Of a DNA stretch of 64,000 nucleotides, positions 1 through 64,000 are shown one piece after another. The stretch covers positions 1,302,001-1,366,000 of the forward strand of contig JARGXX010000092.1 in assembly GCA_030374765.1 (NCBI GenBank). Reading direction: 5' to 3'. The DNA is from Agarophyton chilense. Its lineage: Eukaryota; Rhodophyta; Florideophyceae; Gracilariales; Gracilariaceae. The position numbers and the translations under genes were made by a program. Under the pieces are notes generated by a model. That model made no database searches. It had not been told where the DNA came from and saw only the letters and a list, made by a program, of their open reading frames with translations. The stretch's first letter is position 1, and each line of letters starts with the position of its first letter.

Positions 1-1335
1 GAGTCGTTAACTCGCATTCGAAAATCAAGAAGTACTTTCAAAAAGGCAGCCGAACATCAACTGGCTACTTGCGGGCTACTTATGCTACCAAGAGAACCAT
101 TGCCTGTACCGATCGTGATTCACAATTCCGAAAGTATTTGCTTTCACTACACCAGCTGCACAAAGAAAGATAATATCGATTTTCAACGTCATCAAGCTTT
201 AAGTATGCTACGAAGCTTGCGGAAAGCAGACTGTGAAATATGGAGCGATGGTTCTGTTGGGCGCCCAAATTGGCTTGAAATCAAGAAACCATTACGAGCA
301 GCTGTCGAATGGAATGAGGGATGGTACACAGGGTATATAGAATACTTACGGAAAAGTGGTAACTACTCAAAAACAGTACAGAACTTTTACAAGAAACACG
401 GAAGGTTACCGGATATTTCGATTTATTACGACGACGGGTTCGGTATGGCCTATTCTATATCTGAATACCACCGAAATCTTGTTGATGCAGATGGACACGA
501 ACTAAGCTGGAAAACTCTAGAAATTACTGAAGTAGGAGGGAGTGCGTTTGCAATTTGGTGGAACGATGATAAAGAACCGCAAAAAGGAATGTTCCCGGCA
601 GGAGTTGAAACGTGCTCCTTTTTTACGGAGATAAAGGCTTTGAAAAAAGCGTTGCAAGTTGTTCTGATACGCGTTAGGGAGGGATGGATTGGAAATATAA
701 GAATTGTTACCGACTCTCACAGCATATTGGATAATCTCAGAGGAGTTGCCCGACATCAATCGTATTCTCTACAGCAAGTATCTATCAGCCTTTCTGAAAT
801 TGGAAAGTACTGTACCATTGATATGGTTTGGATTCCAAGCCATTGTGGTATCCCTCGAAATGATATGGTGGATAACCTAGCAAAAGAAGCTCTGAATATT
901 TCTATGCAAGATCAAGTCGCCGTTCCAGTTGATTTTACGGATGTGAAGAGAAGAGTCATAACGAAGGAAAAGAAGTCCCCATTAATAGAAAACATTCCAG
1001 AAGGACTGGAAAACATTGTTTCTCTACGAGAGGCAAACGTCGCTTTATCGCAACTTGTAGTTGGTCACACACCGTGCTTGCATCCATTGGGGTCGTACTT
1101 ACAGAAGAAAAGGCTCTATTGTACCTGTAGGCCGGGGGTGCTCAATGATGTAGATCATTATGTCTTAAGATGCCCGTCGAGAACTATGTCAAGAAGAATA
1201 TGTTTGCCCCCTGTGCAAGAACGTCAAGGCCTAGCGGTAGACGAAATCATCAAGAAGTGGCCAGAAAAAATGCTGGTCTTCCTAGTGAGGGAACGTTTTT
1301 TTGACAAAGAACGCTCTGCACTACGTAGGAATTAG
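1..1335 (+). CDS. 3' part of a LINE-type ORF: RNase H domain and Cys/His tail (5' end outside window)
   Basis: The frame is open from base 1, so the protein is truncated by the window edge; the first internal ATG is at 82. Counting from that ATG, an RNase H fold carries all four acidic residues: D56 (SDGS), E183 (FTEIKAL), D211 (TDSHSIL) and D264 (DMVDNLAKEA), the last after the helix WIPSHCGIPRN. This order and the C-terminal Cys/His cluster (CTC ... H ... RC) are typical of the region after reverse transcriptase in I/Jockey-like non-LTR retrotransposons. The segment between the first two acidic residues is unusually long. The RT domain should lie upstream, outside the window. A domesticated stand-alone RNase H is the alternative. 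Confidence 0.75.
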   Translation, partial: ESLTRIRKSRSTFKKAAEHQLATCGLLMLPREPLPVPIVIHNSESICFHYTSCTKKDNIDFQRHQALSMLRSLRKADCEIWSDGSVGRPNWLEIKKPLRAAVEWNEGWYTGYIEYLRKSGNYSKTVQNFYKKHGRLPDISIYYDDGFGMAYSISEYHRNLVDADGHELSWKTLEITEVGGSAFAIWWNDDKEPQKGMFPAGVETCSFFTEIKALKKALQVVLIRVREGWIGNIRIVTDSHSILDNLRGVARHQSYSLQQVSISLSEIGKYCTIDMVWIPSHCGIPRNDMVDNLAKEALNISMQDQVAVPVDFTDVKRRVITKEKKSPLIENIPEGLENIVSLREANVALSQLVVGHTPCLHPLGSYLQKKRLYCTCRPGVLNDVDHYVLRCPSRTMSRRICLPPVQERQGLAVDEIIKKWPEKMLVFLVRERFFDKERSALRRN

Positions 1336-1783
1336 ACAAGTGTGCCCGTAAAGAGAGAGAGAGAGAGCATGTGGCAGTCCTGTATCGAAGAAAGCAAGGG
1401 GTGTTTGCGCCAATGGGGAGGATTCGCCGCGCCAGCCGCCCTGAATGCATGCTTTTTTTTAGAAAAACCTGAAAAGAGAAATTGAATTCGACGTCCAAAC
1501 TTTGGAAACTTTGGGCTCAAAAACGCAATGCTCATCGTTGATCTTTCAGGACTCACTGAGGTCCTTCGTCGTACATGCGATATTACTGTTGGTTAAGTCT
1601 GCATTGGAAAGAGCCAGTCTGTGAACTGAATTTCACGACCTGAGCGACCAATGTGGTAACTGCGAGAAGTGCGCTGCAGTTCTACATCTTAGCGTTCTGC
1701 TTGATTGACGTTTGAAACGGCGACAGTAGACCCAGTCGCCAGCGAATCTGTGTTCTGCTACCAGTTTGATTCTTACCCCGTCC
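1336..1783. other. Intergenic stretch with a (GA)n microsatellite
   Basis: About 450 bases between the LINE-type ORF and the Pol III subunit gene. It holds a short GA dinucleotide run at 1352-1367 and no convincing gene. It must contain the promoter and leader of the downstream gene, but I see no clear TATA element. Confidence 0.5.
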
Positions 1784-4700
1784 ATGAAAGTGAAGTCCGA
1801 ATTTCACAAGAGCGAGCCGAACACCAAGCAAAAGACCGAACCGAAGCCCGAACCGAAGCCCGAGCCAAAGACCGAGCCGAAGACCGAGCCGAAGACCGAG
1901 CCGAAGACAGGGCCAGTGATAGGGCCAGAGATATGGCTAAAGGCAGAGCAGAAGACTGAGCAGAAGACTGAGCAGAAGACTGAGCCCATTCAGAGGCATG
2001 CGCCCTACACAGCGCAAGATGGGATCTTTCCAAACCACCCCACCTCACTACACACTCCACATCATGCCACATACTATGAAAAGTACTCGGAGGGCCTTCA
2101 TGACCTGCTCCGACCCATCACGGCTGTTGAGGACAAGTGGCGTCTTTTGCCAGTGTTTTTGCAGATGAAAGGAATTGCTCGTCAACACATCGATTCGTTT
2201 AATTACCTGCTGGAGACCGAAATATGCAATATCGTGCGCGCAAACGAGCGAGTCACGTCCGATGTCGACCCTCGTTGGTATCTCAAGTACGAGTCCGTTC
2301 ACGTTGGAAAACCTTGCCTCACCGAAGATATGATGACAACGCCACTTACCCCACAATCGTGTCGTTTGAGGGACATGACTTATTCCGCACCCATATACGT
2401 CGACATCAAGTACGCGAGAGGCCCGGAGAATGTTTTATGCCAAAAGCTCATGATTGGAAAGATTCCTATCATGCTCCGTTCCAATAATTGCATCCTGAAG
2501 GGAAAATCTGACAGGGAACTTGCCAAGCTTGGTGAATGCCCTCTGGATCCCGGTGGCTACTTTGTCGTTAAAGGTGCCGAAAAAGTCATTCTTATGCAGG
2601 AGCAATTATCGAAGAATCGTATTATCATTGAAAAGGACGCCAGAGGTGTAATTGCGAATGTTCAATCATCCACTCACGAACGTAAATCGAGAACAACCTT
2701 GCTAATGAAAGGAAACAAACTTTACCTGAACCATAACATTCTAGAGGCAGATATCAACGTGGCCATCGTACTCCGTGCGATGGGAATAGAGACGGATCAA
2801 GAAATTATCCAACTTGTCGGTAAAGAACCCAGGTTTGTCGATGGTATCACTCCGACGCTACACGAATGCGCACAGGAAGGAATTCACACGCAAACCCAGG
2901 CCCTTTTACATCTTGGAAAGAAAGCGAAAACATTCAAAGGCTCGTCGTTCGGCCCAGGCGCGCGAGGCGGCTTTAGTTCTACCCGGACAAGCTCACAGTC
3001 CTTTAAACCCCAAACTCACAGCGACACGAAAGGACCGCCACCGCATCCGAAGCAGAAAACAATTGATCATGCGCGTGAGTTATTGTCCGGGGTTATCCTG
3101 GCTCACGTTCCTGTGAAACACTTCAATTTCTGGGACAAATCCATTTACATTGCGCGGATGTGTCGACGAGTGTTGCTTGCATTGGATGACCCTTCGGCGA
3201 TTGATGATAAAGATTATTACGGAAATAAGCGCCTGGAGCTGGCCGGACAATTGCTATCACTTTTGTTTGAAGATTTGTTTAAGAAGCTTAACACAGATCT
3301 GAAAAAGTCAATTGACACTCAGATACAACGAATTACGTCCAAGGTAGCAAAAGACAGGTCCCGTCGCCGCATGAGCGACGGGACGGATCTTGGTCGTACG
3401 ATCCCGAGACCGAATATTGACGCCCCGAAGTACTTCAGAACAGATACTATCACACAAGGATTAGAGTTTGCCATATCTACGGGAAACTGGAACGTGAAAC
3501 GATTCAAAATGGAACGGGCAGGAGTAACAGAAGTGTTGTCGAGATTGAGCTTCATTTCGGCCGTTGGAATGATGACAAGAATAACTTCCCAATTCGAAAA
3601 GACAAGGAAAGTGTCAGGACCGCGTGCTCTGCAACCGTCGCAATGGGGTATGTTGTGCCCTAGTGATACTCCAGAAGGCGAAGCATGTGGTCTTGTTAAA
3701 AACCTGGCGCTCATGACTCATGTGACCACAGACGACGACCCGGCTTCTTTGGAAAGACTGCTTTATGACCTCGGCGTTCAACCGACACATGCCCTCAGTG
3801 CTGAGCAACTGAACGAAAACCATGTGGTTGTGTTGAATGGATTGTTTTTGGGTGTGCATACTCAACCACACAAACTGACTCTGTATCTTCGTCATCTACG
3901 GCGATCAGGGGCTGTCGGTGAATACGTCAGTATCTTTGAGCAGCCCGAGCAAAAGATGGTGCATGTAGCTTGTGATGGAGGTAGAGTGACGAGACCGCTC
4001 ATTATTGTCGACCTTGAAACAGGTTTGCCAAGGGTGAATGATATACACGTAGAAAAGGTTTTGAAAGGTTTAATGAACTGGAAAGACCTTTTGCAAGAAG
4101 GTCTCATCGAGTATTTGGATGTAAATGAAGAGAACAATACCCTTATCGCAACGTATGAAACGGACATTGAGCCTGGAAAGACAACGCACTTGGAAATAGC
4201 ACCATGGACAATCTTGGGCATCTGTGCCGGTTTGATCCCGTACCCTCACCACAACCAATCACCGCGTAATACATACCAATGCGCAATGGGAAAGCAGGCC
4301 ATCGGTGCGATTGCATATAATCAACACATGCGTACAGATACTCTGCTTTACCTTTTGAGCTATCCTCAGCGTCCTTTAGTACAAACAAAGCAGATACCCG
4401 TTGTGGGATTTGAACGCCTCCCTGGAGGGCAAAATGCGTCACTTATGGTTATGTCATATAGTGGATACGATATCGAGGATGCAGTTGTGCTGAACAGAGC
4501 GTCAATCGATCGAGGATATGGACGGTGTATCGTCACCCGAAAGCATGCAGCGGGTTGTCGTCGTCATGCAAACCAACAATGTGACCGAATCATGCCTGTA
4601 CCTGAAGATCCAACTTTGAAAACGAAGGATGGGAAACCCAGGGTGCATCCAATATATGCCGCATTGGACGACGATGGAATTGTTGCGCCTGGTGAACATC

Positions 4701-5629
4701 TATCTGCTGGGATGATGTTTGTGAACAAGGAAGTGCCACGGGTCGGATTGACAGATGTGCCAGGAGAGTCGAATGTGGTGACCTATCGCCCGCAGGGCCT
4801 AAAGTTCAAGGGGACTGCGACGGTCATATGTGACAAGGTCCTGCTAACGAGTAATGACCTTGACCATGTGCTGGTGAAGGTGATGTTGAGGGAAACAAGA
4901 CGACCAGAGCTTGGGGACAAGTTTTCGTCACGACACGGACAGAAAGGCGTTTGTGGGCTGATTGTATCACAGGAGGATATGCCATTTTCGGACATGGGTA
5001 TTGTTCCAGATCTAATTATGAATCCCCACGGGTTCCCGAGTCGAATGACCGTAGGGAAAATGATCGAATTTATCGCTGGAAAGGCTGGTGTGTTTGAGGG
5101 ACACTGTGGAGACGGAACCGCGTTTCACGGAGATAAGATTGAAGTATGCGCAACGAGTTTGGTGCGAGCAGGGTATAACTATAACGGCAAGGACTTTGTG
5201 TACAGTGGCATGTCAGGAGAGCCGTTGCGAGCCTATGTATTTTCTGGACCGATATTCTATCAGAAGTTGAAGCATATGGTGAAGGACAAAATGCATGCGC
5301 GAGCGAGGGGACCTCGTGCTATGCTGACGAGGCAGCCCACCGAGGGACGCAGTCGTGATGGGGGGCTGAGACTAGGAGAGATGGAACGGGATTGTCTAAT
5401 TGGGTATGGTGCTTCTATGTTGTTGATGGAACGACTGATGGTTTCTTCTGATGAGTTCACGGTATTTGCGTGTAAGAAATGTGGTTTGCTTGGGTATAAG
5501 GAATGGTGTCAAACTTGCGAGACCGGCGAAAAAGTTGGCCAACTTAAGATTCCATACGCTTGCAAATTGTTATTTCAGGAGTTGCAATCGATGAATGTGG
5601 TACCGAAACTGCTACTGGAAGGCGCATAA
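1784..5629 (+). CDS. RPC2: DNA-directed RNA polymerase III second-largest subunit (RPC2/POLR3B)
   Basis: Second-largest catalytic subunit of the nuclear polymerase that makes tRNA, 5S rRNA and other small RNAs. The chosen ATG gives 1,281 residues; the open frame reaches 1766 only through a TTG. Assignment to Pol III rests on RPC2-type stretches such as [33 protein letters not shown] and QEQLSKNRI. Core beta-subunit motifs are present: [12 protein letters not shown] near residue 625, [12 protein letters not shown] near 894, and [11 protein letters not shown] near 1045 (nucleic-acid-contacting lysines). The C-terminal zinc site is C1230-x2-C...C1242-x2-C. It is about 150 residues longer than typical RPC2 because of an N-terminal Lys/Glu/Pro repeat and a Gly/Ser-rich insert near residues 385-430. 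No intron is apparent. It converges on CTU2. Confidence 0.96.
1822..1990 (+). repeat. Coding minisatellite in the RPC2 N-terminus
   Basis: Tandem, slightly degenerate 12-base units related to accgagccgaag encode repeated Glu-Pro-Lys-Thr blocks of RPC2, followed by TEQK variants. The unit length keeps frame. Because of the base pattern, extra frames on both strands also stay open through it; these are shadows. Confidence 0.85.
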
Positions 5630-5870
5630 TGACAGCTTCTGTTCGTTCTCCAAACGAAGCGATTATAGTATTGGTTTATGCGAACGACCTCCGCTTTTGG
5701 TATGCGCGGGAGAATAAGGCTTCCGATACGCACAAAAAGTAACAGGTGAATACTATGCTGAGAGAAACCCTACGGTACTAAGCCTTGCGAGAAGTTTTGT
5801 GCCGTGGTACCGAAGCTTCACCGCGTACCATCGTTTATTCTTGTCACTCGACAGGCAGAAACTTCCGATT

Positions 5871-6917
5871 TCATATATCATCGTCGATTAGAAAGTCCTC
5901 AATTTGCTTCCGCATGTCCTCCCTAGCAAGCCGTCGCTTCTGGTTCGTCGTAATCTCAGAGATGATATCCTGGATTGCGTTATTTTCACCGCTAGCACGA
6001 TTCACGCATGCACGGCAAGCGCTGCATATCTCAATGTTTTGGGAACAATCACAACCATGGCACTCACAACTCCCTGAGATAGTATAATCTCCTTCAGGCA
6101 CAACTACAAGACTGCCGCAAAGAGCACATGATTGCCCTTCCCTCTTGATCAACTTGTCTGCTGTTCTTACAATGTTGTGTACTGAAGCTACATTGTCTGC
6201 CCCAGCGTGTTGAATGAACCGATTTGCAACACTGTGAAGCCCAGCCTTCGCTTCTTCATTAATCTTAAAGCAAACATCAGGGAGTTGCAAGTAGGCATAT
6301 CGCACCAGCAATCTCACAGGGATATCCCGCACAGGTCGCAGTACCTTGACACCATCTAGGTGCACGACACCACAGCTCTGATCCTTCACCGCGTTCCCTC
6401 TTCCAAAGATAAGCGCTTTCAGGACATCGGCAGCGGCACGACTTGCGCTCGTACCCAAAATCAATGCCTCACACGCGTGGTCCTTTGTGGCCTCCAATAA
6501 AGCTCGAAGAACAGCCGTCTGGTGCATGAAGATACGATCATTTCCATCCCGGATTTTGCTCGTATCAAACGCAGGAGAAACGACCTGCAAGACGGCGTTC
6601 GGAACGAGGCTGACGACAGTTTCCACTACACTCGGTGGCTCCGTTGTGGAGACATGTAGTATAACTGGCTGTACCTCGGGAGCTTTCGGATTTGCCACCA
6701 GTGTAGATATGTAGTGGGCGTATAGCAAACCAACGGCTGAAGACGTTGGACCGCCAGAAAGCGCAATCGCGAGTTTCCGACGTCCTCCACCTCCGAAACG
6801 GCCGAGCGAGTTTTTAAAAGTCTTTTGTAGGTAGTGAGTGAAACAAGAAGCACATCTTGGCGAATCTGCCATGTACACTGTGGCTGGAAGAAAACAACGC
6901 GCGCATTTTCGCAACAT
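5871..6917 (-). CDS. CTU2: Cytoplasmic tRNA 2-thiolation protein 2 (Ctu2/Ncs2)
   Basis: Partner of Ctu1/Ncs6 in the cytosolic complex that thiolates the wobble uridine of tRNA Lys, Glu and Gln (mcm5s2U34). From the ATG at 6917 the protein has 348 residues. It opens with a zinc-type pair C5-x2-C8...C22-x2-C25, then the ATPase-like SGGPTSS motif at 54-60, a middle block GTSASRAAADVLKALIFGRG as in Ncs2, and a Cys-rich C-terminus (CALCG...CECHGCDCS...CSACRAC). It is shorter than animal or yeast homologues (about 500). The frame continues upstream to an ATG at 7196, but that extension lacks family features. A missed upstream exon cannot be excluded. Convergent with RPC2, 241 bases apart. Confidence 0.88.
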   Translation of the reverse strand: MLRKCARCFLPATVYMADSPRCASCFTHYLQKTFKNSLGRFGGGGRRKLAIALSGGPTSSAVGLLYAHYISTLVANPKAPEVQPVILHVSTTEPPSVVETVVSLVPNAVLQVVSPAFDTSKIRDGNDRIFMHQTAVLRALLEATKDHACEALILGTSASRAAADVLKALIFGRGNAVKDQSCGVVHLDGVKVLRPVRDIPVRLLVRYAYLQLPDVCFKINEEAKAGLHSVANRFIQHAGADNVASVHNIVRTADKLIKREGQSCALCGSLVVVPEGDYTISGSCECHGCDCSQNIEICSACRACVNRASGENNAIQDIISEITTNQKRRLAREDMRKQIEDFLIDDDI

Positions 6918-7220
6918 GGGAACCAGTGACACAAACTTTGCGTGAGAAACTATATCTATACGACTGCGAAAAACGGTCAAAATGCTATCTTGTACAGCTG
7001 AGCTGCGGCCGTCGTGGGTAAATGTTTCAATCTTGGTGTGCCGTACAGTCTGAAAAACTTGGAAATCATTCTCCCCTCTGCCAGGGCTTCTGGAGGGGAG
7101 TTGACCAAGATAGGCGGCAACCCGCAAACCGCGCCAACTCTCTACCGAGTAAATCGCGCCCTCCCGCCATGGACGAAGAAATGCTTTCCTTTGCATTTGG
7201 AATGAATCCTTGTCGACCAA

Positions 7221-8430
7221 TCTGAATAAAAGAGGTGGCGCTGGAAATTCAATGAGAAGCTTGGAAGTTCATCCTATATCACGCTTGTCAAGAAATATAT
7301 ACATGCATCTAACGCACGCATGCACCACACAAGGTGTGTAGGTTTTGGAATGCCTCGACTTTCTCTTCAAAGTCGACGTTATAAGCGATGTAAAAAGTCG
7401 AGAAGCGTTCTCAAGACGCAAATTCACCTTGATTTGCATTTCAGATGGTGGTAAATTCTACATGGACATGAACGCTGAAGAACTCAAAGGCTACAGCTTG
7501 AGACAGGTGTGCAAGGTTTGAGAAAGACTTACATTTCATATTCGCATGAATCGTCCATTGCTAGCTTGAATTGAAGAATACCAATTGCTTTAAGGAAGGA
7601 CTTGTCTCGCACGCAAGCCAGCAACATCTTGGTGGATGTTTTTAAAATACCATCTCTAGCTAGTCATCCATTCCATCTAACGACGATGGGACCGCTTGGA
7701 TATAACGGCCCTGCATCCGTTCCCATCGTTGCAGATTGATGACACAACTCGCCTGCTCCTTCGGTTATAAATATATAAGCATCCCCCGTCTCTTCAACAC
7801 GCTAGTAAGATAGAACTTGCTCTTTTCGATGCTTTGGCATACCCAGACGACGATGAAGTTCAGCGTCCCGCATCTCGCAGAATCTATATAACAGCCTCAA
7901 CGTCTCCGTTCACAGTATGAGTCTGCTTGGGCAGTAGCGGGGCGTCTTTTGGGCCGGACGTGCCATCATGGCAGTATAAGTGCAAGTTATCAACATGATG
8001 GATCGTAAATGTTGGCCCTCTTGCGCCTACTATGTCATGCCGTATCGCAACGTGACGAACGGAATGCCCTGATTTACATACATCGCCCCCATCACTTTTG
8101 GGTCGTGTACCGTCGTACATCATTGTTCACTTTTTGCCCCAGTATGCTGAGGGATATATCAGAACAGCTTCTTTCGTCGCATGTATGATAATGATCATTT
8201 CTATTTGGGGCATTGTTGCTTTCTGAGTTATATCTGGCGTGTTTTCAACCGGGCACAGCATCTGACAAAGAAGAATTTCTTCCGATGCAAAACATCTGAG
8301 ATTGCTTATTCTCCCGATTGTGCTACTGCCTCCCCGATTAATTGCTCTTTAAGTACAATGACGGCCATGACGACGGGTATATCAAGAAACTTCTTTTTTT
8401 GTCCTTCCCCACTGTGTTCCCCCGTGAACG
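7221..8430. other. Long intergenic region with an orphan promoter
   Basis: No convincing protein gene. A strong TATA-like stretch lies at 7766-7779, followed by a pyrimidine-rich CTCTTCAACAC start-like site and two close ATGs (about 7830 and 7851), but the frames close within 20 codons. A short intron-containing or noncoding transcript is possible. Confidence 0.4.
7766..7779 (+). promoter_or_regulatory. TATA-box-like element (TATAAATATATAAG)
   Basis: Extended TATA consensus on the plus strand in an otherwise gene-free region, about 25-30 bases upstream of CTCTTCAACAC, a plausible initiator. No long downstream frame was found, so the product is unknown. Confidence 0.4.
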
Positions 8431-8564
8431 TAAAGTCTGTTTCAAAATCATATCCCTCGCGCAAATTTTCCAAAAATCGACGTTTTGGCTACAGTAAAAC
8501 TAACAAAATCAGTGTGAAAAAATTTTCAAGTAAAAAAACTGTTTCAAAATCATAACCTTTATTG
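8431..8564. repeat. Left terminal inverted repeat of the Tc1 element, two direct repeats
   Basis: The outer site (about 8435-8457, ctgtttcaaaatcatatccc) and inner site (about 8538-8564, ctgtttcaaaatcataacct) are nearly the same and point the same way. They mirror the right end. Confidence 0.85.
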
Positions 8565-8588
8565 CATCCTTTTTATTCTAACGCGAGT

Positions 8589-9584
8589 TCAGTAGTTTAT
8601 TTTTGCTCCTTTAGCCTGTATAACACTTATACAACGCTTTGGCATTGATTCTATAAAAGGATTGATGGCATTACAGTCAATCTTTTCCCAACAATCTTTG
8701 ATACAATTTTTCAGATCAAAAACTGTATCAAATTGCCTTCCTTGCCCATAAACCATTCGGGCCAACATTTCCCAAATGTTTTCGATAGGGTTGAGGTCAG
8801 GAGAGCGCGCAGGCCATTCCATAACCGACATATTTAGACTATTGAACCACTGTTTCATAAAATTAGACTTATGCACAGGTGCATTATCTTGCTGAAAAAT
8901 GAATTCTTCTCCATGCATACAGTATGAAAAAGGTAAAAGATAGTTTTCTAGAACCTCAGCATACTTCTCAGAGTTCATTGTAGTTTCAACAAAAGCCATA
9001 TCAGTTGCTCCTTTAGTGGAGATTCCAGCCCAAACCATTACTGATGCGCCTCCTGAATGCCTAGTCACAAATTCCTTCTTTTCTTTTCGTAGATCATGCC
9101 AATAAAATTTATAGCAATCTGGACCATCAAGGTTAAACTTTTTTTCGTCGGAAAAGATAACATTATTCCATTCAGTTTTCCAATAAGCCTTTTGAGCACA
9201 CCATTCAACTCGACTTTTCTTGTGATTATCTTTTAAAAAAAAAGTTTTCCTCATTTTTGTGTACTTGAACAAATTTTGACAGTTGACTTTACGCCATATT
9301 GTAGATCTTGATAGAGGCAAATTTAGGTTTTTGACAATTTTCCCGCAAGATGAAGTGTTGCGACATAGTTCTCGCTTAATTCCGCGCTTATCGGCCGGGG
9401 ATAGTGCCGTAGGACGGCCGGTTGAACGCTTTGTTCCGTATGTAGCGGGGTTTTTGATGAAGTTGCTGATTGTTTTTGGGCTGCGCTTGAGTTTTCGGGC
9501 TATATCTGCTGGAATCATACCCTGACCTACTAATTCCATGATTTCGAGCTGTTCAGAGCGTGTCAGAGGTGCGCCACGAGCCAT
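8589..9584 (-). CDS. Tc1-family transposase, DD34E, intact
   Basis: 331 residues, the usual Tc1 length, from an ATG at 9584. The N-terminus is a paired-like helix-turn-helix region (LTRSEQLEIMELVGQG, ADIARKLKRSPKTIS) with a GRP-type linker near residue 56. The catalytic triad is D146 (VIFSDEKKF), D233 (FQQDNAPVH) and E268 (SPDLNPIENIW), with 34 residues between the second Asp and the Glu, diagnostic of Tc1. There are no internal stops or frameshifts, so the copy may be recent. It lies inside matched inverted repeats and would cut and paste the element at TA sites. Confidence 0.95.
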   Translation of the reverse strand: MARGAPLTRSEQLEIMELVGQGMIPADIARKLKRSPKTISNFIKNPATYGTKRSTGRPTALSPADKRGIKRELCRNTSSCGKIVKNLNLPLSRSTIWRKVNCQNLFKYTKMRKTFFLKDNHKKSRVEWCAQKAYWKTEWNNVIFSDEKKFNLDGPDCYKFYWHDLRKEKKEFVTRHSGGASVMVWAGISTKGATDMAFVETTMNSEKYAEVLENYLLPFSYCMHGEEFIFQQDNAPVHKSNFMKQWFNSLNMSVMEWPARSPDLNPIENIWEMLARMVYGQGRQFDTVFDLKNCIKDCWEKIDCNAINPFIESMPKRCISVIQAKGAKINY

Positions 9585-9600
9585 AATTGAGCGAATGATT

Positions 9601-9734
9601 GTATAAAGGATATACTTTTGAAACAGTGTTATTGACTTAGTGGTTTTTATTTGTTGTGAAATGTGCTCTACAGTACGTGAAATGCCTTTTTGGCGCAGTT
9701 TTTGTAAAGGGATATGTTTTTGAAACGCACTGTA
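9601..9734. repeat. Right terminal inverted repeat of the Tc1 element, two direct repeats
   Basis: Inner site at about 9601-9627 and outer site at about 9703-9733 are the reverse complement of the left-end sites. The terminal bases read CAGTGCGTTTC inward, a Tc1-like CAGT start. Length equals the left end (134 bases). Confidence 0.85.
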
Positions 9735-10262
9735 TGTAGCAAGCTTTGCAGCAAGCTTTGCAGCTCCTCCGGGCTCAAGTGCTTATATGAAAATGATGTT
9801 TTTCGAGCCAAGCACACTCGATCCGATAGGAATTTTAGGCTTTTCTATCTATCTCTCTCTCTTTATGTAAGCACGTACGTTAATTTCTCGTATCGTGTGA
9901 GGCTGGCTAAGGACCCCCAACAACTTGTAGCACTTTTTTCTACACTGTAGCCGCTCATGGCTCTTCTATCAATCCTGAACGTGCACCTTCCTAGTACCCT
10001 ACTCAGAATTTCCATCCTGTCCCGTTTCTATGAAGTCCATTTCAACCAGGCTTTTCTTTTGGGCTTTCTCAGGACAAGAATGTCATGCCATCAACCCTCA
10101 ATGAACGTCTGCCAGGCATGATTTGGTCGATTTCCTAATTCAACCTCAATGACCTCCATTCCCGCTCTTACAGCAAAAGTCCCCAAACTTCAACCCCAGA
10201 AGAGGTTAATCAGCACTGTATCCCCACTCTCTGTTCCATGAAAAGTTAGTGTCAAAATCAAA
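9735..10262. other. Intergenic, no gene seen
   Basis: About 530 bases of unremarkable sequence between the Tc1 element and the MAPEG-like gene. It may include a short first exon of that gene. The part at 9741-9768 repeats agcaagctttgcagc twice. Confidence 0.35.
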
Positions 10263-10337
10263 ATGGCTTTTCTATAGGTATCTTTCTCAGTCATTATAGC
10301 TGCTGTCCTTGCATACGTTCCATATTTCTTTCGCGTT

Positions 10338-10685
10338 ATGCTTCTCCGGAAGTTTGGAAAGTTTGAAAACACCACCCCGCGAAATTACAATGAGCAAACG
10401 AATTCTGTTCCGGACGACGAAAAAGCTTTGATAGAACGTCTGTCCGGCTGCCATCTCAATCAACTCGAAATGCAAAGCGTGTATGCGGCGGATATGGCTG
10501 CAAATGTTGCTCTGGGTGGTAGTGATTCCGTGTTGATGGCCTTCACTTCTCTTTACATCATCTTTCGCATTGCTTACATCGCGGCACATAGCGGTCCTCA
10601 AATTGTGGGGAGATGCGTAAGGTCGGGAACGTTTGTTGGATGCATGATAGTCGTCATGTTGATATGGGGTAAAACTGTCTTTTGA
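10338..10685 (+). CDS. MAPEG-family-like small membrane protein, N-terminus incomplete
   Basis: 115 residues from the ATG at 10338. Placement in the MAPEG fold family (membrane-associated eicosanoid/glutathione proteins, including bacterial YecN-like members) rests on the ERLSGCHLNQLEM block, which resembles the family's R..xAHxNxLE motif, followed by hydrophobic helices (about 66-80 and 97-112). The frame stays open upstream to 10278 and would encode a first hydrophobic helix (VIIAAVLAYVPYFF), as MAPEG proteins need. It is closed by a TAG at 10275-10277, four codons after an in-frame ATG at 10263. A missed upstream exon, a recent nonsense change, or use of the internal ATG are all possible. 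Substrate unknown. Confidence 0.5.
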   Translation: MLLRKFGKFENTTPRNYNEQTNSVPDDEKALIERLSGCHLNQLEMQSVYAADMAANVALGGSDSVLMAFTSLYIIFRIAYIAAHSGPQIVGRCVRSGTFVGCMIVVMLIWGKTVF

Positions 10686-11436
10686 GTTGCATTCAAATTT
10701 GACTATGACATGATTTAGTTTGAGAATATCCACGCCGTGTAGGATTCAAACGTTTCAATGCCTGGCTTTTTGGCCCACTTTTGTGATGTAAGAACCGGTA
10801 TGAGTAAAGGGGGAAAACATAGTTTTACGAGCAAGAAATGCGAGGATCAAGAGCTGTAGCGGGTTGGTGCGTTGCCATTTTGTGGGGAAACTTCAAAAAG
10901 ACAAAAGGTCTGTAAGGGGAATTACCTAGAGGCCGTCGGAAAAAAAATTGCCAGTGAACAGTTCTGCAGATATCGTGACAGTCTGCGAAGAGTGGCGCTT
11001 TGTACAATCGATAGAAGAAAGTCGCCATAGCAATCGCTATGAGATGTGACGGGGGCGAATCTGGATAGTGATAGTCAAACTCCAAGTCATACATCACATA
11101 TTTACTAATAGAATGAAGACTGCAGTCAAATGAGGACATGTTGGTTATAAAATATGCTTTGAATGTGGTAGAAACTACGTTATATAACGGCCATTCTACA
11201 CAGCTTTAGGTCAACGTGATACAGTCACGCCTCTAAACTAGAGTACAGTTTTGCAACAAAGACAATATACTCGTCCTGAATCACAGTCAAATACTACGCA
11301 TTCACGAAGAATACCTACGCAGTGTCTTCATTGGCGTCATAGTCAGGTTTGTAAGCTGCTTCAAGTGCCTTAGATACCAAGAAGTAGGTGCTAGCAGCTT
11401 GAAGACAACTAGTGCTTGATTACTTCTCAGGCTGGT
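10686..11436. other. Intergenic, no supported gene
   Basis: A 104-codon minus-strand frame at 10825-11139 has no recognisable motif. Otherwise nothing seen. Confidence 0.35.
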
Positions 11437-13239
11437 CTAAATGGAAACCATCGTAACGCCGTGAGACTGGTTGTCGGCAGCAGGCCGTAGACCAGAAACA
11501 TCGATTCTTGGAATTACTTCTCTTTTCCCTTTCATAGCGATAGCTGTACCTTGGCAACTCAAATAATTGCAAGCCTTACAACACATTTCGCTTTGCACAA
11601 TGTAGGAGTAAATCACGTTTTCTAAAACATGGCACTCCACTGAGCAGCAGTTTTCCATAACATTTGAGACCGGTGCTACTCGCGGGACATACTGCCATCC
11701 AGAAGGGCACCTTACTCGAACGCCATTATTTATAGAGTTGCTGCCTTGGTATCCTTTATCCACACCTTCCCTCTTCAAAAGAGCCTTCGCCACATTGTAG
11801 GCTTTTTGTAGGAAGACTACGGAAATCTCCTCTGTTATTCGCCTTGTTACCCTTCTCATATACACAGAGTTTTTAACATTTTGTAGAACCACTGGCCTGC
11901 CATGACTGTCAATAGACGATAAAAACGTTATGTCTTCTTCGAAGAAAAAGTAAGCAACACGGATAATAAGCGAGAAATACACAGCTGATGGAATATCTAC
12001 ACCATGAAAACCTTCTGGAGGAAATGCGGATGCTGTGGAATATGTAGCATCCTTCAATATAGGTTCGGTATATTCATATAGATCCAGAAATAGGTCAAAT
12101 GGAATGAGACTTGGTTTCCCTTCTTTTCTTTCACATTGAGATCGAACATAGGCGATAGAAACTGCTTCGCGAAGGAGCTTTTCAGCCTCTTTGTCTTCGG
12201 AATCACTGAGAAGAATGTGAGTGGCCAGTCCCACGGTGTACGCTATATAATGACCAACTGGAAGCCCTACAGAGTCGTTTCTGAACATTTCACATTTAGA
12301 GTCATCCCCCTCGTCAGCAAGGAGAAGCTCCTTGCTTCGAGGGAACACAGGGTCTATTAAGCCGCCGCGACCTGGGTCGTCTTCGAAAAGAAGAATGCTT
12401 TCGACGGTGCTCTTCTTTGCGAGTAGAATAGCATCTTTTTCCTTCGAAGAGATATTCGGTAACGGATTCGATGCAATCTTGTGGTATAGCGGAAACTTTT
12501 GATCTTGAATGCGCTCCAGTCTGTCATTTTCAATAATGAAGTACAGTCGCGATGCAATCTGGTAGTCCATACCATCGTAGAATGCGGCCTCAATGCAAAC
12601 ACTGGCAATTCTCGAGCGCTGGCCCGAACAAAAACACTCATCTCGGGTGAGATATCTAAGAGCTTCGCTGAAAAAATGCTTGACTGTATGTGACGGTATG
12701 CCACGACGAATCAGTTCAACATGGGAGTCATATGTTGCATCGAGAAGATTTCGGAAGGATTTGTGGGATACACATGTAACCCCGACTTCATCCGAATCGT
12801 CAAGGGACTTATTCTTAGAAACCTCATCGGTTGCAGTGATGTTATTTGTCGGATTGGGATTGTTCGAAAACATTTCTGCTGCTGCAGATTGCTGTTGGGT
12901 TTCAGAGCTTTGGTCTCGTGGGGTATTCAGGGCTGGAGCTGGAGCTGGAGCTGAACCCGAGTTGCTCACCGCTGTCGAATATGTGAAGCTGAAGCTTGAG
13001 CTAGGAAAGTTACTCCATTTGGTGCTCGTTTCGTTTCGAAAAGTGTTCTTCGCAGGGTAAGGCGTGGAAAGATGTCGCTTCGTCTGCATACGACTTAGGC
13101 TTTTGGAGCTGACGGCGTCAAAGATTTTAACAGGACCATCGGCCCAAGACCGGGAAATTCGGGACGAAACAGGTAGAAGATGGCGAGCTCGAACCAAAAT
13201 GGATACAGCGGCAAAACCAAAAAGGCAAGTGAGCAGCAT
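11437..13239 (-). CDS. Unknown 600-residue protein with N-terminal hydrophobic segment and Cys-rich C-terminus
   Basis: A long intact frame from an ATG at 13239; I recognise no family. Residues 1-17 (MLLTCLFGFAAVSILVR) look like a signal peptide or membrane anchor, or part of an organelle pre-sequence since Ser/Arg-rich sequence follows. Residues about 85-150 are low complexity, including an Ala-Pro run from a GGAGCT hexamer repeat. The middle (about 160-480) looks helical, with TPR-like spacing in places (AEKLLREAVSIAYVR). The C-terminal 80 residues contain paired cysteines (ENCCSVEC, MCCKACNYLSC) that could bind metal or form disulfides. The size makes chance unlikely; function is open. Confidence 0.7.
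   Translation of the reverse strand: MLLTCLFGFAAVSILVRARHLLPVSSRISRSWADGPVKIFDAVSSKSLSRMQTKRHLSTPYPAKNTFRNETSTKWSNFPSSSFSFTYSTAVSNSGSAPAPAPALNTPRDQSSETQQQSAAAEMFSNNPNPTNNITATDEVSKNKSLDDSDEVGVTCVSHKSFRNLLDATYDSHVELIRRGIPSHTVKHFFSEALRYLTRDECFCSGQRSRIASVCIEAAFYDGMDYQIASRLYFIIENDRLERIQDQKFPLYHKIASNPLPNISSKEKDAILLAKKSTVESILLFEDDPGRGGLIDPVFPRSKELLLADEGDDSKCEMFRNDSVGLPVGHYIAYTVGLATHILLSDSEDKEAEKLLREAVSIAYVRSQCERKEGKPSLIPFDLFLDLYEYTEPILKDATYSTASAFPPEGFHGVDIPSAVYFSLIIRVAYFFFEEDITFLSSIDSHGRPVVLQNVKNSVYMRRVTRRITEEISVVFLQKAYNVAKALLKREGVDKGYQGSNSINNGVRVRCPSGWQYVPRVAPVSNVMENCCSVECHVLENVIYSYIVQSEMCCKACNYLSCQGTAIAMKGKREVIPRIDVSGLRPAADNQSHGVTMVSI
12931..12955 (-). repeat. GGAGCT hexanucleotide repeat inside the 600-residue gene
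   Basis: Four to five in-frame copies of the hexamer encode the Ala-Pro run. The length keeps frame, and such tracts commonly vary in length. Confidence 0.8.
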
Positions 13240-14397
13240 CTTCTAATGTTGTTGAGGAAAAAAGATTCTCGCACATTCGCATGTTGGCACGAGAGAAGGC
13301 AGTGGTCAAAGCGAGGCAGCTTTAATAGTTAGTTTTCGGCTGATGTTCTTTGTCAGGCAATTTAGCCGCGACCCAGTGCCTGTACCAAGGGAAAGAACCA
13401 CATGCCTTTGCAGCGACATTGACATGAATTGCAGATCACCGTTCGGGTAACACCGAACAGGTGCAAATCATGGCGATCTTGAAGGACTCTGGAAGTCTGG
13501 AAAGAAACACCATTCAAATGCACAGCCGGCCAATTCTTCTTCAGAATGGTGTTTCGAATATGTTGGCTAGCAGTTGGAACAGAGCGTCAAATACACTTGG
13601 TACATAGTGATATTATTCAATAGTCTAATGCTTGCAACGGCGGCCACAAACGGTAGTAAAACGCTCAACATTCAAACATAGACAGTTTCTGATGAGGCAA
13701 GTTCGGTGAGTTTGATCCACAGATGTGGAAAGCTACATTAGGTTTGCAGGTCCGCACCTCCTTCATCGAACTAAAGAGTTCCCAAACAGAGCGGCGCGTT
13801 CGGCACTTCTCAACAGCCCGTCCGACATTCCTGGACTCGGACTCGCCGCACTATTCCGATTTCCGCACCTCCTCTGGAAGAACTTCATATTTGCGTATGA
13901 GGCCAAAACACAGTGTTCGCACCCCTCTTGATCTATCGTGAGCAAAGCGGTTCACATGCAGTTGCAGACCGAATGCTGTGAATCATATAGAATAGTGACC
14001 ATACGCCTGGAAAATTCTGGAAACATTTTTGGGACTTCAGGAAAAAAGAAAATTACAGTGGAAGAATTCTGCAATGGACTCGTGACAAAACGCAGTGAAA
14101 ACGCCTGGTTGGTAGAGGATTTACGCAGTGGCATAATTCGGGCCAAAGGCGAAAATACACGACGTATCGTATGTAGCGAATAGATTGAATTGAAACCAAT
14201 AAACGAGCAGGGACACAACTCGGCATGCTCACCATGCGCCGTGGTACCCAACTCAATCACACCGTACGGGCGCATATGAACACAGCAAGTCAGGACTCTC
14301 CATGTCCATCCCTAATCCAATCACAATACAGGAACCCAACTCAACGCCTGGAGACTAGTCATCGACCGCCAAGTCTCCACGCATATGCGGTCATGAG
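13240..14397. other. Intergenic, no gene recognised
   Basis: Over 1.1 kb with only short overlapping frames. The left end must hold the promoter of the 600-residue minus-strand gene. The right end may include further 5' decay products of the TPR pseudogene. Confidence 0.35.
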
Positions 14398-15145
14398 CTG
14401 TCCAGTTTTGGCTCCTGATTTCAAAGTCAATGTCCTCACAACCATGTCAACATGCCGCTAAAGCGCTTTGACGAAACTGAGACAGATTGTAGACAAGCGA
14501 TTGAACTGGGTGCCAATTTTGTGCGACTGCAAGAACGATTGGCTCATCTTAACCGAATCCTGGTCAGGACGGCAGATGAAGTTCCGGTACTGAAGGAGGC
14601 GTTGAAGTTAAACGAGTCGAAGCAAAAAAAAAGAGACAGCTACAAGACGCGTAAAATTGTTTTGCCATAAGCGGCGGTAGCTCAGAAGCAATAACAGGCA
14701 AAAGTGAAGGGGAGCCAAACGACGGCGTTGCCGTCGCTGGTGCATTTGACGGTTGGCGCGAATGGAAACTTTAAAGAGATTATTTCTAAGATAGAACGCG
14801 ACGTAATTAGTAACAGGGATAACATGATGGATATTAATGTTCCGTGTGAGGTTTTGGACGACTGGTTGGAGAATAGCGGGCTGCAGCAGATGCAAAATAT
14901 GCTTATTTAGAACCCTGAGATGGTGCAGCAGACCATGTAGAGGATGATTCGTGGCGAGCTGCCGGCGCTGACGCCGCGAATGGAAAACGCATGGGTTCGA
15001 TCACTTCCTGAATCGACTCAAGGAAAGAACATCGCTTTTTGACGGACTGGAGGAGCACTCGCTGGAATAAGAACGACGCGTGCAGCGCGCCCGACAGAAA
15101 TTTGAATCAAGACGTGCCGCTAAACGAGTCAAGGCGTCGCAATGA
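14398..15145 (+). pseudogene. Decayed TPR plus Sti1-like chaperone-adaptor gene
   Basis: Three frames read as one degraded protein. 14398-14461 (PDFKVNVLT) passes into 14452-14970, with a TPR-like helix pair (FDETETDCRQAIEL) and an Sti1-type asparagine/proline-methionine block (GLQQMQNMLI, NPEMVQQTM). It then shifts frame to 14990-15145, ending in a basic coiled tail (ERRVQRARQKF). In-frame stops lie at 14668 (TAA), 14692 (TAA), 14908 (TAG), 14938 (TAG) and 15068 (TAA). All five sit where Gln would suit the context (Gln-rich linker, Sti1 repeat). The domain pair occurs in Hop/Sgt/Hip/Tic40-like co-chaperones; I cannot say which. Two frameshifts and five stops make a functional gene unlikely. 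Confidence 0.6.
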
Positions 15146-15473
15146 ATCGATAACTCAGGTTTTTGGCAGGTGGAGTGTCAGATTCAGTTCGGTACAGTGG
15201 ATCAATAGGTGATGCGCGAAGTAGAAGTCAGCGATATCTATGGGCATTGGAACAGTGTGCCAATTAGTTATTACCATGGAGGACATCAGCGACATGCAAT
15301 TTTACTACTTCTTACCCTACACAGAAAGCAAAATAATGCCTTTATCGCTGATGGACTCTCTGAATGATCTCTAGTGCTCTAAAGTATGCTCTTTCTATTT
15401 CAGAACGTTTTGGGGCAGATAGAAGGCACGCACTAGAGTCTTGCGAAGATTGATTACTGAAAGCTTTAGTCGT
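15146..15473. other. Intergenic, nothing recognised
   Basis: About 330 bases between the TPR pseudogene and the truncated gene remnant, with no frame of note. Confidence 0.35.
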
Positions 15474-15839
15474 TCAAACTGTCTTTCTACCCGAATCAGG
15501 GGCCTCGACTCTTTTTTTCTTCCTATTAAATTGCTCTGGTAAACTCTTCATCCGATTTTCAGGTCTCATGGAAGCCATATTTGGGGCTCGGATGATCGAG
15601 AGGTCTGCTGTCTTTGCTGAAGATACGTTGAATACGATGTGGTTCGACTGCTTAGAATATACGTATTCAAGTTTATCTGCAGCTGAAACGTCTGGAAGGT
15701 ATCCGTTCGACAGAGATTCTTTCATGGTTCCGAGAACTCTGTAGACACTCTCCAGCGCCGTTATGCCCATGTTTGCGACAAGTCGATGAATTTGATCATA
15801 GAGAACTTTTCCCTCCGAGTATTGGAAATAGTTTCGGAG
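15474..15839 (-). pseudogene. 3' remnant of an unknown gene cut at the retroelement border
   Basis: About 120 codons of open minus-strand frame (starting LRNYFQYSEGKVLYDQ, ending in a basic tail KKKRVEAPDSGRKTV) run straight into the terminal base of element A's LTR at 15840. The first codons of the longer frame, up to 15905, are LTR sequence. The natural 5' part is missing here, and I did not find it beyond the nest. The family is not recognised. It may be a whole-gene casualty of the insertion, or a chance frame. Confidence 0.4.
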
Positions 15840-16728
15840 TGTAGGACAACGCTTGGAGCGGAGACACCACGAAGATGTTCGGGATCTTCCTCTCTTGAGA
15901 GACACGCCTCAGGCGAAGAAGACGCGTCCCATCAGAGCACAGAAACAGAGCCACTCTGGAGAGGCACGACGAAGTCGGGTGTAAAACCGAGGCCAATCCT
16001 GCGGGATATACCTAGAGTATTTAGGTGAGCACGGCACAGTCCGGGGTGTGACCAATCCTAAGCGGAGTGGTATCACGGCGGTTGTCGGAAAAGGAGCGAG
16101 GAAACACTCGTATGAGGTGGACGAGCGGGGTGAGTGAGGCGGCCACTCACGAGAGCCAAAAAGGAGAACGAGAGAAAAACGGGGGCGAACCCCTATACAG
16201 GGGCGAGACTACGACAAGTGTCGGAGATTAAATATGAACCCACGGTGGTGGTAGCACTCTGGTCGACAGAGGGGTGGATGAACTAACGTGCGACGGGCGC
16301 TCACGCAGTATGCAGTGAAGAAGCGCCGAAGGCGAAAAGTTCAGAGCCAAGACTCCCTCCTTGGAATCTCCCAAGAGGGTGTTTACTGTGAAGCAGTGCT
16401 CAACCTCCTATGTAGTGTGGCGCGTGGCCCCTGACAGTGGGCGCGGGCCCGAAAAATAGACACTAAATAGCGATAGCGTAGCTAAATAAATACTAAAAAA
16501 ACAGTAAATAATACTAACCATTATGTAGAATCCGGGCCACGCGTGGCACGCCTCGCACTCCAGCGTCGGCATCCGTGCAGTCCACGTGTTCCACCAGTGT
16601 GCACTTCCGGTCCTAACTGGCCGTCAGCATGCAATAGAGGTATAGCTTGTCATAGACCAAGCTAGTCATCAAGCGAGCGAACTCTCTAAGTCCTGCGAAG
16701 AAACCCCCTTGAAGGGCATTGTCCTTCA
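15840..16728 (-). repeat. 3' LTR of element A (889 bp)
   Basis: Complete LTR read on the minus strand: starts TGAAGGACAA next to the polypurine tract and ends TTGTCCTACA, so the termini form an imperfect 10-base inverted repeat. Length equals B's 5' LTR. Over the first about 265 bases compared by eye it differs from A's own 5' LTR at about 14 sites. Confidence 0.9.
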
Positions 16729-16763
16729 TATCCCCCTCCTTAGGTGACGAACACGCCGTCGAC

Positions 16764-18632
16764 ATGGCGGGGAGGCAACGGTCCAACCGGCATAAGAGCG
16801 AGCCGCGTAACGCGTCCAGCGACCACTCGACTGTCGAAGGCAGAGCTGCACAACCGAACAACAAACGCACCAACGCGGTAACCACTCCTCGAACTTCGAG
16901 CGCTCTTCCTCATCGTACTCCAACTTCCCGCGACCACATCCCGATACCTCGGCGACCAGTACTCTCGATGAACGGTGGTAAAAATCCCCGCCGGGGTTAC
17001 TTCTCCGGTTTCCATTCGGCTCCCCTTTCGCGGGGGAGTGCCTCGTCAACCGCGCCGATCCGAACCCGGGGTCCCGTTGAAGCTTCAAGCCACACCACTC
17101 CTGCGGAGGACACCTGGCCCAGTTACGACGAACTCGTCGGGTTAAACCCGCGTCAACATGGGGTGATTTTCCGGAGAGCTCCGTGGTTCCATCCGACAGC
17201 GATTTTCGACGAAGAACTCGTGGCCGCGTATGCTGATGGCAATGCGCGTCTCCCGGGCGAGCTGCCAACTTTGATCACCACTTCGTGGGACTGGCGACGC
17301 CATGTGGCGGTTCCCGATCACGCGATTCTGCAGCGAAGGCGCGAGTCGGCGGAAGAGGCGCATTGTATATTCGTCCGCATCGGCTACTCACGGATCACCC
17401 GGGCGAACTTCCAATACCCCATCCCCGACGAATTCGGCTTTGACCTACGGATGTACCGGACTCAGGGTGAGATCGGCTATTGTGACCGCCTTGCGGCGTT
17501 GGAAACTTACGCATGGCGCGGCCAACCGCGAGCGCGTCAAGAAGCGATCTGCTGGGTCCGTCCGATCATTCGGGCCGAGTTCCGTCACCTTTGTCGTGAT
17601 TCTCGATATCGGTGGTTACAGAACTTTATCCGCGAGGAGCGTCGGGGCAGGTCCCGCTTTGGGTTCCTTGTCCCTTATCAGAACACGGAGATAAACCGGA
17701 TTAGTCCCTTCTATCAGTTCGGGCGATACGTTCCCCTGCCTGGGTGGTGGTTCTCCGTCGAGGTGTGCCGGGGATGTTACGTGGAGTTGCCTCCAGTCGT
17801 CTCCTATCTGGGATCGTACCTCATCGAGGATCCGCACTCCGGCTTATGGTCCGTGGTCCTAACCGAATGGGCAGTCCGCGCCGCGGCGTACAGCTTGTGG
17901 GAAGCCTACGACCAGTATCGACTGTGGTATCTTCCTACGCGTTTGCGTGGTTACATCCGGTAGCTGGACCTTCGACTCCCTCTTGGAGGTGTCAATAACG
18001 CTGATGAAGCTCAGGAACTCATCGACATCATTGGGCGTGTCGACTGGGCTGTCGTGCCTGTCCGGCAGAGCGGCCGTGGTCAAGAAGCCGGTGGGGCTGA
18101 TCGGTCTCCGGGGCGTCGCACGCCGTCGGCGGGAGATCTCATCTTCTTTAACCCATGGGAGCAGCAAGAGATCTCCGAGGCGGAGGCGTCGGCACTCCGG
18201 ACGGCTCCGCGAGGCATACCATATGGGCACCCCGTGGGGTTTGTCAACTCGGATGAGTTCTACTACGCCTGTGGCGGTGATGATCTCCCGGAGGAGGAGG
18301 GCGAATACCGTGGCGACGATGTCATTGAAGACGTTGGAGATCCCGATGGTGCCGATACTACGGCGCAGCCGGCGCAGGGAGCGACTCACGCAGGTGCGGC
18401 CGTCGATCCAGTGGCGGCGGCGTTGCCGGACGAACCGGAAGTTATCGAGGTTCCCATACGCCCAGAGGCGGTCGTGATCTCCCAGTTCCCTCGGGGTCTT
18501 GTACTGAACGCGCAAGCGGCGAGCGGCCACATTGGTGCGATGAGAGACGCCCTCTTGGCCCGCCTGACCGGCGGAAGTAACTCTGCTAGCGATTCGGTTG
18601 GCGCGCACGGCAATCCGGGGTTTTCCAACTAA
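16764..18632 (+). pseudogene. Antisense accessory ORF of element A (one in-frame TAG)
   Basis: This frame runs opposite to gag-pol, from an ATG 35 bases past the LTR edge to a TAA at 18632. A single TAG at 17961-17963 splits 399 residues from a C-terminal 220. The intact homologue in element C has Gln at that place. The protein starts basic and disordered, has a YFSGF motif, then a conserved core: FGFDLRMYRTQGE, RPIIRAEFRHL, RSRFGFLVPY, GRYVPLPGWW, ELPPVVSYLGSYL, EWAVRAAA, and a later FFNPWEQQ...GHPVGF block. Both halves align with element C's antisense protein, so this is real coding sequence and not a shadow. No known family recognised. The pol strand has no matching gene here. Confidence 0.75.
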
Positions 18633-18844
18633 TCCCTTGTGATCTTGGTTAGTATATCCCGCTGTGCGGTAGTGTGTGCAGCAACTTCGAAAATAGTAAA
18701 CTGCATCCGTCTATGACGTATTTGTTTTCTTTATTCTCTTCCACTTCTTCTGAGTGTTCTTCTCCAGACCTTCTGTGCATCTTCTCCTTCTTCCAATGGT
18801 CCTTATCCAGATCTTCTGTTCCTTTATCCCCATCGGGTGTCTTT

Positions 18845-19279
18845 TTATCCCATTTGGGCTCGGTCTATGGTAGCCGGTAAAGCCGTGATAGTACGACGAT
18901 GATACTGTACCACCTTCGACCGAGGTAGGTGCTCTATCGGTTCGTCTGAATCCCATTCGGGGCCGTACCCGTACCAACGGACCAAGTATTGGATAGACCC
19001 CTCTGGGTGGTAGGAGTGCTCCAAAATGCGTCCGACCACGAACTCTTGTCGGTACACTTCCCGGCCATCCGGTATGACGGTATCGCTATTTACGGGTGGT
19101 AACCGTCCTGAGCCAGGGGGTACCGAAGTGATCACGCGTTGGGCGGCTTCGCTCCGGTCGGACCGTGTAGCGCGCATGGCAGTCCTTGGCTGAGTAGAAT
19201 GTCGACCCGACTTCGGCAGTTCATTTTCCCCAAGTGCCGGGCTTGTTTCGGCGCTTCCCACTCCGGTTGGAGGGCCCAC
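18845..19279 (-). CDS. Chromodomain segment of element A (separate frame from integrase)
   Basis: C-terminal part carries a chromodomain: EFVVGRILEHSYHP, then YLVRWYGYGPEWDSDEPIEHL, with the hydrophobic strand and WYGY/EP signature of retroelement chromodomains. In chromoviruses this module sits at the integrase C-terminus and directs insertion by binding modified histone tails. Here it lies in a different frame from the integrase tail ending at 19349, so a frameshift or other recoding would be needed. Elements B and C show the same separation. Confidence 0.8.
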   Translation of the reverse strand: MGPPTGVGSAETSPALGENELPKSGRHSTQPRTAMRATRSDRSEAAQRVITSVPPGSGRLPPVNSDTVIPDGREVYRQEFVVGRILEHSYHPEGSIQYLVRWYGYGPEWDSDEPIEHLPRSKVVQYHRRTITALPATIDRAQMG

Positions 19280-19348
19280 ACCGGCGGGTAACCCGGGTGG
19301 TCGTTCCGCTAATCGGCGTGGTGAAGCTCGCTTCGGCGGTGAGATTCG

Positions 19349-20563
19349 CTAGGGCAGTGGCGCATTGTCGCACATCTCTGTCCCACGGCGAGGTTCCGTG
19401 TAGTCACGTGAGCGTTCCAATGGCTGGCTGTCTGGCGTCGGCGCCGTGGATGTATCTGCCTCCCTGTGCGGGGTACTTGGCGGTGCGTCTTCCACTCGTA
19501 CTCTATCAGGCTGCGGTACGTCGAGCGCATTTGCATTCCGTGTTGCACGTGTGGTGACACCTCGGCGAGTGTTGGTGGCGTTATCCGCAGCTGCAGTCTG
19601 AGGCTTGTATAGCGACTGCGTCGAGTCGTGCAGGACGTCGGTATCAGGCACCCCTGACGGGCGAAGAATGACACGCGACGGTGCGGCGTTTCCAGCGACG
19701 GCATTGACCGGATTACGACGGCTGTCGGGCGCCTCCCCCTCCTTAGAAGATGCACCGGGGTTGGTGTCCGTCGGGTGGACTGGGGAGGAGCGACGAATGC
19801 GCGACACGATTCCTTGCGGGTTGGGCGCCGCGGGTAGCGGAAGGTCAGACAAACCCCGAGATGGATGTGGTAACGCGTAGGGATGCGGGTGGACCTGGGG
19901 TAAGGGGGTCGATGTATCCGTTTCAACGGGAGCAGTCACACCAGTAGGTTGGGATGTTAAAGGCGGAGGAGCCGATACCACGCGATCGCGGGAGATGCGT
20001 TCGTGATTACCAGCGAGTTCAATAACGACAGTGTCCGGAGCCACCGAAATAACCCGAAAGGGGCCGTCGGCAACGGGTGACAGCTTGTGGCGTTTCTCCT
20101 TCTCTGGGTTCCAATACTCCTTGCGGATGAATACATAACCGTCGGGGGCGAGACGTGGCGGCGAGCGAGGGGCTCTGGCATCAAATTCACGCTTGTAAGC
20201 GGCCTTGGCTCGGCCCATTGAACGCCTTGCGGCGGGAACGAGCTTCGTGAGCCAAGTTTTCCACGCTTCGCGGTAAGCAGTCGGTAAAGGAAAGGTATCC
20301 AGCGTGGGCTGTGGTTTCAGCGCCACGGGCGGTGGGGTACGGGACAGTATCAGCTCGAAGGGCGTTAATCCAGTTGTCCTGTACACCTGCGTATTGTACG
20401 CAAAGGTGAGCGCATCAGTGAACAAGTCCCAATCTTTGGGGTGGTCTGCAACGTATGAACGGATTGTCGCAAGTAATGTCCGGTTGAACCGTTCGGCCTG
20501 CCCATTAGTTTGGGGGTGATAAGTGGTCGTGAACAGGTTGTTAATGTCCAAGATGCGACACAC
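19349..20563 (-). pseudogene. Integrase C-terminal part and proline-rich tail, element A
   Basis: Continues the integrase after a one-base shift near 20615. It carries the catalytic Glu in NGQAERFNRTL, preceded by TTYHPQTNG, then the GPY/F-type region (YKLSP/HKLSPVADGPFRV). A long Pro/Ser/Thr-rich tail follows and includes a KEGE codon group that repeats the polypurine tract sequence. The frame ends in CDNAPLP before the chromodomain frame. It is not contiguous with 20598-23810, so integrase is broken. Confidence 0.8.
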
Positions 20564-20597
20564 ATCCTCGAAGAAACGAGAGGCGAACTGTCTCCCG

Positions 20598-23500
20598 TTA
20601 TCGGAGAGCAGGTTGACCGGGTGGACCGTAGACGAAGACCCAGTGTAGGACGAAGGCTTGAGCCACGCTCATAGCGGAGATCATCCGTAATGGTGCGGTC
20701 CGGACCAGCTTTGAGAAGCGATCCGTAATTACGAGTAAGAACTTGTAATTTAGCTTAGTGGTAAGGAAGGGACCGAGTATATCGATGGCCACAAACTCCA
20801 ATGGAGCGCGAGCTGGAAACAGCTTCAACTTCGTCGCATGACGGCGGAGTTTGACACGGTTCCGAGCGCAATCGGTACAAAACCGCACCGTTGCGTAGCA
20901 GTCCACTGCCATGTAATGCCAGTAGAAGTTACGGCGTAGGGTGAGGTAAAGTTTCCGTCCCCCGACGTGGCCACTCAGTTTGGAGTAGTGCGACAACCGC
21001 AAGACTCTCGACTGGAGGTTATGTGGTACCACGATTTGTGGGTGCGATCCGACGGTCCGTACAAGGTATCCGGCGTCATTCACCTGAAAGGGGTGAGTAC
21101 CTCTTCCATTGAGTTGAGCGCGGACCTTCGCGCAGAACGGGTCAGCGAATTGCTCCGGTATCATCTCCTCTGGAGTAATAGGCACGAATTTCCCTGGTAA
21201 GGGTTTCTCGGAATCTTCCGAGAGAAGAAAGTCGTCCAACTCGGAACCGGAATCTGAAGAGTCCGTGTCTCGTTCCTCGTCCTCGATGGTAGCGTCGTCG
21301 CCATTCACTGCAAAGGAGGTTATTTCATTGTCTTTGACGGGTAGTGCTTCGCCAGTAGAGACCAGGCGGGAGAGAGCATTGGCTTGGGTGTTGCAAGATC
21401 CTTTTCGGTACTGCACGTCAAAGTCAAATTCTGCTAGACGGGGACGCCAACGCATCAAGCGGCCTGAAGGCTCCGAGATGGAGAGTAGCCATCGAAGTGA
21501 TGCGTGGTTCGTAAAAACGAAGGAATGATTACCTATGAGATAGGGGCGCAACGTTTGTAATGCCCACACCACTGCAAGGCATTCCTTCTCCAAGACGGTG
21601 TAATTCTTATCGTGGACGTTGAGCGATCGGGACCAGTACCCTACGGGGCGCCTTTCCCCATGGGGTGCAGTTTGAAACAGTGCACAACCTACTTGGTAGT
21701 CGCTAGCGTCCGTATCTACGGTGAAGGGCCTTACAGGCTTGGGCAACGAGAGGATCGGGGCGGAGACGACATAATCCTTAAGAGAATTGAAAGATTCCGT
21801 TTGAACGGGGGTTAAGGGGTCCAGTTTTGGTGGTTGGCCTTTCGGCAAAAGCGCCTTTAACGGCGCAGCCTTGTCCGCAAAGTGCGGGATGAATCGTCGG
21901 TAGACGTTCGCGAGTCCCAAAAAGGAACGAAGCTTGGTTTGCAACCGCGGTTCTTTAGCCTCTTTGAGTGACTTAACACGAGTCTCCTCGATTGTAACAC
22001 ATCCTGGACGGATAACAAGGCCGAGATACTTCACGGTGTTTATGAAGAAGTCACATTTATTCAACTTAAGAGTGACACCCGCATCTCGTAGCATGGTCAT
22101 GATATCCCTCACATCAGTGAGATGTTTGTCCAGATTATCTGAGAAGACGATTATGTCATCCAGGTAGACCAGGCAGGTACGCCATTTGAAGCGGGCCTTT
22201 AGAATGTCAATGGCTCGCTGGAAAGTAGCGGGGGCGTTGGTAAGACCAAAAGGCATCCGTTTGAAACGGTAGAGACCGGAGTGACACGCGAAAGCGGTTT
22301 TATCCTGGTCTTGCTTCCTTACCGGAACTTGCCAGTATCCCCAATTGGCGTTCAGGGTTGTAAAGACGGTGGCGGTGCCCAGCGAGTCAATGTATTCGCC
22401 CATTCTTGGGATTGGATACACGTCCTTGACGGTGACGGCATTCAACCGACGGTAGTCGACGCAAAACCTCCAGGAACCATCCTGCTTTGGAGCCAGTACT
22501 ACTGGAGAAGCCCACGGCGACTGAGCCGGTTCAATGAATCCTGCTCGAAGAATTTTATCCACTTGTGCCTTTTCCTCCGCGCGTGCGGCGGGTCCGGCAC
22601 GGTATGGGTGCTGAGAGATGGGTCGGGTGTCCAGTAGCAAATCAATCCGGTGTTCCGTAGTGGCAATATCACCAAGGGAGCCGTCCCAAATAGTGGTGAA
22701 GTCCCTTAAAAGTTCTCGCGATCGATGGCGGTATGACTCCGGGACGTGGCTGAGAGCCAGGTCCTCGAGTTCTTGGGCTGGATCGGGGCGGTCACCGCTC
22801 GTTGAAATGGGCTGCGTCCCTGATGTTACAGGTTTAACCTCGGGTACTGGTGATGAAACGGGTTCCGAGCTGTCCCTCTCCTTAGAGTGAACGAGTCCGA
22901 GAACGTCAGCTGCGGTCAGCTTTGTCGGCACCATAGCGATGGGGTGCGGCATGACGGACCCTATCACTTGGTTCTTCACCAGATACTGGGGTACAGTCCC
23001 TAGTTTGGCGATCAGCACGTGAAACGGTTGGTTTGGCTCCACATGGACGATTCCATTCGCAATTGCGAGGCTGTGCCTGTCATACAGTGACGACAATGGT
23101 AGCAAACCCCGGAGTCCGTGTTGACGGGAGGTTACTTTCACCATCATTTGGGACTCAGGCGGGACGCAAAACGACGCTGCGACGCGGAGCTTATTAGATT
23201 CACGGTTATTCGGTCCAGGTTCCTTTGCTGCCAGTAGCGGGACATACTTCTTCGTGGCACGCCTAAGCGGACGACGAACGATCGGAGTGGACGATCCATC
23301 CTCCATCTCGACACGCCGTTGGCGGGGGAAGATCGCTTCGACGAAGCGGTCGCAAAAGTCGCAACCCAAGATGACTGGGGCGGCTAATTTCCGACATACG
23401 ACGAAGTCGAGTTTCACCACGCGAGCGCCAACGCGGACTACCAGTTCTATGAACCCTACCGTATCCAACGGTTTGTTGTTCGCGTCAGCGACCTCCGGGA

Positions 23501-23810
23501 CGTGGTCGCGGCGGATCCTAGACTGCAATGCAGGCGGTAACACTTCCTCCACGACAAAGATTGGACCGGCACCGGTGTCTAAGACGGTAAGGTGTCGCAC
23601 CATAAACTGGGGTGAAAGGCCAAGGTCAGCATAGACCTTGTAGTCTCTCTTGGCCATCACCAGAACTCTATCTGGGAACCGGTTGTGGGAAACACGTTTC
23701 CACGGACGACGCAGAACACTAAAGTGTTCCGAGTTCACTTCATTGACGGCCTCTTTCCTTGAAAGGATTTTGACCGGGGAGCGAGGCTTGGACGCCTTGG
23801 GCGCCGTCAA
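20598..23810 (-). CDS. pol: Pol of element A: protease, reverse transcriptase, RNase H, N-terminal integrase (inactivated)
   Basis: 1,070 residues with aspartic protease DTGA (about 78), RT with FGLTNAPATFQRAID and YLDD (about 550), RNase H, and integrase HHCC zinc finger plus the first catalytic Asp (AIDILG). Key residues are altered: RT motif A reads LNANWGY where element C has LDANSGY, and RNase H reads FTNH and TQANALS where TDH and TQADALS are expected. The frame ends in GPPGQPALR because of one extra base relative to element C, before the second integrase Asp (SDNG). A and B differ at only about three residues here. Such a pol could not work without help. Confidence 0.9.
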   Translation of the reverse strand: MTAPKASKPRSPVKILSRKEAVNEVNSEHFSVLRRPWKRVSHNRFPDRVLVMAKRDYKVYADLGLSPQFMVRHLTVLDTGAGPIFVVEEVLPPALQSRIRRDHVPEVADANNKPLDTVGFIELVVRVGARVVKLDFVVCRKLAAPVILGCDFCDRFVEAIFPRQRRVEMEDGSSTPIVRRPLRRATKKYVPLLAAKEPGPNNRESNKLRVAASFCVPPESQMMVKVTSRQHGLRGLLPLSSLYDRHSLAIANGIVHVEPNQPFHVLIAKLGTVPQYLVKNQVIGSVMPHPIAMVPTKLTAADVLGLVHSKERDSSEPVSSPVPEVKPVTSGTQPISTSGDRPDPAQELEDLALSHVPESYRHRSRELLRDFTTIWDGSLGDIATTEHRIDLLLDTRPISQHPYRAGPAARAEEKAQVDKILRAGFIEPAQSPWASPVVLAPKQDGSWRFCVDYRRLNAVTVKDVYPIPRMGEYIDSLGTATVFTTLNANWGYWQVPVRKQDQDKTAFACHSGLYRFKRMPFGLTNAPATFQRAIDILKARFKWRTCLVYLDDIIVFSDNLDKHLTDVRDIMTMLRDAGVTLKLNKCDFFINTVKYLGLVIRPGCVTIEETRVKSLKEAKEPRLQTKLRSFLGLANVYRRFIPHFADKAAPLKALLPKGQPPKLDPLTPVQTESFNSLKDYVVSAPILSLPKPVRPFTVDTDASDYQVGCALFQTAPHGERRPVGYWSRSLNVHDKNYTVLEKECLAVVWALQTLRPYLIGNHSFVFTNHASLRWLLSISEPSGRLMRWRPRLAEFDFDVQYRKGSCNTQANALSRLVSTGEALPVKDNEITSFAVNGDDATIEDEERDTDSSDSGSELDDFLLSEDSEKPLPGKFVPITPEEMIPEQFADPFCAKVRAQLNGRGTHPFQVNDAGYLVRTVGSHPQIVVPHNLQSRVLRLSHYSKLSGHVGGRKLYLTLRRNFYWHYMAVDCYATVRFCTDCARNRVKLRRHATKLKLFPARAPLEFVAIDILGPFLTTKLNYKFLLVITDRFSKLVRTAPLRMISAMSVAQAFVLHWVFVYGPPGQPALR

Positions 23811-23844
23811 CCTCGACTCTCAGGGCGCCCCTCCTTGAGAGGAG
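23799..23844 (-). promoter_or_regulatory. Paired stem-loops at the gag-pol junction, element A
   Basis: Mirror copy of the element B structure at 30221-30266: two adjacent stem-loops beginning 10 bases after the natural gag stop. See the element B and C entries for the pairing. Confidence 0.5.
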
Positions 23845-24004
23845 ACTCCCACATTTAGGTTTTCTGGGCCTGCTCCGCCGGAGGCGGCTACACAGGGCGT
23901 TGAGCGGGCAACTCCTGGGCATCAGGTCCAGAAGGTACCGCAGATGCGGTGGGGTGACCGACCACGTCGGTGACACGGGATTCCGGTTCAGGTACGACCC
24001 GAGC

Positions 24005-25915
24005 TCAGGGAAGTGACATGTGACGCGGAACATCCGTTCGAGCACGGATATACGATGCAATCGGAACAGCTGCTTTGTCCTCCGGGGGTAGGGCATCGTA
24101 ATTGACTACAACTTGTCCCCATTCTCGGAGAGACAACACAAATTGTGGAGAAATATGGCCTGGTTTGTAGCAGAGATGACAAATCAGACCAGAAGGCGGG
24201 GTTGGGTGGCGAGGCTCGGCGAACTTCACCGCGGGGCGGGTATCTCTCCAACCAGGACGCGAAAAGCGGACATTACCACTCTCGTGTGGGACGCGTGGCG
24301 CATGAACGCGACAATTATCCGCATAGAGTAGCGTGTCATCCTCAATCACGTATAGTGACTGGTCCAAGGCTGAGGGTAACTCCGTTGTCGGGATGGAATG
24401 AACGTCGCTATGGGCTAGCTGCACGTTATCATAATCCCTTCGAGAGGCCTGTTCGTCGAACATCGCAGCTGACGGGGTACCCGGTTGTAACATCAACGCT
24501 TTTGCGGACCTAACCCCGGAGCCAGGAGTGCGTGCGCGCAGGACTTCACCTTCTGCACGAGCGAACTGCACTAGTTCCAAATACGGGACTTTAGTTCTAT
24601 CTTCTCGACGTCGAGCAACAAGAGTCCGGATCGCCGGGTCGAAACCATCGACAAACATGGTGCAACTCTCTTCAGCAGGGTAGACATTGCCACAGCGGTG
24701 GAAGGCCTTGTTAAGGCGCGACGAATAATCGGTTTCCGCCTCGCCTGGACGTTGGCGAGTGTCCCGCAGGGCGCGTGTAGCCTGTTGAATGGCGGAATTA
24801 GTAGCATATGACCTCAGGAGGTATACAACTGCTTCAGGCCAGCATGTGACCCCTCCTTCGGAGGCGCGTGAGGAACCTCTGACAGAGTGATACTGGTCTT
24901 CTGCAAGCCCACGTAAGAAGTACGGTAAGGCAATGTAGGCCTGTCCCTCGTTCATTCCAAGGATGTCGGCTTCCGCGACAAAGCGTGCCAAGAAATCCAA
25001 CACCAATATTGGGTCTTCTCCAGAAAACAACTGGTTTCGTAGTGAGAGCTGCATTCGCTTAATGCAGTCCTTCACTCTTCCCGTACCACGGGGTGTACGA
25101 TCCAAGGAGGAGTCCTCCAAACAGTAGTACCGGTATGATAAGAGCTTCTTAAAGAGCGAATTGGTCGGTTTCAGCTCCTTCAAACCTGTGTGCTTCCTTA
25201 TCTTCGTGCGGGCGCGGGTCACACCATGGGTGGCTGTTGACCGCTTAGAGCGTGAGGAACGCTCACGGCGAGCTACTTCCACCGATGAATCGGAAGAGTG
25301 GGACTCCGAGGATGAGGAGTCTGACGGTTCGGGATCCGTGTTCATTCGCTTCTTTCGAGCCTGGCGGTTCTCTTCCTTACATCCCTTGTGGAATACTGCA
25401 ACCGGCTCGGCCGGATCATTCCCCGACATTAGGGTTTGTTTCAACGTCTCGAGACGGCTTCGGACGCGCTAGAACTTGTCCGCAACGTCCTTGACAAAGG
25501 CCGAGGGTCCACCAAGGGACTCTAGAATCGAGTTCACATCCGCACGGAGGACACGGAGGTTCTCAGAAAAATCCTGCGTAGCAGTGTCGTTTACCTTCTT
25601 GCGAAGGGAATCGAACTCCTCTGCAAGGATGGCTTGAGCTTCACGCATAGAGCGGAGTTGCTCTTCCACAGCTGCAAGGCTGGGATGGGGTGTGACATCC
25701 CTAGCAGGGGAGAGCATCAGGGCGGCGGCAGACGCCGGTCCTGCTCCACTGGCTGGGGGTGTCGAATCAGAGACAGGAGGTCTCGAGGCTCTTCCACCTG
25801 GCACGCCAGTCGATCCACCGGTATGAGATCGTGAACGGACTGGGATACGGGATGGTTGCGAGGGTTCCGGTGCACCGGTTTGACTCCGCGTCCTCGGACG
25901 GTCTTTGGACAACAT
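24005..25915 (-). pseudogene. gag: Gag of element A (nonsense codon)
   Basis: Capsid-type polyprotein, same as element B's but with a TAG at 25469-25471 where B has TCG, splitting 148 residues from the rest (restart possible at an ATG, 25444). It contains an acidic-serine/basic linker and a helical core (ELKPTNSLFKKLLSYRYY, ILVLDFLARFVAEAD, SSRASEGGVTCWPEAV). The zinc knuckle has lost its last Cys (CHLCYKPGH...QF). It ends at a TGA (24005) shared with B; the frame would otherwise run about 50 codons to the family stop. Confidence 0.85.
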
Positions 25916-26080
25916 GAGATCAGAATCCGTTACACAGGAGTATCCAAACCCGATCGGCTATTGGGGCCAAGAAACTTCCTCAAAGAGGGCAACTGAGATC
26001 AACCTCAATTTGTGAGTCCTCTTTCAGATTAATCGTGACTGAGTGTGCTCGACTCAAACTTCTAAGTCGGGAGAACAGTT

Positions 26081-26801
26081 TGTAGGACAACGCTTCGAGC
26101 GGAGACACCACGAAGATGTTCGGGATCTTCCTCTCTTGAGAGACACGCCTCAGGCGAAGGAGACGCGTGCCAGCGGAGCACAGAAACAGAGCCACTCTGG
26201 AAAGGCACGACGAAGTCGGGTGTAAGACCGAGGCCAATCCGGCGGGATATACCTAGAGTGTTTAGGTGAGCACGGCACAGTCCGGGGTGTGACCAATCCT
26301 GAACGGAGCGGTATCACGGTGGTTATCGGAAAAGGAGCGAGGAAACACTCGTATGAGGTGGAAGAGCGGGGTGAGTGGTGCGGCCACTCACGAGAGCCAA
26401 AAAGGAGAACGAGAGAAAAACGGGGGCGAACCCCTATACAGGGGCGAGACTACGACAAGTGTCGGCGATTAAATATGAACCCACTGTGGTGGTAGCACTC
26501 CGGTCGACAGAGGGGTGGATGAACTAACGTGCGACGGGTGCTCACGCAGTATGCGGTGAAGACGCGCCGACGGCGAAGAGTTCAGAGCCAAGACTCTCTC
26601 CTTGGAATCTCCCAAGAGGGTGTTTACTGGGAAGCAGTGCTCAACCTCCTATGTAGTGTGGCGCGTGGCCCCTGACAGTGGGCGCGGGCCCGAAAAATAG
26701 ACACTAAATAGCGATAGCGTAGCTAAATAAATACTAAAAAAACACTAAGTAATACTAACCATTATGTAGAATCCGGGCCACGTGTGGCACGCCTCGCACT
26801 C
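26081..26801 (-). repeat. 5' LTR of element A, truncated (721 of 889 bp)
   Basis: Matches B's 5' LTR almost base for base (a handful of differences in about 720) but stops at 26801, where host-like sequence begins. The first about 168 bases of U3 are missing. A short PBS-like stretch with cgacttag lies just left of 26081. Confidence 0.9.
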
Positions 26802-26821
26802 GAGCCCCGCGTAAGCGCGAT

Positions 26822-27095
26822 CTAGGTCATAAACGATTTCACAATCTTCACCTTCGCCTTAAACTTCATTTCCATTTTACCGCTCCCAGTCGATCCCTCA
26901 TTCAATACCTCAGCTGCTTCCTCTTTTGCGAATGTGAGAGCCTCTACGTCTTTCCCATCCAGGCTGCCATCACATGCAGTCACATGGGGGCTACGTTCTT
27001 TGCGTTTTGGGACTTGCTCTACAACACTGTCCAGAATGTGATCCACAATCTCTTCTGCAGCCTTGAAGCTGTCCTCCCGGCCAGCATTAGCCAAC
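26822..27095 (-). pseudogene. C-terminal exon of a host gene, split by element B
   Basis: Between the inverted elements lies unique sequence with an open minus-strand frame: about 90 codons starting LANAGREDSFKAAEEIVDH and ending KMEMKFKAKVKIVKSFMT, stop at 26822. It contains charged helices. The apparent N-terminal extension beyond 27095 is only read-through into B's LTR. At the far side of B (51019 on) the sequence continues this frame once the 5-base duplication is discounted, with a candidate splice acceptor nearby. The family is not recognised. The gene would be disrupted in this allele. Confidence 0.55.
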
Positions 27096-27984
27096 TGAAG
27101 TATAATGCCCTTCAAGGGGGTTTCTTCCCAGGACTTAGAGAGTTCGCTCGCTTGAGGACTAGCTTGGTATATGACAAGCTCTACCGCTATTGCGTGCCGA
27201 AGGCCAGTTAGGACCGGAAGTGCACACTGGTGGAACACGTGGACTGCACGGATGCCGACGCTGGAGTGCGAGGCGTGCCACACGTGGCCCGGATTCTACA
27301 CAATGGTTAGTATTACTTAGTGTTTTTTTAGTATTTATTTAGCTACGCTATCGCTATTTCGTGTCTATTTTTCGGGCCCGCGCCCACTGTCAGGGGCCAC
27401 GCGCCACACTACATAGGAGGTTGAGCACTGCTTCCCAGTAAACACCCTCTTGGGAGATTCCAAGGAGAGAGTCTTGGCTCTTAACTCTTCGCCTTCGGCG
27501 CGTCTTCACCGCATACTGCGTGAGCGCCCGTCGCACGTTAGTTCATCCACCCCTCTGTCGACCGGAGTGCTACCACCACAGTGGGTTCATATTTAATCGC
27601 CGACACTTGTCGTAGTCTCGCCCCTGTATAGGGGTTCGCCCCCGTTTTTCTCTCGTTCTCCTTTTTGGCTCTCGTGAGTGACCGCACCACTCACCCCGCT
27701 CTTCCACCTCATACGAGTGTTTCCTCGCTCCTTTTCCGATAACCACCGTGATACCGCTCCGTTCAGGATTGGTCACACCCCGGACTGTGCCGTGCTCACC
27801 TAAACACTCTAGGTATATCCCGCCGGATTGGCCTCGGTCTTACACCCGACTTCGTCGTGCCTTTCCAGAGTGGCTCTGTTTCTGTGCTCCGCTGGCACGC
27901 GTCTCCTTCGCCTGAGGCGTGTCTCTCAAGAGAGGAAGATCCCGAACATCTTCGTGGTGTCTCCGCTCGAAGCGTTGTCCTACA
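27096..27984 (+). repeat. 5' LTR of element B (889 bp)
   Basis: Starts TGAAGTATAATGCCC and ends GCGTTGTCCTACA. Two bases of the start differ from the TGAAGGACAA of the 3' LTR. Nearly identical to A's 5' LTR, but clearly different from its own 3' LTR (several per cent by eye). Confidence 0.9.
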
Positions 27985-28149
27985 AACTGTTCTCCCGACT
28001 TAGAAGTTTGAGTCGAGCACACTCAGTCACGATTAATCTGAAAGAGGACTCACAAATTGAGGTTGATCTCAGTTGCCCTCTTTGAGGAAGTTTCTTGGCC
28101 CCAATAGCCGATCGGGTTTGGATACTCCTGTGTAACGGATTCTGATCTC
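27985..28149 (+). promoter_or_regulatory. Leader of element B with primer-binding-site-like sequence
   Basis: Immediately after the LTR, ctgttctcccgacttagaa (from 27987) corresponds to element C's tggtctcccgacttagaa at the same place. This is the position of the tRNA primer binding site. The B version has lost the clean TGG start. The gag ATG follows at 28150. Confidence 0.5.
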
Positions 28150-30210
28150 ATGTTGTCCAAAGACCGTCCGAGGACGCGGAGTCAAACCGGTGCACCGGAA
28201 CCCTCGCAACCATCCCGTATCCCAGTCCGTTCACGATCTCATACCGGTGGATCGACTGGCGTGCCAGGTGGAAGAGCCTCGAGACCTCCTGTCTCTGATT
28301 CGACACCCCCAGCCAGTGGAGCAGGACCGGCGTCTGCCGCCGCCCTGATGCTCTCCCCTGCTAGGGATGTCACACCCCATCCCAGCCTTGCAGCTGTGGA
28401 AGAGCAACTCCGCTCTATGCGTGAAGCTCAAGCCATCCTTGCAGAGGAGTTCGATTCCCTTCGCAAGAAGGTAAACGACACTGCTACGCAGGATTTTTCT
28501 GAGAACCTCCGTGTCCTCCGTGCGGATGTGAACTCGATTCTAGAGTCCCTTGGTGGACCCTCGGCCTTTGTCAAGGACGTTGCGGACAAGTTCTCGCGCG
28601 TCCGAAGCCGTCTCGAGACGTTGAAACAAACCCTAATGTCGGGGAATGATCCGGCCGAGCCGGTTGCAGTATTCCACAAGGGATGTAAGGAAGAGAACCG
28701 CCAGGCTCGAAAGAAGCGAATGAACACGGATCCCGAACCGTCAGACTCCTCATCCTCGGAGTCCCACTCTTCCGATTCATCGGTGGAAGTAGCTCGCCGT
28801 GAGCGTTCCTCACGCTCTAAGCGGTCAACAGCCACCCATGGTGTGACCCGCGCCCGCACGAAGATAAGGAAGCACACAGGTTTGAAGGAGCTGAAACCGA
28901 CCAATTCGCTCTTTAAGAAGCTCTTATCATACCGGTACTACTGTTTGGAGGACTCCTCCTTGGATCGTACACCCCGTGGTACGGGAAGAGTGAAGGACTG
29001 CATTAAGCGAATGCAGCTCTCACTACGAAACCAGTTGTTTTCTGGGGAAGACCCAATATTGGTGTTGGATTTCTTGGCACGCTTTGTCGCGGAAGCCGAC
29101 ATCCTTGGAATGAACGAGGGACAGGCCTACATTGCCTTACCGTACTTCTTACGTGGGCTTGCAGAAGACCAGTATCACTCTGTCAGAGGTTCCTCACGCG
29201 CCTCCGAAGGAGGGGTCACATGCTGGCCTGAAGCAGTTGTATACCTCCTGAGGTCATATGCTACTAATTCCGCCATTCAACAGGCTACACGCGCCCTGCG
29301 GGACACTCGCCAACGTCCAGGCGAGGCGGAAACCGATTATTCGTCGCGCCTTAACAAGGCCTTCCACCGCTGTGGCAATGTCTACCCTGCTGAAGAGCGT
29401 TGCACCATGTTTGTCGATGGTTTTGACCCGGCGATCCGGACTCTTGTTGCTCGACGTCGAGAAGATAGAACTAAAGTCCCGTATTTGGAACTAGTGCAGT
29501 TCGCTCGTGCAGAAGGTGAAGTCCTGCGCGCACGCACTCCTGGCTCCGGGGTTAGGTCCGCAAAAGCGTTGATGTTACAACCGGGTACCCCGTCAGCTGC
29601 GATGTTCGACGAACAGGCCTCTCGAAGGGATTATGATAACGTGCAGCTAGCCCATAGCGACGTTCATTCCATCCCGACAACGGAGTTACCCTCAGCCTTG
29701 GACGAGTCACTATACGTGATTGAGGATGACACGCTACTCTATGCGGATAATTGTCGCGTTCATGCGCCACGCGTCCCACACGAGAGTGGTAATGTCCGCT
29801 TTTCGCGTCCTGGTTGGAGAGATACCCGCCCCGCGGTGAAGTTCGCCGAGCCTCGCCACCCAACCCCGCCTTCTGGTCTGATTTGTCATCTCTGCTACAA
29901 ACCAGGCCATACTTCTCCACAATTTGTGTTGTCTCTCCGAGAATGGGGACAAGTTGTAGTCAATTACGATGCCCTACCCCCGGAGGACAAAGCAGCTGTT
30001 CCGATTGCATCGTATATCCGTGCTCGAACGGATGTTCCGCGTCACATGTCACTTCCCTGAGCTCGGGTCGTACCTGAACCGGAATCCCGTGTCACCGACG
30101 TGGTCGGTCACCCCACCGCTTCTGCGATACCTTCTGGACCTGATGCCCAGGAGTTGCCCGCTCAACGCCCTGTGCAGCCGCCTCCGGCGGAGCAGGCCCA
30201 GAAAACCTAA
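28150..30210 (+). CDS. gag: Gag of element B (near-intact; premature TGA at 30058)
   Basis: 636 residues open from the ATG at 28150 to a TGA at 30058-30060. The same frame then continues to TAA at 30208-30210, which matches the gag end of element C, so the TGA is probably a nonsense change (shared with A). It has a Pro/Ser-rich N-terminus, a coiled segment (VEEQLRSMREAQAILAEEF), an acidic serine tract, a basic tract and a conserved capsid-like core. The CCHC knuckle lacks its fourth ligand (CHLCYKPGH...QF), where element C keeps Cys. It should form the particle and bind element RNA; the knuckle loss would weaken RNA binding. Confidence 0.88.
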
Positions 30211-30220
30211 ATGTGGGAGT

Positions 30221-30266
30221 CTCCTCTCAAGGAGGGGCGCCCTGAGAGTCGAGGTTGACGGCGCCC
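30221..30266 (+). promoter_or_regulatory. Paired stem-loops 10 nt after the gag stop, element B
   Basis: Stem 1: CTCCT (30221-30225) pairs with AGGAG (30230-30234) around a four-base loop. Stem 2: GGGCGCC (30235-30241) pairs with GGCGCCC (30260-30266). Element C has the same two stems at the same 10-base distance from its gag stop, with one pair in each stem changed on both sides (T-A to C-G and C-G to T-A). Pol lies in the -1 frame relative to gag, so the structure may promote recoding or re-initiation. Confidence 0.6.
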
Positions 30267-33200
30267 AAGGCGTCCAAGCCTCGCTCCCCGGTCAAAATCC
30301 TTTCAAGGAAAGAGGCCGTCAATGAAGTGAACTCGGAACACTTTAGTGTTCTGCGTCGTCCGTGGAAACGTGTTTCCCACAACCGGTTCCCAGATAGAGT
30401 TCTGGTGATGGCCAAGAGAGACTACAAGGTCTATGCTGACCTTGGCCTTTCACCCCAGTTTATGGTGCGACACCTTACCGTCTTAGACACCGGTGCCGGT
30501 CCAATCTTTGTCGTGGAGGAAGTGTTACCGCCTGCATTGCAGTCTAGGATCCGCCGCGACCACGTCCCGGAGGTCGCTGACGCGAACAACAAACCGTTGG
30601 ATACGGTAGGGTTCATAGAACTGGTAGTCCGCGTTGGCGCTCGCGTGGTGAAACTCGACTTCGTCGTATGTCGGAAATTAGCCGCCCCAGTCATCTTGGG
30701 TTGCGACTTTTGCGACCGCTTCGTCGAAGCGATCTTCCCCCGCCAACGGCGTGTCGAGATGGAGGATGGATCGTCCACTCCGATCGTTCGTCGTCCGCTT
30801 AGGCGTGCCACGAAGAAGTATGTCCCGCTACTGGCAGCAAAGGAACCTGGACCGAATAACCGTGAATCTAATAAGCTCCGCGTCGCAGCGTCGTTTTGCG
30901 TCCCGCCTGAGTCCCAAATGATGGTGAAAGTAACCTCCCGTCAACACGGACTCCGGGGTTTGCTACCATTGTCGTCACTGTATGACAGGCACAGCCTCGC
31001 AATTGCGAATGGAATCGTCCATGTGGAGCCAAACCAACCGTTTCACGTGCTGATCGCCAAACTAGGGACTGTACCCCAGTATCTGGTGAAGAACCAAGTG
31101 ATAGGGTCCGTCATGCCGCACCCCATCGCTATGGTGCCGACAAAGCTGACCGCAGCTGACGTTCTCGGACTCGTTCACTCTAAGGAGAGGGACAGCTCGG
31201 AACCCGTTTCATCACCAGTACCCGAGGTTAAACCTGTAACATCAGGGACGCAGCCCATTTCAACGAGCGGTGACCGCCCCGATCCAGCCCAAGAACTCGA
31301 GGACCTGGCTCTCAGCCACGTCCCGGAGTCATACCGCCATCGATCGCGAAAACTTTTAAGGGACTTCACCACTATTTGGGACGGCTCCCTTGGTGATATT
31401 GCCACTACGGAACACCGGATTGATTTGCTACTGGACACCCGACCCATCTCTCAGCACCCATACCGTGCCGGACCCGCCGCACGCGCGGAGGAAAAGGCAC
31501 AAGTGGATAAAATTCTTCGAGCAGGATTCATTGAACCGGCTCAGTCGCCGTGGGCTTCTCCAGTAGTACTGGCTCCAAAGCAGGATGGTTCCTGGAGGTT
31601 TTGCGTCGACTACCGTCGGTTGAATGCCGTCACCGTCAAGGACGTGTATCCAATCCCAAGAATGGGCGAATACATTGACTCGCTGGGCACCGCCACCGTC
31701 TTTACAACCCTGAACGCCAATTGGGGATACTGGCAAGTTCCGGTAAGGAAGCAAGACCAGGATAAAACCGCTTTCGCGTGTCACTCCGGTCTCTACCGTT
31801 TCAAACGGATGCCTTTTGGTCTTACCAACGCCCCCGCTACTTTCCAGCGAGCCATTGACATTCTAAAGGCCCGCTTCAAATGGCGTACCTGCCTGGTCTA
31901 CCTGGATGACATAATCGTCTTCTCAGATAATCTGGACAAACATCTCACTGATGTGAGGGATATCATGACCATGCTACGAGATGCGGGTGTCACTCTTAAG
32001 TTGAATAAATGTGACTTCTTCATAAACACCGTGAAGTATCTCGGCCATGTTATCCGTCCAGGATGTGTTACAATCGAGGAGACTCGTGTTAAGTCACTCA
32101 AAGAGGCTAAAGAACCGCGGTTGCAAACCAAGCTTCGTTCCTTTTTGGGACTCGCGAACGTCTACCGACGATTCATCCCGCACTTTGCGGACAAGGCTGC
32201 GCCGTTAAAGGCGCTTTTGCCGAAAGGCCAACCACCAAAACTGGACCCCTTAACCCCCGTTCAAACGGAATCTTTCAATTCTCTTAAGGATTATGTCGTC
32301 TCCGCCCCGATCCTCTCGTTGCCCAAGCCTGTAAGGCCCTTCACCGTAGATACGGACGCTAGCGACTACCAAGTAGGTTGTGCACTGTTTCAAACTGCAC
32401 CCCATGGGGAAAGGCGCCCCGTAGGGTACTGGTCCCGATCGCTCAACGTCCACGATAAGAATTACACCGTCTTGGAGAAGGAATGCCTTGCAGTGGTGTG
32501 GGCATTACAAACGTTGCGCCCCTATCTCATAGGTAATCATTCCTTCGTTTTTACGAACCACGCATCACTTCGATGGCTACTCTCCATCTCGGAGCCTTCA
32601 GGCCGCTTGATGCGTTGGCGTCCCCGTCTAGCAGAATTTGACTTTGACGTGCAGTACCGAAAAGGATCTTGCAACACCCAAGCCAATGCTCTCTCCCGCC
32701 TGGTCTCTACTGGCGAAGCACTACCCGTCAAAGACAATGAAATACCCTCCTTTGCAGTGAATGGCGACGACGCTACCATCGAGGACGAGGAACGAGACAC
32801 GGACTCTTCAGATTCCGGTTCCGAGTTGGACGACTTTCTTCTCTCGGAAGATTCCGAGAAACCCTTACCAGGGAAATTCGTGCCTATTACTCCAGAGGAG
32901 ATGATACCGGAGCAATTCGCTGACCCGTTCTGCGCGAAGGTCCGCGCTCAACTCAATGGAAGAGGTACTCACCCCTTTCAGGTGAATGACGCCGGATACC
33001 TTGTACGGACCGTCGGATCGCACCCACAAATCGTGGTACCACATAACCTCCAGTCGAGAGTCTTGCGGTTGTCGCACTACTCCAAACTGAGTGGCCACGT
33101 CGGGGGACGGAAACTTTACCTCACCCTACGCCGTAACTTCTACTGGCATTACATGGCAGTGGACTGCTACGCAACGGTGCGGTTTTGTACCGATTGTGCT

Positions 33201-33467
33201 CGGAACCGTGTCAAACTCCGCCGTCATGCGACGAAGTTGAAGCTGTTTCCAGCTCGCGCTCCATTGGAGTTTGTGGCCATCGATATACTCGGTCCCTTCC
33301 TTACCACTAAGCTAAATTACAAGTTCTTACTCGTAATTACGGATCGCTTCTCAAAGCTGGTCCGGACCGCACCATTACGGATGATCTCCGCTATGAGCGT
33401 GGCTCAAGCCTTCGTCCTACACTGGGTCTTCGTCTACGGTCCACCCGGTCAACCTGCTCTCCGATAA
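30246..33467 (+). CDS. pol: Pol of element B: protease, RT, RNase H, N-terminal integrase (inactivated)
   Basis: Open from after an in-frame TGA at 30243; no ATG lies near the start, as expected if pol is made by recoding. It has protease DTGA, RT (FGLTNAPATFQ, YLDD), RNase H, integrase zinc finger (HYSKLSGH...CTDCA) and AIDILG. RT motif A has Asn (AAC at 31713) in place of catalytic Asp. RNase H has Asn at 32556 (TNH) and 32685 (TQAN). It ends at 33467 through one extra C in the CCACCCGG run, before the SDNG motif. It differs from A's pol at only about three residues (for example K for E near 31348, H for L near 32044, P for T near 32747). Confidence 0.92.
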   Translation, partial: ESRLTAPKASKPRSPVKILSRKEAVNEVNSEHFSVLRRPWKRVSHNRFPDRVLVMAKRDYKVYADLGLSPQFMVRHLTVLDTGAGPIFVVEEVLPPALQSRIRRDHVPEVADANNKPLDTVGFIELVVRVGARVVKLDFVVCRKLAAPVILGCDFCDRFVEAIFPRQRRVEMEDGSSTPIVRRPLRRATKKYVPLLAAKEPGPNNRESNKLRVAASFCVPPESQMMVKVTSRQHGLRGLLPLSSLYDRHSLAIANGIVHVEPNQPFHVLIAKLGTVPQYLVKNQVIGSVMPHPIAMVPTKLTAADVLGLVHSKERDSSEPVSSPVPEVKPVTSGTQPISTSGDRPDPAQELEDLALSHVPESYRHRSRKLLRDFTTIWDGSLGDIATTEHRIDLLLDTRPISQHPYRAGPAARAEEKAQVDKILRAGFIEPAQSPWASPVVLAPKQDGSWRFCVDYRRLNAVTVKDVYPIPRMGEYIDSLGTATVFTTLNANWGYWQVPVRKQDQDKTAFACHSGLYRFKRMPFGLTNAPATFQRAIDILKARFKWRTCLVYLDDIIVFSDNLDKHLTDVRDIMTMLRDAGVTLKLNKCDFFINTVKYLGHVIRPGCVTIEETRVKSLKEAKEPRLQTKLRSFLGLANVYRRFIPHFADKAAPLKALLPKGQPPKLDPLTPVQTESFNSLKDYVVSAPILSLPKPVRPFTVDTDASDYQVGCALFQTAPHGERRPVGYWSRSLNVHDKNYTVLEKECLAVVWALQTLRPYLIGNHSFVFTNHASLRWLLSISEPSGRLMRWRPRLAEFDFDVQYRKGSCNTQANALSRLVSTGEALPVKDNEIPSFAVNGDDATIEDEERDTDSSDSGSELDDFLLSEDSEKPLPGKFVPITPEEMIPEQFADPFCAKVRAQLNGRGTHPFQVNDAGYLVRTVGSHPQIVVPHNLQSRVLRLSHYSKLSGHVGGRKLYLTLRRNFYWHYMAVDCYATVRFCTDCARNRVKLRRHATKLKLFPARAPLEFVAIDILGPFLTTKLNYKFLLVITDRFSKLVRTAPLRMISAMSVAQAFVLHWVFVYGPPGQPALR

Positions 33468-34845
33468 CGGGAGACAGTTCGCCTCTCGTTTCTTCGAGGA
33501 TGTGTGTCGCATCTTGGACATTAACAACCTGTTCACGACCACTTATCACCCCCAAACTAATGGGCAGGCCGAACGGTTCAACCGGACATTACTTGCGACA
33601 ATCCGTTCATACGTTGCAGACCACCCCAAAGATTGGGACTTGTTCACTGATGCGCTCACCTTTGCGTACAATACGCAGGTGTACAGGACAACTGGATTAA
33701 CGCCCTTCGAGCTGGTACTGTCCCGTACCCCACCGCCCGTGGCGCTGAAACCACAGCCCACGCTGGATACCTTTCCTTTACCGACTGCTTACCGCGAAGG
33801 GTGGAAAACTTGGCTCACGAAGCTCGTTCCCGCCGCACGGCGTTCAATGGGCCGAGCCAAGGCCGCTTACAAGCGTGAATTTGATGCCAGAGCCCCTCGC
33901 TCGCCGCCACGTCTCGCCCCCGACGGTTATGTATTCATCCGCAAGGAGTATTGGAACCCAGAGAAGGAGAAAGGCTACAAGCTGTCACCCGTTGCCGACG
34001 GCCCCTTTCGGGTTATTTCGGTGGCTCCGGACACTGTAGTTATTTAACTCGCTGGTAATCACGAACGCAGCTCTCGTGATCGCGTGGTATCGGCTCCTCC
34101 GCCTTTAACATCCCAACCTACTGGTGTGACTGCTCCCGTTGAAACGGATACATCGACCCCCTTAACCCAGGTCCACCTGCATCCCTACGCGTTACCACAT
34201 CCATCTCGGGGTTTGTCTGAACTTCCGCTACCCGCGGCGCCCAACCCGCAAGTAATCGTGTCACGCATTCGTCGCTCCTCCCCAGTCCAGTCGACGGACA
34301 CCAACCCCGGTGCATCTTCTAAGGAGGGGGAGGCGCCCGACAGCCGTCTTAATCCGGTCAATGCCGTCGCTGGAAACGCCGCACCGTCGCGTGTCATTCT
34401 TCGCCCGTCAGGGGTGCCTGATACCGACGTCCTGCACGACTCGATGCAGTCGCTACACAAGCCTCAGACCGCAGCTGCGGATAACGCCACCAACACTCGC
34501 CGAGGTGTCACCACATGTGCAACACGGAATGCAAATGCGCTCGACGCACTGCAGCCTGATACAGTACGAGTGGAAGACGCACCGCCAAGTACCCCGCACA
34601 GGGAGGCGGATACATCCACGGCGCCGACGCCGGACAGCCAGCCATTGGAACGCTCACGTGACTACACGGAACCTCGCCGTGGGACAGAGATTGTGCGACA
34701 ATGCGCCACCGCCCCAGCAAATCTCACCGCCGAAGCGAGCTTCACCACACCGCTTAGCGGAACGACCACCCGGGTTACCCGCCGGTGTGGGCCCTCCAAC
34801 CGGAGTGGGAAGCGCCGAAACAAGCCCGGCACTTGGGGAAAATGA
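33468..34845 (+). pseudogene. Integrase C-terminal part and tail, element B
   Basis: Integrase continues in the next frame (SDNGRQF, TYHPQTNGQAERFNRTL with the catalytic Glu). A TAA at 34045-34047 replaces the Glu codon present in A (VVIEL). The frame then continues from about 34048 through the proline-rich tail to 34845, where an extra T near 34691 has changed frame relative to A. The internal AAGGAGGGGGA at 34321-34331 is a copy of the polypurine tract. Confidence 0.8.
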
Positions 34846-35221
34846 ACTGCCGAAGTCGGGTCGACATTCTACTCAGCCAAGGACTGCCATGCGCGCTACA
34901 CGGTCCGACCGGAGCGAAGCCGCCCAACGCGTGATCACTTCGGTACCCCCTGGCTCAGGACGGTTACCACCCATAAATAGCGACACCGCCATACGGGATG
35001 GCCGGGAAGTGTACCGACAAGAGTTCGTGGTCGGACGCATTTTGGAGTACTCCTACCACCCAGAGGGTTATATCCAATACTTGGTCCGTTGGTACGGGTA
35101 CGGCCCCGAATGGGATTCAGACGAACCGATAGAGCACCTACCTCGGTCGAAGGTGGTACAGTATCATCGTCGTACAATCACGGCTTTGTCAGCTACCATA
35201 GACCGAGCCCAAGTGGGATAA
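34690..35221 (+). CDS. Chromodomain segment of element B
   Basis: Frame ending at 35221 carries EFVVGRILEYSYHP and YLVRWYGYGPEWDSDEPIEHL, the chromodomain, preceded by a Ser/Arg/Pro-rich linker. It is in a different frame from most of the integrase tail, as in A and C. Domain function: targeting of the integration complex to modified histone H3. Confidence 0.8.
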
Positions 35222-35433
35222 AAAGACACCCGATGGGGATAAAGGAACAGAAGATCTGGATAAGGACCCTTGGAAGAAGGAGAAGATGCACAGAAGGTCT
35301 GGAGAAGAGCACTCAGAAGAAGTGGAAGAGAATAAAGAAAACAAATACGTCATAGACGGAAGTAGTTTACTATTTTCGAAGTTGCTGCACACAATACCGC
35401 ACAGCGGGATTTACTAACCAAGATCACAAGGGA

Positions 35434-38400
35434 TTAGTTGGAAAAACCCGGATTGCCGTGCGCATCGACCGAATCGCTAGCGGAGTTACTCCCGCCGGTC
35501 AGGCGTGCCGAGAGGGCGTCTCTCATCGCACCGATGTCGCCGCTCGCCGCTAGCGGGTTCAGTCCAACACCCCGAAGGAACTGGGAGATCACGACCGCCT
35601 CTGGGCGTATGGGAACCTCGATAACTTCCGGTTCGTCCGGCAACGCCGCTGCCACTGGATCGATGACCGCACCTGCGTGAGTCGCTCCCTGCGCCGGCTG
35701 CGCCGTAGTATCGGCACCATCGGGGTCTCCCACGTCTTCCATGACTTCGTCGCCACGGTATTCGCCGGCCTCCTCCGGGAGATCATCACCGCCACAGGCG
35801 TGGTTGTAACGCAATGCGCTACTCGGGAGACCAGCCGCGGGCGGCGAGAGCTACACACAAGCAGAGCCTGGGAAGCCGGGGTCGGCTATCTGGCCCTAGA
35901 GTCCGCAACGACTCAAGAGAGACGTCGTCTCACAGGCGAGGAGTGTCTACTAGGCACAGACTCCTATCGTTCCACAGGAGCTCTTGGCGTCCGGAAGATG
36001 TGCTCGGAGTGGTGTCGATCCGACACGAACCGAAGTGATCGGCCTGGATATGCGCCGCGTATGAAGAGTAGCCGGGGCGAGCCCCGGGATTGTACCAGAG
36101 CCCGGACGAGCGCCACGACCCTAACGTCGGCAACGGCGCACCAACCACTTCACCTAACGGGTGGCGATAGCAAAGCAGGGCAAGCCCTGAGATTGTACCA
36201 GCGCTCAGATGAGAGCGTCTGCTTGGCTATGCCGACTGGCGCCACAAAGTGGTAATCACTCACACCCAACGGGTGACGATAGCAAAGCAGGGCAAGCTCT
36301 GGGATTGAACCAGCGCCCAGACGAATGCGCCTGCCTGGCTTTACCAGCTGCACCTGGAAGTGATACTCACTTATCAGAGGCTCCCGATCCACACCTCGGT
36401 ATCCAACGGATACGGGTCTACAATCTGCTCGGGCAGTAGAACTGCCAGCGGTCCAATAGACCGAGCGAAAGTGCAATGCGCCACGCGGCGACCGATGGCC
36501 GTGAGGGCAAGGACTGGACGGGGAATACTCGATAGGCTAAAACGCGAGAGGTACCTCTGCAGCAGTTGATCAGACTGCCGCCTGTCTGGTCGGCGTCGAC
36601 TGGGAACGAAGGTCTGATAACCCTATAGTCTCAAAACACGAACTAGTAGTTCGGAGGCCCCCTTTGCCTCTTGGACTTTACTTCTGTCTAGCCCCCGGCG
36701 ACCCGGCGCTCAAGTAATGCCGGCCGCTTAGCAGTTAGCCATTACGATAGATTACAACTAATAAATACAATTAAAAATTACAAGGCAACAGTGCAGAGCA
36801 CTGTATGGTGCCAACCACACGAACTAGCTGCCGGCCATTGCCACACGTATGACACCTAGCGCCATGCACGGTATTTCATCCTGGCAGTATGTCAGCTATT
36901 ACGGCGTCCTCACTGCTTACTGTAAGGAGGTCGGAGGAGGATGGCTACTTGTCCTCAATAGGGGCCCGGCGCGTTGCGTCACAGTAGTAGAAGTCATCCG
37001 AGTTGACAAACCCCACGGGGTGCCCGTATGATATGGCTCGCGGAGCCATCCGGAGTGCCGACGCCTCCGCCTCGGAGATCTCTTGCTGCTCCCATGGGTT
37101 AAAGAAGATGAGATCTCCCGCCGACGGCGTGCGACGCCCCGGAGACCGATCAGCCCCACCGGCTTCTTGACCACGGCCGCTCTGCCGGACAGGCACGACA
37201 GCCCAGTTGACACGCCCAATGATGTCGATGAGCTCCTGAGCTTCATCAGCGTTATTGACACCTCCAAGAGGGAGTTGAAGGTCCAGCTACCGGATGTAAC
37301 CACGCAAACGCGTAGGAAGATACCACAGTCGGGACTGGTCGTAGGCTTCCCACAAGCTGTACGCCGCGGCGCGGACTGCCCATTCGGTTAGGACCACGGA
37401 CCATAAGCCGGAGTGCGGATCCTCGATGAGGTACGATCCCAGATAGGAGACGACTGGAGGCAACTCCACGTAACATCCCCGGCACACCTCGACGGAAGAC
37501 CACCACCCAGGCAGGGGAACGTATCGCCCGAACTGATAGAAGGGACTAATCTGGTTTATCTCCGTGTTCTGATAAGGGACAAGGAACCCAAAGCGGGATC
37601 TGCCCCGACGCTCCTCGCGGATAAAGTTCTGTAACCACCGATATCGGGACTCACGACAAAGGTGACGGAACTCGGCCCGAATGATCGGACGGAGCCAGCA
37701 GATCGCTCCTGGACGCGCTCGCGGTTGACCGCGCCATGCGTAAGTTTCCAACGCCGCAAGGCGGTCACAATAGCCGATCTCACCCTGAGTCCGGTACATC
37801 CGTAGGTCAAAGCCGAATTCGTCGGGGATGGGGTATTGGAAGTTCGCCCGGGTGATCCGTGAGTAGCCGATGCGGACGAATATACAATGCGCCTCTTCCG
37901 CCGACTCGCGCCTTCGCTGCAGAATCGCGTGATCGGGAACCGCCACATGGCGTCGCCAGTCCCACGAAGTGGTGATCAAAGCCGGCAGCTCGCTCGGGAG
38001 ACGCGCATTGCCATCAGCATACGCGGCCACGAGTTCTTCGTCGAAGATCGCTGTCGGATGGAACCACGGAGCTCTCCGGAGAATCGCCGCATGTTGACGC
38101 GGGTTTAACCCGACGAGTTTTTCGTAACTGGGCCAGGTGTCTTCCGCAGGAGTAATGTGGCTTAAAGCTTCAACGGGATCCCGGGATCGGCTCGGCGCGG
38201 TTGACGAGGCACTCCCCCGCGGAAGGGGAGCCGAATAGAAACCGGAGAAGTAACCCCGGCGGGGATTATTACCACCGTTCATCGGGAGTACTGGTCGCCG
38301 AGGTATCGGGGTGTGTTCGCTGGAAGTTGGCGTACGATGCAGAAGAACGCTCAAAGTTCGAGGAGTGGTTACCGCGTTGGTGCGTTTGTCGTTCGGTTGT

Positions 38401-38486
38401 GCAGCTCTGCCTTCGACAGTCGAGTGGTCGCTGGAAGCGTTACGCGGCTTGCTTTTATGCCAGTTGGACTGTTGCCTCCCCGCCAT
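35434..38486 (-). pseudogene. Antisense accessory ORF of element B, interrupted by a TAG and a solo LTR
   Basis: Homologue of A's antisense ORF, read from an ATG at 38486. The TAG at 37287-37289 is the same as in A. The C-terminal half is further split by the solo LTR at 35805-36983, within the codons for the VNSD(D/E)FYY motif. The N-terminal region differs from A at many residues (for example RQQSNWHK for RQRSNRHK), while the core is nearly identical. It cannot make a full product here. Confidence 0.75.
35805..36983. mobile_element. Solo LTR (1,179 bp) of a third LTR family inside B's antisense ORF
   Basis: Absent from the matching place in A. Begins TGTAACGCAATGCGC and ends with the near inverse GCGCGTTGCGTCACA. 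It is flanked by gtggt (35800-35804) and gtagt (36984-36988), a 5-base duplication of the gtagt present once in A. TG...CA ends with a 5-base duplication fit a solo LTR left by recombination; a small non-autonomous element is the alternative. It has no coding capacity. The middle holds imperfect tandem units of about 111 bases (starting near 36158 and 36269). Confidence 0.8.
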
Positions 38487-38508
38487 GTCGACGGCGTGTT
38501 CGTCACCT

Positions 38509-38520
38509 AAGGAGGGGGAT
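38509..38520 (+). promoter_or_regulatory. Polypurine tract of element B
   Basis: AAGGAGGGGGAT directly precedes the 3' LTR start at 38522, the usual site of plus-strand DNA priming. Element C has AAGGAGGGGGAGA at its LTR border. Confidence 0.8.
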
Positions 38521-38521
38521 A

Positions 38522-39335
38522 TGAAGGACAATGCCCTTCAAGGGGGTTTCTTCGCAGGACTTAGAGAGTTCGCTCGCTTGAGGACTAGCTTGGTCTATGA
38601 CAAGCTATACCGCTATTGCGTGCTAACGGCCAGTTGGGACCGGAAGTGCACACTGGTGGAACACGTGGACTGCACGGATGCCGACGCTGGAGTGCGAGGC
38701 GTGCCACATGTGGCCCGGATTCTTCCTAATGGTTAGTATTACTTACTAATTTTTAGTATTTATTTAGCTACGCTATCGCTAGTTAGTGTCTATTTTTCGG
38801 GCCCGCGCCCACTATCAGGGGCCGCACGCCACACTACTTAGAAGGTTGAGCACTGCTCCCCAGTACACACCCTCTTGGGGGATCCGAAGGAAGAGAGTCT
38901 TGGCTCTGAACTGCTTTCCTTGAGCGCGTCTTCACCGCAAACTGCGTGATCGCCCGTCTCACGTTAGTTCATCCACCCCTCTGTCGACCCCAGAATGCTA
39001 CCACCACCGTGGGTTCATGTTTAATCGCCGACACTTTTCGTAGTCTCGCCCCTGTATAGGGGTTTGCCCCCGTTTCCTCTTGTTCTCCTTTTTGGCTCTC
39101 GTGAGTGGCCGCCTCACTCACCCCTCTCGCCCCCCTCATACGAGTGTTTCCTCGCTCCTTTTCCGACAATGGCCGTGATACCACTCCGCCTAGGATTGGT
39201 CACACCCCAGACTGTGCCGTCCTCACCTAAACACTCTAGGTAAATCCCGCCGGATTTGCCTCGGTCTTACACCCGACTCCGTCGTGCCTTTCCAGGCTGG
39301 CTCTGTTTCTATGCTCCGCTGGGACGCGTCTCCTC
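38522..39335 (+). repeat. 3' LTR of element B, left portion
   Basis: Starts TGAAGGACAATGCCC after the polypurine tract and runs to the TCCTC (39331-39335) at which element C inserted. The remaining part follows C at 50938. Differs visibly from B's 5' LTR. Confidence 0.88.
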
Positions 39336-40258
39336 TGTAGAGCAACGCCCAGTTAGGGGATACTTGAAGATGCAACTCATAGAATGAGGATTGAACCCTC
39401 CGAGGGTTATGACTATGATCCCCTCTAATGTGTGCTGAGGTGGCACTGTTTTCTGGTTAGAGTTCGCCTATGAAGTGAAAATTCGGATGGCCCATGGTTG
39501 GATTGGCCCCGTGATACACGTGGCTTAATTTTGGCACCGATTTTCGGATATTTGTTAGAACGTTGGACTTTTGGGCCCTGACAGTGGGATCTCCACGTGT
39601 ATGGCCCTGAGCAGGTGTGCACTACTGTAATTAGTAGAGTTTAGTTAGTGGGCCCTACTTAGGGAGACGAGATCTGACAGTCCGAAGCCCAGAGTAAATG
39701 GGAACGAAGGTTGGTCTTCGATACCTTTAGAGGTTCTTCGTCGCCATCGTTTCGGCCTTACAACCCGGAACGGGCTCTGGTTAGCAACGCCTACGTAAGG
39801 ACACGACTCCACTTGGAGAGTGCCCACGTTTGGGTTCCGTGCAACCACCCCCTTGGGACCGCTCAGACGACCTGCGTGCACGATACCCCGTGGGGGTTCT
39901 GCTTACTTGTTGCGTGCTTTTTGTGTTTCCTTTCGAGGACAGGTTTTCGCCCCTGTATTGGGTTTCTTTTGTTGTTTCGCCCCTTTTCTGGTTCTCGGGT
40001 CCGGTGCCTGTTAGTGCCCGACCCTCGCCCCGTTTTTCCTCTTCGCCGGATTTTCCCCCATTCTTTGGGATACCCATACCCATTCCCGATCCAACGGTTT
40101 CTACCCCTCACCTCCGTCGGTACTGCCGGAATCCCCCGTGGGAGTTACACCCCACACTACGGGTGTAACGGAGGGCTCTGTCTCTGAGTCTGCCTCCCCC
40201 AGGGAGCAAGGATTCGAACACCTTGAGAGCACTTCCCGTCGCCGGGTTTTGCTCCACA
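39336..40258 (+). repeat. 5' LTR of element C (923 bp)
   Basis: Starts TGTAGAGCAACGCCC and ends TTTTGCTCCACA, near-inverted termini. Offset from the 3' LTR is exactly 10679 bases throughout. Frames inside it occur twice in the window only because the LTR does. Confidence 0.95.
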
Positions 40259-40260
40259 AG

Positions 40261-40278
40261 TGGTCTCCCGACTTAGAA
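40261..40278 (+). promoter_or_regulatory. Primer binding site of element C (TGGTCTCCCGACTTAGAA)
   Basis: Begins TGG two bases after the LTR, as expected for pairing with the CCA end of a tRNA primer. The complementary tRNA end would read TTCTAAGTCGGGAGACCA; I cannot name the tRNA. The core CTCCCGACTTAGAA is kept in elements A and B. Confidence 0.65.
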
Positions 40279-40485
40279 TCCGTTCTCGGACTTTTGGGTT
40301 GGTCATCCACGTGTTGGAATATCTCTTGGAAGAGGAAGCACCGTCGTGAAGATTTGTTGTAGTGGTCTCCTTTGGAAAGGGTGGAATTGGTTTTTATTTT
40401 TGTTTTGTGTTACGTCATCCGTTCTCCGGGAATCTCGTGATCGAATTTCATAGTTACCCCGAATCGTCGGTGTCGTGTCTGCAGC

Positions 40486-42515
40486 ATGTCGCCGCCTACC
40501 CGTCGTTCCAGGACTGGATCGAACCTTCAAGCGGATTCAGAGCCCCCGGCCCTGCCTAGGCCGAGGAGCTCAATTCCCGAAGGTCGGAACATTCTGGTAT
40601 CGATCCGGACACTCGGAGAGCACCCTCAGTGGTTTCAGGTCCTCGAAAGGTCGTGGCTGTGGGCCCAGCTCCAGTGGTGGAGACCCCCTCAGCAGCACCC
40701 TGAAGTCGGGCTGACCCTGAATTACAGCGCCTGGAGACTCGAATCGATATCGCCAACGCGGCTCACGTCGAGCTCCTTCAGGAGGTTACTACCCTCCGCC
40801 TCAAGGTGGAGGACGCCCAGGTGCAGGGAGTCGCCGATGACCTTCGTACCCTGAGGAGGGATGTGAACTCCCTTTTGGAAAGCTTTTGTACCCCTGGGGT
40901 CTTTATCCAGGAGTACCGGAGCCTCGTGGAGGAACACCGCGTGCAAGCGGAACGCTTCCGAGCTCGGCTGGACACCCTCGAGGCCATTATCCGTATGGAC
41001 GGAGACGCGGAAGCCTCGAAGGATAAACCCGACGTTTCGGAAGACGAAGAACACCGCTCCGCTAAACGGGACCGCCGCAAGTCAAAGAAGAGGGTTCACC
41101 TCCAAGAGGAGTTATCGGATTCCGATCCCAATCGCTCGTCATCGAGTTCGTCCTCCGAATCTTCGGATAGTGAAGATGGACGCCGGTCATCCCGGGCGAC
41201 TCGGTCGAAGGCTACTTACACCTCTCAAGGGGCAATCCGTACCCGGAAGAAGGAAAAGAAACACCTTGGATTAAGGGAGCTGAAGCCCACGAATCCTCTC
41301 TATCGGAAGCTGCTATCGTACCGCTATTACCGGTTGGATAACCCTTCGGGAGATCGAACACCCCGCGGAACGGGTAAGGTCAAGGACTACATCAAAAGGC
41401 TGAGCATCACCCTACAGAAGAGGGAGTTCACAGGAACAGACCCAATTCTGGTGCTCGATTTCCTGGCGAGGTTCGTCCAGGAGGCTGACATCCTCGGTAT
41501 GAGTGAAGAGCAAGCATATCCTGCATTACCCTATTTCTTAAAGGGGATGGCTGAAGACCAGTTCAACTCCGTCCGTGGATCATCCCGAGCCTCGGAAGGG
41601 GGAGTCACGTGCTGGCCCGAAGCGGTGCAGTACCTCTTGAGGTCATACGCTACTGGAAATGCGATTCAGGAAGCAATCCTTGCATTAAGGGATACGCGGC
41701 AGAAGCCGATGGAAACCGAGACGGTGTATTCAACTCGCTTGAATAAAGCGTTTCACCGATGCGGGAATGTATTCCCCGCCTACGAGAGATGCACCATGTT
41801 TGTGGATGGTTTGGACCCCTCGATAAGGGCATTGGTTGCCCGACATCGGGAAGAGAAGCGCAAGCTGACCTACTTGGAACTGGTTCAGTACGCCCAGGCT
41901 GAGGGGGATACTCTCCGTGCCCGGCAGAACCGAACGAGTCGGCCGACACGTGCACTCCTCGCCGATGGAGGTAACTCGTCTTTGTCACTCGCAGGAGGCC
42001 CTGCCCCTGTGGGGGTCAATGATAACATTCGCTTCATGGGAAGTAACCCCAAATCTATGGGTACGTCTGAGTTGCCGTCGACATCCGCTCCGACTACGGA
42101 TGAAGACCCTGCGCTCTATACCCACGGACGGAGGGTGCCAGCCGCATCGCTACCTTTTGCGAATACCGCTGCTCGTTTCTCTCGCCCCGGATGGAGGGAT
42201 ACAGCACTACGTCGCGTGGATTCACGTCCACAACCGAACCCGGCAGAGCTGATTTGCTATTTGTGTTACCTCCGTGGTCACAAAGCACCAGACTGCACAT
42301 TTCCCCTGCGGGAGGGTTCACGAATTATCGCTCAGTACGAGGCTCTGACCCCTGAGGAGAAAGCTCGAGTCCCGAGTAGGTCCTATGAGGAACAAAGGAT
42401 ACTCCGAGCTCACCTTGCTGACAGGGATACAGAACTTGTACCCGCGAACGGGGAACAACCGGTCCCCTTCGAGGCAGCTGCACCGAATTCGGTGGGGTCC
42501 GCTTCGAAAAACTAA
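40486..42515 (+). pseudogene. gag: Gag of element C (frameshift and TGA near the N-terminus, rest open)
   Basis: The ATG at 40486 gives MSPPTRRSRTGSN, like B's gag start. The frame must shift near 40580-40595 and then meets a TGA at about 40700 before the long frame to TAA 42513-42515. The open part holds a coiled segment (LETRIDIANAAHVELLQEV), an acidic Ser tract, KPTNPLYRKLLSYRYY, ILVLDFLARFVQEADILG and SSRASEGGVTCWPEAV. A complete CCHC knuckle, CYLCYLRGHKAPDC, is present, unlike in A and B. Core identity to B's gag is high, so the families are sister lineages. Confidence 0.85.
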
Positions 42516-42525
42516 ACTTGGGAGT

Positions 42526-42571
42526 CTCCCCTGCGGGAGGGGCGTCTTCTAAGCCGGTGTTGAAGACGCCC
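42526..42571 (+). promoter_or_regulatory. Paired stem-loops 10 nt after the gag stop, element C
   Basis: Stem 1: CTCCC (42526-42530) with GGGAG (42535-42539), loop CTGC. Stem 2: GGGCGTCTTC (42540-42549) with GAAGACGCCC (42562-42571), ten perfect pairs and a 12-base loop. Position after the gag stop equals that in B. The pol frame (-1) is already open across the gag end here. Confidence 0.65.
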
Positions 42572-43489
42572 GAGGCGCTCCAGCTTCGCTCCCCAGCTGT
42601 GACTATCCTCTCAAGGAGAACGGCTGACACCGACGTTAACTCGGGATACTTTAGTGTCCTCCGTCGCCCGTGGATACGGTCCCGTAATCTCCGTATTCCG
42701 GATCGAGTTATGGTAATGGCCAAGCGGAATTATAAAGTATTCGCCGACTTCGGCCTGTCCAACCAGTTTATGGTTCGTCAAATATCTGTCCTGGATACAG
42801 GAGCCGCTCCTAACTTTATTCATGTTGAATTGTTACCCCCGCTGCTCCGGGTTCAAGTTCGTACCGGTCCACGTTTGGATATCGCCGATGCGAACAACAA
42901 TCCGCTACGGACACTGGGTACAATTTCCCTCATGGTGAGGTTAGGCTCCTATCTCGTTCAGCTAGAGTTTATTGTATGCAAGTCACTTGCAGCACCAGTC
43001 ATACTGGGTTGTGACTTTTGCGACCGCTTCGTGGAAGCCATCCGTCCTCGGAATAGAACTGTGGAACTCGAAGACGGGTCTACGATCCCAATCGTTCGTA
43101 AACCCTTAAAGGGAGCAGCGCGAACACGCGTTCCTCTCCCTGTCGTGCAGGAATCTGTGAAGAAGGACCCGGTGTCTACACGGGTAAAGGTTGCGAAGTC
43201 AGTGGCTATCCCGCCAGAAACCCAGGTTTGGGTCACAGTTGTTACCAAGCAAATTGGTGTGCATGTGGTACAACCGAACCCGTCTCTGTATACGCGGCGT
43301 CAACTCGCCCTTGCGAATGGGGTTGTCTCCGTGGAACCAGATAAACCTTTCAAGGTTTTGGTAGCCAACTTTGGAAAGACAACGCAGCATTTGGTCAAAC
43401 ACCAGATCCTGGGTTCTGTTCTTCCACACCCGCATGCGGTCGTACCTACAAATATCTCTATCGCAGAGGTCCTTGGTGTGGCGGACCCT

Positions 43490-43500
43490 AAGGAGGGGGA
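43490..43500 (+). promoter_or_regulatory. Internal copy of the polypurine tract, element C pol
   Basis: AAGGAGGGGGA, identical to the core of the 3' polypurine tract at 50002, in codons for Lys-Glu-Gly-Glu at the protease-RT boundary. Could act as a central polypurine tract. Confidence 0.4.
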
Positions 43501-46500
43501 GGACACTGCCGAAATCGCGGAAGACGGTGAGCATACAACTGCAGCTCCACACGCTGAACACTTTAAACCTTAGGAGGTTACGGCCCCTATCACAGGAGCA
43601 GACCAGACGGATCCTGTTCAGGAATTGGAGAAATGGGATCTCAACCATGTACCCGCATCTCATCGGGAGAAGCTGAGGCACATGCTTCGTGAATTTACCC
43701 CCATGTGGGATGGTTCCCTTGGAGCTATTGAGAGTACAGAACACCGCATCGACTTGTTACCGATCACTCGGCCTATTGCCCAACACCCTTACAGGGCTGG
43801 ACCGAAAGCTAGGGAAGAGGAGAAATCTCAGGTGGAGAAGATGCTTAAAGCGGGCGTAATTGAACCTGCCCAGTCCGCGTGGGCCGCACCAGTGGTGTTA
43901 GTTCCGAAACCGGATGGATCGTGGCGTTTCTGCATCGATTACAGACGCCTGAACGAGGTAACCATTAAGGATGTGTACCCGATCCCTCGGATGGACGAAT
44001 ACATCGACACCCTCGGGAGCGGTACTGTTTTCTCTACCCTCGACGCCAATTCGGGCTACTGGAAAGTCCCTATTAGGGAGGAAGATCGAGACAAAACGGC
44101 TTTCGTGAATCACCAAGGACTTTTCCGATTCTGGAGGATGCCTTTTGGGTTGACAAATGCCCCCGCAACGTTTCAACGGGCAATAGACATTCTGTTGGCT
44201 CCCTTCAAGTGGAGGACGTGTCTAGTGTATTTAGACGACATTATTGTCTTCTCCAACAACCTGGATGACCACCTCGAACACGTCAGGGACGTAATGAAGA
44301 TACTCCGCGACGCGGGAATCACCTTGAAACTCAAGAAGTGCGAGTTTTTCACCGATTCGGTTAAGTATCTGGGTCATATCATCCGTCCCGGACAGCTTTT
44401 AATCGATGAAGTACGAGTGAAATCCTTGAAGGAAGCAAAACACCCGAAAACTCAAACGGAGTTGCGATCCTTCTCAGGTCTGTGTAACGTGTATCGCCGA
44501 TTCGTCCCGAACTTTGTGGATATTGCCACCCCCCTCAACAGGCTCCTGACGAAGGGACAACCAGTTGAACTGGAACCTTTTGGCGACGCGGAAGCGTCTG
44601 CCTTCACGGCACTGGTGAATGCCGTAACATCACCGCCAATCTTGGCTCTACCCAATCCTGGGCTCCCTTACGAAGTGGACACCAATGCTAGTGCAAACCA
44701 AGTAGGGTGTGCACTGTTCCAATCCTCTGAGGATGGTGAACGTCACCCTATTGGGTACTGGTCACGTTCCCTGAATGTCCATGAAAGGAACTACTCGGTC
44801 TCCGAGAAAGAATGTTTAGCCGTTGTGTGGGCCTTAGCTACACTTCGCCCCTATCTGATGGGTACTCGTTTCAAAGTCCATACGGACCACGCATGCTTGC
44901 GTTGGCTCCTGGAGATCTCCGAACCCTCGGGCCGCCTTATGCACTGGCGTCTCCGACTGTCGGAATTCGACTTTGAGATCCTGTACAAGAAAGGGAAGCT
45001 GAACACTCAGGCTGATGCACTATCCCGCTTGGGAACCACAGCGGAAACGGAACCCTACGAGGACGATGACATCCCATGTTTTATGGTATCGGACCTCGAG
45101 GGAGGAGCTCAACCGCTGACGGATGATGTTTGTGACGATGTACTCGTCAACGAGAGTCTGGATTCGCCGACCGGCTCTTTTATATCTATCTCTCCAGAGG
45201 AGATGATGCGCGAGCAACAGCTCGACCCATTCCGTACACGGATTCGGGCTCGCCTCAACGCAGGATTTCAGTTACCTTTCGAGGACGACGATCAGGGTTA
45301 CCTAATCAGGACTGTTGGACCTCGCCCGAGGATAGTGGTGCCGCACACCCTACAACAGAGGGTATTACACCTCACTCACTATGTGAAGGTTGGCGCCCAC
45401 CCCGGGGGAAGAAAACTGTACCTCACGTTGAGAAGGGACTTTTACTGGCCGGCAATGGCATTCGATTGTTACGCCGTCAGACGGGCCTGCGCCAATTGCG
45501 CCAAGAATGACGTCAAACTACGGAAGCACTCTAAGAAGTTGACGCTGTTCCCGGCACGGGCTCCACTCGAATTCGTGGCCATAGAAATCCTAGGGGAGTT
45601 TATCAGGACGCCCCGAGGTCATCGGTATCTGCTTGTCATTTCTGACAGATTCTCTAAGCTAACGAGAACTGTGCCGCTGAAGCGGATCACCGCCGCTACC
45701 GTCGCGCAAGCGTTTTTGACCCATTGGGTGTTCGTATATGGACCGCCGGTGCAGTTGTTATCCGACAACGGAGGGCAATTCGCATCAAAGTTCTTTCAGG
45801 ATGTATGTCGAATCCTTGATGTAAGGAATTTATTTGTTACTACGTATCACCCTCAGGGGAATGGCCAGGTGGAGAGGTTTAACCGCACGATCCTCAACGC
45901 TTTGAGATCGTATGTTGCGGATCACCCCAAAAATTGGGACTTGTACACAGACGCTATCACGTATGCATAAAATACCCAGGTACATCGGGTTACATCGTTA
46001 TCCCCATTCGAACTGGTACTGTCGAGGACACCGCCGCCGGTCGCCATCGCGGCTCAACCGACGCTGTCGACGTACCCGTCACCGAGATTGTACCGAAAAG
46101 CCTGGAAGGAGTGGCTTACGAAGATGGTGCCGATAGCCCGGAAAGCAATGGACAAAGCTCAACGCGCCTACAAGAAGGACTTTGACAATCGGGTTCGCAA
46201 ACCTCTACCTCAGGTGGAGCCCGACGACTTCGTCTTTCTTCGAAAGGAATACTACAATCCTGAAAAGGAACGTAGGCACAAGCTTTCGCCAATTGTGGAC
46301 GGACCCTATCGTGTGGTTTCTGTAGACCCAGACACGGTGGTATTGGATATCGCTAACCGCCACGAACGGATCTGCAGGGACCGCATCACACGAGCGCCCA
46401 ACCCAAATGTGGAAGTGGTGTCGGCACCAACGCCCTCCACAGGGGATGATTCAACGGAAGTGAACCCGTCAGGCGGAGATCCGAACACCCGCCGCGTTAT

Positions 46501-46648
46501 ACTTCCGCACACGGAACGTGGTTTAACCGACCTACCGGAAACTTCGGATACTCCCGAACCTGGGCCCGCTCCCTCAAGGGCCCAGTCAACGAACTCTTAC
46601 AGAGTTACTCCCCCACCGGAGGTAATCAAGCCTCCTGGCTCTCCGCCG

Positions 46649-46660
46649 AAGGAGGGGGAA
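46649..46660 (+). promoter_or_regulatory. Second internal polypurine-tract copy, element C integrase tail
   Basis: AAGGAGGGGGAA encoding Lys-Glu-Gly-Glu. Element B has the same motif at the corresponding place (34321) and A on the minus strand near 19740-19750, so the position is conserved between families. Confidence 0.45.
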
Positions 46661-47549
46661 GTGGACTTAGTTCCTTCGCAGGACGATGTTTCGGCGTCAG
46701 CCAGTCGCCCTAACAGGGAATCTAGTTCTCACAGTGAGACAGCGAGCCCGACCGAGCCGGCGACAGAGAAGTCACAACCCCAGCGTATGGGTAGCGACAT
46801 CACCGCCGACCCAGCCGAGCACGACGTCAGAAAAGATGACGAAAACCCGCCTAGGGAGAGTCGTGTGGAGAACTCCGCACCCGGAACGCCTACAGAGCCA
46901 ACGATCACCCGCCGCCGCTGACGAGACACTGAGGTGTCGCACACTCAAACCCCGCTTTCTCGGGAACGAGCTGTGTCAGCGGACCCGCACGGGGAAGATC
47001 TCGACGACGAGGTTGACCAAATTTGGCTCTCCGTTATGGAATGGGAATAGGAACTCCTATGGAGACACTGGAACCCTCAGGAATGGGAAAGAAATGAGTG
47101 AGACCCGTCGGGGACAGCTCAAGAGAGTGCTAGCGCGTGTTGAAAGCGCCACCTCACATCCGCTTGCGCAGTGGCAACCGGCGCCCGCCCATTTATGTGG
47201 CACACGTCGAATGGCACTGAGCCAATCAAAAGGCTCTGACGACCAACCGTCACGCAAACCGCCTCCGTCGCACGGCGCGTTGCACGAGAGCAACCTTCGT
47301 CCCCGTAGCTCGGGTTGACGTTGAAGTCTTACCCCCCTGAGATTGGAGACGCTACCGCGTCGCGGTTTCTCAACCGTCACGAAATCTAAGAACACCGTTG
47401 TTATCGGGAAAATCTCAGCTTTAAGAAGAATTCAAAACTGGGCCGTTTTGACTCCGTAGACGGAAGTTACAACGTAGCCCACAGGCCACTCGGCGCCGTT
47501 TTGACGAAGTGCTGAGACCCGCTCGCAACACGGAAAAGAACCCACCGGG

Positions 47550-47840
47550 GTGTGTCTAGACCCTACGTTGACACCCTCAAGGGAACTAGAGCGTTCCAAG
47601 ATGGAAGAGAAGCCCGAACAGGGAAAAGCGTACCCGCAGGAATTCGTTATCGATCGCATCGTGCGTCACATCTACACCCCCGAGGGAGAAGTTCACTACC
47701 AAGTCCGATGGTACGGATTCTCGCCTGATGAGAATACAGTGGAACCCATGGAGCACCTTCCGAGGTCTAAGGTTTTATCCTATCACCGACGCGCTCGGGT
47801 AACCTTGCCTCCAAATCTGGATCGTGCCCAAGTCGGGTAA
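47550..47840 (+). CDS. Chromodomain segment of element C
   Basis: Frame ending at 47840 contains EFVIDRIVRHIYTP, YQVRWYGFSPDENTVEPMEHL and PRSKVLSYHRR, the retroelement chromodomain. It is separated from the integrase tail (stop 46919) by about 600 bases with several stops. Whether it is translated as its own protein, by splicing, or is detached by decay is not clear. Confidence 0.8.
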   Translation: MCLDPTLTPSRELERSKMEEKPEQGKAYPQEFVIDRIVRHIYTPEGEVHYQVRWYGFSPDENTVEPMEHLPRSKVLSYHRRARVTLPPNLDRAQVG

Positions 47841-48319
47841 GCCACCACGGGAACTGGTGTGGATGCGACCTCAAAGTGAGGAAGATGTTGGACCTCTGAA
47901 GAGGAATTGAGGAGAGTATCCCGAGGAAAACGTATTGAGAGGGAATGTCTATTGGCCCTCGGCCTAGCGCCGTTAACCGGGGAACACAGCACCGGTTATC
48001 GGGACAGTTTATGATGAAAAAGGAAAAGAAGACCCACGAAGTGGAGAAGAAGATTAAGAAGAAGATTGGACCCTAGGAAGGGAAGAAGAGGAAGACGAAG
48101 ATAAAGAAGATCCTAAGAAGGAATGAAGAAGATGAAGTAGAAGTTAAGATCCTAGGAAGGAAGAAGAAAAGAAGTTATGCAAATATCAGAAGTTTACTAT
48201 TGTCGCCAAGCTATGGACTCTACAATTTCTCGAAGGCGGAACTACGGAAAGCCCGAGGAGGGACCCGCCCCACCGTTGGGATTCTTACCCTGATGGTACG
48301 CCGAGGCGAAAGCCAACAT
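47841..48319. repeat. Purine-rich GAA/GAAGAT tract between chromodomain and antisense ORF
   Basis: From about 48010 to 48180 the plus strand is dominated by imperfect gaagaagat and aggaagaag units. It lies between two convergent stops and would be a pyrimidine-rich 3' end for the antisense transcript. Elements A and B have a shorter purine-rich counterpart (about 18720-18780, 35265-35340). Confidence 0.6.
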
Positions 48320-49933
48320 CTAACTCACATCCGTCATACCCGGGGGAATCGGAATGCCCGCGTTCACGAGGCCTTGTTGCACACTATCCGCTTGCGGAGT
48401 GGCAACCGGCGCCTGCGCAAGGGTGTTCACACCCCACCCGGGGGGAGCAGATGGACCGCCACCGGATGCATTCGCCGCCGCAGCTGAGGTCGTTCCCACT
48501 GGTTGGAAGGGTGCAGATGGCTCCACAGGGAGGACTCCACTAGGAGCTGGCATGTCGTTATCCAACGCTGGATCGTCCAGGTCTACTGGAGGCTCGTACT
48601 CGTAATCGTCGGTATAAATGAACCCCGTCGGGTGTCCCACCGGCATCGGTCGAGGCGATTCAATCAGCGCCCGTGCTTGCGCCGCGCTGATGCGAACCCC
48701 TTCGAAGGGATTGTAATAGACCCAGTTACCGGAGCCCGGATCGTACCGGCCAGGAGACTTGTCTCGCGCGGATCCTTCCCCTGCGGGCTGATTTTCCAAT
48801 GGAACTCGATCCCATTGGGTGTTGTCGATCACGTCCAAGATTGGATACAGGTCCTGCACGATGCTGGCCGAACCCAACGCTGGGACAAGGTCGATCTGAC
48901 GCATAATGGTCCGTAGCATCGGAGGAATATACCAGATACGGAAATGGTCATGAGCATCCCAGAGGAGGTGCGCCGCTACGCGGGCTGCCCACTCGGCTGC
49001 AACGAGGGCCCAGTATCCCGATTTCGGGTCGTGCATCAAACGAGACCCGATATAGTAGATGCATGGGGGCAGTTCAGCAAAGCACCCTCGGGGGACCTCG
49101 ACCTTACTCCACCAAGATGGAAGGGGCACGAATCGCCCAACCTTCGCCGTGTCACGGATACACTCCAGTTCCACGTGAGGATACGGGACAAAGAACCCGA
49201 AACGGGAGCGCAAGCGGCGCTCGAAGCGCACGCGTCGATCGAGCCCATACTGGGTAAACTGCCGTTGAAGGTACCTGAATTCAGCCCGAAGGATGGGACG
49301 ACTCCATTGGAGCATATCTTCTCGGAGAGGAAAACCCGGTCCGCGGAACTCGGCTTCGGGAAAGGCTGCCAGGTTATCCCCGTAGGAGACCTCACCGTAC
49401 GTGCGGTAATAGGCGACATCGAACCCGTACTCCGGGGGAACCAGATGGTCAAAGCGTGACCTCTCCAATCGCTGGTAGGCCAGAGCCGCCATCGCTGCGC
49501 GCGCCTTGTCCAGGGACTCCCCGCGACCGCAGTATTCGGTAAGGGGACTCCACCTTCGAAAGGATTCGTTTGAGATCCAACCTCTGGAGTTTGCTACCAA
49601 GGGCATCGCATGAGCGGAGTTCCACGCCACCGCGTTAATGTCCAAATCCTCCTGAGGATGTCGGTTGCTCGCCGAGGCGGAAGGTTCGGTACCTGACGGA
49701 GCCGCATCCAAACCGGAGAAATATCCACCCTGCTGGGGAGCTTCGTTGTCCGCAGGCGCGGAGACCGATGGCCCCGAGAGTGGGTTGAGGACGTATGGGT
49801 TCATTCCCTTGATAGGGCTGGTTGAGACTGTTGTTGCGAGAAGTTGCTTATCGCCGAAAGTCGGAGGAGTAGAAGAAAGTTGTACCGATGTGCCGGTTTT
49901 GTGGCGATCCTCAGAAGTGGTGAAGGACCCCAT
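48320..49933 (-). CDS. Intact antisense accessory protein of element C (537 residues)
   Basis: Read opposite to gag-pol from an ATG at 49933, about 80 bases from the 3' LTR; the frame reaches 49972 only through GTG. It aligns over most of its length with the antisense ORFs of A and B: YFSGLDAAP, YGFDVAYYRTYGE, RPILRAEFRYL, RSRFGFFVPY, GRFVPLPSWW, VPRGCFAELPP, GSRLMHDPKSGYW, EWAARVAAHLLWDA and NPFEG...VGHPTGF. The N-terminus and acidic/Pro-rich C-terminus vary. The core is rich in Arg, Trp, Tyr and Pro, with no signal peptide or membrane helix and no known domain recognised. An antisense promoter in or near the 3' LTR would be needed; TATATATA lies at 49945-49952 but is close to the ATG. Confidence 0.85.
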   Translation of the reverse strand: MGSFTTSEDRHKTGTSVQLSSTPPTFGDKQLLATTVSTSPIKGMNPYVLNPLSGPSVSAPADNEAPQQGGYFSGLDAAPSGTEPSASASNRHPQEDLDINAVAWNSAHAMPLVANSRGWISNESFRRWSPLTEYCGRGESLDKARAAMAALAYQRLERSRFDHLVPPEYGFDVAYYRTYGEVSYGDNLAAFPEAEFRGPGFPLREDMLQWSRPILRAEFRYLQRQFTQYGLDRRVRFERRLRSRFGFFVPYPHVELECIRDTAKVGRFVPLPSWWSKVEVPRGCFAELPPCIYYIGSRLMHDPKSGYWALVAAEWAARVAAHLLWDAHDHFRIWYIPPMLRTIMRQIDLVPALGSASIVQDLYPILDVIDNTQWDRVPLENQPAGEGSARDKSPGRYDPGSGNWVYYNPFEGVRISAAQARALIESPRPMPVGHPTGFIYTDDYEYEPPVDLDDPALDNDMPAPSGVLPVEPSAPFQPVGTTSAAAANASGGGPSAPPGWGVNTLAQAPVATPQADSVQQGLVNAGIPIPPGMTDVS

Positions 49934-50001
49934 TGGGAGAGAAGTATATATAGTGACCGGAAAGCGAGACACCCGCGGCTCGGAATGTTCTTCCTCGTCT
50001 T

Positions 50002-50014
50002 AAGGAGGGGGAGA
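50002..50014 (+). promoter_or_regulatory. Polypurine tract of element C
   Basis: AAGGAGGGGGAGA directly before the 3' LTR start at 50015; priming site for plus-strand DNA. Confidence 0.8.
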
Positions 50015-50937
50015 TGTAGAGCAACGCCCAGTTAGGGGATACTTGAAGATGCAACTCATAGAATGAGGATTGAACCCTCCGAGGGTTATGACTATGATCC
50101 CCTCTAAGGTGTGCTGAGGTGGCACTGTTTTCTGGTTAGAGTTCGCCTATGAAGTGAAAATTCGGATGGCCCATGGTTGGATTGGCCCCGTGATACACGT
50201 GGCTTAATTTTGGCACCGATTTTCGGATATTTGTTAGAACGTTGGACTTTTGGGCCCTGACAGTGGGATCTCCACGTGTATGGCCCTGAGCAGGTGTGCA
50301 CTACTGTAATTAGTAGAGTTTAGTTAGTGGGCCCTACTTAGGGAGACGAGATCTGACAGTCCGAAGCCCAGAGTAAATGGGAACGAAGGTTGGTCTTCGA
50401 TACCTTTAGAGGTTCTTCGTCGCCATCGTTTCGGCCTTACAACCCGGAACGGGCTCTGGTTAGCAACGCCTACGTAAGGACACGACTCCACTTGGAGAGT
50501 GCCCACGTTTGGGTTCCGTGCAACCACCCCCTTGGGACCGCTCAGACGACCTGCGTGCACGATACCCCGTGGGGGTTCTGCTTACTTGTTGCGTGCTTTT
50601 TGTGTTTCCTTTCGAGGACAGGTTTTCGCCCCTGTATTGGGTTTCTTTTGTTGTTTCGCCCCTTTTCTGGTTCTCGGGTCCGGTGCCTGTTAGTGCCCGA
50701 CCCTCGCCCCGTTTTTCCTCTTCGCCGGATTTTCCCCCATTCTTTGGGATACCCATACCCATTCCCGATCCAACGGTTTCTACCCCTCACCTCCGTCGGT
50801 ACTGCCGGAATCCCCCGTGGGAGTTACACCCCACACTACGGGTGTAACGGAGGGCTCTGTCTCTGAGTCTGCCTCCCCCAGGGAGCAAGGCGTCGAACAC
50901 CTTGAGAGCACTTCCCGTCGCCGGGTTTTGCTCCACA
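50015..50937 (+). repeat. 3' LTR of element C (923 bp)
   Basis: Same length as the 5' LTR and nearly identical. Differences seen by eye include G for T near 50106 and CG for AT near 50891. Confidence 0.95.
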
Positions 50938-51018
50938 TCCTCCGCCTGAGGCGTGTCTTTCAAAAGAGGAAGATCCCGAACATCTTTGTGGTGTCTCCGC
51001 TTTAAGCGTTGTCCTACA
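50938..51018 (+). repeat. 3' LTR of element B, right end
   Basis: 81 bases from the repeated TCCTC to GCGTTGTCCTACA complete B's 3' LTR after the element C insertion. They match the end of the B and A LTRs with a few changes. Confidence 0.88.
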
Positions 51019-51760
51019 ACAACCTCGAGGGAAGCGTAATTAAGAATCCGTTACGAAAGACTACGGGGGATGAACCTCAAGCACCATTACGGTGATTGAA
51101 ACCGTTCAGCTCACCGTGCGGCATTACCAAACGGTATAGTGAATCCCGCACTGGCGACTGCTATAATGTGTTCTACCACACTGCCAAGCACACTAAGGTA
51201 CAGCCACAGGGCGTGGCTGTCGCTAGGACGGGGATCTGTAGTATATTGAGCTACACCGAGGAGGAAATAATGCCACTTGTTGAAAATTGATGTCTGCTGG
51301 CATGCACTGTGTACTACAAGGGTGTAGTTAGCAGTTGGTATAGCTTTTTGCTAATTTAGTATGAGATATATAGGTTTAAGTAGATAGGAAGGCGCACCTC
51401 AAATGCACTTTCCCGTCGCAATGCAACGAGGTGCGCTACCGTATATCGTGTGGCTTATCAGATATATATCTTCACCAATCATGGCCGCACGTGTAACTAT
51501 TGTAAATTTAAGCACCTACTAGACTAAGCAAACCCTTTTTGATTTTTACAGTCCAGCATAAAGGTAAGTCTAGTGTTTTTACAGTTTTCTGGACCGCGTG
51601 CGTTATGAATCACCGTCTACCAACGCGATATCAGTTTGCTCGCCGTTTCTGTTGCACTTTTAAGTGTCTAGTGCAGCCACACCTTACATGTATCTTCAAT
51701 CTCCGTCTTCTAGGTCAAATCCGTTGCGTGCTCTCTATAAACGACAGTTCCTACACCTTG
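51019..51760 (-). other. Right flank of element B: upstream part of the split host gene, mostly unassigned
   Basis: On the minus strand the first about 50 bases continue the reading frame of the host exon at 26822-27095 (codons for VVFRNGFLITLPSR), up to a stop about 20 codons upstream. A cccccgtag acceptor-like site in between suggests an intron boundary. Beyond that I see no gene in about 700 bases. Confidence 0.4.
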
Positions 51761-52360
51761 CTACCGTTTTGGTTTATACCACAGCTCTGCTAGTGCAATT
51801 ACTAGTTGATTACCCATAAACGTATAAAACTGGATTGCTTGCCATTCATGATTGTTCTCATCATGATTCATGCAATAGTATCGCGGTCCCCAGTAACAAC
51901 GAATGTCTTCCCTTACGCGCAGTACTATGTTGCAGACCACAGTCATTGTGAAACACACCATCCATTCCGTTCCAATTTCATCATCGTATAGCTTGTATCG
52001 TATGGCAGCTTTGTGATCCATTCGATGACCTGGCCGCGCCTGGCACCACTTTAAGACTGTACTACCTACCATGATTGCTAATTGCGATGCACGTACGCCT
52101 TTCCTGTCTCCAGCTGCATGATTCAGCAAATACCACTCACAGCCATGATCATCTATGCACGTTATCGGCAAAATGTTTGCAGTTCTTTTCGTAGACGGTG
52201 CCGCATCAATACGGTGGTCAAATCTGCGATCTCCATACCATGCCTTCAACCGGCGATTAATAGTGTCGCCGAATGAATCGTTGGCCTCCTCGACGCGGTT
52301 GTTGTCATTTGTGTAAGAAGCAGTCGTATATCCTTGCCAGATTTCGCACCTTTTTGTCAT
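51761..52360 (-). CDS. Hypothetical protein of about 199 residues
   Basis: Open from an ATG at 52360 (the frame reaches 52372 only by GTG). Contains CIDDHGCEWYLLNH, VLKWCQARPGHRMDHK and a hydrophobic stretch MVCFTMTVVCNIVLRV. No family recognised. Its length in AT-balanced sequence is more than chance would usually give. Being just upstream, on the same strand, it might be an exon of the gene split by element B. It could also be noise. Confidence 0.3.
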   Translation of the reverse strand: MTKRCEIWQGYTTASYTNDNNRVEEANDSFGDTINRRLKAWYGDRRFDHRIDAAPSTKRTANILPITCIDDHGCEWYLLNHAAGDRKGVRASQLAIMVGSTVLKWCQARPGHRMDHKAAIRYKLYDDEIGTEWMVCFTMTVVCNIVLRVREDIRCYWGPRYYCMNHDENNHEWQAIQFYTFMGNQLVIALAELWYKPKR

Positions 52361-53189
52361 ACGATACTTCACCGTTCTATCGTGTTCGATATGTTCCCCT
52401 ACTCAACCATCATTCGATGCTTCTGATTTCTGGTCAGAAGTTGCTTCATCAATACGTTGGACACGCGCTTGATGGAATGACAGAAATGCGTATACACTGA
52501 CGTACACGTTGACGTACGCGTAGGATTTGCATGTATGTGGTGATCGTAAAACGAGCGTGTGCGATGGCTCTGTAGTCACGCGTGATTGAGCAGTTCTTGC
52601 TTCTCGGAGCTCACAGCAAACAATAGGGCGAGGGACTCGTCACAGAAGCTGTGTCCGATGACGACGGCTGATGCGATTCTATCTTGGTTGCGCGACGATC
52701 GTCGTTGTTGTCGCGCGCCAATACTGGCAGTACTGAAACGTATGCTGAGATCGGCGGCGTGCTGCTCGCGCCGCCCTCCCCGTGGTGCGATAATAAAACC
52801 CCCTGAGCGGTCCAAGATGAAAAGGAGCGCTCTGAGAGACAAGGAGGAACTTCGTCCTGACTAGAATCGAGTGCTCGCCGGCTCTCCAGCTGCGCGTTTA
52901 TCTTGCGCCTTTTATCAGCGTAAATACTGTGGGTCGCGGAACGTGTGGAATGTTCCGGCACTGCTGTAACACACGTGTAGGATGTGCCAGCAGCGCCGGG
53001 AGTTCCTACATCTTTGTTGACGCCGACGTTGCAGTGGTATTCTGGTGATGTCAGGCGTAGTTGTTACATTTTAATTGGTTAGTGTGCTGCTGTACTGGCT
53101 TCTAGAAGCCAATAGAGTAACCTAGAAGCACACCGTAGTAATAAGTGAGTATCAATGCGTTGCAGCCCATTCTGTGGGTTCTAGATCTC
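52361..53189. other. Intergenic, no supported gene
   Basis: Short overlapping frames only. 53103-53118 (tggcttctagaagcca) is a perfect palindrome. The region may hold upstream control sequence for the TATA-driven unit at 53190. Confidence 0.3.
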
Positions 53190-53197
53190 TATAAAAG
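53190..53197 (+). promoter_or_regulatory. TATA box (TATAAAAG) of a hairpin-rich locus
   Basis: TATAAAAG on the plus strand about 100 bases upstream of the four micro-hairpin repeats. A start near 53220-53225 is likely. Could be the promoter of an LTR relic or of a noncoding RNA gene; no long protein frame follows. Confidence 0.5.
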
Positions 53198-53298
53198 GGC
53201 CTCTGAAGTCTCCGAACACCATCTCGGACGACCTCAAGCCAACAAACACCCAATTCAACTATTTCCTTTGGCTTCGAGCCCTTCAACTATAACAAAAG

Positions 53299-53421
53299 GT
53301 GAGGCGTTTGCCGCCTAGGGTCCAGTGAGGCGCTTGCCGCTGGAGGAGCAACCCTATAATTATCTAAAATCGGTGAGGCGTTTGCCGCCGTATAGAGGAC
53401 CAGTGAGGCGTTTGCCGCTGG
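53299..53421 (+). repeat. Four copies of GTGAGGCGTTTGCCGC(C/TGG), each a small hairpin
   Basis: Copies start at 53299, 53325, 53373 and 53403. Each can fold GGCG-TTTGC-CGCC or a close variant. Copies 1 and 3 end CGCC, copies 2 and 4 end CGCTGG, so the block looks like a duplicated pair. Spacers share ACCCTATA/ACCCTCTA. All lie downstream of the TATA box at 53190. Confidence 0.75.
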
Positions 53422-54644
53422 AAGGTGCACCCTCTATCAGCCCACTGTACCGGTTGAAGCGCCTTTGGCGTGGACGGGAGACGGCTTGTGTGTACCAACG
53501 GTACTGCGTCTGGCAAGGGGTCCCCCACAGAGTGAAAAGCCTGTGTCGGTCGGTAAGACCTGGAGGATTCCTGGGATTCAGTACTGGACGGGAAGCTGCC
53601 GCAAGTGGTGCCGCGTAACCTTTCCTGCAAAAGGCCAGCTTGGGTATATGAGTGAAGGCATATCTCGCTGTCATTAGCTCTCCTCGGGAAGCCTTGTAGG
53701 GATTGTATACGCGTGCTTCTGGTTGGCGCAGAAGTACGTAGGCTGCAGAATCGTCTCACATCCGGAGTGTCTTATCGGAAGTCGGGAGTCTGACTCCTAG
53801 TGACCATTGACATAAGTCTTTCGTTGCGTATCGTCCTAAGAAGATTTTGGAGAATTATCGCTAGGTTGAGCTTCGTCCTCCCCTTGTTATTTTATCTATT
53901 TTTATCTGACGGGTTGAGTATTCTCCCTGTCTTGCCGTTCTACTTATCTCTTTGCGAAACCGAACTACACTTATCTGTACGGGCCTTTTTTTGGCTACGA
54001 GGGACTCCCATTTACATTGACTTTTACTGTCAAGTTGGCCCACCGCGTCACACTCCCAAGATGGCGCCCACAAATACGATACATGGGTCCAATGGTCTTG
54101 TTTACACTACCACTGGAGAGATCTAGGCGGTTTACCTTCAATGACAGTAATTCCTCACAACTTTCACAGCAAGTATTTTCACAATTTGCACTTGCATTTG
54201 AAGGGTAGGATTGGGCAGAATTTCGCCTGTCGTTGAAGTTGTTGGAACTCCGGGCGCCCTTCGTGAGTTGCAGGAAGGGAAACTACCAACATCGCCATGA
54301 TGGCCTCACGTCAAACGAAAAGCTCGAAGCGCCATGAAATAACCTCGCCGTCTTCGCCACGAGTCGTACTGCATTCACGCACTCTCCCAAGCCTCCAGTC
54401 GAGACCGCGAGAGGGTCATATCAACCTTTTGGTTTGATTCGACAGACAACATGTACTTTAATTGTATTCAGCAAGCGTTCTACCTCGAGCGCTCACTCTT
54501 GCTTAACCCCGCCGCCATCGGCGCCGCTTTGTCCTTCGCACTTAATCCGCTTTCGCCATCCGTTGCATCCGACTGAACCCGATATTTTCCATGTACTTTT
54601 TACAATCAACGTTCACTATACTACTACGCTACCTTCCCGCCGAA
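53422..54644. other. Unassigned 1.2 kb
   Basis: Only short frames with no recognisable product. It may contain the 3' part of the hairpin locus transcript. Nothing else seen. Confidence 0.3.
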
Positions 54645-55256
54645 CTAAACCTTCGATACCCATATTCCGTCCTGGTCCAGGGGTCGCCTTACCTCCTCGT
54701 ACGCCCTGTCGCAGTGCTCCGCCGTGGCGAACGATACCACCGCCGAAGGCTCACTGGCTTCCCGCCGCCCCAGCATTGACAGCTGGATCACCGGTGCCCC
54801 AACGACTTCCACCATTTCCAGAATTTTATCTCTGGAAAACCTGTGACGCGGGATCTTTTGAAGTCGCAACTTCGTAGAAACCTTTGTCACTCCACTGCAA
54901 CCCGATACACCTCCTGGCGATCCCCTCAGTGACCTCCTTTGCGACTCCTTTGGCGACATCCTCGGTGATCTTTTAGGCGACCCCCTCGGCGAATTCGTTG
55001 GCGCTGAGCTTCTCGAACCGCTGTTCCGCCTCCACGCGGGCTCAAACATAGATACGCTGGGGGTCGCCCTAGGCGCCAGCTCGGGCCGCGCACAATCGTG
55101 GCGCGCTGTGTCGTTTCTTTTCAGCCAGTCCACATACCAGACTGGTCTGTAGCCCAAGCTGGCGCCCAACATTAGCACCACCGTGACTTCCCACATGATG
55201 TCCATCATTAGCACATCTCCCGCCTTGTCCACGAATACGCACTGAGAAAAATCCAT
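54645..55256 (-). CDS. Hypothetical single-pass membrane protein with Ser/Pro/Arg repeats and RRM-like C-terminus
   Basis: 203 residues from the ATG at 55256. The frame stays open to 55478, but a TATA box (55456-55463) falls inside that extension, so transcription should start near 55430 and the 55256 ATG is preferred. It has an N-terminal hydrophobic stretch (MMDIMWEVTVVLMLGASLGY), a basic low-complexity middle with SPRGSPKRSPRMSP-type repeats that resemble phosphorylation sites, and a C-terminal 60 residues (ILEMVEVVGAPVIQL, AVVSFATAEHCDRAYEEV) resembling an RNA-recognition-motif half. The RRM call is weak. Function unknown. Confidence 0.55.
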   Translation of the reverse strand: MDFSQCVFVDKAGDVLMMDIMWEVTVVLMLGASLGYRPVWYVDWLKRNDTARHDCARPELAPRATPSVSMFEPAWRRNSGSRSSAPTNSPRGSPKRSPRMSPKESQRRSLRGSPGGVSGCSGVTKVSTKLRLQKIPRHRFSRDKILEMVEVVGAPVIQLSMLGRREASEPSAVVSFATAEHCDRAYEEVRRPLDQDGIWVSKV

Positions 55257-55455
55257 TTCGTGATGCTTTGATGGATAGTGCGGGTGGTACGAGTGGGCGG
55301 GATGGAAGCGCGGATGATGGGCTGTGTTGAAGGATGGGGATGTGATATGGATGGTGGTAGGTGAAGGATGGCGTTGGGTGAAGGATTGCGTTTGATGAGG
55401 GATGGATGTGGGTGAAGGATGGAGTGTGAAAGCTGCAGAGTGTGGGTGTGCGCTC

Positions 55456-55463
55456 CTTTTATA
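55456..55463 (-). promoter_or_regulatory. TATA box of the 203-residue gene
   Basis: TATAAAAG on the minus strand in GGTATAAAAGGAG, about 200 bases upstream of the chosen ATG. The implied leader is rich in cttcac/catcc repeats. Confidence 0.6.
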
Positions 55464-56931
55464 CCATCCCTGGTCCATCGATTGAAACGGCCTCCGTTAC
55501 TGCTTGACTGATTCCAATTGTATCTGTCCTGCTTTGTGCACTCAAAGCATCGACAACCACCGACGTGACACAGTTATCAGCAGCATAAATCACTTTTCTG
55601 ATTGAAAGAAAGGCTTCACCGCGAAGATACATTCACGACCGAGACAAGAAATCCGAGCGTCCACAGATTCTTTGACTGAAAACTGTCGCTGGGCCACGGA
55701 GACAGTGAGATCTGAGCAGGATAATCTACTCCCTCTATCTGCGAAAGACCAATTTGGTTCAGCAGCGTCACAGAGTCGTGATCGATGAGTTGCTCCTTGG
55801 AAAGGCAGATGAAATTGTGTCAGTACAGAGAATCTGAACTGTATGGTTGGATTGACCTCTCTTCCACGAGGATGTGTCACCATTTGTGACTGCTTGATAT
55901 ATTCTAATTGCATTTGTCCTGAGTCGTGCTGTCAAAACATGGACACGGGGATCAATAGCGTACGCCAGGTCTCCAATTGAAAGAGAGGCTGTACCGGATT
56001 ATAATAAAATCACGACCTCGACAAAAATGCGAACGTATACTGTTTGTTTGAATTAAAACTCTCGCTTGGGTACGGAGTTGGCGAGATGCGAGCACAAACA
56101 CAGATGTACTTTTTGCCATGGTGCATTCCGGTTAGTGCAAACAAATAATTGCAGAGGTGTAACTATTCTGAGGATACATGGATTGAAACCTGTACTGGAA
56201 GTCTTTGAGGGGATTAAAATGTTTATCTTGTAATGCAATCGGATTGTAATCTTTATGGGTTGATTCCCCCCCGGTGGCGATCTTTGATGAACTGCAGCAA
56301 TCCAATTACAATCTTTGTCCGATATATCAATCATCTTCCAATATTTGATGGCAGATACAACCACAACTTGGCGTTTAAACGATTCCCATCAATTTCTGTC
56401 GATTTGCACTATTGGCTCTTCTCGAAAAATATTCAAAAGAAGTTCCGTTCTATATTATTGTGCTCCTTTCGTTTTCTTTTCACTTAGAAAAAATTTCAAG
56501 AAGCTTAGATTTTTTTGAAAAGATGATATGAGGTCTTTAATTCTTGAAAGTCAAAACAAGAAATAAATCCGGTCAAAGTAACTAAACACCAACACGAAAA
56601 ATTTCAATTTGACCACATATGAGGCCAGTTGTCCAATAGAGACTGGTACAGTTCGTCGCTGTAAGCTGTTTGAAATTGTTTTGATAGCATGCGGCGTGAA
56701 GCCCAAGTAATAAAAAGGATTCTGGCGGAAATCGCGCTGCAGAGCTCGCGCTACGCGCGCGCTTCCGATTGTACCGTTTCAAAACGCCATCAATGTCATC
56801 GGCGAATCCGAGCGCCTCGCCCAGGATTGCATCCTCTTGCGTGGCCGCGTCGACCTCGCTCTAAACCGCCTATCCTCGACGCCCAGTCGCATCCATTTGC
56901 CGGTGTACTTGCTTGAGACGTTGCGTTAGGA
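55464..56931. other. Intergenic with a diverged direct repeat
   Basis: Two copies of a roughly 210-base sequence lie about 400 bases apart (near 55500-55720 and 55885-56105). They share blocks like ttgactg...tctgtcctg, attgaaag(a)gaggct and tcacgacc(g)(t)gac. No coding function seen. The rest, to the basic protein gene, is AT-rich with no gene. Confidence 0.45.
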
Positions 56932-57735
56932 ATGAGCATGGCCACTCCAACGCGTCGCCACCATCTGGCGGAACGACCGACCAAGAGGACTCGGCTCTCG
57001 TCCGTCGAGAGCCGCCTTCCATGCGCCTCTGAAGACCGCCCCGCCCCGTGCACTCCGCTGCAACGCCGCTCGCCGGCAGCCTCCCACAGCCGCGTCAATT
57101 CTCATTTGAAACGCAAGCGCGGCGCCGCCACGCCGTCGTCGTGCCGAAAGCGTCGTCGATCTTCGAGTGACCACATTGACGCTCAGAACGGCGCTTCGGT
57201 GACGAGCAAAAAGTTTCGCATCTTCAAACCCGATGTGGAAATGCGCGATGCCGCCACTGCCACCCCAAAGGAAACGCCGTCCAAGAAAGCGCGCAGGAAG
57301 ATTTTGAAACAAGTGCTGCGCTCAGAAAAGATAAGTCGATCCGCTCTTCGCAACCTCAGTGTGAACGACGTGCACGCTGCCCCGCCCCGACATGCAGCAC
57401 CTATGTCACACAGTGTTGCCTCGACACCGTACACCGAACATACCAGCCAAACAAGCTGCTTGCAGCTGTACCCCACCGACAGCGCCCCAGAAGAGTCGGT
57501 GGTGCTCACCGGGGAGGAGCTTGTGGAAGAGGTGGACATCTCACTGTGCTCGGAAACCGAAAAGCAATACATACATGACAGAGAGCGCGACGAACAAAAC
57601 CCGGTGCAGGCTCATCTCATGGGCGACGGAAGGTGCTTTGTGAGAATTGTGCGCTCAGACGGAGCGGTGGATTATTACACGTTACATCCGCATAATGAAG
57701 CGCGAGAGCATTACTACGAGCAGCACTCATACTGA
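56932..57735 (+). CDS. Hypothetical basic, nuclear-type protein (267 residues)
   Basis: Starts at an ATG at 56932. The N-terminal half is very basic with several nuclear-localisation-like clusters (RPTKRTR, LKRKRG, CRKRRR, SKKARRKILK). The middle is Ser/Thr/Pro-rich. The C-terminal 100 residues are acidic and better ordered (VVLTGEELVEEVDISL, DGRCFVRIVRSDGAVDYYTLH), perhaps a small beta domain. No known family recognised. No intron apparent. Convergent with the methyltransferase-like gene, 120 bases apart. Confidence 0.65.
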   Translation: MSMATPTRRHHLAERPTKRTRLSSVESRLPCASEDRPAPCTPLQRRSPAASHSRVNSHLKRKRGAATPSSCRKRRRSSSDHIDAQNGASVTSKKFRIFKPDVEMRDAATATPKETPSKKARRKILKQVLRSEKISRSALRNLSVNDVHAAPPRHAAPMSHSVASTPYTEHTSQTSCLQLYPTDSAPEESVVLTGEELVEEVDISLCSETEKQYIHDRERDEQNPVQAHLMGDGRCFVRIVRSDGAVDYYTLHPHNEAREHYYEQHSY

Positions 57736-57855
57736 GGCGTGTCTATTCAGCCCATCGCCGACGCCGACAAAGATTAGAAAGAAACAAAGAAAGAACATGC
57801 GAAAACAAACAAACAAAGCTGTAGTGGGTTATAAATTAGTTAGTCGTATACATCA

Positions 57856-59184
57856 CTACTCGGCCTTACCACTTGCGCAACTCGTGGCTGCTGTTCTGGC
57901 GCTGGTGACCGGTAGTGAGGATGATTTAGCATGGACGGCCAAAACAGCGCCTGTAGAAGCGTTTGCCCAGCTGGTGGCGGCCAGCAAATCACCGGTCAGC
58001 AAGCGGTGTCCGCGCGGACTGGAGGCGGACAAGGCCTTGAGAAACACCTTTCGAAACACGTCGCGGAGGACCATGTAGGTAAGAATGACAAACGGAATGG
58101 CCACAAGATCAAGAAACAAACGCGCCTGCGTGCTCTGTCGCGCCAATTGTCGTTTGAGGCTGAGGAGCGGGAAGGCGCCGCCATCACTCGGCAACAGACC
58201 GTGGTCATAGGCGATTTGCATGTTGGTTGACGCTTCGCTGGGCTGTTCCTCTTCATACTGCGCGTAGATGGTGTTGATACGAGACACGGCCACGTCAGCA
58301 TCGCTTGTGACGTACTGTTCGCGAGGCCGAAGCACTAACATGCCCATGGGCTCATCAGTAAAACCGGTGACGGAGGAGTGCGCCACAACGCGCGCAACCT
58401 CGTGATAAAACGGGAGAACGGCGGCATAATGGGCGGGACGCAAGAAAAAGTCGTGAAAAAACACCAAGCTGGTAGGCTTGAGCTGCGGCAAGATGCGCAA
58501 GGCACAGGCAACACGCGCATGGCCATTGATAAGCACCTTGTCGAAGCGATGGTCAGACAGGTTGGAGCGTGGCAAGTCAACGTAGTTCTGAAAGGCAGCG
58601 TACGAACCCTCCTCAAACGGGGACAAGGTACCCCAACCGGCGTGCCCCGCGGCAACGGGTACGCAGAAGGCGCGCAGCGTATCGGCGAGACGAGGATGGT
58701 AATGCATCTCAGCGTCAATTCCCTTGCACACTTGCACGTCATGCTCGACGGAGAAAGCGGTGGCGACGAGTGGCGGCACGGCAAGCGTGGTACCACTGGC
58801 GCCGTACTCGAGGTAGACGTCGGCGGGCGACAAGTAGCTGAGCATGAGATCGGCCTCCGGACGACGCATGGGCAGCGAGGCGTAGTTGAGGAGGGCGCGT
58901 TGGGCGACGTGGGCGGTGGGATGCGGAAGCGCGCCGGGCGCGCGCGGTAGCGACGGGAGCGCGGGTGGGGCGGGGACGGGCGGGTAGGATGGGACGCGGT
59001 GCAACAGTTGGAAGGAGAGAGATGCGAGCGGGAAGAGCACCATGGAGAAGGTGACTTTGTAGGATACGAAGGTGATGGCGATGGCGATGGTGGCGTTGAG
59101 CAGCAGGATGGTGAGAGGGCGGCGGCGCGACAGCTGGCGCGTGGCGTGTAAGGACACGGTGGTGGCGGTCTTCTCGAAGATCAT
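57856..59184 (-). CDS. Membrane-anchored methyltransferase-like (Rossmann) protein
   Basis: 442 residues from the ATG at 59184 (the longer frame starts only at TTG). An N-terminal hydrophobic helix (about 23-45, LTILLLNATIAIAITFVSY) and a second near the C-terminus (about 355-378, LFLDLVAIPFVILTYMVL) suggest two membrane segments around the globular domain. That domain begins VYLEYGASGTTLAVP, like a class I SAM-binding motif I, then FSVEHD (motif II acidic end), and later KVLINGHARVACALRILPQL and LVFFHDFF. These features resemble algal and plant SAM-methyltransferase-like proteins of uncharacterised substrate. Glycan or lipid modification is possible; catalytic activity is inference. Confidence 0.6.
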   Translation of the reverse strand: MIFEKTATTVSLHATRQLSRRRPLTILLLNATIAIAITFVSYKVTFSMVLFPLASLSFQLLHRVPSYPPVPAPPALPSLPRAPGALPHPTAHVAQRALLNYASLPMRRPEADLMLSYLSPADVYLEYGASGTTLAVPPLVATAFSVEHDVQVCKGIDAEMHYHPRLADTLRAFCVPVAAGHAGWGTLSPFEEGSYAAFQNYVDLPRSNLSDHRFDKVLINGHARVACALRILPQLKPTSLVFFHDFFLRPAHYAAVLPFYHEVARVVAHSSVTGFTDEPMGMLVLRPREQYVTSDADVAVSRINTIYAQYEEEQPSEASTNMQIAYDHGLLPSDGGAFPLLSLKRQLARQSTQARLFLDLVAIPFVILTYMVLRDVFRKVFLKALSASSPRGHRLLTGDLLAATSWANASTGAVLAVHAKSSSLPVTSARTAATSCASGKAE

Positions 59185-59379
59185 TGCGGGGGTTGGGGGT
59201 GGACTGCGGCGACGGAGGGAGGGGGAGCGGGGGCCACGGGGGAACAAGAGTATCTACTCGAGAGAGGGGAGGGCGGGGGGAGAGAGCTAGCTCTAGCTTT
59301 AGCTAGACTAGCTAGAGATACAGTGGTTTTGTTTAGCAGACGAGACAAAAAAAAAAAAGCGAAAAGTGCAGGCACGGTT

Positions 59380-60417
59380 TCACGACAGATCGAGAGTGGA
59401 GTCGACAATGTGCAGCAGGGCAGGCAGCGATTGCTCGCCGCGCATGATGGCGGCGACAAGCGCCTCGAGTGCGACCTGATGCTCCGCGAGCAGAAAGTCA
59501 GCCGCCAACACGCCCCAATACACAACAGACCAGGTACCAGCGGCGCGAAAAGCGCGCTCAAAGTCATCAACGCCGCCACGCGCCGTTCCAAAGTGTCGAA
59601 TCTCTGCAACGGCGCCAGCTACAGCCACAGCACACACATCATACTCATCATCAGGGTGCTCCGTTGCCAGGGTAGCGCCGCACGACACGCGGCGCAACGC
59701 GCGCGCCGGAGTGGGTAGGCGGAAGGCAGTGACGCGCATGGCCAGCAGACGGGCGACGAGGATGTGGGCAGCCTCATGGCGAGCGATGCGGGCGCGCGAT
59801 TGAAAGAGTAGCCAGAAGGCGGATTGTAGGGCGGTGTCGAAGACAAGCACGTCCAGCGCCCAGGCGGCGAGCACGGAGGACGTGGCGACGGCGACGGAGA
59901 CGGTGAGCGCGGGCGGCGGCGAGAAGAGAGGCGGGATTAGCACGGCGAAGGCAGTGGCGCCCACGGCGGCGGAGAAGAGCGCTTGTTGCGGCGCGTCCTG
60001 CGTGAAGCTGATTTGCGACGGCGGCAGCCGCGCCAGCTTGAGCTCGTACCGCTGTACCGGCCGCTTGGGCAGGCAGCGTGCGCGGCGGCGGCGGCGCGGC
60101 GGCGGTGGCGGCGGTGGCGGCGGCGGCGGTGGCGGCGCAGAGGCGGAGGCAGAGGCGGAGGCAGAGGCAGAGGCAGACTTGGGCACGGGGGTGGCAGCGG
60201 CTTGGTCGGGCGCGGCGGAGGCGGCGGGGCGCGGCTGCAGCGGCAGGCAGCGGCGACGGGGGTGGCGCGCACGCAGCAGCGGGGCCAGCGCGAAGGCCGA
60301 CGGCGGCGGCGCCACAGCGCCAGCAGCAGCGGGCATGCGGAGCGTAAGAAGCGCGCAAACAAAGCAGCGCGCGGCGAACAAGGAGCGCGGAAGACGACCC
60401 ATCCGTTGTGCGCACAT
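59380..60417 (-). CDS. Plastid-type HExxH protein related to M41 (FtsH-like) peptidases
   Basis: 345 residues from the ATG at 60417. Residues 1-120 look like a plastid pre-sequence region: Ala/Arg/Ser-rich, then an (SA)n run and a polyproline tract. Two hydrophobic helices lie at about 148-165 and 171-194. ARHEAAHILVARLLAM at 212-227 gives the HExxH zinc motif (H214, E215, H218), in the setting of the HEAGH-LVAYLLG motif seen in plastid M41-like proteins that lack an AAA+ domain. The AAA+ module is absent here too. Metalloprotease activity is inferred from the motif. Divergently transcribed from the SPRY gene. Confidence 0.6.
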   Translation of the reverse strand: MCAQRMGRLPRSLFAARCFVCALLTLRMPAAAGAVAPPPSAFALAPLLRARHPRRRCLPLQPRPAASAAPDQAAATPVPKSASASASASASASAPPPPPPPPPPPPPRRRRRARCLPKRPVQRYELKLARLPPSQISFTQDAPQQALFSAAVGATAFAVLIPPLFSPPPALTVSVAVATSSVLAAWALDVLVFDTALQSAFWLLFQSRARIARHEAAHILVARLLAMRVTAFRLPTPARALRRVSCGATLATEHPDDEYDVCAVAVAGAVAEIRHFGTARGGVDDFERAFRAAGTWSVVYWGVLAADFLLAEHQVALEALVAAIMRGEQSLPALLHIVDSTLDLS

Positions 60418-60485
60418 GCTGCGCGCTTTTCACGCTGCGACCCCAAGTTGCACAATTGCACGCGCATGCAACCAATGCTTCTCGT

Positions 60486-60530
60486 ACGTGGGAGACGTGG
60501 GAAACGTGGGAAACGTGGGAAACGTGGGAC
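60486..60530. repeat. Five tandem 9-base units (ACGTGGGAA) in a bidirectional promoter
   Basis: Exact or near-exact copies at 60486, 60495, 60504, 60513 and 60522, in the 207-base gap between the divergent HExxH and SPRY genes. ACGTGG contains an ACGT core (G-box-like, bZIP site). In one frame it reads Trp-Glu-Thr, but this is not a supported gene. Confidence 0.75.
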
Positions 60531-60624
60531 ATTGTTGCCGCTCGCGTAGATACGATGGCGGAAGACGCGCTCATAAAAGCGCGCGCAACGCGGCCCCCCC
60601 CGCCGACAGCGTGCAGTGTGCAGC

Positions 60625-61800
60625 ATGCAGCATCGAAAAATGTGCTCCACGACTCGCTTCGCAGTCGGTCTAGAGCTGCGGCGCACCGAGCGCGCCGCCG
60701 CAGACGCCACAGACGCCGCAGACGCCGCCGTAGTGACGCAACACATGCATCGCGCCATCCCGTCCACGCTGTTCGACGCCGTCGTGAAATACGAAGCGTC
60801 CGCCGCCCTGCTGTGCTCCCAACTGCGTCTGGCGCGCAGCGAGGCTCAATTACTCTGCGATCAGGCCGCCGTCGTTGCGGCCCACTGCGCCAAGTGCCCC
60901 GACACACACACCCCACAATGCGTGCTTGACGCGTCGCAAACGTCATCACCCGACGTCGCCCGCTTTGAAACCATGTTTCTACGTGCCTCCGAACATGAGC
61001 TACGTTTCGCCCATCTCTTACACGCCCGTCTGCTTCATTTGGCGCATCACCCCTCTCCCGACGCTTCCGACCACGAGCAGTCGCCGTTGCAAACCAATCA
61101 CGCCGCGCCCCTGCCCGAGCGTTGCGGCTTTTCACGTCGAGTACCGCCCGATGTGAGCGCCGTCTGCAACGGTGTGGGTATCATGAAGACCGCACACGGA
61201 TTGTATCGAACCGCGCGCAGCGCATGTAGCGTGCGCGTGCGTCCCAACGCAAGCTTCTACTTTGAGGCAGTCGTGGTGGACGACACAGGCGTTGGTGGCA
61301 TTTGCATCGGCGTATGTGGCCCCGCCCAAAGCCACACCCAAATACTCGGCGCAGACGCCGCCAGCTGCGGGCTGCACAGCACCGGCCAGTTGGTGCACAA
61401 CTTTGCCTCGTTCCGTGCGTTGGCGTCTCAGCGTTTCACGCGCGGCGATCGCGTCGGTGTTTTAGTGAGACGTACCGCCTGTGACACCGTTCACGTCGGC
61501 TTCACGGTGAACGGCGCGCGTGTGGGACACACTCAAAGTGCGCAGCTGGCTCAGGAACCGCGCTGGTGGGCCGCTGTATGTATGTATCGCAGCGGCAGTA
61601 AGGTCGTGTTGCAATGCTGCCAGCGCGACTGGGCGCTGTCGCCTGCGCGCGTCGCCGCGCTCTTCGACTGCGCGCCGCGCTGCGTGCGCGCGCTGTGTGC
61701 CACGGACGGCGACAACGGCAACGGCGACCGCGACCGCGGCGACGAAGACGACCTCGGCGGCGACGAAGATGACCACGGTGGCGACGACGCCCCGGTCTAG
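60625..61800 (+). CDS. SPRY-domain protein
   Basis: 391 residues from the ATG at 60625 (the frame extends upstream only by GTG). The N-terminal part is helical and His/Cys-containing, without recognised domains. A SPRY domain spans about 200-335: FYFEAVVVDD, GGICIGVCG, TGQLVHNF, RFTRGDRVGVLV, VHVGFTVNGARVGH and WWAAVCMY follow the family's strand order (YFEV..., IGV, G-D-VGV, FTLNG). The C-terminus is an Asp/Gly-rich acidic tail. SPRY modules bind protein partners, for example in E3 ligases or COMPASS (Ash2L); with no RING seen, the role is open. Confidence 0.75.
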   Translation: MQHRKMCSTTRFAVGLELRRTERAAADATDAADAAVVTQHMHRAIPSTLFDAVVKYEASAALLCSQLRLARSEAQLLCDQAAVVAAHCAKCPDTHTPQCVLDASQTSSPDVARFETMFLRASEHELRFAHLLHARLLHLAHHPSPDASDHEQSPLQTNHAAPLPERCGFSRRVPPDVSAVCNGVGIMKTAHGLYRTARSACSVRVRPNASFYFEAVVVDDTGVGGICIGVCGPAQSHTQILGADAASCGLHSTGQLVHNFASFRALASQRFTRGDRVGVLVRRTACDTVHVGFTVNGARVGHTQSAQLAQEPRWWAAVCMYRSGSKVVLQCCQRDWALSPARVAALFDCAPRCVRALCATDGDNGNGDRDRGDEDDLGGDEDDHGGDDAPV

Positions 61801-62863
61801 CCGTGGCGTCGCGCTTCGCCGCCTCGTTGCGCTTCGCCGCCTCGTTGCGCTTCGCCGCCACCCTTGTTTCGCTTCGCCGCTTTCGCTCCGCTTGTTTCGC
61901 TCGCTGCGCTTGCCTCGCGCGCCACGTGGTCGCGCTGGCCACGCGTCGCCGCGCGTCGCCGCGCGTCATCGCGCTGCCTTCTTATACTGCGCGTCGCGCG
62001 CCTTCCTCAACTGCAATCACTGCCCCCTTCGCGTAGCCTAACCGAGCTGCGCGCGCCGCTGCCTCGCCGCAGCCCGACGTAATCGTCGTCGTAGTCGTAG
62101 TCGTAGTCGTAGTCGTAGCCCGAGAAATACTCACCATGCCAGTACTGTCCGCACGCCTTGGGTAGGCATATCGTGCGCCTCCGTCGCGCACACAACACCT
62201 GCCCCGCTTTCCCGCCCGCCGCCCGCCGCGGACGCGCGCCTCCGTCGCAGTCGCCCGCCGCCGCGGCTGCGCGCGTTCGCGACGCGGCGCGACGAGGCAT
62301 GGCCAATCGCGCCTCAGCATAACGCCGATACTCTCGCACGTGGCGCTGCAACGCGCCGTTTGCAGCGACCAAATCGAACCGGCGGAGAGTGACTTGGTCA
62401 GGGGGTTGTGAAAAAGCACCCGTGTTCGTGCCCCTCGTGGCCTTCACGGGCCGTCTATCGCCCCTACATTGTTTCTACACGACTCGCTTCCTCTCGCCTT
62501 CATCCCCATCTGGCTACATGCGCTGTACATGCTTCCTGCTGTAGAACATATGTGTAAAAAACCCTTCGTAACTTGGATGCTCCAGCGCGCCTTTCCAGCC
62601 CAAAACCCCCCTCGTCGTAGATCATCGCCCTCTTCGTTGTATCAAAACCTCTGTAAGCCATTCGCTTTTCTAATTTACTATAAATTCTAACAATGCTGTA
62701 AGCCTACACGCCGAAAGCGCCGTCGACGGCGACACCCACCGCGCGTCGCACTTTGCCATCGTCGCCAACGAGGCCGCCGGTGACTATTGCTTCATCGTCA
62801 CCTCATCCAACCTCCTCAGCGCAGACCGAAAGCCTCCCTCGATCCCCGTTCGCGCAACCTGCC
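61801..62863. other. Intergenic with two tandem repeats; no supported gene
   Basis: At 61806-61865 an 18-base unit (gcgcttcgccgcctcgtt) is repeated about three times. At 62088-62120 there is a (GTAGTC)n hexamer run. A GC-rich minus-strand frame at 62007-62447 lacks an ATG near its start. The right part must contain the uL4 promoter and leader. Confidence 0.5.
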
Positions 62864-63958
62864 ATGGCCACCACCGCCGCCGCGCGCCCAGTCGTCTCCG
62901 TCCTCAGCGCGGAGACGGGGCAACCCTCACGTTCCGTCCCCATGCCCACCGTCTTCTCCGCCCCGATCCGCAACGACATCGTGCAGTTCGTCCACACCAA
63001 CATGCGAAAGAACAGTCGTCAACCCTACGCCGTCAACAGAATGTCCGGGATGCAGTCCTCCGCCGCCTCTTGGGGCACGGGTCGCGCCGTCTCCCGAATC
63101 CCGCGTGTGCCGGGCGGCGGTACCCACCGCTCCGGTCAGGGCGCCTTCGGCAACATGTGTCGTGGTGGTCGCATGTTCGCCCCCACAAAGATCTGGCGAA
63201 AGTGGCATCGAAAGGTCCCGCTCAACCAGAAGCGTTACGCTACTGCTTCGGCTCTTGCCGCATCCGCACTGCCTGCGCTCGTCATGGCCCGCGGACATGA
63301 GATTGATGACGTTCCCGAGGTTCCTCTTGTCGTCGACACCTCCGTCGAGGGCTTTACTAAGACCGCCAAGGCCGTCACCCTGCTCAAGTCGCTTGGCGCT
63401 TATGACGATGTCGAGCGCGTCATGGAGACCAAGAACCTGCGTGCCGGAAAGGGTAAGATGCGTAATCGTCGCTACAAGCAGCGCCGTGGCCCGCTTGTTG
63501 TCTATGATTCTGATGACGGCATCGTCAGAGCCTTCCGCAACCTTCCGGGCGTCGATCTGTGCAATGTCGCCCGCCTCAACCTTCTGCAGCTCGCCCCTGG
63601 TGGCCACGTTGGCCGCTTCATCATCTGGACTGAAGGCGCTGTCGCCAAGCTCGATCACATCTACGGCACCGGAGAGAGCGGTACCTCGGCGAAGAAGAGC
63701 TACATGCTTCCGAAGAATATCATCTCCAACTCTGACGTTGCCCGCATCATCAACTCCGATGAGATCCAATCCGTTGTCAGACCTATTGCTGAACGAAAGA
63801 TGCACATTCAACGCAAGAAGAATCCGCTTCGCAACAAGGAAATGCTTTTCAAGCTCAACCCGCACGCCCGCATCCGAAAGAAGGATCAGAAGCTCGAGAA
63901 GACTCCCTACGACAAGTCGCTCGGCGTCAAGTTCTACGAGAAAATGATGGCCGACTAA
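62864..63958 (+). CDS. RPL4: 60S ribosomal protein L4 (uL4)
   Basis: Large-subunit protein whose extended loop lines the exit tunnel. 364 residues from an ATG in a good context (GCCATGGCC); yeast uL4 is 362. Diagnostic stretches: [32 protein letters not shown], the tunnel-loop [72 protein letters not shown] and RFIIWTEGA. No intron. Third codon positions favour C and G strongly compared with the genes at the left of the window, as expected for a highly expressed gene. It is complete, ending 42 bases before the window edge. Confidence 0.98.
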
Positions 63959-64000
63959 TGCTTGCGCCACAATCCGTTCCTGTAGAAAAAGGCCCCATCC

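Follow-up and report, generated by a model that had tools for sequence, protein, structure and literature searches.

A conserved antisense gene between pol and the 3' LTR in Ty3/Gypsy elements of the red alga Agarophyton chilense

Introduction

Antisense ORFs between pol and the 3' LTR are already known from plant and fungal LTR elements, and antisense genes are known from HTLV and from a mollusc element. The plant aORF-3R elements, which include Grande, RIRE2, Retand (with TRP28, PF04195), and PvRetro13, are described as carrying a protein gene antisense between pol and the 3' LTR that is present in most copies of a family (PMC7264820, PMC11963269). For Grande, an antisense promoter upstream of gene23 is reported (PMC7264820). 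The Boty element of Botrytis and Sclerotinia is described with an antisense ORF between pol and the 3' LTR (PMC7264820). HBZ of HTLV-1 and APH-2 of HTLV-2 are antisense retroviral genes, and the promoter in HTLV is placed inside the 3' LTR (PMC7264820, PMC11963269). In the Steamer-like element MchSLE-1 of Mytilus, the 3' LTR is reported to drive an antisense RNA, and its ORF to be expressible in cell culture (PMC10974842).

Here we describe an antisense gene in LTR retrotransposons of Agarophyton chilense. The analysis started from a 64,000-nt stretch of genomic DNA (assembly GCA_030374765.1, contig JARGXX010000092.1, positions 1,302,001-1,366,000), hereafter the window, which contains three such elements (A, B, and C). 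The algal elements can be likened to Grande, RIRE2, and PvRetro13, known here from their descriptions, by the position and orientation of the gene. Retand, in contrast, belongs to a non-chromovirus lineage, whereas the algal elements carry a weak chromodomain and the members scanned had no TRP28 match. Boty, also likened by description, shares the gene position but is fungal. HTLV is a primate retrovirus, and the algal protein is without a bZIP or other Pfam domain. MchSLE-1, compared by its description too, is a mollusc element. No antisense gene in red-algal LTR elements was described in the titles and abstract openings of the papers listed by searches of literature available without subscription. 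The protein family looks new, as does its occurrence in red algae, in agreement with a preliminary description of the window, which had claimed an unrecognized protein in red-algal elements; the protein had no Pfam, PDB, or fold match.

Results

Anatomy of element C

Element C (39336-50937) is an LTR retrotransposon that sits inside the 3' LTR of element B. Its 5' LTR (39336-40258, plus strand; 923 nt, TG...CA) differs from the 3' LTR (50015-50937, plus strand) at 3 of 923 positions, and the repeat TCCTC flanks the element on both sides. The gag ORF (40806-42515, plus strand), in which a CCHC-type knuckle near the C-terminus was read by eye, is followed by pol (42518-45970, plus strand), which encodes the protease region, RT, RNase H, and integrase and is interrupted in the window copy, where it consists of two ORFs. 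The best PDB match for C pol was Ty3 Gag-Pol (E 5.2e-101). The sense direction of C is fixed by the polypurine tract (50002-50014, plus strand), located immediately before the 3' LTR. Features expected of a Ty3/Gypsy element were found, namely TG...CA LTRs, a target-site repeat, a polypurine tract, and the order RT-RNase H-integrase.

The antisense ORF of C is located between pol and the 3' LTR on the minus strand (48320-49933). It extends from an ATG at 49933 to a stop at 48320 and encodes 537 amino acids; a GTG start at 49972 would give 550. The distance from the first conserved ATG to the 3' LTR is 82 nt, and the stop faces the end of pol. The coordinates and placement claimed in the preliminary description were thus borne out. 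This was not the case for its statement that the 537-residue ORF is intact. The intact C-type copies (e.g., L003, L004, L005, L007, and L061) encode 618 amino acids from the same ATG, whereas in the window copy 55 internal residues (165 nt) are missing, among them a conserved stretch that begins with APWFHP and ends with LPGGLP, and its C-terminus is 26 residues short of the 618-residue protein. Among 37 aligned C-type copies, the 165-nt gap is common to the window copy (L001) and L002; the antisense ORF is free of indels in 34 of the 37 and carries a 1-nt indel in L068. L001 and L002 are separate insertions, because the alignment between them ends at about the end of the LTR. The shortened ORF was either itself copied, or the same stretch was lost twice. 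Since the deleted variant is found in two insertions, the full-length antisense protein is not needed in cis. The window copy is a shortened derivative that was probably mobilized with help from other copies.

Elements A and B

Element B consists of a 5' LTR (27096-27984), gag (28150-30060), pol (30255-33467; protease region to the integrase zinc-binding domain), a pol-tail ORF (34310-35221), a polypurine tract (38509-38521), and a 3' LTR (38522-39334), all on the plus strand; the 3' LTR is interrupted by element C, with its remainder at 50938-51019. The antisense ORF of B (37287-38531, minus strand) has 414 codons from a TTG, followed by a stop, and the homologous sequence continues with further stops. 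Element A runs on the minus strand, with a pol (20598-23810, minus strand) that is a near-identical mirror of B pol. The antisense ORF of A (16719-18632, plus strand) has an internal stop after frame codon 414 and is then open to codon 637. The stop after frame codon 414 is common to A and B, and the further stops occur only in B. Homologues in A and B, matching C in their place and in their orientation relative to gag-pol, had been claimed and were found. The five core motifs quoted for the protein were all located in C, and they were also located in A and B, partly past the stops of these two ORFs.

The B pol-tail ORF ends in a weak chromodomain (Pfam Chromo, E 4.2e-5), which at 23.8 bits is below the cut-off of 25.1. 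The C-type copy L004 had a chromodomain match of 18.4 bits, likewise below this cut-off, and in the tested tail ORF of window element C, no chromodomain was found with Pfam. The assignment of A, B, and C to the chromoviruses is weakly supported. Chromodomain-bearing Gypsy elements outside the chromovirus clade are described in Ectocarpus (PMC12477816).

A and B share an inverted repeat of 8.5 kb (18265-26805 and 27260-35801) that is 98.9% identical, with a spacer of 454 nt, and the outer parts of the two elements are only 94.8% identical. This arrangement suggests a palindromic duplication, or gene conversion between two elements lying head to head. The region of B between pol and the antisense ORF (36151-36350) contains two 88-nt copies, 112 nt apart and 83% identical. 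Elsewhere in the window, an open Tc1/Tc3-type transposase of 331 amino acids (8589-9584, minus strand; DDE_3 and HTH_Tnp_Tc3) was found, as well as a 417-residue ORF (82-1335, plus strand) with an RNase H domain marginally above the Pfam cut-off, which is perhaps from a non-LTR element.

The antisense frame is coding

The antisense frame is a real protein-coding gene that is conserved as a protein, well beyond chance. Judged from sequence, the strongest evidence for coding is the comparison of codon positions between C and B. Over 608 aligned codons, the C and B antisense proteins are 37% identical, and the nucleotide identity at first, second, and third codon positions is 0.492, 0.558, and 0.319, respectively, so that third positions are near random (pS 0.73, pN 0.48). 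Of 216 identical C/B residues (Met and Trp excluded), 143 are encoded by different codons. The two families therefore share a protein with near-random third positions, as expected from the earlier claim that conservation is at the level of the antisense protein.

These same observations bear on the possibility that the antisense RNA itself matters. Convergent transcription would then yield double-stranded RNA by which the element is tuned or silenced, and the frame would be open only incidentally. The gene is head-on to pol, with the open pol-tail frame of the B-type copy L024 ending ~215 nt from the antisense stop, and non-coding antisense transcripts are described in other elements (PMC7264820). 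However, an RNA role alone would not preserve a reading frame, and here the protein is kept while C/B third positions are near random, with 51 residues invariant in ten proteins. Conservation at the protein level argues against antisense RNA as the only product, and we consider an RNA-only role very unlikely.

Substitutions within families were compared in 37 C and 29 B copies, with w denoting dN/dS; these copies were picked by protein similarity, which favors open copies. For the antisense frame, w was 0.61 in C (n = 37) and 0.65 in B (n = 29), and this frame contained 0.6 (C) and 1.6 (B) stops per copy, compared to 9-27 in the other five frames. At codons 180-420, local w was 0.24-0.55 in C and 0.45-0.59 in B. 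High local values were observed in the C windows starting at codons 60 and 420 (1.04 and 1.27) and in one B window (0.95). The mirror sense frame of C had a pairwise w of 0.56, lower than that of the gene (0.61), with about 21 stops per copy. On the internal branches of C (88 changes), the N/S ratio of the gene was 0.70 of expectation, and 11 of 200 randomizations were as low; one other forward frame had a ratio of 0.75, and the mirror sense frame one of 0.51. Because there are ~21 stops per copy in the mirror frame, we read its low ratio as a shared third-position effect. On the internal branches of B (315 changes), N/S was 0.76 of expectation for the gene (3 of 200 randomizations) and 0.95 for the mirror frame. 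On the C internal branches, 3.0 new stops were expected and none appeared. In the same B loci, the open pol-tail frame, which should be coding, had a w of 0.96; therefore, dead copies blur the within-family w values. The preliminary description had proposed dN/dS as a check, and the ratio was below 1 in the 37 and 29 copies, though within-family substitution counts alone are a weak, unsharp test of coding.

The sense strand was also considered. Open sense frames overlap the gene (180 amino acids in 33 of 37 C copies and 283 amino acids in 18 of 29 B copies). Their w was 0.88-0.98; over the stretches concerned, that of the antisense frame was 0.38-0.77. This rules out an overlapping sense gene as the cause of the conservation and agrees with the claim that the sense strand has no gene at this locus. 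The overlapping frames, together with the mirror-frame w within C, are what could be cited for a chance antisense frame held open by composition or by a sense-strand gene. In addition to the difference in w between the two strands, the number of stops in the mirror frame speaks against such an origin, as do relatives at 35-51% identity, one of them named from another species. A chance frame is hardly tenable.

The nucleotide identity of C loci was 0.97-0.98 over most of the ORF, 0.95-0.96 near the ORF start, and 0.91-0.94 in the LTR; past the antisense stop, it was 0.96-0.97 directly beyond and 0.91-0.93 further on. In B loci, it was 0.91-0.96 over most of the ORF, 0.85-0.89 at the ORF end, and 0.80-0.90 on the pol side. 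In C, indels numbered 0.04 per kb and copy in the ORF, as against 6.2 for the LTR and 6.6 for the spacer on the pol side; this contrast is exaggerated because the copies were chosen by protein match. The first ATG is conserved in 35 of 37 C copies and a later one in all 37. In ranked lists, stop-free stretches were found in 56 of 81 antisense ORFs (mostly 408 amino acids) and 36 of 58 pol regions (mostly 781 amino acids). The antisense ORF and pol are therefore similarly preserved.

Linkage of the antisense gene to the elements

A 40-base string of the antisense ORF was found at 238 genome sites, and a 40-base RT string at 274 (two mismatches at most). Among the matches listed, an RT site on the opposite strand was located upstream in 66 of 100 antisense-ORF sites. 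The distance from RT to the antisense ORF in these 66 listed pairs was 5.02-5.19 kb in 55, 3.49-3.76 kb in nine, 4.10 kb in one, and 5.96 kb in one. As for the remaining sites, 33 were without an RT site among the matches listed, and one had only a same-strand RT, 7.8 kb away. There were two same-strand pairs in this listing: in one, the RT had its own antisense partner, and in the other, the ORF had its own antisense RT at 5.1 kb. Homologues found only in sense orientation had been named as a case that would refute antisense conservation; across the pairings made from the ORF and pol sides, the three same-strand pairs were explained by a neighboring element. When viewed from the pol side, 25 of 58 places had an antisense-ORF place 2257-2455 nt downstream among the matches listed. 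One other pol place was near only another element's ORF, and 32 had none among the matches listed.

The sub-group of C elements with the distance shortened to 3.49-3.76 kb (9 of 66 listed pairs: L004/L069 and eight other sites) appears to be an internal-deletion form that has been amplified. The integrase frame of L004 passes directly into the chromodomain.

Of the features that characterize aORF-3R elements, the presence of an ORF that lies between pol and the 3' LTR and runs opposite to gag-pol was found in the window elements, and its family-wide conservation, like that of other element proteins, was found in the C and B families. The identity between C and B proteins was 51% for gag, 55% for the protease region, 64% for RT-IN, and 47% for the antisense protein over the aligned part.

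Relatives of the antisense protein

A search with the window protein returned P0001 (metagenome, 51% identity) and P0002 (Gracilariopsis chorda, 39%). The search with P0002 added P0003-P0005, whose sources are probably metagenomes, and P0006 from Agarophyton chilense. In the source genome, P0006 was matched at 100% over 502 residues, which supports the red-algal origin of the elements, and the other copies listed were matched at 87-91%. A profile search returned P0001 alone. The relatives were 35-51% identical to the query, and 51 columns were invariant in an alignment of ten proteins (four C and B family copies and P0001-P0006). Further families of the protein were found in the genome by searches with P0005 and P0006 (e.g., C2:1421739-1423244 and C22:1088147-1089268), with typical open frames of 611 and 652 amino acids. 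As judged by these similarities, the protein family is present in two window families, at least one more family in the genome, Gracilariopsis chorda, and metagenomes. The protein search needs shared 5-residue words, and absence of the antisense protein elsewhere is therefore weak evidence.

The gene could have been a host gene that was captured in reverse by an ancestral element and retained as cargo. The database entry for P0002 is a hypothetical protein from Gracilariopsis chorda, and the antisense protein has no link to gag (hhalign probability 0.3%), as would suit such an origin. However, C-type copies number in the hundreds (238 pattern sites), the relatives in the genome, among the matches listed, belong to multi-copy families, and neither Pfam nor PDB sequences nor any other named protein gave a match. 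Among the matches listed in the genome, no stand-alone host copy of the gene was found. Retained host cargo is thus quite improbable as an explanation, and host capture may be the remote origin of the antisense gene.

Features of the antisense protein

Searches of Pfam and of PDB sequences gave no convincing match to the antisense protein. TRP28 (PF04195) was not matched in the three window ORFs, seven aligned members, and five homologues, and the genome-wide search gave one sub-threshold place, away from the antisense-ORF copies listed. HBZ carries a bZIP domain. The antisense protein had no bZIP match in Pfam, the search by which likeness to HTLV HBZ was judged. Similarity to the element's own gag was rejected as well (hhalign probability 0.3%). 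Two pattern-based scans of IMG/VR contigs gave no relative; in one of the scans, ten stretches fit a pattern, but none of these matched by tblastn.

The predicted fold had a pLDDT of 38.3 for the full protein and a mean pLDDT of 59.7 for the core, which is low confidence. A fold search with this low-confidence core model, which included BFVD, returned no match. The N-terminal third is variable in the alignment, with little structure predicted in a very low-confidence model. The core contains R-rich conserved motifs, and the tail is acidic (net charge -6 to -21). Lysine is rare in the antisense family, with K/(K+R) of 0.02-0.17 (e.g., P0004 and P0005), compared to 0.27-0.29 in gag, 0.37-0.41 in pol and the protease region, and 0.23-0.55 in four other window ORFs. 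No membrane segment was found, the highest 19-residue hydropathy among eight proteins being 1.44. An Env-like protein was ruled out by the antisense orientation and the absence of a membrane segment.

A gene of another mobile element or of an algal virus that was inserted backwards and then incorporated into the element would be consistent with the opposite orientation, the absence of gag similarity, and the occurrence in more than one family. For the antisense ORFs of plants, recombination with an unknown virus is raised (PMC11963269). Against this, no relative was found in IMG/VR (the two pattern-based scans), among the BFVD folds (low-confidence model), or in Pfam, and we regard such an insertion as unlikely. 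It concerns the origin of the gene and is compatible with the explanation that we favor, an accessory protein of the elements.

Discussion

We propose that the gene probably encodes an antisense accessory protein of Ty3/Gypsy elements, whose antisense mRNA would begin within or close to the 3' LTR and which would act in trans. Since the reading frame is kept, the protein must be made, and an antisense mRNA is therefore required. This mRNA would start in or beside the 3' LTR, most simply in the LTR as in HTLV and MchSLE-1, because the first ATG of C is only 82 nt away; an antisense promoter is accordingly presumed in the 3' LTR of C. When the minus strand of the C LTR was searched for eukaryotic promoter words by a simple scan, two CCAAT but nothing resembling TATA turned up; neither the C nor the B antisense ORF was followed by a poly(A) word.

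The protein is presumably soluble and may act in trans, at a step of the element cycle that is nuclear or involves nucleoprotein. Candidate steps are the control of element transcription, RNA export, and the entry of the integration complex. A role as a nuclear regulator or as a partner in the nucleoprotein complex is a guess by analogy, modeled on what is proposed for the antisense ORFs of plant Grande and Retand. The functions named in the preliminary description, which are regulation by convergent transcription, a structural role, and silencing escape, are likewise speculative.

More tentatively, and with slightly more doubt than conviction, we suggest that in gracilarialean red algae, and probably in others, several families of Ty3/Gypsy elements could depend on this antisense-encoded protein family as an obligatory accessory factor, one that arose independently of the TRP28, fungal, molluscan, and HTLV genes. 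If this were true, LTR elements would have come repeatedly to an antisense gene under the control of their 3' LTR, and these genes would have a regulatory logic in common. LTR elements in which an antisense gene is conserved are few, and those described here add a deep eukaryote branch to them, with a protein family that has no recognized relatives. The hundreds of copies, more than one family in a single genome, and many open frames make these elements a good system for questions of the placement and function of such genes.
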